Of a stretch of 64,000 bases of DNA, positions 1 through 64,000 are shown in pieces (the first letter of the stretch is position 1; the number at the start of each line of letters is the position of its first letter). Origin of the DNA: Asparagopsis taxiformis (taxonomy: Eukaryota > Rhodophyta > Florideophyceae > Bonnemaisoniales > Bonnemaisoniaceae); contig JALQPE010000226.1 of assembly GCA_030407315.1 (NCBI GenBank), forward strand, positions 37,998-101,997. The letters are read 5' to 3'. A program made the position numbers and the translations under genes. The notes below the pieces were generated by a model. The model was given only the letters and a program-made list of their open reading frames with translations. It had not been told where the DNA came from and did no database searches.

Positions 1-1758
1 CAATCTCCAAACCCCATCACTCCACCACAAACAATCACAAAACATACACCCGCTCCCAAAACGCACCGAATGGCGAAACAATACCCTGACGCACAATTAT
101 GGGAAACAGCACATAACGATGAGCTGAACAAAATCGACGACATGGAAGCTATAACCTGGCTTGACATCAGCAGCACACCCACGAACGCAAAACCCCTTCC
201 ACTCACCATGACGTATCGCTACAAACGAGATGCAGAAGGAAACATCGAAGAACGCAAAGCCAGATGTGCAGTACGTGGAGATATGATGCTACCCACAATA
301 CACTACAACCCTGATGAAATATCCACTTACACGGCTGACAAAACAACTATTCGCCTACTTATAAGCCACGCCGCTGCCAATAACCTACCAACAGAACACT
401 TGGACATCTCTTCGGCCTTCCTACATGAAAAATTCCACCACTCCAGACCGGTATATATTAGACAACACCCCATGTTTGATGGATCTTTCAAACACAGTCA
501 GCACATCGGCCAACTAAAAGGCAACTTGTACGGCACCAAGCAAGCTGGGCGCCTATTCTGCAATGGAGCCCGTGACTTCCTCACCAAACACGGATTTATC
601 CAGCTCAAGTCAGACCCATGTCTATTCAGCAAAACTCATGCCGACCAACAAACCATAGTAGCCGTCACAATCGATGATTTCTTTGTATGCGCCACACATC
701 CCCATCTCCTCACTGACCTTTACGAGACCCTCGCCACGAAATACCGCGTAAAACGCCTTGGCAAACCGACCAAATACCTAAACTGGCACATACGATACAC
801 CCCTGACGGCACCCATATTTCTCAACCACACATAATCGACTCAATTATAACCAAGACCAACATGCACAACGCCAAACCCCTCGAAAAGCTATATTCGGAC
901 GGCATTGATCTCTCTCCCCCAACCGAGAAGGACGAACTTGACACAACCATCGCCACAATATACCGCGAAACACTCGGCGAGCTCCGATACTTAACAGACT
1001 CAACGCGCCCGGACATACAGTTCTTTACCAACTCCTTAGCCCGTGCCAATCACAAACCAACAACTCGGCATTGGAAACTAATGAAACGGCTTATCCGCTA
1101 CCTCAAACATACCGCCACAGCAGGAATATGCTACGCTCCAAGACCCGGGAAAGCCACACTGGCCACATACTGTGACGCTGACTTCGCCAACGATACAACC
1201 ACGCGCAAATCAATATCAGGCTCCGTCATCACGCTACATGGCGCACCAATTCACTGGACATCACAACGTCAATCCATTGTTGCCCTAAGTACCTGCGAAG
1301 CGGAAACAATATCAGCATCGGACGCCACAAGACAAACCAATTGGCTCGGTGACATGCTAAAAGAGTTAAAACTCATCAATACCGCACAACCCATCACAAT
1401 GTACACCGACTCGCAATCGGCTCTACAGGTGGCCACTAGCTCAGCACCAACAAAAAGGAGAAAATTTATTGACATCCGATACCACCACTTGATGGACAAC
1501 ATCCAAGCTGGACGTATCGACCTCCGCTGTCTACCTACTAACGACAACTTAGCCGACATATTCACCAAACCCATCGGCAACACACAATTCAACAAGCTCA
1601 ACCTCCAACTCCGCATAACCAGCGCCCCCTCCCACAACAACACGCCTCAATCACTCCCCGCCCCTCGGCGACAGGGGGAGTGTCAGGATGCCAAACAACA
1701 CAAGTCGCCAATCGGCAGGTCGCTCACCTGTCAAGATGCCAAACATTTAACTTCATAA
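1..1758 (+). CDS. Copia pol, reverse transcriptase and RNase H (partial at 5' end)
   Basis: This is the C-terminal half of a Copia polyprotein, which copies element RNA into DNA in cytoplasmic particles. The first Met is at 70, but the frame is open to base 1, so the start lies outside the window and Met70 is internal. Numbered from that Met, reverse transcriptase shows the LDISSAFL aspartate (D112) and the IDDFF catalytic pair (D202, D203). RNase H shows CDADF (D369), the CEAE glutamate (E410), TDSQSAL (D447) and the terminal ADIFTKP motif (D496). No internal stop is present in the visible part. The last 40 or so codons run through the purine tract into the LTR-like sequence, as in the other Copia copies here. 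Active or recently active status cannot be judged from half an element. Confidence 0.9.
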   Translation, partial: QSPNPITPPQTITKHTPAPKTHRMAKQYPDAQLWETAHNDELNKIDDMEAITWLDISSTPTNAKPLPLTMTYRYKRDAEGNIEERKARCAVRGDMMLPTIHYNPDEISTYTADKTTIRLLISHAAANNLPTEHLDISSAFLHEKFHHSRPVYIRQHPMFDGSFKHSQHIGQLKGNLYGTKQAGRLFCNGARDFLTKHGFIQLKSDPCLFSKTHADQQTIVAVTIDDFFVCATHPHLLTDLYETLATKYRVKRLGKPTKYLNWHIRYTPDGTHISQPHIIDSIITKTNMHNAKPLEKLYSDGIDLSPPTEKDELDTTIATIYRETLGELRYLTDSTRPDIQFFTNSLARANHKPTTRHWKLMKRLIRYLKHTATAGICYAPRPGKATLATYCDADFANDTTTRKSISGSVITLHGAPIHWTSQRQSIVALSTCEAETISASDATRQTNWLGDMLKELKLINTAQPITMYTDSQSALQVATSSAPTKRRKFIDIRYHHLMDNIQAGRIDLRCLPTNDNLADIFTKPIGNTQFNKLNLQLRITSAPSHNNTPQSLPAPRRQGECQDAKQHKSPIGRSLTCQDAKHLTS

Positions 1759-1874
1759 TTACAGTATTTACACCTTAAGATAGTATTTAATAGACTGTAC
1801 CGCCGTCGACGAAGTAAACTGAGGCAAGGTTAACTTCATCCATAACAGTATTCCACTGTATTTTCTTCTTTACA
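1681..1874 (+). repeat. 3' LTR with duplicated start motif
   Basis: It begins TGTCAGGATGCC directly after the purine tract. A second near-copy of the start lies 48 bp downstream (1729). The other Copia elements in this window show the same arrangement. No 5' LTR is available for comparison, so the ends are inferred from TG...CA and the purine tract. Confidence 0.5.
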
Positions 1875-1913
1875 ATTCTGTCGCGATCAGGGTTTTTCAA
1901 AGATACTTCTTCG

Positions 1914-2138
1914 CTATCGATGGGAAGCAACTCGTGCAAAAATTGCTACCGAAGGATGTAATGGCGATCTCGTGTTTCGCACCAAGAGTTGATCTCCTGA
2001 AGCAATCCCATGATGAACCACTCTCTGTGTCACCTTATCTTTTCGCATTCCGTTTTTTTTGTCCTCGACGTCAACCATCAACAAGGCTCCTGAGGCATAC
2101 ACAATAAAACGCAGAGATGTCACGACAGGGTTCAACAT
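1914..2138 (-). CDS. small hypothetical protein, weak
   Basis: An ATG-initiated 74-codon minus-strand frame lies just right of the Copia LTR. The protein has mixed, non-repetitive composition with a hydrophobic stretch near residues 10-25, but I recognise no motif. Nothing upstream marks a promoter. It could be a fragment of a host gene interrupted by the retroelement or a chance frame. Confidence 0.2.
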   Translation of the reverse strand: MLNPVVTSLRFIVYASGALLMVDVEDKKNGMRKDKVTQRVVHHGIASGDQLLVRNTRSPLHPSVAIFARVASHR

Positions 2139-2430
2139 TCGCTTCTCATATCAGATTTTCATAGTATGGAATTCTCTCTTCGTTTCCACAGCACTTTCAA
2201 TGTACTGTATTGCTTTCGCAATCTGAAAAGGTCATGAACATTCTCTGGGTCTATTGTATCCTCCCGGATACACATGCATCGCTAATAGCAGGTATATATG
2301 TAAGAAGGATGCACAATTCTCAGAAAATGTTCATAGCCTTTCCAGATTCGCTATTATTCTTGTCATCTTTCCTTTGCATTCTTCCTTCAAGCTATGCCCC
2401 TTCACATATCTATTTTCAACCACTTTCAAG

Positions 2431-2440
2431 TTTATATAAA
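2431..2440 (+). promoter_or_regulatory. TATA-box-like element for the cysteine-rich protein gene
   Basis: TTTATATAAA lies about 95 bp before the ATG at 2534, a normal distance for a eukaryotic TATA box plus a short 5' leader. The ATG has a favourable context (GCCATGG). Confidence 0.5.
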
Positions 2441-2533
2441 CAGACCAGAACAAATTCTTTTCGACCAAAGTGAACACCGTCTTCTTTTCATGCTCCTATA
2501 TATCCAACTGTTCACAAAACAACAATACCAGCC

Positions 2534-3154
2534 ATGGCCCTTGCTTCTATCAGGGTAGTTCTTCTCCTCTTTCTTTCGAGTGCTGCACACTGCGCATTCA
2601 TCGAAAATATTCCCTCCCCCAATCGACAGATCGCCCTTCATCCGGTATGTCCTCTCAGGTGTATCCTTACCAGAAGGGATATAGCATTAGCTGCTAGGGA
2701 ATGCTCATCAATAATGGGTTGCTCTCTCCAACGATGTGTAGCTGCAAGAGAAGGCTCCATGTCGCGAGGAAGCTGGTGTACTCAGCGAACATTAATTCCA
2801 TCTGTTGGGAGGGGACCTGGTATCGCTGGAGCTGCTACAAGGCCTAGTGCGTGCTCATCCGCAGCCAATGGATGTGCAAAGAGCTTCAAGAAACAGGGAT
2901 CTGGATGCGCGACTATCGAATCACGAATGAATGGAGAAAAATGTTTCTTCTATATTGATACGAGTGGATGCCCTGATGGCGTACCTATGGTGGTATTCAC
3001 AAATGCATTGATGGCTCTGCAGCAGGTCAGTGGGTATAGAGCCACGTTTGGAAGAACGAGGTTGAGATTTAACACTATGGGTGTGTCGAGACTCATGCTG
3101 ATGTTCCAGTCTTCTTTTGATGCATCTAGACGTACCCCTCCGCCTCAGGCCTAA
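2534..3154 (+). CDS. secreted cysteine-rich protein of unknown function
   Basis: A 206-residue protein starts at an ATG in strong context (GCCATGG). Residues 1 to about 20 form a classic signal peptide: a short basic start, a VVLLLFL hydrophobic core and small residues before the cleavage zone. The predicted mature protein has eleven cysteines spread over residues 39-145, suggesting an extracellular disulphide-bonded protein. I do not recognise the family. The C-terminal region (KCFFYID...GC...VVFTNAL...GYRATF, around residues 135-175) recurs in diverged form at 6551-6742, which argues that this is a real gene family. A GT dinucleotide follows the conserved block (around 3078) at nearly the same place as in the second copy, so a spliced 3' exon is possible and the last 20 residues are less certain. 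Confidence 0.6.
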   Translation: MALASIRVVLLLFLSSAAHCAFIENIPSPNRQIALHPVCPLRCILTRRDIALAARECSSIMGCSLQRCVAAREGSMSRGSWCTQRTLIPSVGRGPGIAGAATRPSACSSAANGCAKSFKKQGSGCATIESRMNGEKCFFYIDTSGCPDGVPMVVFTNALMALQQVSGYRATFGRTRLRFNTMGVSRLMLMFQSSFDASRRTPPPQA

Positions 3155-5954
3155 TGTTCTTCCTGGGCGATTGCTCTGACTACTCTCTGAGATTGAAGGA
3201 GCCATTGTATGAGACTTATTACACGATGAATAGTTGATAAAAAATATTGTGGAGTCGCCCTCAGGAATAAAGAGAGAGTGAAGATTAAAATCTAGAAAGT
3301 TCTGTTGTTGATGAATGTGCGATACACTTCCTTTTGAACGAGAAGAAAAATGCGCAGAGTGTATACACCAGTGTACAAGAATTGTGAAAAAGAGATCGTG
3401 TGTTCGATTTCCATCGGGCTCACCTTGCAGAAGATGTCTTCGAACCCTTCGCTCAAATACTTGCATGTTGAATGGTCGCCGATCATTGGAAACTGTCACA
3501 GCATATCTACTGCCACCATGCCTGCAGCAGACATCACACCGGCTATGTGCTGTATCTGGTTCTACAGAAACGATCACCGTAATTGTCGACAGTAGTGCAC
3601 AACTCGATATTATTTTTACACGTATTTCCAGCAATGTATCAACGATTTATTCCGAAAATAGATCAAACCAACGGGCAGCATTCTACCTTCGTTCCTCCCC
3701 TCACCGCTCCGATTCTTTCCCAGTGTTTCGAGTACACTGTTTTGATGAATTCATGCCAATGCGTTATTCAAATTCCTGTTTGAACCTGAAAAAAGCTGTG
3801 CAGTTCCTGTTTCCCTTTGCCCAACACTTCTAATTGCCCCGACAAACTAAACCACCGCTGTCTCCTTAGCTTCTAATTTTGCCCGAACAAATAAATATGG
3901 TCGACAGTTCCTGTCTGCCATTTCCACTAAAATGGCACTGTTACCACTGTTGCATGGTCTTCTAGTCCACTCCACTGCCTACCCTCCGCTACACAGACCA
4001 CTATTTTCGCAACAAACTTTTCCAGATTTTCCCGGACAATTACATATATCATGACCACGGCGGAGGAATAGGTCCCCAACCACGGCGGCCAGATCAGTAA
4101 AAACGTCGATCCAAGTACATTTTTGACCGATCCGCGTGATGGATACATCATTATTGTCCAGCGGGAGAAGCTGAAGGAGATGCAGCATTCTCCATATTGC
4201 GCGGAGATCTGCGAAAACACTTATCAATCAGACTTCACGTGCAGGTTTTTTCGGTCGGTGCGAGTTCGAACGGTTGTGCGGATGTATTTACTACATGAAG
4301 ACTTCACTTTTCGATTCCTCGAGCGCATCTGGAAGATATCAAGATCTGCCTGCAGAAGCTTGCTAAGGCGCAGAGAGAGAGCAGTCGTCAGTACTGCTTC
4401 TTGTTGGGTACGCACGTCCGTGCGGGGAGATGGAGCTCCAACCAGCTCAACAAAGACGGAAACATTGAGAATAATGACGCCGCATTGATGAACAAAACAC
4501 ATCGCTCTGGTCGATCAAGAAGAGGTCAAGGAATTAACTCAAGGAGAGGTAAGCTAACTGTGTCAGTGAACATTCTTATTTGAACCAAACTTTCTTGACA
4601 GAACTGTTGTGTTCTTTGTATTCCTTTCAATTAGCTTCTCTCCCCAGCTTCGAGTTTTTCCCTGCACTCTTGAGAAGAGCATTTGCTTCCTCCTCATTCA
4701 TAACGAGCACATGTTATAGAACGTATGTTCCCCACCCAGAAGCTTCTTCGACATCGGCCACATTCCTAACATGCAAAATTTGAAAAAAAGAGACATAAAC
4801 TCTGAAAAACCAACTTACAACGGGGAAAAGTCATTCGCAAACGCAACTTGAAGAGACAGATGCGGGCGCAAAAATTACTTCCACCAAGTGTTTCCAAATG
4901 CTAGTCGTAGAGCTGCGCAGATGTACCATGGCCATTCCTCGGGAAAGTTACTGCCCATGGGGGCGCTCACGCTACGCACAAGATCCACGGCCAACGCATA
5001 CGCGTTACTCTCAAACGGCATCATGCGATGATCGACACGGCCGGCGTAACTTCCCCCTCTGTTCGGAAGCTCAGATAGCAAGGGGCGCCACCAGAACGTA
5101 GGCGTTGGTCGTTACCGATGGCTTTTGGTAGAGGTACATCGGGTAGCTGGGTTTGAATAAAAGAAGCTATGCGACTGCCTGTGCCCGCCATGATATTCCC
5201 GTTTATCATACGTACGCTATTACCACTCATGATGTACCAAATCGGTGGCTGATGCACCGTTTGTTTTTCTCTATTCGCCGTTGAATTGGTCAATATACGA
5301 TGTATGCAAGTCTGCAATGGCTAATATTGTTGCAGCAAAACGTAAATGGATCGCTGCACTCGCAACAGTAGCGCAAGGGATGGAATGGACAGCCTGTGAT
5401 GCCGCCGAGTATGTCGGGTATGCATAAAATGATGCCAACATCAGTCAAAATATTAGAAACGGTTCCAGCAATGCGTACACGTTTAATGTCATCATACATC
5501 CGACCATCAAGCAATCCCTGACAGAAGACTAGGTCATTCCATACTTTTAATCCCTGCTAAATCTAGGACTAGTCAGAGTGAGCCGAAATTAAACAGGTCT
5601 ATCGAACAGCGACAGCATTTCGCCAAAATTCTATCAACTTTCAAGAGGTCAAGCTGGAACCAGATTTCAAAGCTGTTTCTAGCCACGTATTGATGCATGC
5701 ACGATTGCCGTCGTTACGCCCCCATTCAGGAGATTACTGCGGCCTCGTTAATTACAACATTGGTGCTGCAGCTCCAATTGTTGAACAGGCATTGTTGTGA
5801 TGTTCTGTTTTTACATATACAATCGAGTGTCGATATTGGCATTGATATTCTTCCTGAATTTGGATATGTTTGATCGGCTGTTTTATGATGTTTCATAGGG
5901 AGTGCGTAATCTTGTGGGGATATCCATATAACAAGGGGAAATGCCACCTCTAGT
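3155..5954. other. region without a supported gene
   Basis: I see only short frames with no recognisable motifs. A minus-strand frame at 4875-5120, rich in Trp and Pro and ending in a TWWK-like tail, has fairly protein-like composition but no ATG near its start; it may be a gene fragment. A T-arm-like string at 3398-3425 lacks the rest of a tRNA. No strong repeats are visible. Confidence 0.4.
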
Positions 5955-6113
5955 TGTTAGACGATAAAACATGTTGTGCCTGCGCGGACACTAGAGTTGG
6001 CATGTCACCTGGTTATATGGATATCCCAACGGAGCGGAGCCGATTGGCCAGGGAGGAGATGAATATCCCAACTCTTGTGTCTGCGCAGGCACAACATTCT
6101 TAATGGTCTAACA
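5955..6113. mobile_element. MITE-like element with inverted ends of about 46 bp
   Basis: Bases 5955-6000 and 6068-6113 are imperfect inverted repeats built around GTTGTGCCTGCGC and an AGAGTTGG inner edge. A second inverted pair, GGATATCCATATAAC (around 5918-5932) and its complement (6012-6026), overlaps the left side. The short AT-balanced middle has no ORF. A clear target duplication is not visible, so the exact ends are uncertain. Confidence 0.45.
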
Positions 6114-6532
6114 GGTTATAGGCTGTAGCGTATCATAGAACTCCTATCATACTTGACCAACCAGCGAAAATAATGTTGTCCTCGTTCAAACGTTCCTTAA
6201 GGAGAATTTCAGGAACAGCGAGTGATGATCTTGGTGGCGAGCTGTCACATCGGCGACACCAATATGACTTAGTTGTCACGGATACTGGATAGGGCACTGT
6301 TTCGTGGGACAGTGCCACACGTCGCAACAGAGCAACATATACTAGGCTTAGACTAACTGTCGATCAGAGACTGTATTGACAGAACCAATAGATGCTTCGT
6401 CTCGTCGCCGACTCGGTCAAGTCATTGACAACGGCAAAGACCGCGTAGCCATGTCCTGATTAGTATGTAGTCAACAAGAAACTTAGCTATTCAGTAAAAA
6501 GGCATGGGTCATCCACGATCAACAGAACGCTC

Positions 6533-6742
6533 TATCAAGACGACCACAAGTGGGTCAGATGCGCGTCAATCCAATGGAGAATCGCTGCATATAGATGCGC
6601 CTTCGCTATTGATTCCCATCGCTGTGAAAGCCAATTTGCGACGGTTACGTTCACAAATGCTCTGTCCACGCTGAAGCATGTTCCAGGGTATGTTGCTTCG
6701 TTTGAGTCACCGACGTTCATTGTTGATTCATCGGATAGGGTG
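6533..6742 (+). pseudogene. decayed paralogue fragment of the cysteine-rich secreted protein
   Basis: In this frame the plus strand encodes CASI..R...YRCAFAID...C......VTFTNAL..L...PGYVASF. This matches, in order and spacing, the CATI..R...KCFFYID...C......VVFTNAL..L...SGYRATF block of the protein encoded at 2534-3154. No signal peptide or N-terminal cysteine region could be found upstream in frame. A possible splice donor (GGTGAGA) follows at about 6739. It is either an internal exon of a spliced paralogue or a truncated copy; the missing N-terminus favours a fragment. Confidence 0.45.
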
Positions 6743-7038
6743 AGACATATTTCTTTTATCTCATCCTTTTTCTACTAACGAGATAATCGATATTTCGCTG
6801 GTTGGCCCTGTCGATATGCTTGATGCAGCCCAGTGTGGTAGGGGGATTGTATGAGGGGGTTATTGGACGGTTGGGATCTGTTAACCATCTAGCAATAGGA
6901 TATATCTTTTGCTATGTTTAGACAAAAGGTATAGTAAGGTATATTTAGACCAATGAGGGTATATAATGCATCATGCACGAATGGGTGCATTGTATTCATG
7001 CGTTGTTACTTTTTTCGCTGATAGTTACATGTGAAGTG
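6743..7038. other. no gene seen
   Basis: AT-rich intergenic sequence with no coherent frame or repeat. Confidence 0.4.
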
Positions 7039-7395
7039 TTATGGATGGTCCATGGCAGTTGAGATTGCGTCGAAATTGAGTTGTGGGTACTGAGATAGTT
7101 GAGGCGATTCATTGGTGGTTGGAAGCACAGGTGCCCATCGTTGCGTGATCGAAAACGTACAAGATTTGACCTGGATATCATCGCATATGAAAATTGAAGG
7201 TATGAGGCTCATGTGTGATAGACGCTTGAAAGCGAAGTATTGAACGGGCGAGAGATTCAGAGTTAATCCGAAGAGGTTGCGTAAAAGATCCATCGCTCGA
7301 TCCTCATCATCAGCGAGATATTGTGCGCAGGATCTGGAGATATTACGTTGAGCCTCATTCGCGTTTTTTTCTGGTTCCGACATCCGTTTGTTCAT
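7039..7395 (-). CDS. hypothetical protein, 118 residues
   Basis: An ATG-initiated minus-strand frame encodes a protein of ordinary composition. It has a charged N-terminal third (EPEKNANEAQRN) and no cysteine clusters, membrane segment or recognisable motif. It lies left of the nested retroelements and could be the 3' part of a host gene, but there is no independent support for coding. Confidence 0.25.
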   Translation of the reverse strand: MNKRMSEPEKNANEAQRNISRSCAQYLADDEDRAMDLLRNLFGLTLNLSPVQYFAFKRLSHMSLIPSIFICDDIQVKSCTFSITQRWAPVLPTTNESPQLSQYPQLNFDAISTAMDHP

Positions 7396-7441
7396 AGTGT
7401 AATAGTGGTGTACACTTCTGCTTTTGATAATAGTGTCAGTT

Positions 7442-8003
7442 GTGGTGTATTCTCAGTGTCAGTGTGACAAGTGTGTATCCCGCCGAGGAAGATCAGCAAA
7501 ATCATCGACGACTGGAATATTTGAATAAATCCCTGTCTGCGTCCGCCAGTCGGCCCCGAACAAGGGCATTCCAGAAGCACGAGGAGCTAGTAAAAATTGA
7601 ACAAGTATCATCAACTCTACATGAATTGCTTCCACCCGTTCCAGACATAGCGCGCTTGTGGAATCTCCTCAAGGTGTTGACGAGTTGTTCTTTTCGATTT
7701 CTCAGAGTCGAACGTTCAACTTTGATACTGCCGTACCTCTGTTTATTAGAGGGTTTTGGAAAATTCCCATATGGGAAGTTTATGGGAATTTTGTGGCTAA
7801 GCGATTCAGCAGACTCCACCGTATCTAAAATTAGTAACCAGGGAACAGAAATGTGCTTACAGAATGTTTTCACCGTCGACAGTAAAGTATCGCCGGCGGA
7901 GACAGGTTTTAGTGAAACATCTTTTGAATGTAACGCGATGGCATCAAGTGTGACGCCGATCAACCAAAGACAGTTGTCTGTAGTAGACAACAGCGTACTC
8001 CAC
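7442..8003 (+). other. open frame interrupted by retroelement insertion, coding status unclear
   Basis: About 190 codons are open on the plus strand up to the retroelement at 8004. If the insertion and one target copy are removed, the frame continues for about 30 codons from 18026 to a stop near 18122. A long frame is also open on the opposite strand (7502-7990). Neither has an ATG near its start, so I cannot say which, if either, is a gene. Confidence 0.25.
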
Positions 8004-8015
8004 TGTTGTTGATTC

Positions 8016-8117
8016 TGACGAATAACTTACATACTTACAGTATCATACCCAGTATAAATAGACGGCCGGCGCCGCCACAACAAATAAACAGAGTCAGATC
8101 TCCCGAATCTCATCACA
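8016..8117 (+). repeat. 5' LTR, 102 bp
   Basis: It starts TGACGAATAAC and ends CATCACA. It contains a TATA box (TATAAATA, 8053-8060) that would drive element transcription. It differs from the 3' copy at only a few positions, implying recent insertion. Confidence 0.85.
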
Positions 8118-8132
8118 GGTTATGCGCCCAGC
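8118..8132 (+). promoter_or_regulatory. primer binding site, initiator-tRNA-Met half-molecule type
   Basis: GGTTATGCGCCCAGC abuts the 5' LTR. Its complement resembles the anticodon stem-loop of eukaryotic initiator tRNA-Met. Drosophila copia is primed from this internal site by a half-tRNA rather than from the tRNA 3' end. The minus-strand element here has GGTTATGAGCCCAG at the same place. Confidence 0.7.
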
Positions 8133-8454
8133 ACGCTCGAACGCGCTCATCTTCCCTCCTCCCACCCAACTTCATTCCTCCTGACGTCACATTCCGGCGA
8201 CGCTGATCCCGCCGACAGACTCATCCTGGCGACGCATATTCCGCCAACACCAATCACCATTCCATTTCCAACCCAGTGACGAAACTTCCACTGACGCGAA
8301 TCATCCGGCGACGTCAATTCCGCCGACCCAATTGCTCCAGCAACGCATCTTTCGCTATTCCATACCACTACTGCTCAGTTCAGCTCCGCAAGCCTGCACT
8401 GAAGCACACCTTCCTGCGCCTAATTTCTGAATCTCCAATCTTCTTAACATCCCC
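8133..8454 (+). other. 5' leader of the nested Copia element
   Basis: Untranslated leader between primer site and gag ATG. It contains a degenerate run of short units of the type CCGGCGACG / CCGCCGAC (about 8190-8330). The role is unknown; it may be part of an RNA packaging structure. Confidence 0.4.
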
Positions 8455-10554
8455 ATGGCCGACATTCCAAACCAACCGACTCTTCCAGTGATCCACCAAG
8501 TGGAAATACCCTCACTCACGTCCACAAATTACATTGCTTGGAAGTTAAGTGTAGAACATGTCGCCAGAGCTCACGGAATTCTGCAATACCTATATGACCC
8601 TATACCCCCAACTCAATCCCCATCCGAGGCTAATGAGCACCTGTCCAAACATGCCCAAGCGCAACTCCTAGTTGTTCCCTTCATTGGACCCGAATTTACT
8701 CCTCTCTTTACCGATACTGAACTCCAAGGGCCTGTGCATCTCTTATTTGAAAAGTTACGAGTTAAACTCACTGCTCGAAACCCTGAGCACACACCTCGCA
8801 TCCTCAAACGAAAAGCACAGTCACTCAAATGGTCCACTGGGGACTCAGTCACTGAATATGTCCGCCAGCACATGGAAGTTCGCCAATTGATGATCAGGGC
8901 TGACTACCCCAACATCACTGATGAGCAGACCACAGTTTCCTTCATGCTGGAGGGACTAGAATGCCACCCAGACTGGACCAACTTCCTCCAAAACCTTGCC
9001 ATCCATTCCGACCTACACCCAAAGCATCCTTTTAAAATGGATCAAATCATTGCGATGATGGCGCGGCAAGACGAGATCACTAAGCTCGTAACTCCTCTAC
9101 CGACTCCACTCTTTCCGCAGAACCTTGATGCAAGTCATACACACCGTTTAAACCCACAGTCATACTCTCGCCACCGCCGCCATCACGCCCAAAAGTACAC
9201 TCATGTCTTCCGCATGGACAACAACATTCCTCCACCACGCGGCCATTCCGGTCCATGTTGTGTACTCCACGGTAGCCCTCACCATTCCACGGAAAGCTGC
9301 AGAGCACGGAAGCTCCACCTCACCCGCAGAAGCCCTAAGCCGGAAAAGTCCAACCGTCTGCCGCAACCGCAGGCACACGCGAATTTAACCACCCTCACAT
9401 CCTCTCCTCACGACCACCAAACCGCCCACCGCCCCGCCTTTCAATATGAGCCTGACAGTGACAGCTCCCAAAGCGTAAGTCACTTACACCATGATACCTT
9501 CCTGCTTGATTCCGGTGCTAACATCACTCACCTTACACATGCACCCCCAGGAATGAGTCAGGATAACTCTACCACACTCACAGCGGACGGCCGTAGATCA
9601 GCGATCACACACCGTGACACCGTTTCTCTCCCTATCGATGACCACAAATCCCTTCCACCACATAAGGCCGTTGTAGCTCCCGCCCTACGCACCAACCTCA
9701 TCTCAGTCGGTGAAATCACTAAAACCCACGATGTCCTTTTCACGTATGACTCCGCCTACATCACTTCTCGCTCCCCGCAACCACAACCCGACTCCGTCCT
9801 TGCCACTGTGCCCCGCACGCCTCAAGGCCTTTGTCAAATTCGCCCACAATCGAAGACTTCCCTCCTTCAACCCACTTCCCTAGCAGCACGTACGTTCCGC
9901 CTGCTTCCGAAACATCCCAAAAAACCGCACCATGGTACCAGGAACCTTTCCCCCTCTCCCCTTCCCCCCACTCCAATCCAGAAAACTCTTCCCCTCCGGC
10001 ACAAAAAAGTCCAGAAACTGTCCCGCAAATCAACCCTTCATCGCCCAAAAACAACCCATGCTTACCCACCACCCAAAATACACATCTCCCTCCCTTCCAA
10101 AATTCGGGACTACTATCACTGGCACGTCAAACTCAATCATATCCACCCAGCTAAACTGCACCACATGGCTAAACACAAACTCGTCCCCAATCTGCCGAAG
10201 ACTCTCCTTCGCACCCCGCCGAAATTCACCTGCTCTGGTTGTGCTGTTGGAAAGATGCCCGCAGCTCCCTTCCGCCGCCATCCACGCACAGATCTTGTCG
10301 GATCCCATCTCCATATTGACATATGCGGCCCTATGCCAATCAACTCTCTGAACAATAACCTCTATTTCATTACCCTACTTGACCAGGGCAGCCGCTTCCT
10401 CACAATTAAGTGCGCCCCGACCAAATCAATCGCAGCTGCGTACATCCGCCAGCACATTGAATGCGTTCACAACACAACACCATACCGCATCAGAAACCTC
10501 ACGTCTGACAACGCTCGTGAGTTTCACTCTCACGAGCTGACCGAATTCTACTAG
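8455..10554 (+). CDS. Copia gag-protease-integrase, ends at a premature TAG
   Basis: Starts at an ATG in good context (CCATGG). Residues 1 to about 230 are gag-like. A short zinc-knuckle-type motif CCVLHG...H...C follows near residue 275. The aspartic protease motif LLDSGANITHL is at about residues 350-360. Integrase begins near residue 565 with the HH-CC zinc site (H..LNH...CSGCAVGK), then HIDICGPM (first catalytic Asp) and TSDNAREF (second Asp). The frame stops at TAG 10552-10554, before the catalytic Glu, which is encoded in the same frame immediately downstream (PQENALAER). The stop therefore truncates integrase and separates it from reverse transcriptase. A single base change is the simplest explanation. 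Confidence 0.88.
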   Translation: MADIPNQPTLPVIHQVEIPSLTSTNYIAWKLSVEHVARAHGILQYLYDPIPPTQSPSEANEHLSKHAQAQLLVVPFIGPEFTPLFTDTELQGPVHLLFEKLRVKLTARNPEHTPRILKRKAQSLKWSTGDSVTEYVRQHMEVRQLMIRADYPNITDEQTTVSFMLEGLECHPDWTNFLQNLAIHSDLHPKHPFKMDQIIAMMARQDEITKLVTPLPTPLFPQNLDASHTHRLNPQSYSRHRRHHAQKYTHVFRMDNNIPPPRGHSGPCCVLHGSPHHSTESCRARKLHLTRRSPKPEKSNRLPQPQAHANLTTLTSSPHDHQTAHRPAFQYEPDSDSSQSVSHLHHDTFLLDSGANITHLTHAPPGMSQDNSTTLTADGRRSAITHRDTVSLPIDDHKSLPPHKAVVAPALRTNLISVGEITKTHDVLFTYDSAYITSRSPQPQPDSVLATVPRTPQGLCQIRPQSKTSLLQPTSLAARTFRLLPKHPKKPHHGTRNLSPSPLPPTPIQKTLPLRHKKVQKLSRKSTLHRPKTTHAYPPPKIHISLPSKIRDYYHWHVKLNHIHPAKLHHMAKHKLVPNLPKTLLRTPPKFTCSGCAVGKMPAAPFRRHPRTDLVGSHLHIDICGPMPINSLNNNLYFITLLDQGSRFLTIKCAPTKSIAAAYIRQHIECVHNTTPYRIRNLTSDNAREFHSHELTEFY

Positions 10555-12630
10555 GCCAACCACATTGACACTCATCGCACGGTCCCACACACGCCCCAAG
10601 AAAACGCACTTGCGGAACGCATCAACAGAAAAATCATGAACACTGCCCGTGCTAATCTGCTCTCATCCGGCTTACCACTTGAACTATGGGATTACGCGGC
10701 ACTTGCTGCCACAGACACGTACAACCATACACCACACCATTCCACACAGCAGCTCCCGGCGACCATGTGGCACGATCACACCCCAAATGTACACACTATT
10801 CTTCCATTTGGAACGGCAGGATACACACACGATCCCTCTCCACGCAATAAGCTCCAACCGCGCTCCTTCCTGAGCCATTATATCGGCCGATGTGATTACC
10901 GTCACTATTTCGTTTACAATCCAAAGTCACAAACGGTCAGCAGATGCCGAGCCGTCGACTTCCACCCCTACAACCCGCTCACCGACCCCACGCGAACAGT
11001 CACAACTGCACTAACTGCATCATCCGCCCCATTCACCGAGCCTAAATCGTTAAACGAAGCGCGCCGATCCCCGGACGCCCTCGACTGGCAACAAGCGTGG
11101 AACCATGAACTTGATACACTCGAGCGCCGAGGCACCTTCACATTCATTCACAACTCTAAGCTGCCGCCCCACACAAAACTGCTTCCAGTAACAACAGTGC
11201 TTAAATTAAAACGTGACAAGCACGGCCACCCCACAGCTCGCAAGGTGCGGTGCACTGTCCGCGGAGATCGTCAGGTTCCGGGCCTGCACTATGACCCCAC
11301 CGATCTGTCAAGTCCAGTTGCCAGCCGGGACACCGTCCGCTCCGCATTAGCTCTAGCTGCTGCCAATAATTACTCAACCCTACACTGGGATCTTGAGTCC
11401 GCGTTCCTCCACGAACGCTTCACTGAAGAACGCCAAATATACCTTCAGCAACCACGCCGCTTCGATGGCTCCGTCAAATATCCCAACCACGCCGCCCTGC
11501 TCACCGGAAACATGTACGGCTGTAAGCAAGCCTGCAAAATTTTCACCGAAGGCCTTTCCCAATTCCTTCTCTCCATCCATTTTGAACGCATCCCTTCAGA
11601 TCCATGCTCAATTTTATACCGTGATCCTGACAATAACTCTCATTTTATACTCCTCGTCATTACCGTAGACGATTTCCTCGTCATCACTAACAACATTCCT
11701 CTCGCTACGCGTACTCGCATCTCGCTCTCTAAAAAGTACAAAGTCAAAGATCTTGGAACAGTACAGCACATAATTAGATGGAAGGTTGATCACTCCACAA
11801 CTGGTATAAGCATATCTCAACCCGGATACATTTCCTCTGTTCTCGAACGCTTCCGTATGAATGACGCCAAAACCTTCACTTCCCCTATAGCCTCGGAGCT
11901 CCTCACCCCAAGCTCTCCACCACCAAAACCTCTCGATACATCCCGCTTTGACTACAAAAGCCTAATCGGCTCCCTTCGCTACTTAGCGGATTCCACCCGT
12001 CCCGACATCTCCTTCATTGTTGGACTGCTTGGCCGTTCCGCACACCACCCAACCACACACGATTGGACAGCCGCATTACGAGTACTGCGCTACCTAAAAC
12101 TTACCATCAATTCTGGCATCACTTACAACCGGAAATCAACCACAGGACTAACGGCATATTCCGACTCAGATTTTGCAGCCTGCCCTCACACCAGACGCTC
12201 TACCTCTGGCTGCATACTGTTCTACAATGATTCTCCCATCGCCTGGTTATCTCGAAGTCAACGGAACGTGTCCTCATCGACCTTCGCGGCAGAATACATC
12301 GCAGCATTTCACGTTACCCAACTCATCGAATCCATCAGCGATTTACTTACACACACGGCTCACCATGACGGCAAACCAGTGCTGCTCTTTATCGACAATG
12401 CAGCAGCCCTCAAAACAGCCACAGCAAAATACCCTACACCTAAGTCAAGACATGTCGACGTAAAATATCACTGGATTCGAGAAAAGGTCAACCAAGGCCT
12501 CATCGCTCCGAGACATGTTCCCAGTGACAAGAACGCTGCAGACTTCCTCACCAAAGCACTGAAGCCAACTCAATTCACCACCAAACTTCAACTTCTCCGA
12601 CTGACAGCACCTCCTGCGCGCGGCGACTGA
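10555..12630 (+). CDS. Copia pol continuation: integrase C-terminus, reverse transcriptase, RNase H
   Basis: Same reading frame as the upstream gag-integrase segment, after the TAG at 10552. The first available Met is at 10636. It starts with the integrase Glu region (PQENALAERINR) and the WDYA...YNH block. Reverse transcriptase follows with ESAFLHERF and TVDDFLVI, then RNase H with YSDSDFAAC, FAAEYIAAF, FIDNAAAL and AADFLTK. The stop TGA at 12628-12630 lies inside the first copy of the LTR-start motif. No further lesions were seen, so one nonsense change is the only visible defect in a roughly 1390-codon polyprotein. Confidence 0.88.
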   Translation, partial: ANHIDTHRTVPHTPQENALAERINRKIMNTARANLLSSGLPLELWDYAALAATDTYNHTPHHSTQQLPATMWHDHTPNVHTILPFGTAGYTHDPSPRNKLQPRSFLSHYIGRCDYRHYFVYNPKSQTVSRCRAVDFHPYNPLTDPTRTVTTALTASSAPFTEPKSLNEARRSPDALDWQQAWNHELDTLERRGTFTFIHNSKLPPHTKLLPVTTVLKLKRDKHGHPTARKVRCTVRGDRQVPGLHYDPTDLSSPVASRDTVRSALALAAANNYSTLHWDLESAFLHERFTEERQIYLQQPRRFDGSVKYPNHAALLTGNMYGCKQACKIFTEGLSQFLLSIHFERIPSDPCSILYRDPDNNSHFILLVITVDDFLVITNNIPLATRTRISLSKKYKVKDLGTVQHIIRWKVDHSTTGISISQPGYISSVLERFRMNDAKTFTSPIASELLTPSSPPPKPLDTSRFDYKSLIGSLRYLADSTRPDISFIVGLLGRSAHHPTTHDWTAALRVLRYLKLTINSGITYNRKSTTGLTAYSDSDFAACPHTRRSTSGCILFYNDSPIAWLSRSQRNVSSSTFAAEYIAAFHVTQLIESISDLLTHTAHHDGKPVLLFIDNAAALKTATAKYPTPKSRHVDVKYHWIREKVNQGLIAPRHVPSDKNAADFLTKALKPTQFTTKLQLLRLTAPPARGD

Positions 12631-12673
12631 CGAATAACTTCTCTTTTTACGCGCCAAAGCTACTGCCCGTCTC

Positions 12674-12774
12674 TAACGAATAACTTACATACTTACAGTA
12701 TCATATCCAGTATAAATAGACGGCCGGCGCCGCCACAAAAATAAACAGAGTCAGATCTCCCGAATCTCATCTCA
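12674..12774 (+). repeat. 3' LTR of the nested Copia element
   Basis: Matches the 5' LTR from the start motif to the end, but begins TAACG instead of TGACG. A second, intact TG-start copy of the motif lies 46 bp upstream at 12628. TATA box TATAAATA at 12711-12718. Confidence 0.8.
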
Positions 12775-12779
12775 GATTC

Positions 12780-12888
12780 TTCTGTTGTTATCTTTTTACT
12801 TTCGATTCTATGCGTCGTTGAGTTGGTTTAAATACTGTTCACTGGTTTGGTGTAATTCGTATCTGTAATTCATTATGATCATCCGACC
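12780..12888 (-). repeat. left (3') LTR of the minus-strand Copia element, main part
   Basis: Continues from the 12 bases at 8004-8015 displaced by the nested insertion. It matches 17900-18020 closely with a few substitutions. On the minus strand its start is GGTCGGATGATC, and a better TG-start copy (TGTCGGATGATC) lies 49 bp before it, at 12937. Confidence 0.8.
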
Positions 12889-12937
12889 GGGGAGGCTCTC
12901 GCTGGCTGCAGAGCATTTTGTTGTTGATCATCCGACA

Positions 12938-13306
12938 GTCGCCGCGGTCTGTGGGCTGTGAGAGCCGGAGAAGTTGAAATTTGTTCTTGAATTGTGCCGG
13001 TTTAAGTGTTTTGGTGAGGATATCGGCAGCGTTGAGTTCAGTACGTATGTATTGGAGTGTGACGTGTTCGCGCGCGATTAGCTCTTTTAGGTAGTGGTAC
13101 TTGACGTCGATGTGCTATGATTTTGGTGTGGGGTGTTCGGTCTGTGCTGTAGTTATGGCTCCGGCGTTGTCCATACGTAAAATAGTTGGTGTAGTCTCAG
13201 GATGCTTCAAGTCTTGTAGTAGATTCCGTAGGCATAGTATATGTTGGCCGGTGTGGTAGGCAGCAATGTATTCCGCTGCCCATGTACTGGTGGAAATCGA
13301 TTTCTG
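12938..13306 (-). pseudogene. RNase H tail of the minus-strand Copia pol, behind a stop codon
   Basis: The pol frame continues past the TGA at 13307-13309 without a shift: TSTWAAEYIAA (RNase H Glu), RMDNAGAI (Asp) and NAADILTK near the end. A second in-frame stop, TAG, lies at 13115-13117 where related copies have Arg (PKSRH). These two nonsense changes inactivate RNase H in this copy. Confidence 0.75.
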
Positions 13307-16300
13307 TCATTTAGATTGCCACGCAACCGGTGACTTGTTGTAAGTTATGAAAGTCCCCGAGGTCGAGCGACGAGTCGTTGTGCATGCAGCAAAATCTCTG
13401 TCTGAGTATGCGGATAAGGTTTCGTTCGGTGTGCTTTGATAGTGTATGCCTGTATTTGAGGTTGCGCTTAGATATTTGAGTACTCGCTGAGCAGCAAGCC
13501 AGTGAAATTGTGTGGGTGAGTGTGTAAATCTGCCTAAGTATCCGGTTATGAAGGCTATATCGGGCCTTGTGGAGTCTGCTAAGTAACGCAGACTGCCGAT
13601 TAGTGCGCTATAGTTATGTGTTTTGGTGTCGAGTGGCTTGGATTCTTTTTCCGGTGTGCCAAGAATGTCAGACGCTATGGGTGTGGTGGAAGGTTTGGCG
13701 GTTTGGAGGTTGTATTGAGTGAGGAGTTTGTTGATGTATGCAGGCTGTGATATGTAGATACCTGTTTGATCTCGATGTACTTTCCAACCGAGAATGTGGC
13801 GGACGGGTCCCAAGTCCTTGAGTGAATACTTGGATTGGATGTGTTGTTTGGCATGTTGCCGTAACGTGGAATTGTTGGAGATGACTAAGAAATCGTCTAT
13901 TGTGACGACGCAGAAGACAAATTGTGATGTGTTGTCTGGGTTGGTGAGATGATAAGTGCAGCTTTCGCTTGAAAGCTGGGTGAAATTTTGTAGACGCAGA
14001 TGACGTGATAGTCCTTTTGTGAATATGTGGCAAGCTTGGCGAGCTCCGTATATGTTGCCGGTGATCTTTCCTACGTATCCTGGATATTTGAAGCTGCCAT
14101 CGAATCGTTGTGGTTGATAGGTATAGAGGGTATTGTTGTCGTTGAACGGCTCGTGTAAGAAGGCCGAGTCTAGGTCCCAGTGGTGAGCGTCATAGCCGTG
14201 CATGGCTGCGAGGGCCAGGGACAAGCGAATCGCGTCGCGGTCAGCGACAGGTGATGACAGGTTGTCTGGGTCATAGTGTTCATGGGGGCGTTGTAGGTCG
14301 CCGCGAAGGTTACAACGTGTTTTTCGGGATACTGGGTTACCTTGTTCGTCCGTTTTGGTGCGTAGCACGAATTTTAATGGTAATAGCTTGGTATTTGGTG
14401 GTAGCTGTGATGGAGGTATGTATGTTATGGTGCCTCGACTTTCGAGGGAGTCTAGTTCTTTGTTCCATGAATTTTCCCATTCTAGAGCGTCTGGGGCTGT
14501 TCGTGCTTGTGATAATGTGGTGGGTGTCGAAAATTCCGTGGTTGCGGCGGTTTGTTCAGTATTGTTGGCAGTTGGTGCGATGTGCGGTTGAATTGTGACA
14601 ATTGGGTCCTTGTTTGGGTCATATTCTTGAAAGTCGGCCGCTCGACAGCGTGATATGGTGTCTATTTTTGCGTCGTACACGTGGTAGTGGCGATTGTCGA
14701 GGCGTCCTATGTATTGCACAAGTTGCGCGCGTGGTTCTAGTTTGCGGCGTGGTTTGCGGTTGTGGATGTAGCCATATTGGCCGAAGGGAAGTAGTGTGCT
14801 TACATCTGGTTTGACACCGGTCCAAATTGCGATAGGTGGTTGGCCATGGGCTGAATTAGGCGCGTGATTATAGTAGTCAACTGCGGCGTGAAGTGCGTAA
14901 TCCCATAGTTTGAAGGGGAGATTGGTGGTGTGTAAGAATGCTCTAATTGTTTCCATGAGGGTACGATTGACTCGCTCGGCTATTGCGTTCTCTTGTGGAA
15001 TATGAGGTATTGTTGGATGTGTGTTGATGGGTTTTTCATTGTAGAATGTTTGGAGGTCGCGAGTGAAGTACTCTTTTGCGTTGTCCATAGTGATATCAGT
15101 GACACGATGGGGAGTATTTGAGTGGATGCGTGCGATGTAGTTTTTGATGTGGGCCGCGGCTGAGCCTTTGTGGGAAGATGTGTATACTTCCAAGAAACGG
15201 CTGTGTTCATCTACGAAGGTTGCAAAGTAGAGGTTGTTGTGTGCTGATGTTGTATGCAGTGGGCCGCATATATCAGTGTGGACATGGGAGCAAAGTGAGG
15301 CACTGCGGTTCCGGGTGTGGAATGGTGCCGATATTTGTTTGCCAATAGCACATCCTGAGCAATTAATTTTGGGGGGTGGGTTGTTAAGGATGGTTGGGAG
15401 TCCTTGCACGAGTTTTTGTTTGGCGAGTTGGTGTATACGTGTAGGATGCAGATGACCTAAGCGAATATGCCAGTCATGATATGCGCGAACGATTTCTGTG
15501 GATTGTTTAGTTGCTTGTGGAAGCGGTATGGTTGTTGGGACGAATGTTGTTTGTTTTTGCGTTCGCGATTTGTCTGAGATAGTTTCGGTGATTTGAGTAC
15601 GAGGCAATAGTTTTTGTTGAGTGATTGGTGCACTTGTTGAATTTTGTTTGTGCCGTGGTGCGGATGATTGATGGCGCTTATTTGTGGGGGGTGGAGTTGG
15701 GTAAAGTGGTGCATGCGTTTGGTTTGTGCTCGTACGTGGTTGAGATGCGGGAGGTGATGTTGATGAACGCTTTGGTAGTAACGGTGCTGCTTTTGTGAGG
15801 GTTGTTGTGATGGGTGGTTGAGGTGGTTTTGCCGGGGGTGTTTTGGTTGTGGGCGTAGGCGGTTTCGTGCGCGGTTTTGAAATGTTGAATGGCTTAGTTT
15901 TGGTTGTGCCAGGATGGAAGCGTTGTGATTGTGTTCGTGTTTGCTGAGTTGTGGATTGATTTTGGATTTGTGGCGGGTTGGATCGGGCTAAATTTGGCCG
16001 TGTTACAGTGCACTTGAGCGAGGCTTTGGGTTGCGCTCTTACGCCATATGTGTGTGGAATGTGTATTTGATCGCGTTTGCGTTTCGTTCCGGGTTTTTGG
16101 GTTTGGGTGTTGAGGAAATACAGGTTGCGTTTGCGCTTAGCTTTTGCGATCGTTATACTGTGGGGAGGTGGCGGTAGTTGAGTGGTGATGTAGGCCGCCT
16201 CACTTCTGAAAATCACGTCATATTGGTCGGCTAATTGGCTGACAGACACTAGATTGTACCGTGCATCTCGCATGGTGACTGCCTCTGGGACATGAATGGA

Positions 16301-16956
16301 TTTTCGTGTATTGACGGGTATAATAGCTGGTCCGGAGTGTGTTATTTTGGATGGTTGGCATGATGCTGTTATTGTTGCCAGTTTTGTTGGATGCATTGTC
16401 TGTTGTGGAAGTTGTAAGTGTGTGGGGGCGGCTCCAGAGTCAAGTATGTATGCTGAACTATTGGGAGTATTTATTGTGCTTGTTGATGGGGATTCAGGTG
16501 GAGGAATAGATGGGGTGTTGTCCTGCGGTGTGGGTGGCAACTGGTATATTTCTGGGGGTGTATTGTAATTGGCATATTCGGCTGGATGGGTTTGTCTATT
16601 TTGCATAGTTGGCGGTTGTGGGTAATATTCGTACGGGTGGGCGGCTTGTGCTTGGGGAGGTGGTTTGATTGGAGCTCGTTGCCTAAGAAGAGCTCGTTTT
16701 GTGTGACACTCTTGTGTGTCGTGGGTGCGGGATCCATGTAGAGTGCACCATGGACCTCGGTGTCCGTAAGGTGCAGGTATATATGTGTTGGGGTTAATTC
16801 GCATCGATGTAGTGTTTTGCTGTCTTGATCGATATGTGCGGTGTTGGTGGTTGACATACGGTGGGCGAACAATGCTCTGTGTAGGCGGGTGATAGCCGTG
16901 TGATGGTGTTGGGGGAGGTGAGGGGTTGCTTGGATAGATTATGTAGGGAGGGGGGG
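13307..16956 (-). CDS. Copia protease-integrase-reverse transcriptase of the minus-strand element
   Basis: A long pol frame with no ATG at its start; it is entered from gag by a frame change at a G8 run (C8 on the coding strand, 16950-16957). In order: zinc-knuckle-like WCTLHG...H...C, protease YILDSGAAPTHL, a Pro/Thr/Lys-rich spacer of about 200 residues, integrase (H..LGH...CSGCAIGK, then HTDICGPL, TMDNAKEY, PQENAIAER giving D, D, E), reverse transcriptase (DLDSAFLHEPF, TIDDFLVIS) and the start of RNase H (YSDRDFAAC). It ends at TGA 13307 inside RNase H. Catalytic residues of integrase and reverse transcriptase look intact. Confidence 0.88.
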
Positions 16957-17651
16957 GCGTGATGGGGAGATGGTGTAGCTTTCTCGTGTTCAACTAACAT
17001 GTTGTACACGAGGTCAAGTGTTGGGCGTTGACCTTGGTGAAAATTATGGAAGTTGGCAATTTTTCGTAGGAGGGGTGCCCATTCTGGAAGATGATATAAG
17101 CCGTCGGTGACGAACTGCACGGTCGTCTGCTCATCGTCAATATGCGGGAAGGCAGACTGCAGCATTAGTGATCGTAGTTCGTTGTGCTTGTCGATGTATT
17201 CTTGAATAGGCCGGTTAGGATCGTGCTTTAGTGTTGCTGCTTGGCGGCGTAGATTGGCTTCAGATTGGTGGGGTGGTATGGTGGACAGTTTTTCTTTGAT
17301 GAAGTTGTAGAGGATTGGCATGGGACTGTTGAGGATTGTGGGGCTGATTGTTTTGATGATGGAAGGGGATATGTTTGGTAGAATGAGAAGCCTTACCAGG
17401 GAGAGGTTACGGATGTGTGTAGTGCGAGATGGTTCAGACTGCGGAGGGGTTGGTATGGGTCCATCGATGTAGGGTGTGAGGTGGTACAGAGTGGCGTAGC
17501 TGTCGACCGAGTGGCAACACTGAATAAGATTGTCATTTGTGAGTGGGGGAATGTTAAAGGATGGGAGTGGGTCGGGGGAGAAAAGTGCAGGCTGTGAGGG
17601 TTGTGGAAGTGGGGAAGAAGCGGGGAGGGGAGGATTGGGTGGGGATGTCAT
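16794..17651 (-). CDS. Copia gag of the minus-strand element
   Basis: Starts at an ATG (17649-17651) and reads 285 codons. The centre (EYIDKHNELRSLM...DDEQTTVQFVTDGL) aligns with the gag of the nested element (EYVRQHMEVRQLM...DEQTTVSFMLEGL), confirming gag identity. The true gag-pol junction is the homopolymer at 16950-16957. Past it this frame runs on as an unrelated Pro/His-rich tail, so residues after about 233 are probably out of frame. Confidence 0.8.
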   Translation of the reverse strand: MTSPPNPPLPASSPLPQPSQPALFSPDPLPSFNIPPLTNDNLIQCCHSVDSYATLYHLTPYIDGPIPTPPQSEPSRTTHIRNLSLVRLLILPNISPSIIKTISPTILNSPMPILYNFIKEKLSTIPPHQSEANLRRQAATLKHDPNRPIQEYIDKHNELRSLMLQSAFPHIDDEQTTVQFVTDGLYHLPEWAPLLRKIANFHNFHQGQRPTLDLVYNMLVEHEKATPSPHHAPPSLHNLSKQPLTSPNTITRLSPAYTEHCSPTVCQPPTPHISIKTAKHYIDAN

Positions 17652-17881
17652 CGGAGAAAGGAGTGTGTTGGTTTCGTTTTCGATAATTGTTTGATGATAG
17701 AGATCGATCGGGAGCCGATCGAGGATGATTTGGCGTGAGCGGTTGATGTTGTAGCGCGCTCGACGTGAGTCGCGTTCAGTTGAGTGGTTGGTAATGGTGA
17801 TGTTGGTGATAAGAGTGAGGTTGCCGTGATGGTTGTGGCTAGTTGCGGGTTGGTGGGTGGGTTGATCGTGGTCGCGTGGAT

Positions 17882-17899
17882 GGTACTGGGCTCATAACC
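17882..17899 (-). promoter_or_regulatory. primer binding site of the minus-strand Copia element
   Basis: On the minus strand GGTTATGAGCCCAGTACC directly follows the 5' LTR. It is the same initiator-tRNA-Met half-molecule type as in the nested element. Confidence 0.7.
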
Positions 17900-18020
17900 T
17901 GTTGTTGATTCTTCTGTTGTTAGCTTTTTACTTTCGATTCTATGCGTCGTCGAGTTGGTTTAAATACTGTTCACTGGTTTGGTGTAATTCGTACCTGTAA
18001 TTCATTATGATCATCCGACA
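17900..18020 (-). repeat. right (5') LTR of the minus-strand Copia element, 121 bp
   Basis: On the minus strand it starts TGTCGGATGATCAT and ends AACAACA. It is followed on its outer side by the target duplication TCCAC (18021-18025). Confidence 0.88.
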
Positions 18021-18189
18021 TCCACTCGCCGCAATTTTTGAATAGATCATCTTGTCCGCCACCAATTTATGTGCAGATACACGCATGCAGTATTGAGCAT
18101 GCTTTACGGACACCTGTCTAGTGCGAATAGTCGTCACGCAAACCGTGTTCTGTGACTGGGAAATATCTTTCATCTTTACTTTCACATTT

Positions 18190-18548
18190 TTGGGCTAGTT
18201 TACTTCACTTTTCAAATCGCGTTGAAACTGCTTACAGAACTGCTCTATCTCCCCATAAACTCAGCATGGTTCAGCGAGTCTATTTTCGGGTTTGCGTCAC
18301 CCTTTTTTCCCACAAACTCCCCACTGGTGGGTTACCAAAACCCTCTATTGTTCTCTCAACCTACCTCCTATTTATCCTTCGGCCGTGCGCTTCCGCCGCC
18401 GTCCTTCTATTGACATGTTTTCATGCCATCGTATGCTGTGCTGCTGGCTCAGCAAGCGTAGTGGCAATAGTTATTGTGACGTAGCGCAGGCAGTTTGGAG
18501 TGGAGCATTGTTTCGCTGCGCCGTTTCTTTCTTGGCGGCGTAGTGGCA
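18190..18548 (-). repeat. probable 3' LTR of a decayed Copia element
   Basis: On the minus strand, a purine tract (GCAGGGGGAC, 18549-18558) is followed by TGCCACTACGCC at 18548. The start motif recurs 82 bp further on. A TATA-like ATAAATAG (around 18366-18375) lies inside. The distal end is not defined because no second LTR was found. Confidence 0.45.
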
Positions 18549-18580
18549 GTCCCCCTGCTTCACGGAGAGCATTTTTATAT

Positions 18581-19327
18581 TTATATATTTGGAGGTGGTT
18601 GTGGAGCGTCACAGATATTTAGGAGCTGCTTTAGTCGCGTGTAGTGTGGGCCTTTTAGCGGTTTCGTTAATATATCTGCGAGCATTTCTTGTGATGGGAC
18701 GTGTTGAAGGGTAATGTTTCTGCGCTGTATGTGTTCGCGGAGAAAGTGGTGGAGGAGGTCTATGAACTTCCGTTTCTTCATGGGTGCGGTATTGTTAGCA
18801 ATTGAGATTGCGGCTTGGTTTTCAATGTACAAAGTGGTTGGCTCTTCCGGTAGCGCCTGTAGTTCGTATAGTACGCGTCGGAGCCATTGTGTGTACTGGA
18901 CTGCGAGAGCTGCTGCTATGTATTCTGCTTCGCATGTGGAGAGGGCTTACATGGATTGCTTAATTGATAGCCATGCTATTGGGGAGCGATTTATAGTGTG
19001 GATTGCGCCACTTGTGGATTTTGAGTCCGTTTTGTCTCCTGCGTAGTCCGCATCTGTGTATGATTGGAGTGGTATGGATTTTGTGTTTGATGGCTTGTAT
19101 AGTATTCCCGTGGTGATAGTTCCTTTTAGGTAGCGAACGAGGTGCTTGAGGTGTCCCCGGTGGCGCTTGGTGGGACGGTTGTTAGCTGCTGCCAGTTTGC
19201 TTACGACGAAGCATATGTCTGGTCTTGTTGAGTCAGCGACGTAGCGTACTGTTCCGATGACTGTTTTGTATATCTCTGCAATCTCGGGGCATGGCTCATC
19301 TGTGTTGTCCGGGGCGTGGAGTGGAAC
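18581..19327 (-). pseudogene. Copia pol remnant: end of reverse transcriptase and RNase H
   Basis: On the minus strand the frame reads TVRYVADSTRPDI, YTDADYAGD (RNase H Asp), then a TAA stop at 18947-18949 directly before ALSTCEAEY (RNase H Glu), and continues in the same frame to YIENQAAI and ADILTKPLKG. Everything upstream of about the RT C-terminus is missing; the sequence is replaced at 19327 by the terminus of repeat arm A. The element is therefore truncated and carries one nonsense change. Confidence 0.8.
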
Positions 19328-21430
19328 GTCTGTGTTCTCGGAAATGGACGCGGACGTCCACAACCTCTAGTACACCTAGTATTACTAGGCGGACGTCCAT
19401 GTTCTCCAGTATTTTTGGATGTCCGCCTAGAACCGGACGTCCATGCGGTCTAGTACGTCTAGTATTACTAGGGCGACATTCATTGTTTCTAGTACCACGG
19501 ATGTCCCCCTCGGGATGGACTTCCGCCATGTCTATGTCCACCTAGGACGGGCGCCGGTTCAGAAATTCAAAAATTTCGACCCCAGAAATTTCTGCCGCCG
19601 TGCTCGACATGGATGTCCGCATCCATCACGGCGACCACTCTATTTTCCCTTGTCGGTCGACTCCAATTTCGTTTTTAATTTTTTCATCCTCTCGCTCACA
19701 CCCCCTTCCAGTTGGTGCTCACCTCCCCCGTACTGTACCTCGAACACCCCCAATACCACTCTAGCACGCATTTTCAGCTACCTATCCCCGCTTCCACGGT
19801 GCACACCTCCATTTCATACCTACTTTTCTGCTCTACCATACAGATTTCGTATAACCAGTCCTCATACTACCTCAGAATAGGGAAAAACACCCCCTGTCTC
19901 CTCGACCATGCTCTCCCCCATCACCTTTGAAACGTATTGTTCTTCAATACCCTCTCCCCTCTACCTTCAACCCCTCTCCTTCGCCCTCTCCACAAACTTC
20001 CCCTGCAGCTTACTCTTCCAAACTCTCACTCCCCATCCCGTACCCGACCTGCTCCACCCCTCCCTCCCTCAGCTGCTCCATGCCCCACGCCATCCGCATC
20101 TTCGATACCGTATACACCACCACCACTGGCCCACGCTCCCGCTCCCCCGCCGTCTCCCCAGAAACCTCCCCGCTCTGAACCACATATCAACCCCCCACTT
20201 CGCACCCTTCCTCCCACTCCCCTCCCTCCCCAAATACAATAACCCCCTTCTTCTCCATCACATCCCCACTTACCACAGCCAGAAAAGACGCCACCCCCTC
20301 CCCCTCTTTCTCCTCACTTTCCTAAAACCCCCTCCTCTCGGCGCCTTCAACCGCACCCTCCTACGGTCCCACCTAAACACCTCCTCCGCCCTCACTACCC
20401 CAACACCCCGCAGCGTCTCCCCAATCTCCATAATATGCTCGTCGGCACTCCTCTCCGAATCACACTCCAATCTAAACCCGCACTCCGTACATTTCCACCT
20501 CCCCCTGTACCATCCCAAGATTCCATCCCCCACAGAACACATCCTCATACCACAGAAGAATTTTCTTCCTCTCATACCTCATCCTTAAAACCTCCATCTC
20601 CTCCATGTAAATTTCGATGTAAATATTTTCTCTACTATACAATCTCAAACAAGTATGAGCCTATGCCTTTCCGCTTTGTCAACTCTGAATATTGGTACTC
20701 ATGTATTCATAAAATAGGGCCACCCACTTCCCTATCCCGTTCTGCAAGCTTTACAAACCACTAGACGCATACTCGACAACTATACAACAAAAACTACTCG
20801 CTATTTCAGACGACGCGGTACACAAGTAGCGTAGTCTCAACCTTCCGTGACGCCTTCCCTGATGCGTACAAGTGCGAAACACGTCAAAACGTATATCAGA
20901 AATGAGTGCGAGAGTTTTCTGCACAGAAGATGCTGAGCCACCAAATTGATTTTTCGGAAATTTTAGAATTTCTGGGCTGGCCAGCAATGCAATCGAGCTG
21001 GACATCCACCGGACGTCCATTTCAGGTTGGTCGTGAGAGAGTGGGACGGAACCATGATGAAACAAGGACCAAGACCTGTCCCTGACGTGTTGAGCCTGAA
21101 ATCGACCCTTCGTGAGACGCGATTTTGGCTTACAGTTGGTGCTTATAGAAGCCAGTGATAGCCCCGATCTGGGCGGCGGTCGGTTCCTGGGGCCGTTGTG
21201 GCCAAATTAGACACCTTGATTTGAATTGAAATTTGGGCTATTCTCAAAAACATGCACATATGAACATGTTTTTGAGATGGGGGTGTGCCGTACGGCACAA
21301 ATTGACCGCCCAAATCGATGTTTTTTGCAATATTTTTTTCTGCCCGAAATTGTAGAATTTCTGGGCTGGCCAGCAATGCATCTGAGCTGGACATCCACCG
21401 GACGTCCATTTCAGGTTGATCGTGTATCGT
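19327..21430 (+). repeat. repeat arm A: transposon-like terminus with subterminal hairpin motifs
   Basis: The arm starts CGTCTGTGTTCTCGG and matches, in reverse complement, 40050-42204 (arm C). The first 240 bp contain repeated CTAGTA...TACTAG inverted motifs and GGACGTCC palindromes, as expected for subterminal transposase-binding repeats. A pyrimidine-rich stretch (19680-20760) gives long but meaningless Pro-rich frames. A half unit (20950-21040) and a full copy (21225-21420) of the roughly 190-bp dispersed unit end the arm. No target duplication links the outer ends of arms A and C. Confidence 0.75.
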
Positions 21431-21692
21431 GCACGTCCACCCATTACCGGAAGCAAGTAGGCGATGAAGCACGTACAAACCCAATTGTTCTGCTATTTCT
21501 AGCATAGACCATCGAGTCTAGAGATGTGAGGGAATCGTCCTGGAAATCATGCTCCAGCCCACGAGGGAATGGACAATCTAGTTTGAAAGCATGGAACGGA
21601 AGTACATTATAGTAGGTTCATAGATTGAGAGTGATAAAGGAGATGATTATATTCTCGATAATTGTTTCCTAAAGTAGTTGTTGTTAAGCTAT
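21431..21692. other. spacer between arm A and the decayed ParB-like gene
   Basis: No repeat or frame seen; probably 3' flanking sequence of the minus-strand gene. Confidence 0.3.
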
Positions 21693-22463
21693 CTAGCCGT
21701 CGGAAAACTGTTCTTCCTCTTCGTCCCCATCATAATACTGAATTTGATATTCAGGATCTCCCGGCAGAATAGGCATCAACGGGACCCCACTAATTGTGTG
21801 GGCTATAGGCTTGCGTTCTGGCTTGCGTTCTGTCGTCTTCATCCGCACCATTCCGAGCTGCCCTGTCTTCGGCCTACGATCTTTCTTGACCGGGATGGGA
21901 ACAACTGTCTTGTGGCGAACATGGACAGGTGCCGGTTGACTTTGCCTGGCAGACCGGCGCGGAGCATTGGGGATTACTTCTTCTTCGAATCCCAACTGCC
22001 TGATGAAACCAAACGAAACATTGTCGGGAATCGGATACGACGCATTCCTGAAATACGTGTGATACCTCGTTGTCGTGTGTGACACAACTCTGTCGACATG
22101 CCCTGCCCCGGCATGTTGTACATGGCCGTGACCGATGAAGACTGAACGTGGCGGAACGATTACCTTCTTCAGCTTCATCGTCTTGGCGTACATATCTAAT
22201 TCCAGCGCTTTGGAAAAGACGTACTTGTGGGACCCTGGACACACCCAGATAGGGAATGGGTCATCTCCGTTGGCAATAACAAAGTAACCCGGAAGTTGAT
22301 CTTTGCGGTCGCGAGGAGGAACAGGGAAATCATTGTGTGGGACCTGCCGAGGACACCCCTTCCCGTTATCAAAAACTGTCCCCCAGATGCCGGCATGACA
22401 AGTTTTTCTCCCGGCAAGCCGCACTCCTCCAGCCCTATCAGCCGGACAAGGATTCCCAACCAC
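21693..22463 (-). pseudogene. C-terminal catalytic part of a decayed ParB-like/2OG-oxygenase gene
   Basis: This frame is shifted relative to the preceding segment (crossover about 22330-22390). It encodes the metal-binding core of a 2-oxoglutarate/Fe(II) oxygenase: RQVPHNDFPVP (H-x-D), then VCPGSHKYVF, VPPRSVFIGHGHVQHAGAG (distal His) and a following Arg. These align in order with PHLDF, RPRSHAFL and CRGDLEHSGPGW of the intact gene at 46283-49879. The tail (about 90 residues, Arg/Lys/Pro-rich, ending in an acidic DGDEEEEQ) is not seen in the intact copy. The metal-binding residues are still encoded, so decay is by frame loss rather than active-site change. Confidence 0.7.
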
Positions 22464-23752
22464 ACATCCAGCAGGGCTCGCCGCGTCACAAACTTGAACC
22501 GGTCGATATGCGTCTCATCGTTCTCGGCATAGTCAACCAGGCAGTGGCGCGTAGACGTGAAGCGAGCCCTCCCCTCATTCCGGTTCTTCTCATCTGTTTC
22601 ATCGTCCCCCGTATTGACAATGGGACTCCACAGCTGCCGGTTCCCAGGGTCCTTGTGCACCTGCTCCCCCTCCCATGTTCCCAAGAAGTACCGAAACAAT
22701 TCCTGGTTAGGAATTTCTTCCATGAGACCCAAGTCAAATGGGAACTTGTCCGACGCATCGAGGTAGCTTACATCCGCGAAATTGTGCATCACCGTATACC
22801 CTCGCTCATTGATTTCCGTTCGGCAATTGTGGAAGTACGCCATACCAGTGCCGGCCTCATACGAATCCTTCCAGCTTGTAGACATTCGCGCAACCTGGGC
22901 GAAGTCCAGCCTCTAGGGTAGAAACGTCGATGTAGGCTCACACATCGCCTTGGCAGCCATCTTCCACGCTGCGAAAAACATCGGATAGATGGTGTCGATC
23001 TCCAAAACAAGATGACGAGCCCGATGTTGTTCCGGAATATGCAGCCCCTCAAACACAGGGTCCATCGCCACTTGCTTCAAATACCTCACCTCTCTGCCCT
23101 CCTCATCGATTTCCACACTCTCCAATAACAACCTGAGCTCAATCGGAGGCAGACAGCCAACCCTCACCGATGCGATGACGTCCGCGGGACGCTGCGCCAG
23201 ATGATGCCCTTCGGCTCGGTCTTTGACTTCGAAATCGTCAGGAAGAGATGGCATACGGTCGTCGAACAGGAGGTCGTGTTCAGAAGGAGAGTCACGAACG
23301 ATGTAACCGTCTTCATCGACTTCCACTCCTTCCGGAACAGTGAATGTAATTGTCACTTCGCGGACCCCCTTGCTTTCGACTTGGCCCTCGTCTGCACCGT
23401 TTTTGTCTTCCTCGTCCGAAGCGGTATGGACAGATTCTTGGTTGGAGGGAGTCGCACCAGCACGTTGGTTATCTTGGGGGACAATCTCAACAGCAGAATC
23501 GGGGGAACGGGCGGAGTCTTCGTCACCCTCATCACCGGAAACAGTGGCTTGTTGTTGATCGGTGGGTTTATCAACAACGGCCTGCTCTTCTTCCTCGAGG
23601 CGTGTGCTCCCCGTCGAGCGAAGTCGCTGTGAACGGCGGCGGATGCCATGCGAAGCAGGCTCATGTTCGACATTTCGCTGCTTCTTGTGAGTGAGTCTCA
23701 CATTGGCAGCAGAAGGGCGGCGTTTGCGTCGAGCCTTAGTCTTCTTCTTCAA
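22380..23752 (-). pseudogene. linker and first half of the oxygenase in the decayed gene
   Basis: The frame follows directly after the ParB-like segment but in a different phase; the change is at about 23750. It encodes a Lys/Arg-rich stretch (KKKTKARRKRR), an acidic disordered linker, a region with EVDEDGYIV, then a TAG stop at 22913-22915. It continues in the same phase with LDFAQVARMSTSW...AYFHNC and a block preceding the oxygenase core that aligns with 'ERARARLDSLGYVV...' of the intact gene. Lesions are thus one frameshift and one nonsense codon in this part. An intron could explain the first change, but no convincing splice sites were seen. Confidence 0.6.
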
Positions 23753-25647
23753 TGTCGGATTGAAAACTCTTTCAAGTTCGTTTCCAAATCCTGTAAACGT
23801 GTGGTTCTCCGTCGCATTCGAACCTCACTGCTCCGGTCGTCCCCTCTATACATTGCAATGGCATTGGTGAGATGCCATTGCAACTCCTTCGGCTGCTTAA
23901 CCGACCCAATTGCCATCTCTGTGCTCAGAAACGACTTGCGCATAATACTCTTTGGGCGCCCATACGCAGCGTACAGAGAATTTGCTATTGCAGTCACGCG
24001 ACGGACGTATGTATAGAAGTCGTTCACGTCAAAGCGTCCATCCGGACGTCCACCATGAGCAGGATTCAAGTACTCCGAAAGACCACGCAAGACGAAGACA
24101 AAGTTTTCTTCCAGCAACTCGCGCACTATCTTGTGGTCCAGGTGCGTTATCCCAATCTCGTTGCGGCGCTCAGAATTGTTCAGCTCACGCAACACGTCGT
24201 CGAGAACAGGATGCTTCAGCGTTGCTATAGCCAAACGCGTCCACCGCCGGGCCGTGTTCGTTGAATTCATCATCCCCATGAACTGCGCCTCGAACAATGT
24301 TCGGATGACATCAGACTCACGCAAGTCGCCAGCGTTTTCCACGTTATTTGCAACAGCATTCGTACGGATGAACTGCTGGATGGACGACAAGATTCGAACC
24401 AGGGAGCGCTCCGTCAGTTGCGTCCCAGTCGTATGGTTCGACTCTGCACTCTTGTGGATGATCTCATGAGGCTGAAGATCACTGTCGTCCTTGCGGCGAA
24501 GGTAGTACACATCCAGAGGCTGAGTAACCCAGCGCAAGCGGTTTGCGTCCTGTGGCAGCTTGGTTCTGTGCATACGGGTGAGGCGCGTGAAGTCCTCCGC
24601 AATGCTATGCATAGCATTGAGACGATGCAGTCCGTCGATCACGGTCACGTTCGCATTGGCATGGAATTTGCCATTCTGGAACAGACGCGTGTCGGCGGGC
24701 AGATGCGTATTCTGCGACCTCAGCACCGTCACAGTGATACGCGAAGAGCTCACATACCCCACAGCCAACATATTGTTGCGCAGGTCCTCCACGTGGTCTT
24801 CTTTCACATCCCGAAGAGTCACGGCCGGTTCCACTAGCTGCCTCACCAACACAGTCGCTCCTTCTCCGACGTAATCCGACGTCACAAACTTGGGCACCAT
24901 AATTTGCGTCCCCTGCTGCTCACGAATGCTTTCCGCCACCTCCGGTTCGTCGTCCACCTCGGTTACGTCCTGCGTAGTAGCTTCGGTGACGTTGGAGCGA
25001 GCAGGGTGCTTCGTGCCTCCACTGGAGGGTTTTGCAGAGCGAGCAGGGTGCTTCGTGCCTCCATTGGAGGGTCTTGCAGAGCGAGCAGGGCGCTTCGTGC
25101 CTCCCGAAACCGGAATGGAGCGTGCTGGATGCTTCGTACCCCCCGAACCAGTGATTTCGCCTGCTGGACCGGTACTGGGCATCCGTCCCGAGCTGGCCTG
25201 GTTCGTCGCTGCGTTGAAGTTTGACGCTGCAGCAGGGGTACGAATGTCGCTAGGGCCATCCTCCGCAGCGGGGCGCATCATCCGAGTATCCCAAGGGTAA
25301 AACGCCGCAGCGTATGCTCCACCCATCGTCTCCGGCGGTCCCTCGGCGCCATCAAACATGTACGGGAACGGGAGGTCCTTGAACTTGTCCTTAGTCGCAA
25401 TGTTGCGCACGACGATATAGTCCGCCTCGTCGGTTTCCGGCAGCTTGTGGTTGTGCAGCGTGCGCGGAAGGCCAACATCGCCACCAGCAGTGCTCACCGA
25501 AGCTGTCCCAATATGCACAGCCGCACCGTCCACGTCCGCAAACAAATTGACATCGACGCCGCGCTTGAGTCCGCGCGACTCCGCTGACGCGCTCACTTGA
25601 TCGCCGCAAACCGTTGAAAACAAACTGCTGAAATGCGTATCCGCCAT
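23749..25647 (-). CDS. ParB-like N-terminal segment of the decayed ParB/2OG-oxygenase gene
   Basis: Starts at an ATG (25645-25647) in good context and reads 632 codons before losing frame at 23749. Residues 1 to about 140 are low in motifs. About 145-225 hold tandem GGTKHPARS-type repeats. From about 255 there is a ParB/Srx-like domain with the signature VTVIDGLHRLNAM (the D-G-x-H-R loop of the ParB nuclease/nucleotide-binding fold). Helical sequence follows, ending near a (V/L)RELLEENFVFVLRGLSEYL stretch. The protein is similar in layout to the intact gene at 46283-49879 but quite diverged, so it is a paralogue rather than a recent copy. Alone it could still make a ParB-like protein without the oxygenase. 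Confidence 0.65.
   Translation of the reverse strand: MADTHFSSLFSTVCGDQVSASAESRGLKRGVDVNLFADVDGAAVHIGTASVSTAGGDVGLPRTLHNHKLPETDEADYIVVRNIATKDKFKDLPFPYMFDGAEGPPETMGGAYAAAFYPWDTRMMRPAAEDGPSDIRTPAAASNFNAATNQASSGRMPSTGPAGEITGSGGTKHPARSIPVSGGTKRPARSARPSNGGTKHPARSAKPSSGGTKHPARSNVTEATTQDVTEVDDEPEVAESIREQQGTQIMVPKFVTSDYVGEGATVLVRQLVEPAVTLRDVKEDHVEDLRNNMLAVGYVSSSRITVTVLRSQNTHLPADTRLFQNGKFHANANVTVIDGLHRLNAMHSIAEDFTRLTRMHRTKLPQDANRLRWVTQPLDVYYLRRKDDSDLQPHEIIHKSAESNHTTGTQLTERSLVRILSSIQQFIRTNAVANNVENAGDLRESDVIRTLFEAQFMGMMNSTNTARRWTRLAIATLKHPVLDDVLRELNNSERRNEIGITHLDHKIVRELLEENFVFVLRGLSEYLNPAHGGRPDGRFDVNDFYTYVRRVTAIANSLYAAYGRPKSIMRKSFLSTEMAIGSVKQPKELQWHLTNAIAMYRGDDRSSEVRMRRRTTRLQDLETNLKEFSIRH
25001..25150 (-). 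repeat. in-frame tandem repeat encoding GGTKHPARS units
   Basis: Four to five copies of a unit of about 40 nt within the ParB-like coding segment. Each encodes GGTK(H/R)PARS plus a variable linker. The basic repeats may bind nucleic acid. Confidence 0.7.
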
Positions 25648-25931
25648 GGTTGTTGAGTTGGAAAGGAAAAAGAGATGGTTGACATTGACGTATTGGAGTG
25701 ATGTGGATGGTATGTTTCACGTTAAGTTGAAGAATGGTCGTGAACGCCAATCGCTGGAAATAATAACACAATACAACCGAAATTTTGTTAGGTACACGCC
25801 TATCGTGACCGCTGGAATGCAAGAGAGGCAATCGAGATGTGAGTGTCCGTTCGGAACGGGCCCGAGTCGGGCTCTCGAAACCTGACGAGGTGGCGTGAAG
25901 CAGGCAGTTTCCTTGATGTGTAATGTGTTAA
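25648..25931. other. upstream region of the decayed ParB-like gene
   Basis: No gene. Presumably held the promoter of the minus-strand gene; no clear TATA box seen. Confidence 0.3.
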
Positions 25932-26170
25932 AATTACAGCTGTCAAGCTAGACGGCTTTTGGGGCGGCTGCGAGCACCCCTTTATCCGGGGAACACCCTG
26001 ATTTGAGTTAAAATTTGGGCTATTCTCAAAAACATGCACATGTGAACACGTTTTTGAGATGGGGGTGTGCCGTACGGCACAATCGACCCGCTGAAATCGA
26101 TGTTTTTTACAATATTTTTGCTGCCCGAAATTCTACAATTTCTGGGCTGGCCAGCAATGCAATAGCTATC
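25932..26170 (+). repeat. dispersed repeat unit with AATTACAGCTGTC extension
   Basis: A full copy of the roughly 190-bp unit, preceded by about 65 bp that begin AATTACAGCTGTC and include CGAGCACCCC. The same extension plus unit occurs in inverted orientation at 63455-63706, and nowhere else in the window, making the two an inverted terminal pair 37.8 kb apart. Confidence 0.75.
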
Positions 26171-26401
26171 TGCTCTAAACCGATTCTAACAAGCAGAAAG
26201 AATCCTCTCCTTCATGACGATGCTCTCGAATTGAGTGCAATGCAACGGTCTCCCTCCAAGAGAACGACAAAGCATCGTCTTTTCCAAGGCATTTCCGTAC
26301 GAAAAATAATCGAAAAACATATTTGACTTTAACCTAACAGCTATCGCGAGCACCGTACTCAGCTATATTTCCTCTGTAATTTCCTTCCTCCAACCAATGA
26401 A

Positions 26402-26480
26402 TAGCCGCTTGGTCACAGGCTTAAAAGCCTTCCACTATCTGTCCTATCCATCGAAGAGGGTTCGATCCAGGCCTTGATGG
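26402..26480 (+). other. tRNA-like sequence with A-box and B-box similarity
   Basis: TAGCCGCTTGG resembles a tRNA A box and GGTTCGATCC a B box about 55 bp later, the spacing of a class II (Leu/Ser-type) tRNA. CTTAAAA lies where an anticodon loop would be. Acceptor and anticodon stems do not pair properly, so this is not a functional tRNA. A tRNA-derived SINE head or a tRNA pseudogene are possible. Confidence 0.25.
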
Positions 26481-26631
26481 GTGTGCAACCCGAGAAATTG
26501 AAAATGGAACATATTGCGACAGAGACGAGATGTCATTCTCTTTCGTTTAATTTTTTTTAACAAGATTCTAAACGTCTACGGAGCGGAACAAACCCTATGT
26601 CGTCCGTCCGTTTTCAGCCCGGAGAGATGTG

Positions 26632-26995
26632 GATGTAAGGTAAGACGCAGTGGTGATGTTGTGTTGATTCCCACAGACGGATGTGGAGGAGGTGGCTACG
26701 GAGGAAGCCTGGAGAACTTCTCCGGTACTGACATCTCACATGTTGAGAACATGTGAGATGTCAGTACCCATGGATGAGAAGAAACACATGTTCAGGTCCG
26801 GTTCGGATATTGTTGCCATTAACGGAGGCGGAGGAGGCGGCTACGGTGGAAGCCTGGAGAACATGTGACTCACATCTCGGAGATGTCAGTACCCATGGAT
26901 GAGAAGAAAAGCATGTTGAGGTGCGGTTCGGATATTCGATCCATTAACGGAGGTGGTGGAGGAGGCTATGGTGGAAGCCTGGAGAAGAATAGAAT
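26632..26995 (+). repeat. three tandem units with a Gly-rich coding-like core and an internal perfect hairpin
   Basis: Units of about 120 bp each contain a core that reads NGGGGGGYGGSLE (last two copies) or DGCGGGGYGGSLE (first), preceded in two copies by MSVPMDEKK. The core is open in all three but frames do not join into one ORF. A perfect inverted repeat with 21-bp arms and a 3-bp loop lies at 26724-26768. Confidence 0.55.
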
Positions 26996-27284
26996 AGTCC
27001 TATACCCATGGATCACAAGAAAACGTTGTTGGGCTCCTTTTCGAAGCCCATTCGTCTCTTGAATAAATTTAGCACCCAAATCATATACGATTGCCGAGTT
27101 GACACCCCGTATGTCTCGTTGGTAGAAATAGCAGGGGTTCCACCACTCAGCTGGCGGGAAGTAGTTACTGATTATATGAGATATGGCTTAGCTCCCGCCA
27201 AAACCGATAGCTCTGGGCTCAGGTTCTCCAAATGTGGTTATACGAATGTGTTCTGACAATGCTAGAAGACGAATATCTGCATCC

Positions 27285-27465
27285 TGATTTGAATTAAAAT
27301 TTGGGCTATTCTCAAAAACATGCACATGTGAACATGTTTTTGAGATGGGGATGTGCCGTACGGCACAATCGACCGCTGAAATCGATGTTTTTTGCAATAT
27401 TTTTTCTGCCCGAAATTGTAGAATTTCTGGTCTGGCCAGCAATGCATCTGAGCTGGACATCCCCA
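27285..27465 (+). repeat. stand-alone dispersed repeat unit
   Basis: Copy of the roughly 190-bp unit: hairpin CTCAAAAACATG/CATGTTTTTGAG, palindrome GTGCCGTACGGCAC, GAAATT-TAGAATTTC, ending near GAGCTGGACATCC. The usual GGACGTCC end is replaced after ACATCC. Confidence 0.75.
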
Positions 27466-28440
27466 TGTTCAGTGGCCGTCCGGATGTCGCTCACCTGGTA
27501 AGCGTGATGCACCTCTGACAATCTATGTGACTGGCGGCCGTGCAGTACAACACTTAAGGGCAGGGAATCACAATCTTTTTAAAATTTTTTCTCTACCACG
27601 TATCCGTCACAACTTATTACCTACACCGGTTACGGGTTTCAAGACCTTTCCAGTGCTGTGTACACAGCATAAGCAAAAATAGAGAATATTCCATGGAAAA
27701 TGCCGTATTGTACAGTAGAACTAGTCACCATATTTTAGCGGAACGCCCATCCCCAACGTTTGGATAAGGCCCATCGAAAAAAATGTAAAAAATCATGGGC
27801 TGAGACCAGCACGGCGATTTTGTTTTACAGTAGGCAGGAACCAAGCAGAACTATGGTGTGGCCGTGAGGTGATGGCTGAACCATGTACGGAAGGACACGT
27901 AGGGATGGAAATGAACCACGTCCATATATGAGCAGGACAGCGGGTTGACTAGAACGGGCCAAGTCACGCAGGCACGAACTGTTGGAATGGAACCAGTACT
28001 GTATATGGGTATAGTTAGATATGGGGTGCACCGTGACTGCGATATGTGGTGGAAGGTGCAGAGAGATTCGTAGAAATAAACTATAAAATATAATGGGCAC
28101 ACCGTGACGGTCCGGTGTCTGAAACCAGGCGTAAGCAGCACTCGCTGAATGGACGGTGACCAAAGTATGATTATTGTATTCATTGGAATAATTCCAGAGT
28201 AGGTGACTTTTTGCTCATGGGACGTGACCAAGCTGACTTGTGGAACTGGCCAAACGATAATTTGGAAAGGGACCATTGACTGGGCATGTACGGCCCAAGG
28301 CAAAGCGCGGTTAGTTTCCAAACTACAGTACTGTGTAAAGCCCGGATATATTCTATTATCACACCTGCTCGTGACACTGGAATTATTCCACTGTGGAGCA
28401 CTGTAATGGGTACGGTTCACTTCCACTGGATGTAGTGGTT
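27466..28440. other. no gene seen
   Basis: Long minus-strand frames at 27851-28516 have no ATG-led conserved motif and overlap the 45-bp repeat; I treat them as chance. No other structure recognised. Confidence 0.35.
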
Positions 28441-28575
28441 GTACCGTCGGGTTGGCGTGGACCATGTTTACTGGGTAGAGTAGTTGTACCGTCGGGTGGG
28501 CATGGTCCATGTCCACTGGGTAGAGTGGTTATACCGGTGGGCGCTCTGGGTAGAAACTGAAAGGTAGAATGGGCG
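28441..28575. repeat. 45-bp tandem repeat, three copies
   Basis: (G/A)TACCG(T/G)CGGG-type starts at 28441, 28486 and 28531, each followed by ACTGGGTAGAGT-type sequence; the third copy degenerates. Confidence 0.65.
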
Positions 28576-29672
28576 GCACATCGCACTTTTGCGGAGAAAC
28601 TGCAGGACGGATAGGTCTGACTGAAACGATATCTAGGAAGAATGGAAATCTGGATAGGGATAAAGAATTAGACTAGGGTGCAGCCAGTAGCGGGCACGCA
28701 AGATTTACGATATGGTGTAGTGGATATGGAATAGGTAAATGGGCAGCTAACGCCAAAATTTTAACGACATGAAGATCATCTGTACACTGCACTAAGGAAC
28801 TATGAACTACGCTACCATGGTAGACACTAAACGGCAAAACGCTAGCTCTACATAAAGTAACTACAAATACATATAGGCATGAAAAGAGAGATGAGGGGAA
28901 GCCAGAAATTTCTGTTGGCACCTGGAAGGAAAAGAAAAGATGAATCAATGGTTAGTGCTAGGAATGTAACTTCATCAACGCTAGAAGCATGATTAGAAGC
29001 GAGAGAACATACCGTTGATAGTGCAGCCAGAGCTTTAGTAAACGTATTGTAGAGAACCCAGAAACTTCTGCTGGCACAGAGATGGAAAGAAGTGGATGAC
29101 ACAGTGGTTAGTGCTAGAAACGGTATGCCAAAAGCTCGATTAGAAGTTAGAAAACGTAGTAATGACAGTAGCCCTGGAGAAAGACGAAACAGAAAGTAGG
29201 AAAGGCAGCAAAGTACGTTAGCAGAAGAACAACGAAGAACCGCAGAAAAAGACAGTGGGAGGAATGGATAAAAGACTAAATGAGCTGGAAAACCTTATCG
29301 AAGGATGAGGCCGCGGGGCGGAACCACATCCGTAGGGATGCGATTGCACACCGCGACCCCATCCTGCGTAGGTGGTGTGCTCCATGCGACAGGCGATGAC
29401 GATGGCGCTTAGCGTGACGCAAGCCTTAAATACTGCTGCAGAGTGAGCCCAGAGGTCGCGTATTTCACTTGCGTAGTGAGAAAGCGCGCGCTTTTCGTAC
29501 TGACAAATCAGAGACAAATCATCGATGATTCATGGACACGGCATGGACTCGAGATGGACACGTCATGGACACGTCATGAACTAGAACACTGGCGTATAGC
29601 TGCACGCTTGTGAGCGGAAACGTGTATTGCAGGCTAAGGAGCCAATGATGAAAAATTAGAAAAAATGACTAG
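28576..29672. other. no gene seen
   Basis: Purine-rich intergenic sequence. Two similar stretches (28900-28970 and 29050-29130, sharing CAGAAA.TTCTG.TGGCAC) suggest an old local duplication. A short ATGGACACG-type tandem lies at 29531-29580. Confidence 0.35.
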
Positions 29673-29782
29673 TTACTGCAGTAAAAAGTGATCTAGGAAG
29701 ATGCATTTGGTAGATCATTTTTTACTGCAGTAAGAAGTGATCTAGGAGGATGCATTTGGTAGATCACTTTTTACTGCAGCAC
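29673..29782. repeat. foldback repeat: two tandem hairpins with TTACTGCAGTAA junctions
   Basis: CTGCAG at 29676, 29725 and 29774 (49-bp period). Between consecutive sites, arms of the type GTAAAAAGTGATCTA pair with TAGATCA(C/T)TTTTTAC around a GATGCATTTGG loop. Each period is a near-perfect hairpin and the whole is a head-to-tail duplication. Confidence 0.7.
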
Positions 29783-30751
29783 AGCTGGTTCAGGTTGACG
29801 GTAGTTCAACGAATGGATAAGGAAGCTGAAGGTAGACTGGGGAATAAATACGTCGGAAAAGGATAGGGAAGTAGTCTAGCGACAAACAGGTGCAAGTTTA
29901 CGAGTGCGGAAAGGAATAAAGTCATATATTCAGCTGGAGAAGTACAAAAAGTAGTATCTGTAGAACAGGAATGAGTGAATCCAAGAAAAAGCATTCTGAC
30001 AGGACGAACCAAACCGAATACACAATTTCATAGATTTCTACGCTGTCCTTGGCGGATAACCATCCGCTCTGGTAATGAAAGAGAAAGAACCTCCTTCTGT
30101 GAAAGAAGGACCACCGTGCGTTATCCCTCCTCTTCCACTCCTGTTGTCCACTTTGCAAAGTGACGGAGTGCAGTTGTGCAGCAAGCCAACCTTTCGAACC
30201 CCGGATGTAAGAGGGAGGAACCAGGAACCTGAATCCCTATTCACAGTAAAACTAGAATTATCGGAGTTATTCTTGGAAACACAATGCACAATTGCATAAG
30301 ATAGAGGATTAATTCCGCCGGAAGATCTGTCCTTCGTAGAGAGATGAGCCTCATACCTGAGGTAGGACGTGTTCTTGTCCCGAAGCCGGTTCGAAGACAG
30401 TATCTACAGCCCAGAAGGAGGGTGAAGAAGTCTTCTGTAAGATCTTAGAATTTAGCAAATTCGAGTAGCAAGCTTGTACAACACACCCGGAAGCTATTTC
30501 ATGACACTTGAAAAACTCTCTAGATGTACCAGAGAATGGTGTGGAGCAAGCAGGGTGCATAGAAATAAGTCGAGCACCTTTGCAAAGTATTCCAGAAATG
30601 TGTAAAGTATCTGAATTGTGCCCACAGGTGAAGTCCTGCTGGGTTGATATGGAACGCACAGGAGACCAAAAGTAATATGAAAAAGGAGATGAGAAGCATG
30701 GGAGAGAAGACTTCCTGAGATGTTCGAGAAGTGGGTCCTGCCGAAGATCAT
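29783..30751. other. no gene seen
   Basis: Mixed intergenic sequence. Short frames on both strands without motifs. Confidence 0.35.
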
Positions 30752-31145
30752 GTAGCGTCTGTGTTTTCGGAAGTGGACGCGGACGTCCAGTCTCTCTAGT
30801 ACGGGTCCTAGTCGGCCCCGAGATTTACTAGAACAAATGAACGTCCGCGTCCGAAAAAAAATAAAAATTTTTTGGATGCGGACGTCCACTTTCTCTAGTA
30901 CGTTCGGCGGAATACTAGGACCCGACATCCACTTTCTCTAGTACGTTCGGCGGAATACTAGGACCCGACATCCAATTTCTCTAGTACATTCAGCGGGATC
31001 CTAGGACCCGACATCCACTTTCTCTAGTACGTTCGGCGGAATACTAGGACCCGACATCCACTTTCTCTAGTACGTTCGGCGGAGTACTAGGACCCGACAT
31101 CCAGTTTCTCTAGTACGTTTGGCGGGATCCTAGGACCCGACATTC
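30752..31145 (+). repeat. solo transposon end with six 43-bp subterminal repeats
   Basis: Begins CGTCTGTGTTTTCGGAAGTG, the same terminus as arms A and C, then GGACGTCC. From 30881 to 31138 there are exactly six 43-bp units, each containing CTAGTAC...ATACTAG (an inverted repeat around GTTCGGCGG in most) and CCGACATCCA. The rest of the arm is missing, so this is an isolated or rearranged end of the same family. Confidence 0.75.
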
Positions 31146-31270
31146 AGTATACAATATATCAGCAAAAACCGGGAGGGAAGAAATTACAGCGGATGGTAAA
31201 TTGAGGGACCATATCGGACCGTATTTTATTCTCTCATTTACGAAACTGCTGGTATACAATACGTCTCTCT

Positions 31271-31408
31271 AGAATAGGAAATACATATCTGGTCAGAATA
31301 GGAAATAAATACCCGGTTAGAATAGGAAATACGTATCCAGCCAGGATACGGAATATGTATCCAGCTAGAATATGGAATACGTATCCAGCCAGAATACAAA
31401 ATACCTGT
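31271..31408. repeat. 24-bp tandem repeat, about six copies
   Basis: Units of the type AGAATAGGAAATACGTATCC start at 31271, 31295, 31319, 31343, 31367 and 31391 with gradual divergence. Confidence 0.7.
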
Positions 31409-31739
31409 CAGCATACCGTCGATCACCCATCTCCCTCACTATCGCGTTCTCCCTACCATCCGAACGCCATGCACCACCATCCGCACATACTTCAAGAACC
31501 CTCACGACCTAGATTACAAAAAATCTGCTCCTTCCCAATTCCATCCCCGCTTTCCTCGACACCACCCCAGCCCATTAAATCATCAAGACATCAAACACGA
31601 ACATGGTCAGCAAAATCTTACACCACTTGAAACCCACTCTCACTTCTATCGTACGCCCGAAAATATACACATACCAGAAACACCTCACAGCTTCATTCCC
31701 CATCTTCCTAGATCCCTTCTTCACTCTCCTTGAGTCCTG

Positions 31740-33170
31740 CCGTTCCTGCTTCACCACTCCTGCATCACATACACAACATCAACCCCAACAGTCAGATTCA
31801 AAAGCGACGCTTACCACGCCAGATATCTTAGAAAATCCCTTACTTACCTCTTATCCATCCTACGCACAATACAAACCATGATGCAAAAACCTTGCAATGA
31901 ATAATCAAAGTCAGCAGTCCATATCTTCGCAAAACAAGTCTTGGCGCTCAATGAAACTTACCTTCTGTCATCACCATTCCAGCATCACCTGCATAAAATC
32001 GAAATCAACAACAACAGTCGGACTCAAAACCCACATGTCCCTCTCAGCATACTCTCAAAACTTCCGCACTTTCCTTCGCTCGACACAATACGCACCATGA
32101 CTGGATAAGCTTCCAATGAATAAATATCGCATTAACTGCAATAGTCAGATTCGAAACAAACACTTCTCTCGATGCATACCCTCAGAACTCACTTACTCTC
32201 GTTTCATTCTACACACAATACAGACCAAAAGTCGAAAATCTCACAACCAACAAATGAAGTCAACATTCCGCATCTTCGCACCACCGGACTGCGCGCTAAA
32301 TGCAACTTACCTTCCGTCATCACCATTCCTGCATCACCTACAAAAAATCGAAATCAACAACAACAGTCGGACTGAAAACCCATGCTTCCCTCGCTGCATA
32401 CCCTCAGAACTCACTTACCCTCGTTGTATCCTGCACACAATAGAAACCATAAGTCAAAAATTGTACAAAAAAATGTAGTCAGCATTCCATATCTTCGCGC
32501 AACTTAACTAGGCGCTCAATGTAACTTACCTTCCGTCATCACCATTCCAGAATCACCTACACAAAATCAACATCAACCACAGCAGTCAGACTCAAAACCC
32601 ACATTCCACTCACTGCACCCCTCAAATGCTCGCCTACCTCCCTTCCACCCTTCAGCAAATATGCACCATGACTCACTAAGCTCCCAATAAATAAATATTG
32701 CATAAAAGACGACAGTCAAATTTAAAACAAACACTTCCCTCGCTTCATACCCTCAGGACGCACTTAACCTCTTCATCTCGTTGCATCATACAAAAAATAC
32801 AACCAATAATTCACAAATCGTGCAACGAAAAAATGTAGTCAGCATTCCATTTCATCGCGAAACCCGTCTTTCAGCTCAATGAAACTTACCTTACTTCATC
32901 ACTATTCCTGCACCACCTATACAACATCAAAATGAACCAGAACAGTCAGACTAAAAACCCATGCATCCCTTATTGCACACCCGCGAGACTCACTTACTTA
33001 CCTGCCTCCCATGGTTCACAACATGCAAACCATGACTCACGAAGCTTCTAATGAATCAATATCGCATCAACGACAACAGTACGACTCAAAACACACGCTT
33101 CCCTCGCTGCATACTCTCCAGACTGGCATACTCACCGTCGTTCTATCCTCTACACCAAACAAAGGAAACA
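31740..33170. repeat. degenerate satellite-like tandem array
   Basis: Alternating modules recur about every 150-210 bp. One contains TTACCTTCCGTCATCACCAT and ACAACAGTCGGACTCAAAAC; another contains CAGATTCAAAACAAACACTTCC and CCTCAGAACTCACTTACC. Copies of the first lie near 31960, 32310, 32525 and 32887. The sequence is C/A-rich on the plus strand with no long frame. Confidence 0.55.
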
Positions 33171-33691
33171 CGACCAAAGAACCTCAGCCAGTGACGGCGG
33201 AGAAGTGGAATTCCACAGGTTAACCTGCGGCGTCGACTGGACAGCTTTCAACGTCAGCTTAAGTCCTGCTGTGCATACTCCATATCATCGCCGGTATTGA
33301 GATTAATAATGGCCCAAGCCATGGTCTCTGAACTCCCGAATGATGAGATCCGGATCGAGAACATCGGAATGATATAATCATATATATCACAATCCATTTG
33401 CTTCCCTTAAATGATCCCTGTAATATCCACTGTAAAGCACAAACTTATTCCATGAAGTTCGCAGTTAATATAATTTTATTATTTCAAATGAATTAATTGA
33501 AAATCCATCTCCCACGGCGGTCATTCGTCCTTCCAAGCGCACGTTGCCAGCAAAATGTGTGACCTAGCGGTGATGATTGATCGCTCAGGCACATTCCACC
33601 ATTGGGCTGCCAGAAGTGAGCACAAAACTGATACCCACAAAACCACGAGAACATTACAAACGAGGTCTCGAACGCACATTTGGAATACAAT
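33171..33691. other. no gene seen
   Basis: AT-rich spacer before arm B; nothing recognised. Confidence 0.35.
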
Positions 33692-35885
33692 ATAAATACT
33701 ATACAACAAACTCTACTCGCTATCTCAGACGACGCGGCTCACAAGTGGCGTAGTCCCAATTTTCCGTAACGCCTTTCCTGATGCTTAAAAGTAAAAAACA
33801 CGTCAAAACGTATATCAGAAATGAGTGCGAGAGTTTTCTGCACAGAAGATGCTGAGCCACCAAATTGATTTTTTGGAAATTTTAGAATTTCTGGGCTGGC
33901 CAGCAATGCAATCGAGCTGGACATCCACCGGACGTCCATTTCAGGTTGATCGTGAGAGAGTAGGGCGGGACCATGATGAAACAAGGACCAAGACCTGTCC
34001 CTGACGTGTTGAGCCTGAAATCGACCCTTCGTAAGACGCGATTTTGGCTTACAGTTGGTGCTTACAGAAGCCAGTGATGACCCCGGTCGGGGCGGCAGCC
34101 GGTTCCTGGGGCCGTTGTGGCCAAATTAGACACCTTGATTTGAATTGAAATTTGGGCTATTCTCAAAAACATGCACATGTGAACATGTTTTTGAGATGGG
34201 GGTCTGCCGTACGGCACAATCGACCCGCCCAAATCGATATAATTTCACAATTTTTTTCTGCCCGAAATTTTAGAATTTCTGGGCTCGCCAGCAATGCAAT
34301 TGAGCCGGACATCCACCGGACGTCCATTCTGGGTTGTTCGTATGCTGCTCACATCTACGCATTACAGCAACCACGCAGGCGGGCCCACTGCTCATACGAA
34401 GTGCACGTAGCATGTGCAGCATGATGGATGAGCAGTGTTTGTCGTGAGAAAGTGGGGTGGGAGCATGTCGAAACAAGGACCAAAACTTCGTCCTGGCGTA
34501 TAGAGCCTGAGCCTGGAATCGATCCTTCGTGAGATGTGGCTTTGCTTACAGTTGGTGCTTACAGAAGCCAGCGATGGCCCCGCTCGGGGCGTCGGATGGC
34601 TTCTTCTGGGGCCGTTGTGGTCAGATTAGACACCTTGATTTGAATTGAATTTTGAGCCATTCTCAAAAACATGCACATGTGAACATGTTTTTGAGATGGG
34701 GGTCTGCCGTACGGCACAATCGACCCGCCCAAATCGATGATTTTTCACAATTTTTTTCTGCCCAAAATTTTAGAATTTCTGGGCTCGCCAGCAATGCAAT
34801 TGAGCTGGACATTCACCGGACGTCCATTTCAGGTTGGTCGAGTATTGCACATGGATACAGTTTTGCAGCTATTTCTCAGCCCAACATTTTAGAATTTCAG
34901 GGCTGACCAACAATGTAACCGAGCCGGACTTCCACTGGACGTCCATTTCAAGTTAGGCTAGTGCTGCACATTTGCTCGCATCGCAGCAACTAAGCAAGTG
35001 TTGACAGCACCGAGATGCCATGCAGACAAGGGGGAATCGGCTGCAAACGGCTTCCCTGGTCGGCGGCTGGATGTCTGGATGTGAATGGCTGCAAGCATGG
35101 AAATCTTGCTACCGCACAGCGCATACATACTGCAGCAGCACCGTGATGTGACATCACTGACGCATGCGAAAGTTGGGTGCTGCAGTGCGTGGTTGTTTGT
35201 GTGTTTGTGTCTTTGTGTGTGTATGACGAACCTTGTGGTATCCCTAGGCGTGCACTGGTACAAAAAGTTTGGACTGCCCCATCGGTCGTACTTTGGCGCA
35301 TTTACATGCATCGGAGAACGACCAAGGAGGTAGAGCAGCAATCGCTGTTGGCTGAGCGTCCAAACTGGAGGGCTTGGGGCAATGTTTCTATAGCAGTCAT
35401 TTATAGGACGCCCACCGTTGATGACTGAGATCCACGGTGGGTTTAGTATTCATGGTGTTGTCCTGCATTGGCGGACGTCGAAGACGAGTACTTCCAGTGA
35501 GCGTCCAAGGTGAACAGCTCAGCAGAGGATTATGATGTGTATGTGAAGGCATGGATGAGGCCAGCAGGAACGTTTCTGCAAGATGGGCGTGAGTGGGTAA
35601 GTGAGCGGGGAGGGGCCGCTCGGGGCGCTTGGTAGCTTCTGGGGCCGTTGTGGCCAAATTAGAATCAAGCCTATGTCCGGCGGACGTCCTGAATTGCTTT
35701 ATTTTTTGGGCTATTCTCAAAAACATGCACATGTGAACATGTTTTTGAGATGGGGGTGTGCCGTACGGCACTTTCGACCGCCCAAATCGATGTATTTTTG
35801 CATTTTTTTTCTGACTGAAATTTTAGAATTTCTGGGCTCGCCAGCAATGCAATTGCGCTGGTCATTCACCGGACGTCTATATGCG
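33692..35885 (+). repeat. repeat arm B, left half of a near-identical inverted repeat
   Basis: Reverse complement of 38496-40762. Contains a half unit at 33865-33955, full units at 34135-34330, 34640-34830 and 35700-35880, and a half unit at 34865-34955. Between them is non-coding sequence that reads as matching frames in both arms only because the arms are nearly identical. Its first 640 bp also match arm A (20775-21430). Confidence 0.8.
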
Positions 35886-38495
35886 CTCAAGCGATTGCTG
35901 TCTGCTTCAAATACCTGAGACATTATTGCCCCACACGACATAAAGTCCCCCAACATGCGACGCCCATCAAACATAAACATTTTCATGCTCTTACTACATT
36001 CTAGTCGCACACATACATCCATCTTCAAACAAAAAATGTCATTTAAACACCACCAGTCCCGCTTCATCGTACGCCAATACCGCCCAGTCGCCCAGCAGAC
36101 AAGCTAGCCGCGCAGAAAATAAGCACTGCCATCTACGACGGAAACGACTGGATCTCATCATCGCTCTCAGCATTTCCAACAAGCCCAACATGTTTCCCCT
36201 ACGTCACCCTGCAAAACGATACCATTGTATACTTCTGCATTCTACGTCAATTGCATTCATTCAATCTGCGCAATGAATTCTTCAATCTCGAAGCCGGCCG
36301 GGTTTTCTGCCCATCCTGCAATAAGGGCATTGGAGAAAGTTCTCTAGCAATGGCCACTAAAGCCTTGATGCAACTACACGGTGCTGATTGCTTCTATCGC
36401 TTCCTCAAATCTGTCGACATTTACAACATACCATCCATCCGAAACATTTCCAAACTAAACTAGACTGTTCATTGACAAACTCGTGTGTAGCCCCATTTAG
36501 ACCACTCACCACTGGTATCTGCTGAGTCACCGCGCACTGCCCTGGTGCTCCCTCCTGAATTCGCTTGGGCTGTCTCAATACATTCCGTACTATGCCTATG
36601 AAGCAGTCCCGTTATGGATCAGCGTTCTGCGTGTTCAGCACATCATCCCCACGTTACCAGAGCTGCAATTTCTCAGCGGTACGGGTATCATCAATCCTTA
36701 GCACAGATGTGATACAGCAGCCGATGCAGGTCAATTTCTAGACTCGTAATTTTGCACTCAAGAAGGGAGATCGGTATGGAAATTGTCCAGGCATAACAAA
36801 CCGTCTGTCCTGCTCTCCTGCAGAGCAAGCTCCATCGATCCAGTCGATCAGGAACCTGACGACATGTAGTCGGCGTTCGTTCCGGACGCGGAAAGGGCAA
36901 ATTTTTGTGTGGCGTTTGCAGATTCAGTCGCAACGGGAAGCGATGAAACTTTCCGCATGGCGTTTGACTGCGGTTTATTTGAGACAGACATCGAGCGATC
37001 GGTGTTTCTGTCCAGATGAAGCTGGAGATCAATGCCGTATTTGAGCTGATAATTGGAGCAAAGATTTGAAACAAATTTTCTGTGCAAATTTACGACGCGA
37101 CACGGCGGAGGGTGGATAACTCAACGTTAGATGTTATTGGTTGAACCAACATTACAAGAGCGTACCGACGACACGCGCAATCATTGATTTTTCGCTCATT
37201 GCTTAGAGAGCAAAACTGTCCAATGGTCGTATCAAGTTAGACCAGCACATATTTCCGCAACATCTTGGTGGAACGAAGTCGGTGCTCACGAAAGCCTGAG
37301 AGCTGCCTTGAGTCGAGGATTTTGTACGCCGCCTTATCTGTGGTAGTTTCATACTGCGTTGTTTCACCGTTGGACCTGTGCCACGCACACTTGGATCTCT
37401 CTCCATACGTACGTGTAGATAAGATGTGAATTGAGCTACAATAGCATACCAAACTGGAAACCAGTATCTACATGCTTTGTGAGAATATAATGCCTCTTCC
37501 TCGAGAAAAGGCCTCCTTCGGAATACTAGATTTCATTCAACCATATCCATCCATCTCCCATCGCTTCAGCATGAAATCATCACCATTCCATCCATCGCAA
37601 CGTTCGTCTCTATCCAAACACTACTCTCCACACATCTCCCCGATCTTTCAGTCCGACCGTACCCGGCGGCGGCCGAGAGAAACGTACTGGCCATTGTTAA
37701 AAGTATCTACGACAGCAATGGGCGCATATATTAAATCATTCTCTATTTGAACACAGACCCTGATTGCCTCTCGTTTGTGGCAGAAATGAAACAAACACAA
37801 AGACTGCAACTCGTCCATGCGAGAAGCAAAAGCTACAGATTTTTAGCAAGTATCGATAGCTACAAAGAACCACTGCAACGTTTATTCTAGACTTGTATAC
37901 ATTTTCATTAGCACTTACATTACCATACACGAATAGTATTGCATTAAAGATTTTTATGAGAATGACAGGGGTCAGCGGCCGGGTTCCCTCCAGCTCAGCT
38001 TGGCTCAGCTCCGGATGCAGATGTGGTGAAGGGAAGAGAGAAAAGTCAGATATTCTACCATGATCTGATTTGATTTGCAATCCGAGAACTTCTTGACTCC
38101 CAAAAGGTGTAAACAGTATCCCTGCATATTGGCATCGACCAAAAGAACTGCAGCACTAACTCAATTTTCATTGCAGAGATCAGCACAACGTATTCGTCTT
38201 GAGTGTCACAAGTTGCAATTAGATGGCGCTGACTCGAAGCTAGGAGAGTTGGTAGTTGTGCCGAGTCGGCGTCTTCGGTTTGATCGCTCGTGTAAATATC
38301 CAAGCAAAATGGCAGGCAAGGAGATACAAAGCCACGCAACAATCAAGCTTACCACATTCCCCAGCCAGAATCACCATAGAAATCCTTGCAGTCTGCATAA
38401 CACAGATCATCTTACGCAGTGCGTGCTGCCCAGGTCGTTATTCGGCCCTATCCAGAAACACTTTCAGGCCTAGTGCAACCAGTAGATCTGAAATG
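35886..38495. other. unique spacer between inverted arms B and C
   Basis: About 2.6 kb with no repeats of the arm family. The only frame with some protein character is at 36251-36463 (+). Frames on the minus strand at 36691-37087 overlap each other in two phases and are not credible. This is the loop of a very large potential hairpin. Confidence 0.5.
36251..36463 (+). CDS. small hypothetical protein with one CPSC pair, weak
   Basis: 70 codons from an ATG. It contains FCPSCNKGIGESSLAMATKAL, resembling a single zinc-binding CxxC half-site, and ends at a natural-looking stop. No second cysteine pair, so a complete zinc ribbon is not present. Could be a fragment of a larger decayed protein. Confidence 0.25.
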   Translation: MHSFNLRNEFFNLEAGRVFCPSCNKGIGESSLAMATKALMQLHGADCFYRFLKSVDIYNIPSIRNISKLN

Positions 38496-41400
38496 GAAAT
38501 GGACGTCCGGTGAATGACCAGCGCAATTGCATTGCTGGCGAGCCCAGAAATTCAAAAATTTCAGTCAGAAAAAAATGCAAAAATACATCGATTTGGGCGG
38601 TCGAAAGTGCCGTACGGCACACCCCCATCTCAAAAACATGTTCACATGTGCATGTTTTTGAGAATAGCCCAAAAATTAAAGCAATTAAGGACGTCCGCCG
38701 GACATAGGCTTGATTCTAATTTGGCCACAACGGCCCCAGAAGCTACCAAGCGCCCCGAGCGGCCCCTCCCCGCTCACTTACCCACTCACGCCCATCTTGC
38801 AGAAACGTTCCTGCTGGCCTCACCCATGCCTTCACATACACATCATAATCCTCTGCTGAGCTGTTCACCTTGGACGCTCACTGGAAGTACTCGTCTTCGA
38901 CGTCCGCCAATGCAGGACAACACCATGAATACTAAACCCACCGTGGATCTCAGTCATCAACGGTGGGCGTCCTATAAATGACTGCTATAGAAACATTGCC
39001 CCAAGCCCTCCAGTTTGGACGCTCAGCCAACAGCGATTGCTGCTCTACCTCCTTGGTCGTTCTCCGATGCATGTAAATGCGCCAAAGTACGACCGATGGG
39101 GCAGTCCAAACTTTTTGTACCAGTGCACGCCTAGGGATACCACAAGGTTCGTCATACACACACAAAGACACAAACACACAAACAACCACGCACTGCAGCA
39201 CCCAACTTTCGCATGCGTCAGTGATGTCACATCACGGTGCTGCTGCAGTATGTATGCGCTGTGCGGTAGCAAGATTTCCATGCTTGCAGCCATTCACATC
39301 CAGACATCCAGCTGCCGACCAGGGAAGCCGTTTGCAGCCGGTTCCCTCTTGTCTGCATGGCATCTCGGTGCTCTCAACACTTGCTTAGTTGCTGCGATGC
39401 GAGCAAATGTGCAGCACTAGCCTAACTTGAAATGGACGTCGAGTGGAAGTCCGGCTCGGTTACATTGCTGGTCAGCCCTGAAATTCTAAAATGTTGGGCT
39501 GAGAAATAGCTGCAAAACTGTATCCATGTGCAATACTCGACCAACCTGAAATGGACGTCCGGTGAATGTCCATCTCAATTGCATTGCTGGCGAGCCCAGA
39601 AATTCTAAAATTTCAGTCAGAAAAAAAATTGCAAAATTATATCGATTTGGGCGGTCGAAAGTGCCGTACGGCACACCCCCATCTCAAAAACATGTTCACA
39701 TGTGCATGTTTTTGAGAATGGCTCAAAATTCAATTCAAATCAAGGTGTCTAATCTGACCACAACGGCCCCAGAAGAAGCCATCCGACGCCCCGAGCGGGG
39801 CCATCGCTGGCTTCTGTAAGCACCAACTGTAAGCAAAGCCACATCTCACGAAGGATCGATTCCAAGCTCAGCCTCAATACGCCAGGGCGAAGTTTTGGTC
39901 CTTGTTTCGACATGCTCCCACCCCACTTTCTCACGACAAACACTACTCATCCATCATGCTGCACATGCTACGTGCACTTCGTATGAGCAGTGGGCCCGCC
40001 TGCGTGGTTGCTGTAATGCGTAGATGTGAGCAGCATACGAACAACCCAGAATGGACGTCTGGTGGATGTCCGGCTCAATTGCATTGCTGGCGAGCCCAGA
40101 AATTCTAAAATTTCGGGCAGAAAAAAATTGTGAAATTATATCGATTTGGGCGGGTCGATTGTGCCGTACGGCAGACCCCCATCTCAAAAACATGTTCACA
40201 TGTGCATGTTTTTGAGATTAGCCCAAATTTCAATTCAAATCACGGTGTCTAATTTGGCCACAACGGCCCCAGGCACCGACCGCCGCCCCGAGCGGGGTCA
40301 TCACTGGCGTCTGTAAGCACTAACTGTAAGCCGGAACCGGCCGCCGCCCCGAGCGGGGTCATCACTGGCGTCTGTAAGCACCAACTGTAAGGCTAAATGG
40401 CGTCTTACGAAGGGTCAATTTCAGGCTCAATACGCCAGGGACAGGTCTTGGTCCTTGTTCCATCATTGTCCCGCCCCACTCTCTCACGACCAACCTGAAA
40501 TGGACGTCCGGTGGATGTCCAGCTCGATTGCACTGCTGGCCAGCCCAGAAATTCTAAAATTTCCGAAAAGTCAATTTGGTGGCCCGGCATCTCCTGTGCC
40601 GAAAATTCCAGCAGTCACTTCTGATATACTATATCGTAGTAGTAGTAGTCTAGACGTGTTTCGCACTTGTACGCATCAGGGAAGGCGTCACGGAAGGTTG
40701 AGACTACGCTAGTTGTGTACCGCGTCGTCTGAAATAGCGAGTAGTGTTTGTTGTATAGTTGTGGAGTATGCGTCTAGTGGTTTGTAAAGCTTGCAGAACG
40801 GGATGGGGATGTGGGTGGCTCTATTTTATGAATACATGAATACAAATATTCAGGGGTGACAAAGCGGAAAGGCATAGGCTCATACATGTTTGAGATTGCA
40901 TAGTGGAGAAAATATTTACATCGAAATTTACATGGAGCAGATGGAGGTTTCAAGGATGAGGTATGAGAGGAAGAAAATTCTTCTGTGGTATGAGGATGTG
41001 TTCTCTGGAGGGATGCAATCTTGGGATGGTACAGGGGGAGGTGGAAATGTACGGAGTGCGGGTTTAGATTGGAGTGTGATTCGGAGAGGAGTGCCGACAA
41101 TCATATTATGGGGATTTGGGAGACGCTGCGGGGTGTTGGGGTAGTGAGGGCGGAGGAGGTGTTTAGGTGGGACCGTAGGAGGGTGCGGTTGAAGGCCCCG
41201 AGAGGAGGGGGTTTTAGGAAAGTGAGGAGAAAGAGGTGGGAAGGGGGGTGGCGTCTGTTCTGGCTGTGGTGAGTGGGGATGTGATGGAGAAGAAGAGGGT
41301 TATTGTATTTGGGGAGGGAAGGGAGTGGGAGGATGGGTGCGAAGTGGGGGGTTGATATGTGTTTCAGAGCGGGGAGGTTTCTGGGGAGACGGCGGGGGAG

Positions 41401-42204
41401 CGGGAGCGTGGGCCGGTGGTGGTGGTGGTGGTGGTGGTGGTGTATACGGTATCGAAGATGCGGATGGCGTGGGGGCATGGAGCAGGTGAGGGAGGGAGGG
41501 GTGGAGCAGGTCGAAGAGTAAGCTGCAGGGGAAGTTTGTGGAGAGGGCGAAGGAGAGGGGTTGAAGGTAGAGGAGAGAGGGTATTGAAGAACAATACGTT
41601 GCAAAGGTGATGGGGGAGAGCATGGTCGAGGGGATAGGGGGTGTTTTTGCCCTATTCTGAGGTAGTATGAGGACTGGTTATACGAAATCTGTACGGTAGA
41701 GCAGAAAAGTAGGTATGGAATGGAGGTGTGCACCGTGGAAGCGGGGATAGGTAGCTAAAAATGCGTGCTAGAGTGGTATTGGGGGTGTTTGAGGTACAGT
41801 ACGGAGGAGGTGAGCACCAACTGGAAGGGGGTGTGAGCGAGAGGATGAAAAAATTAAAGACAAAATTGGAGTCGACCGACAAGGAAAAATAGAGTGGTCG
41901 CCGTGATGGATGCGGACATCCATGTCGAGCACGGCGGCAGAAATTTCTGGGCTCGAAATTTTTGAATTTCTGAACCGGCGCCCGTCCTAGGTGGACATAG
42001 ACATGGCGGAAGTCCATCCCGAGGGGGACATCCGTGGTACTAGAAACAATGAATGTCGCCCTAGTAATACTAGACGTACTAGACCGCATGGACGTCCGGT
42101 TCTAGGCGGACATCCAAAAATACTGGAGAACATGGACGTCCGCCTAGTAATACTAGGTGTACTAGAGGTTGTGGACGTCCGCGTCCATTTCCGAGAACAC
42201 AGAC
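38496..42204 (-). repeat. repeat arm C: full-length transposon-like arm
   Basis: Read on the minus strand, it runs from CGTCTGTGTTCTCGG (42204) through CTAGTA/TACTAG subterminal motifs, a purine-rich (plus-strand) 1.2-kb section and a series of 190-bp units (full copies 40045-40245, 39545-39745, 38505-38690; half copies 40490-40580 and 39430-39500). Arm A matches its outer 2.1 kb and arm B its inner 2.2 kb, so C is the most complete version. A 130-bp duplication, TAAGCACCAACTGTAAG...GAGCGGGGTCATCACTGG, occurs near 40265-40390. Confidence 0.8.
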
Positions 42205-45200
42205 GAGAGTGCTCGCTGGGATATCCTCCATCGATTTACAATGGTCGCGTCCGAACAAGACCCGGAGAAGGAATCGTTTCGAGATATCTCGCTGAACAGA
42301 AGTTGGTGGCGCATTTGAAAAATTGTTGAGAGCCAGGTTGAGCCTTCCCTTCCAGTGGTTTCCAAGTGCAGCCATCATTGCATCAAACTGCCTGTCAGCA
42401 CCTCCCGAACTTTCAAGTCCTCTTTTCATCTGTTGGTGGGTTGCTTCGAAGGAAAGTTCAGCCACCTGACGAGCATGGTTGAGTAGAGGAACCGTGTGTT
42501 CGAAAGCTTCAATGAGTCTATGCAAGTTTGGCTTATTGTCCAAAAGCTTCCTTGTCCTGAATCCCGTAGTCTTCTGTTCAACTTCATTTTGGTCGGCGTC
42601 AATTACCACAGAGCCGTCTCCTTTCAGTTTTCTTTTCTTTGATGGTACCGTACTCCTTTTTCTCGGAGGAACGGTTACGAGCAGGTCATCTACACGTTTT
42701 GCATAATCTTTCGAAAGCTGTTGCAGTTTTCGAAAACGCTTAGCTGCCGATAGTCCGGTCGCGCTCTGTACTGACTCTATGCCGTCAATATCGACACGAG
42801 GTAGAAAATAAGTAGCTGCGGCGATTGAGGATAGCAATCGAACAAGTTCTAGGGAAAGTTCTCTTTGCTTCTCGGAAGCTCGGATAGACCTTGCTCCAGA
42901 GCCTTCTGAAGACTCCCCGGACTGGAAGCTCAGAGCCAACCCAAAACAGTGATCTGCGACTAGAAGTAAGGCAAATCTGTCCGAGATTCCCATTGTATTT
43001 GTTTCACCCGAGGTGAAGTTATATATCCTCTTCTGGTTAGTGAGACCTAGGACGTGAAGGGCATCTACCATAAAACTTTCTGCCATCCTTCTACTACCAT
43101 CACTAGGCAGGCACGAAAAAGCATTGTCCAGGGCATCCTTAGCAAGCCCTTGGAGGAGGTGGTCGATCCCAATAAATGTGGAACGGTATGAATCAATAAT
43201 AGCGGGAACAACAGGGATGCTCACAGAATCCATACCAAGGGGTGTGCCAGATGGAACGAGGCCTTTAGACCTAGTTTCATCAAGCAGTTGCTCTATAAGA
43301 AGCATCGGAGTTTCAGTAGCGCTTTGCACTTTCCTCATTCCCAGGTATTTCATGATGCTCACCGTACTTTGTGATGACTGAACTGCCTGAGTTCTCTCTG
43401 AAGTACGGAATAGAGAATCCGAACTAGAATGAAGACTGGTGTCGTACCCGAACTGTGAATGTTTCCCGTGTTTACCTCCTCTGACGAAGAAACACAAGTG
43501 GCATGGACAATCTGCATTGTGTCCCATGACATCGAGAACATGGGAACATGCGGGATAGTCTGATACAAAACCGACAAAGTCCAGGAAAATGATGCAATCG
43601 TTACCCTCTGGATCTACGTCATGGAAACCAGTCGTACATCCCTGGATTATGTCGCGAGAGATATGTCGAAGAATATGGTTTGTACTTACACCGGGACCAG
43701 TGACACCGATAATACGCACTGCAGAACTATTTCGGCGACAGTCCAGGGGCAGCCCCATGGGGATCATATAACATCCTCCAGCACTACCACTCTTACCAGA
43801 GGCCTCATTGAAGTCATCGCAGTACAAAAGAAAAGGGTAGACATAGTATGTGGTGCCACAGTCGAGAACACCACGGATACTTGTCGGATGGCAGGGAAGG
43901 GTATTCGTGCCCTGACTCAATAAAATGACAATGTTAATCGCACGACTGCCACCGATATTAGTGTAAAGTCCTTCAGAATTGATGAAGAACATGAGTTTGC
44001 GAAATGGAGACGGGGGACCCGGAGAGCTGACTATAAGACCGACGATGAAAGGCTGCCCAGTAGTATACGTAAAGTTACATCCTGAAGCAGGAGATAAAAG
44101 TGTGAGATGATCTCCAGGTCGAGCGAATTGCTCAAAGGACTTTTTGCGGAGTACCAAACCAGGCCCGAAGGAGTGGGGAGAAACGGACTGCTGCTGATCA
44201 GAGGCCTTACTGTTGTTCACCCATGAAGAGGACGTGAAAGCCACGAAAGAATCTGAGTTGGAGGAAATTGATTTCTTCTGAAAGCAGGAGGCGGCTCTAG
44301 GGTCCAGATGGTTGGCTTGTTGACCAGTGGTAACTCGGACCTGGACAGTACCACCCCCGAAAGCAGTGATGGGTGTACCATCCATCTCCTCAGCACTGAG
44401 AGAGTGGTTTTGTCCTTTCACGAAGCGCTCTCTGAATTTCCCCAGATTCGACGTATATATGTTTCCATGTATAGTTGGTACCCCATCAGATTCGAATGAC
44501 TTGGAGGCTACGTTATGGCGCCAGGCAAGATCGAACAGTTCTGGAGTAGATATGTCTTCTCGGGCGTATTCACTTGGTGGAACGATTAGTACTGGTGCAG
44601 TTTGGCCAGCGGTGTTCTGTTCAATCTTGCTTCTTCGCAAAATGGCCTGAGATGCCATACGTGCTGCACTGCGGTCTACATTCACGGGGAAATACACCGT
44701 TTCCGAACGCAACCAGGCGTTGAAGAATAGCCATGGTCTAACTTTTCGGGTGATCGTAGAATAATGAGGTAGCCCTTTCTGAACGTGCTTTTCAGTTGAA
44801 CCCTTCCTTGCGAAATCGAACAAAACGCGATCTTCATTCAGATCTGCGGCAGTGCATTTCGTGGATCCGGTCAACTTCGCTACTGCATACAGAGTTGTCC
44901 ATTGCGTCATATATTGGCGTGCCTTGAGCGGATTCGAGGTATCCTCGATGAAAGAGGACGAGAGGAGAAGCTTCGATTGTGTCATTTCTTGTAGAAGAAG
45001 GTCTTCATCTTCAGCACACACATCATTAAATTCTGGATGTGTATCATCTTCATCAATATGGCCAGGATAATGTTCGGAACCTCCTCTTCTATCAGTTTCG
45101 ATGTCATGAGTAGGCCCCCTGGTCGCGTTCTCGCTGCATGGCACGGAAACGACTTCATCTTCAACAGTACTTAAAACTTGATGACCTTCCAAAGCAGGGG

Positions 45201-45525
45201 GAACGATATATTGGATACCATCGCTGTCTGCGAAGGCAATGCTACCTTCCTGCGGAAGTAGGCCTTCGGGAGACATCGAAGTAGGAACTACTTCGGAGGG
45301 GCTTTCCAGGGGTAATCGCAGACTAGGCTCGGATCCTGGTGCAGTAGCGAGTGAGTCAAGGGATGAGGCAACTCGATCGACTTTAAAGGGTCTCGAGTCA
45401 TCTTGCCGAAGTGCAAAAGGATCAGATACGGTTCTGGACGTCGAACGTCTAGATCGGTTATGGGGATGCGGAACAGTGTTGTAACGAAGGCGCAGACCGG
45501 AACGGGGCTTCCTTGGTCTTCCCAT
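42079..45525 (-). CDS. putative RNase H-fold (DDE-type) transposase, 3' end overwritten by arm C
   Basis: Starts at an ATG (45523-45525). The first residues GRPRKPRSG form an AT-hook-like basic patch, followed by about 200 disordered residues. Around residues 560-680 is the most structured part: LLYCDDFN...GGCYM, then FLDFVGFVSDYPA and a cysteine cluster CPCHLC. Near residue 1030 is ELSFEATHQQMKR. The order of an Asp-rich strand, a CxC..C insertion and a distal Glu fits transposases of the CACTA/Plavaka (CMC) type; I assign the superfamily only tentatively. A KKRKLK basic patch may be a nuclear signal. Native sequence ends at about 42205 (residue 1107); the last 41 residues are read from arm C. 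The gene was therefore truncated by the arm, unless the arm is its own terminus. Confidence 0.5.
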   Translation of the reverse strand: MGRPRKPRSGLRLRYNTVPHPHNRSRRSTSRTVSDPFALRQDDSRPFKVDRVASSLDSLATAPGSEPSLRLPLESPSEVVPTSMSPEGLLPQEGSIAFADSDGIQYIVPPALEGHQVLSTVEDEVVSVPCSENATRGPTHDIETDRRGGSEHYPGHIDEDDTHPEFNDVCAEDEDLLLQEMTQSKLLLSSSFIEDTSNPLKARQYMTQWTTLYAVAKLTGSTKCTAADLNEDRVLFDFARKGSTEKHVQKGLPHYSTITRKVRPWLFFNAWLRSETVYFPVNVDRSAARMASQAILRRSKIEQNTAGQTAPVLIVPPSEYAREDISTPELFDLAWRHNVASKSFESDGVPTIHGNIYTSNLGKFRERFVKGQNHSLSAEEMDGTPITAFGGGTVQVRVTTGQQANHLDPRAASCFQKKSISSNSDSFVAFTSSSWVNNSKASDQQQSVSPHSFGPGLVLRKKSFEQFARPGDHLTLLSPASGCNFTYTTGQPFIVGLIVSSPGPPSPFRKLMFFINSEGLYTNIGGSRAINIVILLSQGTNTLPCHPTSIRGVLDCGTTYYVYPFLLYCDDFNEASGKSGSAGGCYMIPMGLPLDCRRNSSAVRIIGVTGPGVSTNHILRHISRDIIQGCTTGFHDVDPEGNDCIIFLDFVGFVSDYPACSHVLDVMGHNADCPCHLCFFVRGGKHGKHSQFGYDTSLHSSSDSLFRTSERTQAVQSSQSTVSIMKYLGMRKVQSATETPMLLIEQLLDETRSKGLVPSGTPLGMDSVSIPVVPAIIDSYRSTFIGIDHLLQGLAKDALDNAFSCLPSDGSRRMAESFMVDALHVLGLTNQKRIYNFTSGETNTMGISDRFALLLVADHCFGLALSFQSGESSEGSGARSIRASEKQRELSLELVRLLSSIAAATYFLPRVDIDGIESVQSATGLSAAKRFRKLQQLSKDYAKRVDDLLVTVPPRKRSTVPSKKRKLKGDGSVVIDADQNEVEQKTTGFRTRKLLDNKPNLHRLIEAFEHTVPLLNHARQVAELSFEATHQQMKRGLESSGGADRQFDAMMAALGNHWKGRLNLALNNFSNAPPTSVQRDISKRFLLRVLFGRDHCKSMEDIPASTLVCVLGNGRGRPQPLVHLVLLGGRPCSPVFLDVRLEPDVHAV

Positions 45526-45858
45526 GAAGTGACAACTGAGAATCTGAAGGTGTTCTAAGATGGAAATGGATTCAGAGACAGTGGATGGTTTCGATTAGGA
45601 CGAAATCGTTTGGTCAACCATAAGTTGAGGGCAGTCTGGTACTGAGTAGTCACTCACATAATACCGTTACAAGAGTTTTTCATATTACGTAATACGATTC
45701 CGTAATACCTGAAGCGAACAGTAAAATTTCAATGTCGAATAGGATTCCTTTAATAGTACTCTATTCGACATTCGCTGAACAGTGAGAAAGACATGTTGCG
45801 AGATGCTGAAATTTCGTAACTTTTGAGGTGCGAAAATTACTGGAAAAAAATTGAACGT
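45526..45858. other. upstream region of the transposase-like gene
   Basis: Contains a 12-bp perfect inverted repeat AATGTCGAATAG...CTATTCGACATT (about 45731-45772) embedded in a larger imperfect palindrome. No gene. Confidence 0.45.
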
Positions 45859-45992
45859 AATTTTTGGAGCCCGAAAAATTACCAAATTTTATCATCCACG
45901 GAAAAGGCGCTGTGGAGGTGTTCTGGTCGTTGGTAGCAGTGCCAAGGCACACCTGAGCAGTAGTATGAGAGGTCCCAAACCTTTGTTCTAGC
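45859..45992 (+). repeat. left inverted repeat flanking the intact ParB-like/oxygenase gene
   Basis: Contains TTACCAAATTTTATCATCC, GCGCTGTGGAGGTGTTCTGG, GTGCCAAGGCACACC and CCTTTGTTCTAGC. It is the reverse complement of 50729-50863 with few differences. Confidence 0.8.
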
Positions 45993-46282
45993 CTACTTCT
46001 ACTCTGCTTTAAAATATGATAGAACTGTAACTGTAACTAAAAGCTAGACAAGTATCTACGAGAAGGGAGGTGTACATGGAGGAAGGGACAGGACAGGTAT
46101 ATTTCAATATCACGCTCTGTTTGTTCAGCTCAGGTTGGCTGGGAGAGTTGATGTATAGAATGAAAAAAGAGACGGTTTATGAAGACATATCGTAAAGTTA
46201 TGGAATAGTCAACTGGTTGCAGCAAGCAACAGAATCGTTGAAATACGAGAGATCAACTAATGTCTACGGTAACTAACAGATT

Positions 46283-49200
46283 CTAGACTTCCATGTAATC
46301 CTCCCCAGAACTGCCAGCTGAAGAAGAGCTGGTATCACTCTCGACGTCGTGGGGTAACTCGTACATATCTGGCCTTGCGACCGGACGCGAGTCCTTCAAC
46401 GGTGCATAGACTACATCGTTGACTAAGACCGATGTTTCCCGAATTGCCATGGTGTGGGCCCTAATATGATGAGGATAAACCATCTTGTATTTCTTCCCAA
46501 GCTTGGTTTTCATCAGCTCGTGATCTTTCCATCCCGGGCCGCTGTGCTCGAGGTCCCCACGACATACTATAACAGAATACGGTGGGATCCATACCAATTC
46601 TGGCTTGAGCAGGGGAAATATGGCGGCTGCAGATCGATGGGGAGCGTTAAGGAATGCATGGCTTCGCGGCCGTACAATAAGTGGAGTGCCCATTGCACCA
46701 GTAGCGATGAATGAATAATCCGGAAATGGAATAGGAGTCCCGTTGAAGCGGTTTTCGTCTTCTAACGGAGGACCAGGGTTGACGAAGTCGAGATGTGGGA
46801 CTTGGCGCTCGCAACGAGATCCAGTTAGAAGCAACCTGAGCCCTGTCTTCCCGAACTGGAGCTTTGGGCCTTTTTCAAATCCGTCCAGAGACGGAGTTGA
46901 ATCCTCTAGATGCAACTTTTCTGCTATGATAGCAAAGAAAACATCCAAGGCCGCCTTGTCTCTCGCGAGAGTGGAAGTAGAATCCTTTTCCAGATCTTCC
47001 ACTACAGCCTTGCATGGGGTCATGAACCTTTGTTCATCCGGGCCACCACGCGCATCCTGGTCGGAAGAACCCGAATTCAGAATGGGCCCCCAAGCACCAT
47101 CCTGCCCATCTACGAACATGTTACAAAACGAGTCGAGGAGTTTGTGGATAGTAGAGCTGAGCTCGGATGGTTGTAGGATGCCGTCAAGGACGACATAACC
47201 AAGAGAGTCCAATCGGGCCCTGGCACGCTCGAAGTAAACCAATCTTGAAGAACTTGTATCCCCTGCCACGGACTCGATATCCTGCTGAAACTCTTCCACC
47301 TCACCCTCCGTTACATGAAATCCCGAGCGGTGTTCCGGATGCAGCAAACTGGAAATGGAACGCACCATTGAAGCAGCCTCCTCTACAGAGGTATGACTGG
47401 TGAGAAATGATGGGGGCTCAGGTTGCTGATCCTCGTACCGATGTACTTTGAAACCTTTGGATTGCAACCTCGTAGGAGTGATTTGATCCTCGTCTTCTTT
47501 TTCTTCTCCGGAGTCTTCATTGCCGTCCATGCTTCCTCCCTCATCATTACCTTGCTTGACTTGCTTTAAAGCAATTGCTGCTTTCTTCGTCTTCTTTGTT
47601 CCAGAGGCAGACCGAGGAGTAACCGAAGGAGTAGATGGGGAATCAAGTGACGCGATGTGCTCAGCAATAGCAGCAGATCTAGCCTTTGAACGAGTAAGAC
47701 GGGAAGGGAAAGAGAGAGATTGGGGGGATGATATAGCTCGCCGCTTCGCGGGTGGAGCTCCTGGAGAAGAAGGAAATTTCCTCTTCGCCCCCGTCTGTTG
47801 AGGAGCGGGTTCAGAGGGCTGCTGAGGTTTTTCCACCGAATCAGTACTGGAACTGGCCTTCGCATATGGGTTGAAGTCATCCCCTTCCCAGGCTTCCTGT
47901 TCCGTTACTCCCGCTGGCGGCTTCCAAGATGGTGGGTCACCATCTTTCCCACCATCGTAACATTTCCTGGAACAAACGAAGACCATATCACGCTCCCCTG
48001 CAGCGAGGTACTTCCTTGGGATGAGATGATGCACTCGCGCATAGTCACATAGATTGTGAACCGGATTAATTCCGCAAGCGGTGCATTTATGAACAGCGGC
48101 ACTTCCAGGAAAAGCGCAGTAATCTCCCAAAGAGCATGGAAACGGGCGTGGAGTAGTACTGTCACGCGGTATGCGGCTGACTGTGATGTTAGATACAGTC
48201 TTACTTGCTCCCTTCGACGCTGAATCCGGAGCTTTCTGAACTTCTGTGCCATCTTCCGCACCATCCGCACCAATTTCATTCCGTGAAGAGGGAGTGGAAT
48301 GCGCGTCGGGTGGTTCAGAACGGTTCTCGTCCTCGGAGCCCAGTTGCTCGGGATGTGGAGAATCTGCATCCTTTTCAGGTGCATCCTCCTCAGGTGCATC
48401 CTTGGAAATCTCCATGTCGTCATCCGACCCAGCGCTGGTTTCGGGTATCACCTGTTTTGATGCGGGAGTGGACGGTAGTTCCTCGACGGTCTCGTCGATA
48501 ACGACGTCATCAGAAGAGATGGGGATTGGGAGAGGTTCCATGATAACGTCTTCGAATTGGGTTAAACGACGTTCATGTCTCGAAGCACCCGTAGTCTTCG
48601 TCGCTGGTTGAGCAGCACCAGTCCACTGCGAAGCTTGCATAATAGCTTGAGTGACTGGTTCGCCACCTTGGCGCTTGTCTTGAACCCCCTTGTTTTCTCC
48701 ATTGCCGTCTTCTTCTTCATCCGGGCCGTGTGATTCGGATGAAACCTGGCGAGTGGACTGAATTCCAAAGCGGTCTCGAAGAACGGATCGAAAACTCTCC
48801 AGCCGTGCCTCCTGGTTTTCGGGTTTCCTCGGCACGGGCTCTTCCTCGTATTGAATCATACGTTTGTAGACGGATTTCCACGTTGGTATCATATCCGTTC
48901 CGTCTGATTCCAAGTCTTCGAGGTCAGCGATGTCTTCGGTCGACAGGTTACTGGCACGTGCCATCTCACGAATGACTTCGTAATATTGTTGAATGTAGGT
49001 CAAGTACGTCCGAAGGTCGAAAGACGGGACACGACCGAAGGTGGGAAGCAGTTGGACATTGCGGTAGTGAATGCACTTGACCATTAGCTCACTGGCACGA
49101 TCCTCCGCCCTTGTAAAAGCAGTGTCCTTGAGAATTAAAAGACTGATTCCAACTTCGTTTTCCTTTCTTCCTGAGGAAGCCTTGTACGCAGCGTATGTGC

Positions 49201-49879
49201 GGGGTGAACGCCTCATGTTCAACGCCACATTCACTATAGAAGATACCGTGCTCTTCTTCAGAATACCGCTGAAGTGGCGCTGGAAGAACCAGTTCGCAAC
49301 CTGTGATGCAGGCATATCAGCGACAGTTCTTTCACCGGGTCGGGCATATTTAACATTGCAGTTATAAATGCTAATGATCGCGTGGATACGATCTCGAACT
49401 GTGGTCGGTAACACCGTGTGGACGAGTTCATTCAAACGCTGACTGAGGTATAGCATGTCCTCCATTGTCATCTTTTCTCCGTCAGGTCTTTGAGCTTCTT
49501 GTACTGGGGCATTGTCAACCACAGACGCCAAACGTTCCACCCCTTTTTCTTTGCATCGTAAAAGAGCACGGCGACTATGGAGTCCGTCCACGATGTAATA
49601 GCGGCTTCCACTGGATTGGTAGGGTAAGGAAACAACTGTGATACATCCCACCGCAGAGGTCTGGAAGCCTTCCATAACCATCTTGCGGAACAACAAGTCA
49701 ACATTAGAGTCGTCAACTTCCCGGGATGTTTCATCGGGGACGTATATGTCCAGAATAGGCAACTTGATCATCTTGAAAACGTAATTCGACAACGAAGAAG
49801 CAACGGAGCGTGACATCGCAGGAATGACTAGTTGACGTGCGCTGGAAGAAGCTTCCCCTCGGCGGGGACGTAGGCTCAT
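46283..49879 (-). CDS. ParB-like / zinc-finger / 2OG-Fe(II) oxygenase fusion protein
   Basis: I place the start at the ATG 49877-49879 (MSLRPRRG), giving about 1198 residues; the frame is open further upstream to a TTG at 49951 without another ATG in better context. Residues about 35-300 are a ParB/Srx-like domain with YYIVDGLHSRRALL (residues about 95-107), the D-G-x-H loop of that fold, plus helical sequence. About 320-580 is an acidic, disordered linker. About 580-645 is a Cys/His cluster (CSLGDYC...CTAC...HNLC...H...CSRKC), consistent with a PHD/RING-like zinc finger. A basic Ser/Pro-rich linker follows. About 890-1130 is a 2-oxoglutarate/Fe(II) oxygenase core: PHLDF (H 46793-46795, D 46787-46789), RPRSHAFL and the distal His in DLEHSGPGW (46544-46546). 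Members of this oxygenase superfamily oxidise DNA bases, proteins or small molecules; a nucleic-acid or chromatin substrate is inference from the ParB-like and zinc domains. It is flanked by inverted repeats and divergent from the methyltransferase-SET gene. Confidence 0.75.
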   Translation of the reverse strand: MSLRPRRGEASSSARQLVIPAMSRSVASSLSNYVFKMIKLPILDIYVPDETSREVDDSNVDLLFRKMVMEGFQTSAVGCITVVSLPYQSSGSRYYIVDGLHSRRALLRCKEKGVERLASVVDNAPVQEAQRPDGEKMTMEDMLYLSQRLNELVHTVLPTTVRDRIHAIISIYNCNVKYARPGERTVADMPASQVANWFFQRHFSGILKKSTVSSIVNVALNMRRSPRTYAAYKASSGRKENEVGISLLILKDTAFTRAEDRASELMVKCIHYRNVQLLPTFGRVPSFDLRTYLTYIQQYYEVIREMARASNLSTEDIADLEDLESDGTDMIPTWKSVYKRMIQYEEEPVPRKPENQEARLESFRSVLRDRFGIQSTRQVSSESHGPDEEEDGNGENKGVQDKRQGGEPVTQAIMQASQWTGAAQPATKTTGASRHERRLTQFEDVIMEPLPIPISSDDVVIDETVEELPSTPASKQVIPETSAGSDDDMEISKDAPEEDAPEKDADSPHPEQLGSEDENRSEPPDAHSTPSSRNEIGADGAEDGTEVQKAPDSASKGASKTVSNITVSRIPRDSTTPRPFPCSLGDYCAFPGSAAVHKCTACGINPVHNLCDYARVHHLIPRKYLAAGERDMVFVCSRKCYDGGKDGDPPSWKPPAGVTEQEAWEGDDFNPYAKASSSTDSVEKPQQPSEPAPQQTGAKRKFPSSPGAPPAKRRAISSPQSLSFPSRLTRSKARSAAIAEHIASLDSPSTPSVTPRSASGTKKTKKAAIALKQVKQGNDEGGSMDGNEDSGEEKEDEDQITPTRLQSKGFKVHRYEDQQPEPPSFLTSHTSVEEAASMVRSISSLLHPEHRSGFHVTEGEVEEFQQDIESVAGDTSSSRLVYFERARARLDSLGYVVLDGILQPSELSSTIHKLLDSFCNMFVDGQDGAWGPILNSGSSDQDARGGPDEQRFMTPCKAVVEDLEKDSTSTLARDKAALDVFFAIIAEKLHLEDSTPSLDGFEKGPKLQFGKTGLRLLLTGSRCERQVPHLDFVNPGPPLEDENRFNGTPIPFPDYSFIATGAMGTPLIVRPRSHAFLNAPHRSAAAIFPLLKPELVWIPPYSVIVCRGDLEHSGPGWKDHELMKTKLGKKYKMVYPHHIRAHTMAIRETSVLVNDVVYAPLKDSRPVARPDMYELPHDVESDTSSSSAGSSGEDYMEV

Positions 49880-49951
49880 GGTTGGGATCGCAAGGAGGGT
49901 CGAATAGTTGACGATTGAAACGGTACCAGAGTAACGCGGTATGCCTTTCAA

Positions 49952-50436
49952 GTAGCAGGGGAGTAGTAATCAGCTAGCCAGCGAGGGACAATGTATTAAC
50001 AACAAATTTGTTCAACTGGGAGGACACCAAAACTGTGCGTAAAAATTCAGACCGCGCGAGCGGTTTCTATTGGCGCATGGTCCAACCTGAATCGAATAAA
50101 CGGTCATAGCGCCAGTTCGAATAAAAATGTTAATTTCGGTAATTTTGCAATCTCGAAAAGTTACCGAACTACATACACCTTTCATGACTCGTATATTATC
50201 AATAAGAAAAGAAGAAATGGAAACTGACTCTATCTCAGCAAGTATTAATACAACGGAAGTAGTCCTGAACCATTCATGACTTGTTCCAGTTAGTCAATGT
50301 TCTTCAGACATGTGCCGGATGCAGCTACACGAACCGTTTATTGAGCCTCACACCCTTTTATTTCTCCTACCTACCTTTTCCGCGCAGTGCTGAAGTGTCA
50401 GTATCTTTTTGTTCTCGTTAGATATAACGGTACTCA
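49952..50436. other. 5' flank of the ParB-like/oxygenase gene
   Basis: No gene. A weak palindrome TTCGGTAATTTT...AAAAGTTACCGAA at 50134-50169 resembles the hairpin in the flanking inverted repeats. Confidence 0.35.
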
Positions 50437-50546
50437 GGTGTGCCTTGGCACTGCTACCAACGACCAGAACACCTCCACAGCGCCTTTTCCGTAGATGATA
50501 AATTTGGTAATTTTTGGCCCAAAAAATTACCAAATTTTATCATCTC
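50437..50546 (+). repeat. extra internal copy of the flanking inverted repeat
   Basis: Same orientation as the right repeat: GTGTGCCTTGGCACTGC...GACCAGAACACCTCC...GATGATAAATTTGG, ending with its own palindrome at about 50496-50545. The outer GCTAGAACAAAGG part is absent. Confidence 0.7.
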
Positions 50547-50728
50547 CCAAATCGTCCGTTCTGACCACCACGGCAGCCTTTCTGCTCGCCACCAAACCCA
50601 CTCCAACACTCTCTACGTCTTCATCTACCTATCTGAACCGACCTCAATACACCTCACTCCGCGTCTTTCTATGCCCGTCCGGCTATCATTTACTGTTATA
50701 CCATTTTTTGAAAGCTGGGCCGAAGTGA

Positions 50729-50876
50729 GCTAGAACAAAGGTTGGGGACCTTCCATACCACTCCTTAGGTGTGCCTTGGCACTACTACCAACGACCAGAA
50801 CACCTCCACAGCGCCTTTCCGTGGATGATAAAATTTGGTAATTTTTTGGGCTCCAAAAATTACCAAATTTTATCAT
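50729..50876 (-). repeat. right inverted repeat with terminal palindrome
   Basis: Matches 45859-45992 inverted. It ends in a near-perfect palindrome of about 53 bp (50824-50876) with arms GATGATAAAATTTGGTAATT and its complement, centred on a GGGCTCC-type core. The left copy retains only one arm of this palindrome. Confidence 0.8.
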
Positions 50877-50921
50877 CTCCGAAATCGCCTGTTCGCGTTC
50901 GTTCGCTGCTGTCCCACCCAT

Positions 50922-50965
50922 TGCCACTTGTGGGAAATTGCGCGCGCAATTTCCCACAAGTGGCA
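50922..50965. repeat. perfect 44-bp palindrome
   Basis: The left arm TGCCACTTGTGGGAAATTGC (then GC) meets its exact reverse complement with no loop; the centre is GCGC/GCGC at 50943/50944. It lies in the intergenic region between the divergent ParB-like/oxygenase and methyltransferase-SET genes. Confidence 0.9.
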
Positions 50966-51000
50966 CGTCTCGAATTATAGCGCTATAATTCGAGACGTGC
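50963..51000. repeat. perfect 38-bp palindrome
   Basis: The arm GCACGTCTCGAATTATAGC and its exact complement, no loop. It overlaps the preceding palindrome by three bases, forming a tandem of two different perfect palindromes. Confidence 0.9.
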
Positions 51001-51501
51001 GCCCCTTCACGCTCAATTCCATCGATCCGCTCCGGTATTAATATCATGAGAACCGTTCTAGAAGGGGTGTGGGATGTCTTCCACGAAAATTGTATTTTGC
51101 ATAGACAGTGAATGAGGTGTGAACGGGTGGAAGCAGTGTATTAGCCAGCTTAGAGTCCTCCGCAGTAGACCCCGATTTCACTAATACGATACTTCCAACC
51201 GTTCAGTTCGGATTCTCATAGTTTCATGGACAACCCTTGTAATGTCAGGTGCTCACATGCATGTCCTCGCGACCTCTCCATAGCACTTTACAGATTGTTC
51301 CGAGGAATGCACAAATTACGATTTCAAATTTGCGGTCCTTTTCTTACCAGCACCTCCGCTGCCACCGACGCATCGACCTCATTTCGGATTCTGCCTTCTT
51401 CTTTTCCTCTTCTATTGCTATATTCAAGGCGCGATGGTTGATACAATGAAACTGGGGCTGTTATCTCTGCAAGCGAGCGTGGCCCCACCAATCCAGGGGA
51501 C
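51001..51501. other. 5' region of the methyltransferase-SET gene
   Basis: The methyltransferase frame is open back to a TGA at 51439-51441 with no ATG between. A short frame (51226-51441) in the same phase precedes that stop. Either a 5' exon lies here and is spliced to the main frame, or translation starts at a downstream ATG. Confidence 0.4.
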
Positions 51502-54500
51502 TTGTATGGAGACGGAACTATCATATGGGTAGATCCAGCTCGTGTTGTTTCTATACCAGCAATTGAAGGTTTTGGTACTGCAGCTTCAGACATTTCTTCC
51601 CGAGTGTCTCTGGACTTTGATGCACTCCATCTTTACGGATCTATCACTGAAAATGGTGATGTCACCCTTGTCGGAGGCATGGACGTCTGTGAGGAGATCT
51701 GGTCGCGCCCCCGCACGAAAACTTCACGGTTTTTAGTACGCATGAGCTACGAGTCTATCTCTTCAGAGCCACACACACTGATCTCTATTGTTTATCACAT
51801 CCTCAGGAGAGAAAGACGGGTTCCCTTCACTGAATCAGTTGCCATACTTGCATACCTTCGTGACTACTGGCATGATCGGGAGAGGAATGAGGATAACGTT
51901 CCCCTTGCACATCGCACCCTCCCAGGATTTCGAGCTGCTGTCAAGGCCATGTTCCAATCAAAGCTTCCGCCTGCGGCAGTCGCTGTCATGGAAGATTGGT
52001 TTGGGAAGGCCTACCATCGTCATACCTTCAATATCGTCCAGTCCCTCCGCACTTTCTCGTCTTCGGAATGCGATGAGGGGTCTAACGACGTAGACACGAG
52101 GGTTTGGGATATGTTCCTGACCAGTTGTTCCTTACAAGACTTATCAATGTCTCTCTTCACGCCAGTGTTCGTTGTAGAAGAGCACAGAACAACCACAAAG
52201 TTACCATCCAGCCAAAGCCTCCACAGCCAAGGTTCGGAACCTCTTCCCGTTGCACAGTATTTCCACTCAGTGCACACGGCGTCTCGGTCTTCAATTGGTC
52301 GTGAATCATTCGTGCGGCAGACTCTGGCTTGCCAATTCTTTGTTGCGCATACCCAGCTACGAACTACGGACCATGGAAACTGGGCTACTCCAAGAGTTTC
52401 TTCCGCTTTCGAGAAGATTATATTTCTCATGGCTATGCTACAAATGGAAAGAGATTTAAAAGCCACCCCGGTGAGGCCGAGAACAAGGTCCTCGTCTAAT
52501 CGAACTGTATTGATCAGAAAGGAATCTCCTGCTTCCGCTCAGCGCCTCGGCTACGCTATTCATGTGGTCGTGAAGGCATGGGATACACTGGCTCGTGCAC
52601 TGGATGTTTCAACGGCCGAGGAACTTCTCCAACCTTATCTTCTTTATGATCAGCGCATGTTCAAGTACCATGTGCTAGACTCAGAGGAAAGGGGGTTCTC
52701 TCCTCTTCGAGAGCTAAAGACGTTATTGCATGGCAGAGGGGCCGTGCGAAAGTTGCAGCATGCCAAAAGTATATCCCATCGAGCAGTTCATCGCTCCGTC
52801 CTCCAAGACGCTCAGATGCGCCTCTGCGCCTCCTCCTTCTGGGCACACATTACAGATATTACTAAGGATCGAAAACTATTTGACCAGACCGTTTCTTCTC
52901 CGAAACAAAACGCGTTTCTTTGCGCATTCGAAGCACAGGAAGATTCTATAGAAACTGATTCTGGGAGGTTCACTTCTATTCCTGGCCTTCAAAACGTCGA
53001 GAGGCAGCTCACGGCCTTCAGAAACTCTGAACTACCACAATCGACTCCTGAACCAAACGAGGAGCTTTTTGGAGAAGCTGATACATCTTTCGCTCCCGTT
53101 CCTGCGTCACCATCCATTGAACAAAACACGGATACAGGTGTCAAACGGAAGCGACTGGACAACAGTAATGAAACTGATGTTCCTGCAAAGTCAGCTCGCA
53201 CTTCTGAGCCGGTGAGCGCTCATAGAAGGCCATCAGACACAAGTACTGCCGAGTCCTTAGACATCGAATCTATGCGTCTCGGAGACCCTGTTTCAATTCC
53301 AGCAAACCTACAAAACATGAAGGCTTCTTGCCTACACACACTCAATTGCAGTTTCAGAGATCTTCTTGAGACCTATGAACGCATTGATATTCCTGCAAAA
53401 CCGGAGCTTGTAGAGGGTGCCCAATTGGTTCTCACAGATCCACCGTATAATTCGAGACGAACAGCTGGGAGAGAGAATTCAGCGTATGACATTCTCCGCC
53501 AACAAGAAATCGTGGACACAGTGGCAACTATCGCAAAGGTAACACGACAGGGTGGTCATGTTCTCATCTTCACATCTGCTGCCCTTTTCTACAACTGGGT
53601 TTACGAACTCCGAAAGGTCAAGACTTCTACGAACACTCCCATGTTTTCAGTTGATTCACAGCCTATCTTCTGTATTCGGAGCCCAACGCATTTCACTTCT
53701 CCGCCATATAGATTTACGACCAGTTTAATGAATATGTCTGAGCTGGTTGTACATGCTACAAAGCTCGGAAAGGGAAGAAAAGGATGGGCGATGGTGAACT
53801 ATAAAAATGCCGGTTACATCCCAACCAGATTCCGAGCATGGACAAATATTATCGACAACATTCCAAGGATATCGCCTTCAGAGACTGTCAAATATTTCGA
53901 CCAAACGGAACAGAAGAACAAGGTACTGCGCCCGGAGCAGAAGCTCGTTGGTTTGTTGCAGGAACTAATTGGGCGATTTTCACACCAGGGAGATTTGGTT
54001 GTCGACTTGTTCGCCGGAACATTCTCCACTGCAGTCGCTTGCCTTAACATGCGCCACGGTCAGTATAGGCGGTTTGTCGGTTGTGAAAAGTACAAAGATT
54101 GCTTTGAATTATCTCTTCCGAGAGTTCATACTGCATTTCTGCGTCAAGTAGCAATTGGTAATTTTGCTCAGCTCTCCAATCCTTCGCTACAACAACTCGC
54201 CTCATCACATCTACCGGTTTCCGAGGAGGGTACGGTTTCAAAGCCTACCTCAGGTTTGCCAGTTGCTACGCGACTTCCGCCCCACCTCGTCAGTTTCCTC
54301 ACTAGCATGTGGGGTATCCCAGACCAATACAAACAACTGGGCGACCTTCCAGTTCACAAATGGCCTCAATCACTTCTCGGCATGCTGTCCACCATTGACA
54401 ACAATCTTCTGCTTTCCATTGATGCCATGGCACACAACGTGTACGTCGCGCCCTCAACTATTCCGGGGGCTGGTGACGGTCTTTTTGCCAGAGGCCAGAT

Positions 54501-54930
54501 CGACCCTGGTGACATTGTTGGATTTTATTTCGGTTCATTGGTTTACAGAGATCTCTATAAATCAAAAGGCAAGACGTTTGGAACAGGTCCCACCGCATTT
54601 ACCGTGGAGCGCTTCAGAAGCTACGCTCTTCAAATCAAGGATTCGAATATATCTTGTTTGCTTCCTTCTACTGCTGGAAGCCCCATATTTGTCGTCCCTT
54701 TCGAGTACTGTGTCGCTTCGAAAATCAATGACCCCAACTTTGTGGATCCAGCTGAGGGAACTGAACGTCCTTCACGCGCAGCTAACGTTAGTTTCTCGTC
54801 TCCCGTTCAAGAGCTCCTCGACGAGAATACTGTCTCAAACTATCAAGTTGTCTGTGTTACTGCCAACGTGCCGATCTCTGCTGGCTCCGAGCTGTTCATA
54901 GAATATGGTAATGACTACTTCTCAGTTTAA
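51502..54930 (+). CDS. amino-type DNA methyltransferase fused to a SET domain
   Basis: About 1142 codons; the real start is unresolved because 51502 is TTG and the first ATG (MDVCEEIW) is at about 51679. Residues 1-500 form a helical region without known motif. About 540-560 holds a bipartite-like nuclear signal (KRKRLD...AKSAR). The methyltransferase follows: motif IV DPPYNSRR at 53437-53448 (residue 646), then QGGHVLIF, then motif I VVDLFAGTFSTA at about residue 835. The order IV before I is that of beta-class N6-adenine or N4-cytosine enzymes. Residues about 975-1142 are a SET domain: GAGDGLFARG, GFYFG, RAANVSF (the NH-x-C-equivalent) and ELFIEYG. SET domains methylate protein lysines with the same cofactor. 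One chain may thus modify both DNA and a protein such as a histone; substrates are inference. Confidence 0.75.
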   Translation: MYGDGTIIWVDPARVVSIPAIEGFGTAASDISSRVSLDFDALHLYGSITENGDVTLVGGMDVCEEIWSRPRTKTSRFLVRMSYESISSEPHTLISIVYHILRRERRVPFTESVAILAYLRDYWHDRERNEDNVPLAHRTLPGFRAAVKAMFQSKLPPAAVAVMEDWFGKAYHRHTFNIVQSLRTFSSSECDEGSNDVDTRVWDMFLTSCSLQDLSMSLFTPVFVVEEHRTTTKLPSSQSLHSQGSEPLPVAQYFHSVHTASRSSIGRESFVRQTLACQFFVAHTQLRTTDHGNWATPRVSSAFEKIIFLMAMLQMERDLKATPVRPRTRSSSNRTVLIRKESPASAQRLGYAIHVVVKAWDTLARALDVSTAEELLQPYLLYDQRMFKYHVLDSEERGFSPLRELKTLLHGRGAVRKLQHAKSISHRAVHRSVLQDAQMRLCASSFWAHITDITKDRKLFDQTVSSPKQNAFLCAFEAQEDSIETDSGRFTSIPGLQNVERQLTAFRNSELPQSTPEPNEELFGEADTSFAPVPASPSIEQNTDTGVKRKRLDNSNETDVPAKSARTSEPVSAHRRPSDTSTAESLDIESMRLGDPVSIPANLQNMKASCLHTLNCSFRDLLETYERIDIPAKPELVEGAQLVLTDPPYNSRRTAGRENSAYDILRQQEIVDTVATIAKVTRQGGHVLIFTSAALFYNWVYELRKVKTSTNTPMFSVDSQPIFCIRSPTHFTSPPYRFTTSLMNMSELVVHATKLGKGRKGWAMVNYKNAGYIPTRFRAWTNIIDNIPRISPSETVKYFDQTEQKNKVLRPEQKLVGLLQELIGRFSHQGDLVVDLFAGTFSTAVACLNMRHGQYRRFVGCEKYKDCFELSLPRVHTAFLRQVAIGNFAQLSNPSLQQLASSHLPVSEEGTVSKPTSGLPVATRLPPHLVSFLTSMWGIPDQYKQLGDLPVHKWPQSLLGMLSTIDNNLLLSIDAMAHNVYVAPSTIPGAGDGLFARGQIDPGDIVGFYFGSLVYRDLYKSKGKTFGTGPTAFTVERFRSYALQIKDSNISCLLPSTAGSPIFVVPFEYCVASKINDPNFVDPAEGTERPSRAANVSFSSPVQELLDENTVSNYQVVCVTANVPISAGSELFIEYGNDYFSV

Positions 54931-55473
54931 ACAGGAACGCATTGGCGTTTTTCACACCTACATCATGTTCTCCCTGCTTCCCATTACCCCGCAAATAGTA
55001 AAATAGGCAAAGTATGTTCTATCTCCTCATTCCCTCTAACATCCGCGATGATTAGGTGCATTTCTTTCCCGTGAACAGGACGAGGACCTGATCTACCTAA
55101 TGTTCAGGTCTAGATCTCTTTTTACTCGAGTAATTTTCCCGTCCGAAATTATGCATAATTTAAACAGTTATTGTACCACACCATTTATTTAGATCTACGA
55201 CCGTTACGGCACGGTGCATTCGTAACGGTTCCACAGCCTCCTTTATCTCTTCCTACTTCTACAAATTGAATAGGTCGGTTACAACACGTAGCATTTGTAA
55301 CGTTTCGATCTCTCCCCTTTCCTTCCCTTCTTCAATAAACGGACAAGTTCCGAACTTAAACAAATTACCTTTACCACCATTCTACTGGATAACTCTTCAT
55401 CTTGGAATACCTGATCCCAGTAGCTCTGACGTTACGAAACATATCTGTGAAGATCTCCTTATTCCAGGCTGAC
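54931..55473. other. intergenic region with Tyr/pyrimidine-rich leader
   Basis: Contains two related CGTTAC(G/A)...CGTAACG-type inverted motifs near 55200-55235 and 55270-55305. CTCCTTATTCCAG at 55455-55467 resembles a 3' splice site just before the ATG of the next gene. Confidence 0.4.
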
Positions 55474-57147
55474 ATGAGAGACGAACTATCCTTAACCAGG
55501 TTTGCGCAGTTTGAGGAACGGTTTGCCTACCTTGAACAGTACCTCCGCGATTCTCTTTCATCTGTTCAAATGGAACTAGCCTGCATTCGGTATATGGCCT
55601 CTGCTGCAGCTGGTACAAACGTTGTTCCACCTGTGGTTCTGGAAGAGCGTTCAAGAAAATCAGCACAAGTTACCACTCTGGTGTCCTCTCTTTTCAACAA
55701 CAGACTTGTGACATCCAGGTTCGTCGCGTTTCGAACCATTGCAGAGTTCATCAAAACCTCTGTTACCCCAAACTCGTTCTGTGCAACATCTGTACCGTGT
55801 TCAAATGAAGATTCCTGCACTACTTTGCTTCTGGCTTCCCTTTCCTTCTCTCAGACATCCAGTTCTAATTCTGAGGTCAGGCAGTCCAAGAAATCCCTAA
55901 TTGGAACAGCTGTAGGGAAAAAGCATGTGTTCCTGAAACGTGCTATTGTCGGAACTGCGTTTATTTCTATGGCAAATGACAGAATTGTGCGATGGAAGGA
56001 TTCGGCGACGAGGAATTCTGGTACCCTTGACCCTGGGGAGGAGGATGACCTGAACAGCAATACCATTTCTCGTGACTACGCACTTCGCAATGCAACCATC
56101 GTGCCAATCAATAAGCCTGCTTGGTTGCAGATTTCGCAGCGGGCTCTTTTCCATGCCATGGATATTTCGATGCCAACGGAAACAGATCGACCTGCGCCAC
56201 AGTCCACAACTCTACCAATCAATTATTCGAAACGTCGCCGACTCTCGGGTTCTAAAGGAGAACAGCGCCGTACTGGTTCTTCCTCATCTTCGTCTTCTTG
56301 TGTATCTAATCTTTCTCCTTCGGACTTACAGTCCATTCCGATCGTTACTTCGGCACTGCGGCAGCTCACACAGTTTTTCAATACTTCCCGGAAGCAGATG
56401 AAAATGGAATTAGTCAAACATGCATTCTTCCTCATCCATCGAGATATGCAGGCTAAAGTTTCTCTTTCGCCTGACAATGACATTTCTGCATTGGATATGT
56501 GTCCATCTGAAAAAATTCCGATAACTTCGAAAGCTTACGGCACAGGGGATGAGTCTCAAGCTGTCTATTCCAAAAATGATGATATCTTCTCGGATTTTAT
56601 TTTGAGTCGACCTGAGCTTCACATTCAGGTTACTTACAAAGTTCAGGTTAGCGGCGCCGTAGACGGCTCCTGCAATGCAGGTACAAAGGCCCCGGTTGAG
56701 AGATTGGCCGTCTGTTCTTTTTCTTTTCTTACATTAGCTATGATATTGTTGTGTAGTTTCTGCCAATGCACACAACTCGAGATGCTCTGTCACGAACCCC
56801 ATTCAATTCAGGCATGTTATCGCATTGCAATTTGCCTGCACGGGTTATTCACCACAGCCCTTACAATGGCGCCTACCGGTAATTTCGGGAATGATGGTTT
56901 CCCTCTGCGTGTTACATGGGGTCACATCGACCTCCGTGACTACCTCATGGGGGGTGATTGCCTTCTAGGTATTATTAGGAAGAAGAGAAACATCACTGCA
57001 GAGGAATACATGTCGGTGCGGTTCGATTCTAATGCCACACAGATGGAACAATCCTACGAAAACCCAACAGCCAGGGTAGCATCTAATGTTCATTGTGTAC
57101 CTCTAGAGGAAGATGATGAACTTGGTATTTCTTTAATTGATGTGTAG
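55474..57147 (+). CDS. unknown protein with N-terminal coiled coil
   Basis: I choose the ATG at 55474 (MRDELSLTRF), 557 residues; the frame is open for 24 codons upstream without ATG and a splice-acceptor-like CAG precedes it. Residues 8-35 (RFAQFEERFAYLEQYLRDSL) are heptad-like and probably form a coiled coil. Near 250-275 there is a basic KRRRLSGSKGEQRR patch followed by a Ser run, suggesting nuclear location. A hydrophobic stretch near residue 430 (FSFLTLAMILLCSF) could be a helix or, less likely, a membrane segment. The acidic C-terminus ends EEDDELGISLIDV. I do not recognise a domain. It lies between the methyltransferase-SET gene (same strand) and a convergent gene of comparable size that also has an E-R-x-L-E-rich helix. 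Confidence 0.55.
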   Translation: MRDELSLTRFAQFEERFAYLEQYLRDSLSSVQMELACIRYMASAAAGTNVVPPVVLEERSRKSAQVTTLVSSLFNNRLVTSRFVAFRTIAEFIKTSVTPNSFCATSVPCSNEDSCTTLLLASLSFSQTSSSNSEVRQSKKSLIGTAVGKKHVFLKRAIVGTAFISMANDRIVRWKDSATRNSGTLDPGEEDDLNSNTISRDYALRNATIVPINKPAWLQISQRALFHAMDISMPTETDRPAPQSTTLPINYSKRRRLSGSKGEQRRTGSSSSSSSCVSNLSPSDLQSIPIVTSALRQLTQFFNTSRKQMKMELVKHAFFLIHRDMQAKVSLSPDNDISALDMCPSEKIPITSKAYGTGDESQAVYSKNDDIFSDFILSRPELHIQVTYKVQVSGAVDGSCNAGTKAPVERLAVCSFSFLTLAMILLCSFCQCTQLEMLCHEPHSIQACYRIAICLHGLFTTALTMAPTGNFGNDGFPLRVTWGHIDLRDYLMGGDCLLGIIRKKRNITAEEYMSVRFDSNATQMEQSYENPTARVASNVHCVPLEEDDELGISLIDV

Positions 57148-57274
57148 ATTTCTGTTTACTGTTCTGCTATCTTTGCCTACGTAACCTGGCATTGTTTGCC
57201 TCTAGTTCTCAGTATACATGTGTCTCTATTAGCCTGGCAGAACCGTTTTTGCTTTATTCATTGCACTACTGGTA

Positions 57275-58969
57275 TCATTTTATGTACTCCTCTGCCCTTT
57301 TGTCTGAAAAGTTATACCCCACCACATCTTTGACTAGATCTTCCGATATCAACTTGTCTATTCGCCATGGTTCGCCAAAACCTCGGAATACGACGTAGGG
57401 TATATGAATTCGAAATGTTCCCCACAACACATCCCCTGTCTGTCCCCTTTTCTTATGCGTTATCGGTTGCCATTCTATACGAAAACTCTTCTTCCCGTCA
57501 CCTTTCCACCCTTCCCGACTCGCATCCCCGTCAGGCCTCCTATGTACGGCACAAATCGATGGGCATTTTTTCAGCTCCATGCCATGCACATATTGACCTT
57601 GGACCGCAGAACTATTCTTGCGCACTAGGCACCACGTGTTCGATTTTGCTCCGGATACGCAGAACGAGCTACTGCCAATTGCAACAGATGATGGATCTCC
57701 GTTCGTCGTTTCTGTGCACAACAATGCACCAAGCAAGCGCAAGAACAATGGCCTCCTAGGCCGATTTCCGCTAATCACTCCCCCTTCTTCCTCTTCCACT
57801 GCCGCTCCAGGCTTTCGTCTGTGCAGCAATGACTCCATTCGCCACGGGTGAGGTAATCCTAACAAGTCCGATACTGCTGCAAAACTGGAACATGTAATGT
57901 TCACAGCTTCAGCACCAGTTCCGCTCACTGCCTCATGAAGCCCAGGGTAAACTTTGTAATAACATCCTGCATACAACTCTGTTGTTCCCTTCAACATTTC
58001 CCGGAATACGGTTGTGCTCAATGAAGCAGGAATATGCACTGGACCACTCACAACTGTCCCACTGGTACATGCACCATCCACCTCACTATGCGGAAAATCC
58101 GTCCCGGAGTTTGACAACGTAACTCTGTTTGCCTGTTCTACAGCTTTCTCGACTGAGCGGCGCAAAAGCATCAATAGAACCGGTCCAGTGGACGTGAGTG
58201 CAGGTTCTATTGGAACTTTCCCATCGTAAACCATCCGATGATCGCCACCACTTCCAGAAAGAATAATACTTTCTAGTGTTCTCAGCCTCTTCTCCATGCC
58301 ACTGTATGTGTTGGAATCAAGTACCGATTCCACTTTTGGCTTCTTCTTTTGCGGGGACATCGCTTCAGATTCACCATCCGATTCGACATGATGTTCCACT
58401 CCGGCCTCTTCGTAGTCCACAACCTCTCCGTTGCTCCTTCGCCACGGTGTTGGTGGCTGACCCCCGGACATCAACTTACTTCCCAGCACAAATTTTACGT
58501 GTTCATAGGAGACGCAAGGGTAATTCCTTTCAGGAATTGCATCGTATAACAATCTGCCTTCTGCAACCACTATTTCATCATGCCTTGGCTTCACAGAATC
58601 CGAATACCGCCACTTTGACACTTCCGTTACTGCAATATCCTTTTCCTCCGTCGTCAACTTCACAATTGCAGTATCCAAATCCTGACCCTGCTGCTCCACC
58701 ACTCCGGGCGTGTACACGCCATCTCCTCTGTCCACATCGATGCGGTCACCCACTGATGGTTTACCCGAGCAAATAGGATACTGCTCGGGAAGTTTCATTT
58801 CCACTACCACAGCCTTCCACCACATTGAGTCGTCCCCCACCTGGAACCATACCTCTATTTGGGTGCCGACAGACGGAAGTGCATCAACAGCTGCAGCTCG
58901 TTCACGCTCCCGACACGCTATTGCTTTTTCGCTTTGGCGCCTAATTCGCAATGATTCCCGCCTGGTCAT
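57275..58969 (-). CDS. unknown protein with N-terminal Tudor-like region
   Basis: I take the ATG at 58967-58969 (MTRRESLRIRRQ), 564 residues; the frame extends 26 codons further to a TTG. Residues about 28-60 (VGTQIEVWFQVGDDSMWWKAVVVEM) and about 70-105 (VGDRIDVDRGDGVYTPGVVEQQ) resemble two small beta-barrel Tudor/agenet-type strands, which in other proteins bind methylated residues. A PQKKKPKVES patch near residue 210 is a likely nuclear signal. A short helix GMEKRLRTLESIIL follows. The C-terminal half (with RRPLFLRLLGALL and GYNFSDKR) is unrecognised. The gene converges on the preceding coiled-coil gene with 127 bp between stops. A role reading chromatin marks would suit its neighbours but is speculation. 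Confidence 0.55.
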   Translation of the reverse strand: MTRRESLRIRRQSEKAIACRERERAAAVDALPSVGTQIEVWFQVGDDSMWWKAVVVEMKLPEQYPICSGKPSVGDRIDVDRGDGVYTPGVVEQQGQDLDTAIVKLTTEEKDIAVTEVSKWRYSDSVKPRHDEIVVAEGRLLYDAIPERNYPCVSYEHVKFVLGSKLMSGGQPPTPWRRSNGEVVDYEEAGVEHHVESDGESEAMSPQKKKPKVESVLDSNTYSGMEKRLRTLESIILSGSGGDHRMVYDGKVPIEPALTSTGPVLLMLLRRSVEKAVEQANRVTLSNSGTDFPHSEVDGACTSGTVVSGPVHIPASLSTTVFREMLKGTTELYAGCYYKVYPGLHEAVSGTGAEAVNITCSSFAAVSDLLGLPHPWRMESLLHRRKPGAAVEEEEGGVISGNRPRRPLFLRLLGALLCTETTNGDPSSVAIGSSSFCVSGAKSNTWCLVRKNSSAVQGQYVHGMELKKCPSICAVHRRPDGDASREGWKGDGKKSFRIEWQPITHKKRGQTGDVLWGTFRIHIPYVVFRGFGEPWRIDKLISEDLVKDVVGYNFSDKRAEEYIK

Positions 58970-59047
58970 AGTTCCTCCACCAAATAAAGATACTAGAGCC
59001 CACAATTTGCAATTCTGTTTAGGAAAAGTCTTCGTTGACTTCTTCAA

Positions 59048-60141
59048 TACTACTCACCCATATCCGTAACGTCCAATTTTGCATTTTTACCGTATGATAC
59101 GAAATCACTACAATGTTCCCCACTGCCACAAAAGTTGTCAACTACACTACTACTGCGTTTATGTTACTACTAACGCTTAAAGCCAGGGCGAAAATCACTA
59201 TTCGGGTCAATCCCGTGTATAGGGGAGTGGCTTGATTACAGACTTTAGCGACTAAAATAGTAACCAAGCCGTATTATCTGTGCTAAAAATCAATGTAGAT
59301 GGTTCCATTCTTTCGACCATACCCTATCTATGATAAAACAATGACCATATCGAGATAGGATAGTTAAAGCCATACACTTTGCATTTCTCCTCTTCCATAT
59401 GATATCATATTCCTCATGGACATCCAAAATGTGACTTCATCTAAGTGGATATCACATGGGAACAGTCAGTACCAGTCCATCTCTCTACCGTCCTTGCACT
59501 GCTACGGCTGCCATCCATTGCACAGACTGGAGTGACCATCAAAGATCATGGTTCCAGTCCATCATGGTACTGTCATACATATGGTTCCGCCGTTCCATCA
59601 TTCCAGCATAGAATTTCCAAAAATAATGGAATATGCCACCTCTGGTCACCGTCATGACCAACGCGACGTGTCTTTGTCCTTTCCAATGTTATTTTTCCGT
59701 ACAGTACTGGAAAATTCCACCTGTCACGGTGCTTACACCCACTCCCACGGCGCAGTTCCATTCCATTACATTCTTTACGGTATTTCCACTACTTATCTAT
59801 GGCACGGCGCCGGTAATTTCTGGGATTTTTTTGATGGTTTGCCATTCCACTAATTTCTAATGGTCCAGACCATAAAATTTACTGGTTTTTCAAAAAATTG
59901 CTTATGCTGTGTACCCTATAGCTGTTCCGTCGTATCAACCAGTGTTCCTCACGAAGAGTGTAAACGTCACGAGATACTTCGTCAAATTTGACTGTCTCGC
60001 CGGAGCGGTCGCCATCCTGTACCGAATTTCCACTCATTCCATTATGACGAATAGCGCAGGCGCAACAGTAATCCGATCGTTGACGACGCAACCGTGCCAA
60101 ATTCTGCGCGAACCCGCTAGCCTTGGGAGGATTCTAGTGAC
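59048..60141. other. intergenic region, no gene recognised
   Basis: AT-balanced sequence with many short GGAA/TTCC and CCATGG-like self-complementary words around 59440-59830 but no coherent repeat or frame. Confidence 0.35.
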
Positions 60142-61035
60142 ATGGGTACACGTCGAAACGTAGGTCGCGCCGCCCGCGAAACTACTCTGCTGCAAAGACT
60201 TCCTTCGCCTCTGCTGGATTTATTCGCCCCTCAAGTTTCGCAGACTTACGGACAAGCCGGGAGGTTTCACATACGCGGACCCTGGCGCTTGGGTTGCGCA
60301 GGGCACGGAAGAACAATTTCTGGCGCTGCAAGGTCGACTCAGCATGTCCTTCAGCGGTCGTTGGAAGAATGCTGGAGTCGAGGCGGATGTTGCCGAAATC
60401 GTCATGGCAGAGATGAACGTTGAGCGAGCCAAGCAGATTGTTCGTCTGGCATTACCATTGCCGAGTTTTCAAGACAGGATGAGCGTATCGGGCAATGGGT
60501 TGAGCACTGCATCCTTTCTGGGATCGTGCCGCAGACCTTCCTTATTGGATGTAACATGCTTCCTTCGCCACTACAGGCGCCGCAGCGCGGGGAACCAAGC
60601 GCCTTCGGTCTTGCTCCACCGGAAACGTTCGAGGTATTGATGTATTCCAAGCGTTGTCTATCATCCGAAATCACAACAAGAACCTGCCGCGTCGCCGAAT
60701 AGGCGACGCGGCCGAAGAGGGGAACGAAGCCGCACGCGTCCCAGCCCATCGGAAAAGCACTAATCGAGCTTGTTACGTGGTTCAAGTTTTATACCATGCT
60801 TGGACCGATGTGGCCTTCGCCGCAAAGTTTTCCAGCTTCGAAGAGTTGATGGCGCCGTACATCATTTTCGACAGCAGTGAGCATTGGTTTGACGTGCTCG
60901 ATGAAGGTCTATTCGCACCGATGGAGCAGAAGCTAGATCTCTACCACGACAAAGCTCCCCTATCTCATCCTGGTGGATATGGTGGAAAAGTAGAGACAAG
61001 AACCCAGTGCGCAGCACAGTGCATTTAGGGACCTT

Positions 61036-61815
61036 GTGAGGAAGTTCTTCGACCGGTTGCAGTTTCTTATCGTCAACCCGGACCTGTACACCTGGCCGGA
61101 GTCCGACCGCTGGGGGCGCTGGAAATATACTTGTCAAGCGGAAATCCGGACAAGCTGCCAGCGTACTTTGACACCCTCGACGAAGACGTTATGGCTGTCC
61201 TCCGCCCGGCACCACAAGCTGCGGACGCAGAAAAGGTCCCCAAGCCGGTTGATGACACTCCCACTCGTCGCAACACAGGAGGGAGAGGTTTGGTTCCGTC
61301 GACAAGACACACAACCAGGCTTCAACTTGGACCTGGGAGGACCAGTCTTACTGCCCAAGGGCCGTCTCCCCCCGTCACCGTCACCCCATGCGACAGAAGA
61401 GCAGGAAAGTGAAGGGCAGGCTCTCGCAAAGGACTTTCTTTCGAAAATGAGTCAGTATTGCCGGGTGTACGACGTCCCTTTCGAAGATTTGGTCAGTGCC
61501 GACGAGAGCCGAGAACACGTGCCCATCACGGGCAACGTTCAGCTCATTCTGACTGATCCGCCCTACAATGTTCGTCGTAAGAGGAACGATTCCAACTCTT
61601 CGTACGACAGGCTAACTGCAGAAGATATGCAGGCTAGCATCGAAGTGTTTGACGAGCTGTTGCGCCCCGGTGGCCACGGCATCGTGTTCTGCTCCGTTTT
61701 GCAGTTCTACGAATGGTTCCATTACTTGGAAACGTACAAAGGACCGCAGTCAGAAGGCCCACCGATGCTGCTGCCAGTGATGACGGGTCGGATGAAGAAG
61801 AGGTTACGTCCATGA
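61036..61815 (+). CDS. methyltransferase motif IV segment of the decayed gene
   Basis: Longest open piece of the decayed gene, 259 codons. It contains QLILTDPPYNVRRKRNDSNSSYDRL (motif IV, about residue 175) and PGGHGIVFCSVLQFYEWFHYLE, which align with LVLTDPPYNSRR and QGGHVLIFTSAALFYNWVYEL of the intact enzyme. The frame is lost after about 61740, where the downstream methyltransferase strands continue in other phases. On its own it lacks motif I and could not bind cofactor. Confidence 0.6.
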   Translation: MRKFFDRLQFLIVNPDLYTWPESDRWGRWKYTCQAEIRTSCQRTLTPSTKTLWLSSARHHKLRTQKRSPSRLMTLPLVATQEGEVWFRRQDTQPGFNLDLGGPVLLPKGRLPPSPSPHATEEQESEGQALAKDFLSKMSQYCRVYDVPFEDLVSADESREHVPITGNVQLILTDPPYNVRRKRNDSNSSYDRLTAEDMQASIEVFDELLRPGGHGIVFCSVLQFYEWFHYLETYKGPQSEGPPMLLPVMTGRMKKRLRP

Positions 61816-62629
61816 ATTCGGACTCCGAAGCATCGCAGCACAGTGGCGAAGAAAGTGCGGATGAGGAGGAGGAAGAGGAGGAGGAGGACGTCGTTCGGAA
61901 TCAGTTTTCTTCGTTGACGAGGTACCTCTGTTGTTTGTCCGACTACCTGGGCACCTCTATCAAATGCCGGGGCGGAAGAGGTACCAACGCATGAACATGG
62001 CAGAGGTCGCTATCCACTTCTGGAAGCGAGGTGTTCCGTTCAAGACCGGAAGCGAGATGGTGGCCTATGGGAACCACGGATACATGGACGGCACGTACCC
62101 GGCGTGGTGCAACGTCACCATCAATATGCCCGCCATCGATTCGAATGAGATGGTGTGGCGAACAAGGAGCACAACCGGTGCTACGGTCAGAGTTCGTGCA
62201 GAGCAGAAGAGCGTCGCTCTCATGATGGAGTTGATCAGCCAGCATTCACAGCCTGGTGATATTGTGTCGATCCATTCTCTGGCACTTTCGCAACGGGAAA
62301 AGCAGCTATGAGCTTGCCTGAGCACCGTGTTTTCGTCGTCGGCAGTGCCATGGACAAATTGTGTGTGGCACGATCGCTTCCAAAGCTGTGTGCAGTCATG
62401 TCACGTGTAATTCTTTCAACAACTGACATGAGGGTCACGACAGAAACGAAACAGAGTGCTGAGAAGTTCTTGGCGTCCCCCTCTGTCACGATGCGTACGC
62501 AGAGGGAACGCAGGATCATCGAACCCCCACCTGGCCTTCCCCTGTACCAGAGGTTCCCGAAATATATTCGGCAGTACCTCTGGCAGCTGTGCCCAGAGTC
62601 GATTGCGTCGCACGAGCACATGGAAAAAC

Positions 62630-63230
62630 CGGTACATTATTGGCCACCTCCCTGCGCCGCTGGTTGCAAACTGAAAACCCTCGCGTGATGCGGGCACACG
62701 ATTGTGTTGCGAAAAAATTGAGCGTTCGACCATCGCTGATTAAGCATCCAAATGCAGGAAGAGGGCTCTTCGCTGAACAGACATTTAATGTTGGCGACGA
62801 AGTATGTGCATACTACGGAACTGTTGTGTACTCTGATATGAGCAAGGAGTCGATGCGGTTCGCGTACGGAGAGGGTCACATGGCGATAACGAAGGAAACA
62901 TTCTTGATGTATGCCATCAAGCTGTATGCAACAGCGGAGGACGACGAAAACATCGAGCATCCAATTTGGATTGTTCCGGCTCCGTTCTGTTCGGCGCAGT
63001 TCATCAACGACCCGCGGTATTTGCGAGGTGAGGACACTCCGGCGGAAGACACCAGGCGGATGGCCAACGTCGAGTTTGTCGAGAACTACAGCAGCGGTTC
63101 GACGGGGAAGAAGCTCAAGGCGAAGGACCTAGAAAATCCGAAGATCATTGTAGTACGTGCAATCCGCGATATCCGTCCGGGGCAGGAGCTCTACGTTCAT
63201 TATGGGACAGCGTTTAGAGCATGGAATTAG
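62630..63230 (+). CDS. SET-domain segment of the decayed gene, still open
   Basis: The SET part reads without interruption to a natural stop: LSVRPSLIKHPNAGRGLFAEQ, GDEVCAYYG, QFINDP, RMANVEFVE and GQELYVHYG. These match GAGDGLFARG, GDIVGFYFG, KINDPNF, RAANVSF and ELFIEYG in the intact fusion. An ATG-led frame could start at 62688 (MRAHDCVAKK). It might be expressed as a stand-alone SET protein; the upstream methyltransferase is broken. Confidence 0.6.
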
Positions 63231-63454
63231 GGTCACGAAAGATGTTTTCATTTCGACTACAAATAAAGCTACGTTGCAGAGTTGAAGTATATCATATAAT
63301 GCAGCATGTCCAGCCACCATTAGTCCAGGGTGAAACCTATTCAGCAGTACTCGCCTGTCAAAAACCAATCGTTCACACTCCAGGTGCACTTCGTCCGAGC
63401 AGTGAACCTGACTGCTTGGATGCTGTTATGCGTGCAGATGCAAAAATACACGAC

Positions 63455-63706
63455 CAAGTTGAAATGGACGCCCGGTGGATGTCCAGCTCAGTTTGCATTG
63501 CTGTCCAGCCCAGAAATCTACAATTTAGGGCAGAAAAAATATTGCAAAAACATCGATTTCAGCGGGTCGATTGTGCCGTACGGCACACCCCCATCTCAAA
63601 AACATGTTCACATGTGCATGTTTTTGAGAATAGCCCAAATTTTAATTCAAATCAGGACGTCTTCCGGACATAGGGGTGCTCGCGGCCTAGCTCGACAGCT
63701 GTAATT
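63455..63706 (-). repeat. dispersed repeat unit with AATTACAGCTGTC extension, inverted
   Basis: On the minus strand it begins AATTACAGCTGTCGAGCTAGG, CGAGCACCCC, then the standard unit with hairpin, GTGCCGTACGGCAC and GAGCTGGACATCCACCGG. It is the inverted partner of 25932-26170. Confidence 0.75.
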
Positions 63707-64000
63707 GTACCTCATTAAATATTGTTGATGACTGCCTACCGTATACAATCTGGGCTGTTGGCGTATTCTCCGGTACTTGACCTGACCTGAACGTTCATCG
63801 CAGACCGTTGTGGTTACCGACACTATACAGAAATCTTTTTTGTATCTCGCAATCCGATTGTACCATCGCTTCGGGGGAAAGCTTCATTATGCCGCCGCGT
63901 ATTGCCGAAGAAAACCCGGTCAGCAGCTGCTGTAGTCGAGTGCCCGACAATCCCGTGCGAAGAAGCGGTCTGGGCCTACCGAAGCATTGAACCGCGGTCC
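63707..64000. other. flank beyond the inverted unit, no gene seen
   Basis: A single short frame (63808-63990) without motif. Not related to the arm sequences, so it may be outside the mobile complex. Confidence 0.3.

Follow-up and report, generated by a model that had tools for sequence, protein, structure and literature searches.

Transposons that carry one epigenetic factor, namely TET/JBP, SET or VANC, are already known. To our knowledge, VANC has no known catalytic domain, and in this respect it differs from the element of the red alga Asparagopsis taxiformis described here, in which catalytic domains are present. The beta-class DNA adenine methyltransferases CcrM, DpnA and RsrI are, as far as we know, devoid of SET or ParB-like domains, and the algal protein differs from them by both. 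TET/JBP genes have been described on fungal DNA transposons of the KDZ, EnSpm, Plavaka and other groups (Kojima 2025, PMC12730594). Like the algal element, these are DNA transposons with a 2OG-type dioxygenase (putative in the alga), which is thought to aid escape from silencing, but the fungal dioxygenase belongs to TET/JBP, whereas the algal domain matches no Pfam family; the part of this source available to us describes no DNA methyltransferase gene on the fungal elements, and the term ParB does not occur in PMC12730594. The Phytophthora HarbingerS and MuDR families likewise encode a SET lysine methyltransferase, but they belong to other superfamilies, and neither a methyltransferase fusion nor a ParB/oxygenase partner was seen for them in the available part of the same source (PMC12730594). 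The VANC anti-silencing proteins of the Arabidopsis VANDAL elements, which are also encoded by the element itself, act on motifs of their own family, with targets that differ between related elements (PMC5735166). Finally, the bdelloid enzyme N4CMT is a bacterial-type PF01555 methylase in eukaryotic chromatin with a chromatin-linked domain as its fusion partner; it marks transposons with 4mC and has been linked to silencing. It is a host gene with an SPPY motif and a chromodomain, whereas the algal protein carries DPPY, is fused to SET, and is mobile and multicopy (PMC8885841).

The window analyzed in this study is a stretch of 64,000 nucleotides of A. taxiformis DNA. It contains a complete transposon copy composed of the following features:

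27663 to 59911, plus strand: whole transposon copy of subfamily A, made up of about 20.8 kb of element sequence and the nested insertion at 30756 to 42205
27663 to 27676, plus strand: left terminal inverted repeat CACAGCATAAGCAA, with target duplication TA in the window copy
30756 to 42205, no strand assigned: nested 11.45-kb element with ends CGTCTGTG...CACAGACG and the 2-bp duplication AG, splitting the transposase-like gene
42206 to 45525, minus strand: 5' part of the transposase-like gene, the 3' part of which lies near 30050 to 30755
46283 to 49879, minus strand: ParB-like / zinc finger / putative 2OG-Fe(II) oxygenase gene, about 1,198 amino acids from the ATG
51502 to 54930, plus strand: N-terminal region / DNA amino-methyltransferase / SET fusion gene
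55402 to 57147, plus strand: candidate element ORF of about 580 amino acids, an open frame also in copy C348
57275 to 59047, minus strand: element ORF of about 580 amino acids, present in 8 of 10 other copies
59898 to 59911, minus strand: right terminal inverted repeat, reading TTGCTTATGCTGTG on the plus strand

The original prediction had placed two long ORFs within repeat-bounded DNA. Both ORFs were confirmed, and the description of their surroundings was right but understated, as both belong to the accessory genes of a large and abundant CACTA-like DNA transposon of approximately 21 kb. The ends CACAGCATAAGCAA...TTGCTTATGCTGTG form a perfect 14-bp terminal inverted repeat with 5'-CA..TG-3' termini. 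The left end is common to all three copies that were read that far and the right end to 7 of 10 copies, the remaining three comprising two that run off their contig and C2849, which leaves the alignment at position 56943. A 2-bp target duplication was detected in five of the seven copies with both flanks read (TA in the window, GC in C1596, CC in C348 and GT in both C1630 and C2132, which may not be independent because 12 bases of their left flanks are identical); C2079 and C2057 showed no 2-bp duplication. Short terminal inverted repeats, mostly with CA..TG ends, and target duplications of 2-5 bp characterize the CMCT lineages, whereas KDZ elements generate duplications of 7-8 bp (Kyakuja 7, Zisupton 8; PMC12730594). 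Membership in KDZ, the group named originally as a precedent, was rejected on this basis, and the ends are CACTA-like and not KDZ-like.

A 30-base pattern of the terminus yielded 188 genome-wide matches with at most two mismatches and none in the control. The methyltransferase protein of the window has at least 36 full-length matches in the genome at 96-100% identity, 30 of them free of stop codons. The scans covered the best 38 to 55 candidates each in five cases and the best 133 and best 62 in two others, and the term copies denotes places in the assembly, some of which may be alleles or loci assembled twice (C2793 and C1596 share their right flank). These data clearly indicate that the element moved as a unit and is present in many near-identical copies. 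The ratio of observed to expected CpG was 0.87 in C348; since CpG is not strongly depleted, this copy carries no clear trace of 5mC decay.

The nested element is missing at the same site in 8 of 10 other copies, the junction lying outside the rows shown for the other two, and it was delimited by comparison with C348, in which the transposase-like gene is an uninterrupted open frame of 1,363 amino acids. This gene contains a D-x-P...C-x2-C motif that we take to be CACTA-like; 1,279 residues of its product gave no Pfam match at E-values up to 10. PDB and Pfam searches with the ORF at 57275 to 59047 were without a match, and its resemblance to Tudor/Agenet proteins is our own unsupported assumption.

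The DNA methyltransferase-SET gene encodes two domains:

53422 to 54111, plus strand: DNA N6/N4 amino-methyltransferase domain, with DPPY at residue 646 and DLFAGT at residue 835
54472 to 54909, plus strand: SET domain (PF00856), with INDPN at residue 1075 and ELFIEYG at residue 1130

The fusion predicted for this gene was borne out, as both domains of the window protein exceed the Pfam cut-offs (PF01555: E 1.4e-12, 48.5 bits versus 26.7; PF00856: E 7e-5, 23.6 bits versus 22.4), and its product combines, as judged from these profiles, a DNA amino-methyltransferase with a SET domain. The SET region also matched the profiles of SETD8, EZH2 and SETD7, and the originally proposed fold check returned a match to the SET7/9 fold (E 3e-5). 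A SET match at E-values up to 0.1 was obtained for 21 of 24 aligned members of the family, and precomputed Pfam annotation of the database contains it for 9 of 25. The canonical motif of SET lysine methyltransferases is N-H-S/T; it is absent here, the aligned position reading IND, of which N and D hardly vary across the family. In the methylase domain, motif IV (DPPY) precedes motif I (DLFAGT), and together with a fold match this order places it in the beta class of N6_N4_Mtase enzymes. DPPY is typical of bacterial N6A enzymes and SPPY of N4C enzymes (PMC8885841), and the predicted substrate is N6-adenine or N4-cytosine, as the DPPY motif does not prove which. The TTG starts listed for both long ORFs are mechanical: in other copies the methyltransferase gene has an ATG 23 codons (about 70 bases) upstream of the listed start, which is out of frame in the window because this copy is one base shorter there, and for the ParB gene an ATG lies in frame 24 codons downstream of the listed start, at about 49879.

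Among approximately 8,000 best candidates scored in the protein database, 25 relatives of the methyltransferase-SET protein were found. Five of their N-termini, selected for having a DGxHR-type motif, all matched phrog_1033 at E-values up to 1 (best 8e-7), which shows that some relatives begin with a ParB-like domain; no N-terminus of the relatives matched a Pfam ParB family, the N-terminal profile had no PDB match, and the DGxHR motif is missing from the N-terminus of the window protein itself.

The methylase is of phage type according to its PHROG match (phrog_67, E 4.3e-23), and this match along with the large size of the element could point to an insertion of giant-virus or Polinton-like origin instead of a cut-and-paste transposon. 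The short perfect terminal repeats and 2-bp duplications speak against this origin, as do the five element ORFs of at least 500 amino acids, none of which has an above-cut-off Pfam match except for the methylase and SET domains. Scans of IMG/VR with single members recovered no relative, and in a scan with the methylase family the matches listed (at least 80 loci) were confined to the methylase domain and its immediate vicinity, with identities of about 21-46%; a relative of the methyltransferase was matched by one phage record, over 10% of its length. A viral insertion was rejected on the ends, the duplications and the lack of any viral gene seen, and we regard it as extremely improbable.

The second gene of the pair comprises three regions:

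49424 to 49819, minus strand: ParB-like domain (approximate), with DGLH at residue 122 of the ORF
47900 to 48148, minus strand: zinc finger, a Cys/His cluster from residue 602 of the ORF
46340 to 47242, minus strand: putative 2OG oxygenase domain, with HLDF at residue 1053, RGDLEH at residue 1131 and HHIR at residue 1161

According to these features, the gene is predicted to encode a ParB-like region, for which the matches are weak, together with a zinc finger and a domain with a conserved HxD...H pattern. For the ParB/Srx-like domain of the original prediction, weak matches to phrog_1033 were obtained with the window (E 0.046) and with a 125-residue piece of subfamily D (E 0.0015), and there was no Pfam match. 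An hhalign comparison of this region with the N-termini of the methyltransferase-SET relatives gave a probability of 73%, and the DGxHR-type motif reads DGLHRR in P0001, DGLHRRG in D and DGLHS in the window copy. The zinc finger had no Pfam match either, although its Cys/His residues are kept in subfamily D.

HxD...H is the iron-ligand pattern of 2OG-Fe(II) oxygenases. It is present in the C-terminal domain, in which HLDF and RGDxEH are invariant across the three subfamilies compared (A, B and D), and the distal His within RGDxEHxGxGW and the later HHIR are kept at 61-78% amino-acid identity. As neither Pfam nor PHROGs nor PDB yielded a profile match, the assignment is made at the level of the motif, and the domain is probably an oxygenase. 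The PDB profile search gave only unrelated weak matches (E 1.4 or more), the domains of the window, B and D had no TET/JBP match in Pfam at E-values up to 10, a search that a distant relative could escape, and structure prediction of the protein from one sequence was useless (pLDDT 35). Such results are what would be expected if the domain were not a 2OG oxygenase, in which case the cassette would have a writer and no eraser; the conservation of the ligand residues, with dN/dS values of 0.09-0.14, makes us consider this unlikely. Among the approximately 8,000 best candidates, searches with the whole gene and with its oxygenase part found a single relative in the protein database, itself a 99% match, and the oxygenase profile found none in IMG/VR or the prokaryotic genome collection. 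As this one relative compares with 25 for the methyltransferase, the pairing may be local.

Co-occurrence in other copies, on which the original prediction had staked the pair, was observed in three subfamilies of this genome. Among the matches listed, the methyltransferase-SET gene has a ParB/oxygenase gene as a neighbor at no more than 8 kb in 26 of 40 places for subfamily A, in 34 of 37 for B and in 2 of 4 for D, counted against 41 and 136 oxygenase rows; the 37 rows of B represent 36 copies, one being split over two rows, and places without a listed partner are not shown to lack one. The D copy examined on C1754 likewise has the two genes together. A type with 79% identity to P0003 was merged with D because its oxygenase part is 98% identical to that of D. 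For subfamily E, the P0004 type (49%), the methyltransferase-SET gene is present in many copies, and 0 of 42 places had a ParB/oxygenase gene within 8 kb among the matches listed, where a partner less than about 59% alike would not appear. The head-to-head arrangement noted originally holds for A; in B the genes are in tandem with ParB/oxygenase first, and in D in tandem with the methyltransferase first, so that this orientation was rejected as an essential feature.

Between subfamilies, dN/dS was 0.09-0.14 in the oxygenase region, and in the ParB and methyltransferase-SET regions pS reached 0.73-0.86, near saturation, versus a pN of 0.14-0.26; these ratios are rough, as dS is 1.1-3.2 or beyond estimation and the D copy read is decayed. 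With dN/dS at about 0.1, both genes appear from these comparisons to be under purifying selection. Differences among near-identical copies are small counts throughout: 0 synonymous and 1 non-synonymous in the methyltransferase gene, 9 and 9 in the ParB gene (pN/pS 0.31), 5 and 13 in the transposase-like gene (pN/pS 0.81, little sign of constraint), 0 and 4 in the ORF at 55402 to 57147, and 7 and 5 in that at 57275 to 59047 (pN/pS 0.21). Large transposons can capture genes, and the element has further ORFs without an assigned role, so the pair might be captured host or bacterial genes of no function to the element. Passive capture was rejected and is very unlikely in our view, given the dN/dS of about 0.1 and the fact that A, B and D have retained both genes under selection although the order and orientation of the genes changed. 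The ends, the co-occurrence and the selection support a maintained pair carried by a transposon.

Palindromes of up to about 170 bp were found at gene boundaries, two regions of which fall into the window:

45857 to 46014, no strand assigned: remnant of a palindromic module located between the transposase-like gene and the ParB gene; the window copy lacks its inner arms
50424 to 50894, no strand assigned: intergenic region of the divergent pair, which contains the palindromic module twice, in shortened form in the window copy

All 10 other A copies compared have at least one palindrome with arms of 30 bases or more, and the D copy has several. Their core is mostly TTACTCGAGTAA in A and TTACTGCAGTAA in D, with one A palindrome having the D core. 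The palindromes are not constant from copy to copy, and most of those in the window copy are shortened.

Bacterial ParB binds palindromic parS sites. By analogy, the ParB-like domains would bind the palindromes of the element, the methyltransferase-SET protein would write N6-adenine (or N4-cytosine) methylation and a histone-lysine mark at element promoters, and the oxygenase would remove or oxidize a methyl mark, either a silencing mark of the host or the element's own. The outcome would be a self-directed chromatin in which the accessory pair keeps the transposon promoters open against host silencing, a tentative reading to which we assign a probability of roughly 0.4. The VANC proteins (PMC5735166) and the fungal TET/JBP transposons (PMC12730594) are precedents for it. 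We are more doubtful about its fullest form, a complete self-addressed epigenetic system in which ParB-like proteins would recognize parS-like palindromes of their own element and bring to its promoters both a writer acting on DNA adenine and histone lysine and an oxidative eraser to match; as the recognition cores diverge between subfamilies, each subfamily would then address itself. The same parts could also act with the opposite sign, the methyltransferase-SET protein silencing or marking its own element and the oxygenase relieving this state, for the control of copy number or the marking of ends for transposition. The motifs, palindromes and gene pairing are equally compatible with such self-restraint, and the bdelloid PF01555 enzyme offers a parallel (PMC8885841); the many near-identical copies do not suggest tight self-restraint, however, and genes that purely silence their own element would be hard to keep under selection, which makes it rather unlikely. 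That the cassette would silence, mark or license the transposon, as originally proposed, is likewise a role that we infer.

In this high-copy element, a DNA methyltransferase-SET fusion is maintained together with a probable oxygenase, and both protein families include ParB-like regions. Such a pair would give the element control over a writer of two marks and over an eraser, and the element may carry the means to set and remove chemical marks on its own chromatin. The pair would be a natural source of DNA-amino methylation in a red alga, and the transfer of bacterial ParB-type recognition into eukaryotic chromatin could be tested on it. Moreover, the element may be among the contributors to the DNA-transposon share of one third that has been reported for A. 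taxiformis, a seaweed of agricultural interest.

The gene pair resides in a mobile, multicopy transposon of subfamily A with CACAGCATAAGCAA at both ends (window 27663-59911), in keeping with the repeat-bounded setting that the original prediction had assumed. In the genome containing the window (141 Mb, 3,156 contigs), the methyltransferase-SET protein yielded at least 40 matches. Of these, at least 36 span the full length with 96-100% identity, and at least 30 of the full-length ones are stop-free. The ParB/oxygenase protein yielded at least 41 matches at 93-100% identity. The sharp right end at 59911 was reached by seven of the ten other aligned copies, of the remainder two run off their contig and the C2849 copy departs from the alignment at 56943, and the left end at 27663 was common to all three copies read further left. 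A 2-bp target duplication was detected in five of the seven copies with both flanks read, two of the five having common left-flank letters. Uninterrupted copies measure about 20.8-21.2 kb, and a 30-base terminus pattern with up to two mismatches occurred 188 times genome-wide (control 0). Since the candidate transposase, a 1,363-aa frame, had no match in a Pfam search, the CACTA-like label is based on the ends, the duplications and a motif that we take to be CACTA-like. The left subterminal region of the uninterrupted copy on contig C348 (element positions 189-1001) contains a short tandem repeat reading YPVDMDHAHPTVQLL in one frame and the repeated CCCGACGGTACAAC, possibly transposase-binding repeats by analogy with CACTA elements. 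Two CACAGG-type left termini facing apart, with about 570 bp between them, were observed on contigs C86 (15045/15616) and C730 (15623/16194) and can be read either as pairs of elements lying head to head or as parts of a composite structure.

Features of the window (window coordinates) and palindromes of the C348 copy (element positions)
46283-49951, minus strand: ParB/oxygenase open frame (ORF reading)
51502-54930, plus strand: methyltransferase-SET open frame (ORF reading; Pfam PF01555 and PF00856)
45857-46014 and 50424-50894: palindromic module sites
30756-42205: nested element of 11.45 kb, ends CGTCTGTGTTTTCGGAA...TTCCGAGAACACAGACG, 2-bp duplication AG
70-1758, 8455-12630 and 13307-16993: Copia-type (RVT_2) retroelement coding regions, the last one continuous 1,228-aa frame
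C348 copy, 6840-7000, 11580-11745 and 11995-12160: palindromes

Both long open frames of the proposed divergent pair were found head to head. The proposed DNA methyltransferase-SET fusion was likewise recovered, with N6_N4_Mtase (PF01555, E 1.4e-12) and SET (PF00856, E 7e-5) both exceeding the curated Pfam cut-offs. The window copy itself is damaged, since the nested insertion, whose listed ORFs are all at most 210 aa, interrupts the transposase-like gene, and since the methyltransferase-SET frame has near its start (window 51434-51502) one base fewer than in C348, placing the native ATG out of frame; intact copies exist elsewhere in the genome. The C716 methyltransferase-SET match has a shortened open frame of identical length, and repeats related to the nested element lie at about 19.3-21.4 kb and 63.4 kb of the window.

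The fusion of ParB-like domain, zinc finger and oxygenase proposed for the other protein stood in part. A Pfam search of the window protein returned zero domains, and its N-terminus matched the ParB profile phrog_1033 weakly (E 0.046; E 0.0015 for a piece of subfamily D). An hhalign comparison of this N-terminus with methyltransferase-family N-termini gave a probability of 73%, one side consisting of three near sequences. The zinc-finger Cys/His residues are retained in D, and HLDF, VRPRSH, RGDxEHxGxGW and HHIR are retained in the C-terminal region across A, B and D, a pattern similar to that of 2OG-Fe(II) oxygenases. The C-terminal region was unrecognised by every profile library tried, one further profile search produced unrelated matches only (all E >= 1.4), and structure prediction gave no usable model. 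The C-terminal domain is likely a putative 2OG-Fe(II) oxygenase, as judged from these motifs.

Among database relatives of the methyltransferase-SET protein, P0003 (75% identical to the window's protein) and P0004 (49%) represent subfamilies B and E, respectively, and both are multicopy in the genome. P0005 is not multicopy and its best match there is 39%, indicating that the methyltransferase family exists elsewhere too. Subfamily D includes a decayed copy on contig C1754 with both genes. It also includes a type that shares 79% identity with P0003; the oxygenase part of this type and that of the C1754 copy agree at 98%. A query with the D oxygenase part gave at least 136 matches, mostly in tiers of about 97%, 76% and 59% identity. 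Both genes are retained together in three subfamilies. Among the matches listed, 26 of 40 places in A had a ParB/oxygenase gene no more than 8 kb from the methyltransferase-SET gene (all 26 upstream, opposite strand), as did 34 of 37 rows in B (all 34 upstream, same strand) and two of four places in D (both downstream, same strand), compared with a few per cent expected by chance (from about 180 sites, 16 kb each, in a genome of 141 Mb). The predicted co-occurrence thus held in A, B and D. In E it was seen at 0 of 42 listed places, and the listing was blind to partners with under about 59% identity; the head-to-head order was confined to A. The E partner may be absent (a solo version) or diverged. 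Subfamily E methyltransferase-SET genes are multicopy on C2178, C24, C305 and other contigs.

The oxygenase region showed dN/dS values of 0.09-0.14 over 221 codons among A, B and D, and the ParB region (345 codons) and methyltransferase-SET pieces, compared between A and D, had pN values of 0.14-0.26 with pS near saturation (0.73-0.86), which argues that both genes are maintained by selection. The pair has stayed together in A, B and D while gene order and orientation changed.

Long palindromes (arms of at least 30 and up to about 80 bp) occurred one to three times in each of the ten other A copies, either ahead of the transposase-like gene or in the intergenic region of the divergent pair, and in the D copy upstream of both gene starts and past both 3' ends. 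In A their core is TTACTCGAGTAA, except for one left site with TTACTGCAGTAA, which is also the core in D. The window contains two palindromes with arms of at least 25 bases, 26720-26772 (outside the element) and 50817-50884, so that its copy lacks most inner arms. In very long, near-perfect gene-boundary palindromes the inner 54-80 bp or so are present in some copies and absent in others, which could reflect replication instability, assembly instability or insertion of small hairpin elements. Recombination between inverted palindromes could account for the changed gene orientations. Bacterial ParB proteins bind palindromes, and this analogy suggests that the element palindromes are putative ParB-like binding sites.

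We tentatively regard a self-addressed writer/eraser module countering silencing as the best explanation of the pair, with a probability of roughly 0.4. Mobility, copy number, selection and retention of the pair in three subfamilies are established here, as are the domains apart from the oxygenase fold and with a weak match for ParB, and the DNA binding, substrates and direction of effect of such a module are what we infer. A complete self-addressed system, in which ParB-like proteins would direct writer and eraser through the element's own palindromes, with subfamily-specific cores, to its own promoters, is distinctly more doubtful. Both estimates were lowered slightly because subfamily E had no listed partner and the former types C and D are one. 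In the red alga Gracilariopsis chorda, according to a review (PMC8566409), DNA methylation is mostly non-CG and includes transposons; a host mark to remove would thus exist in red algae.

In the open-access literature, searched apart from Repbase Reports and most subscription papers, no transposon was found to carry both a DNA methyltransferase-SET fusion and a ParB/oxygenase gene. From its predicted domains the pair would belong among transposon-encoded epigenetic modifiers, which include the TET/JBP genes of fungal transposons, the SET genes named for oomycete transposons and VANC, the combination of domains and genes being the new part. An A. taxiformis genome report (PMC12115072; 142 Mb, 3,308 contigs) assigns 33.48% to DNA transposons, and in one of its figure legends two DNA methyltransferases, one site-specific and one adenine-specific, are placed on contig 5424, which carries the bromoform (mbb) cluster. 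The mbb locus is agriculturally important, and, going by that legend, the methyltransferase genes adjoining it may be copies of the transposon family studied here.
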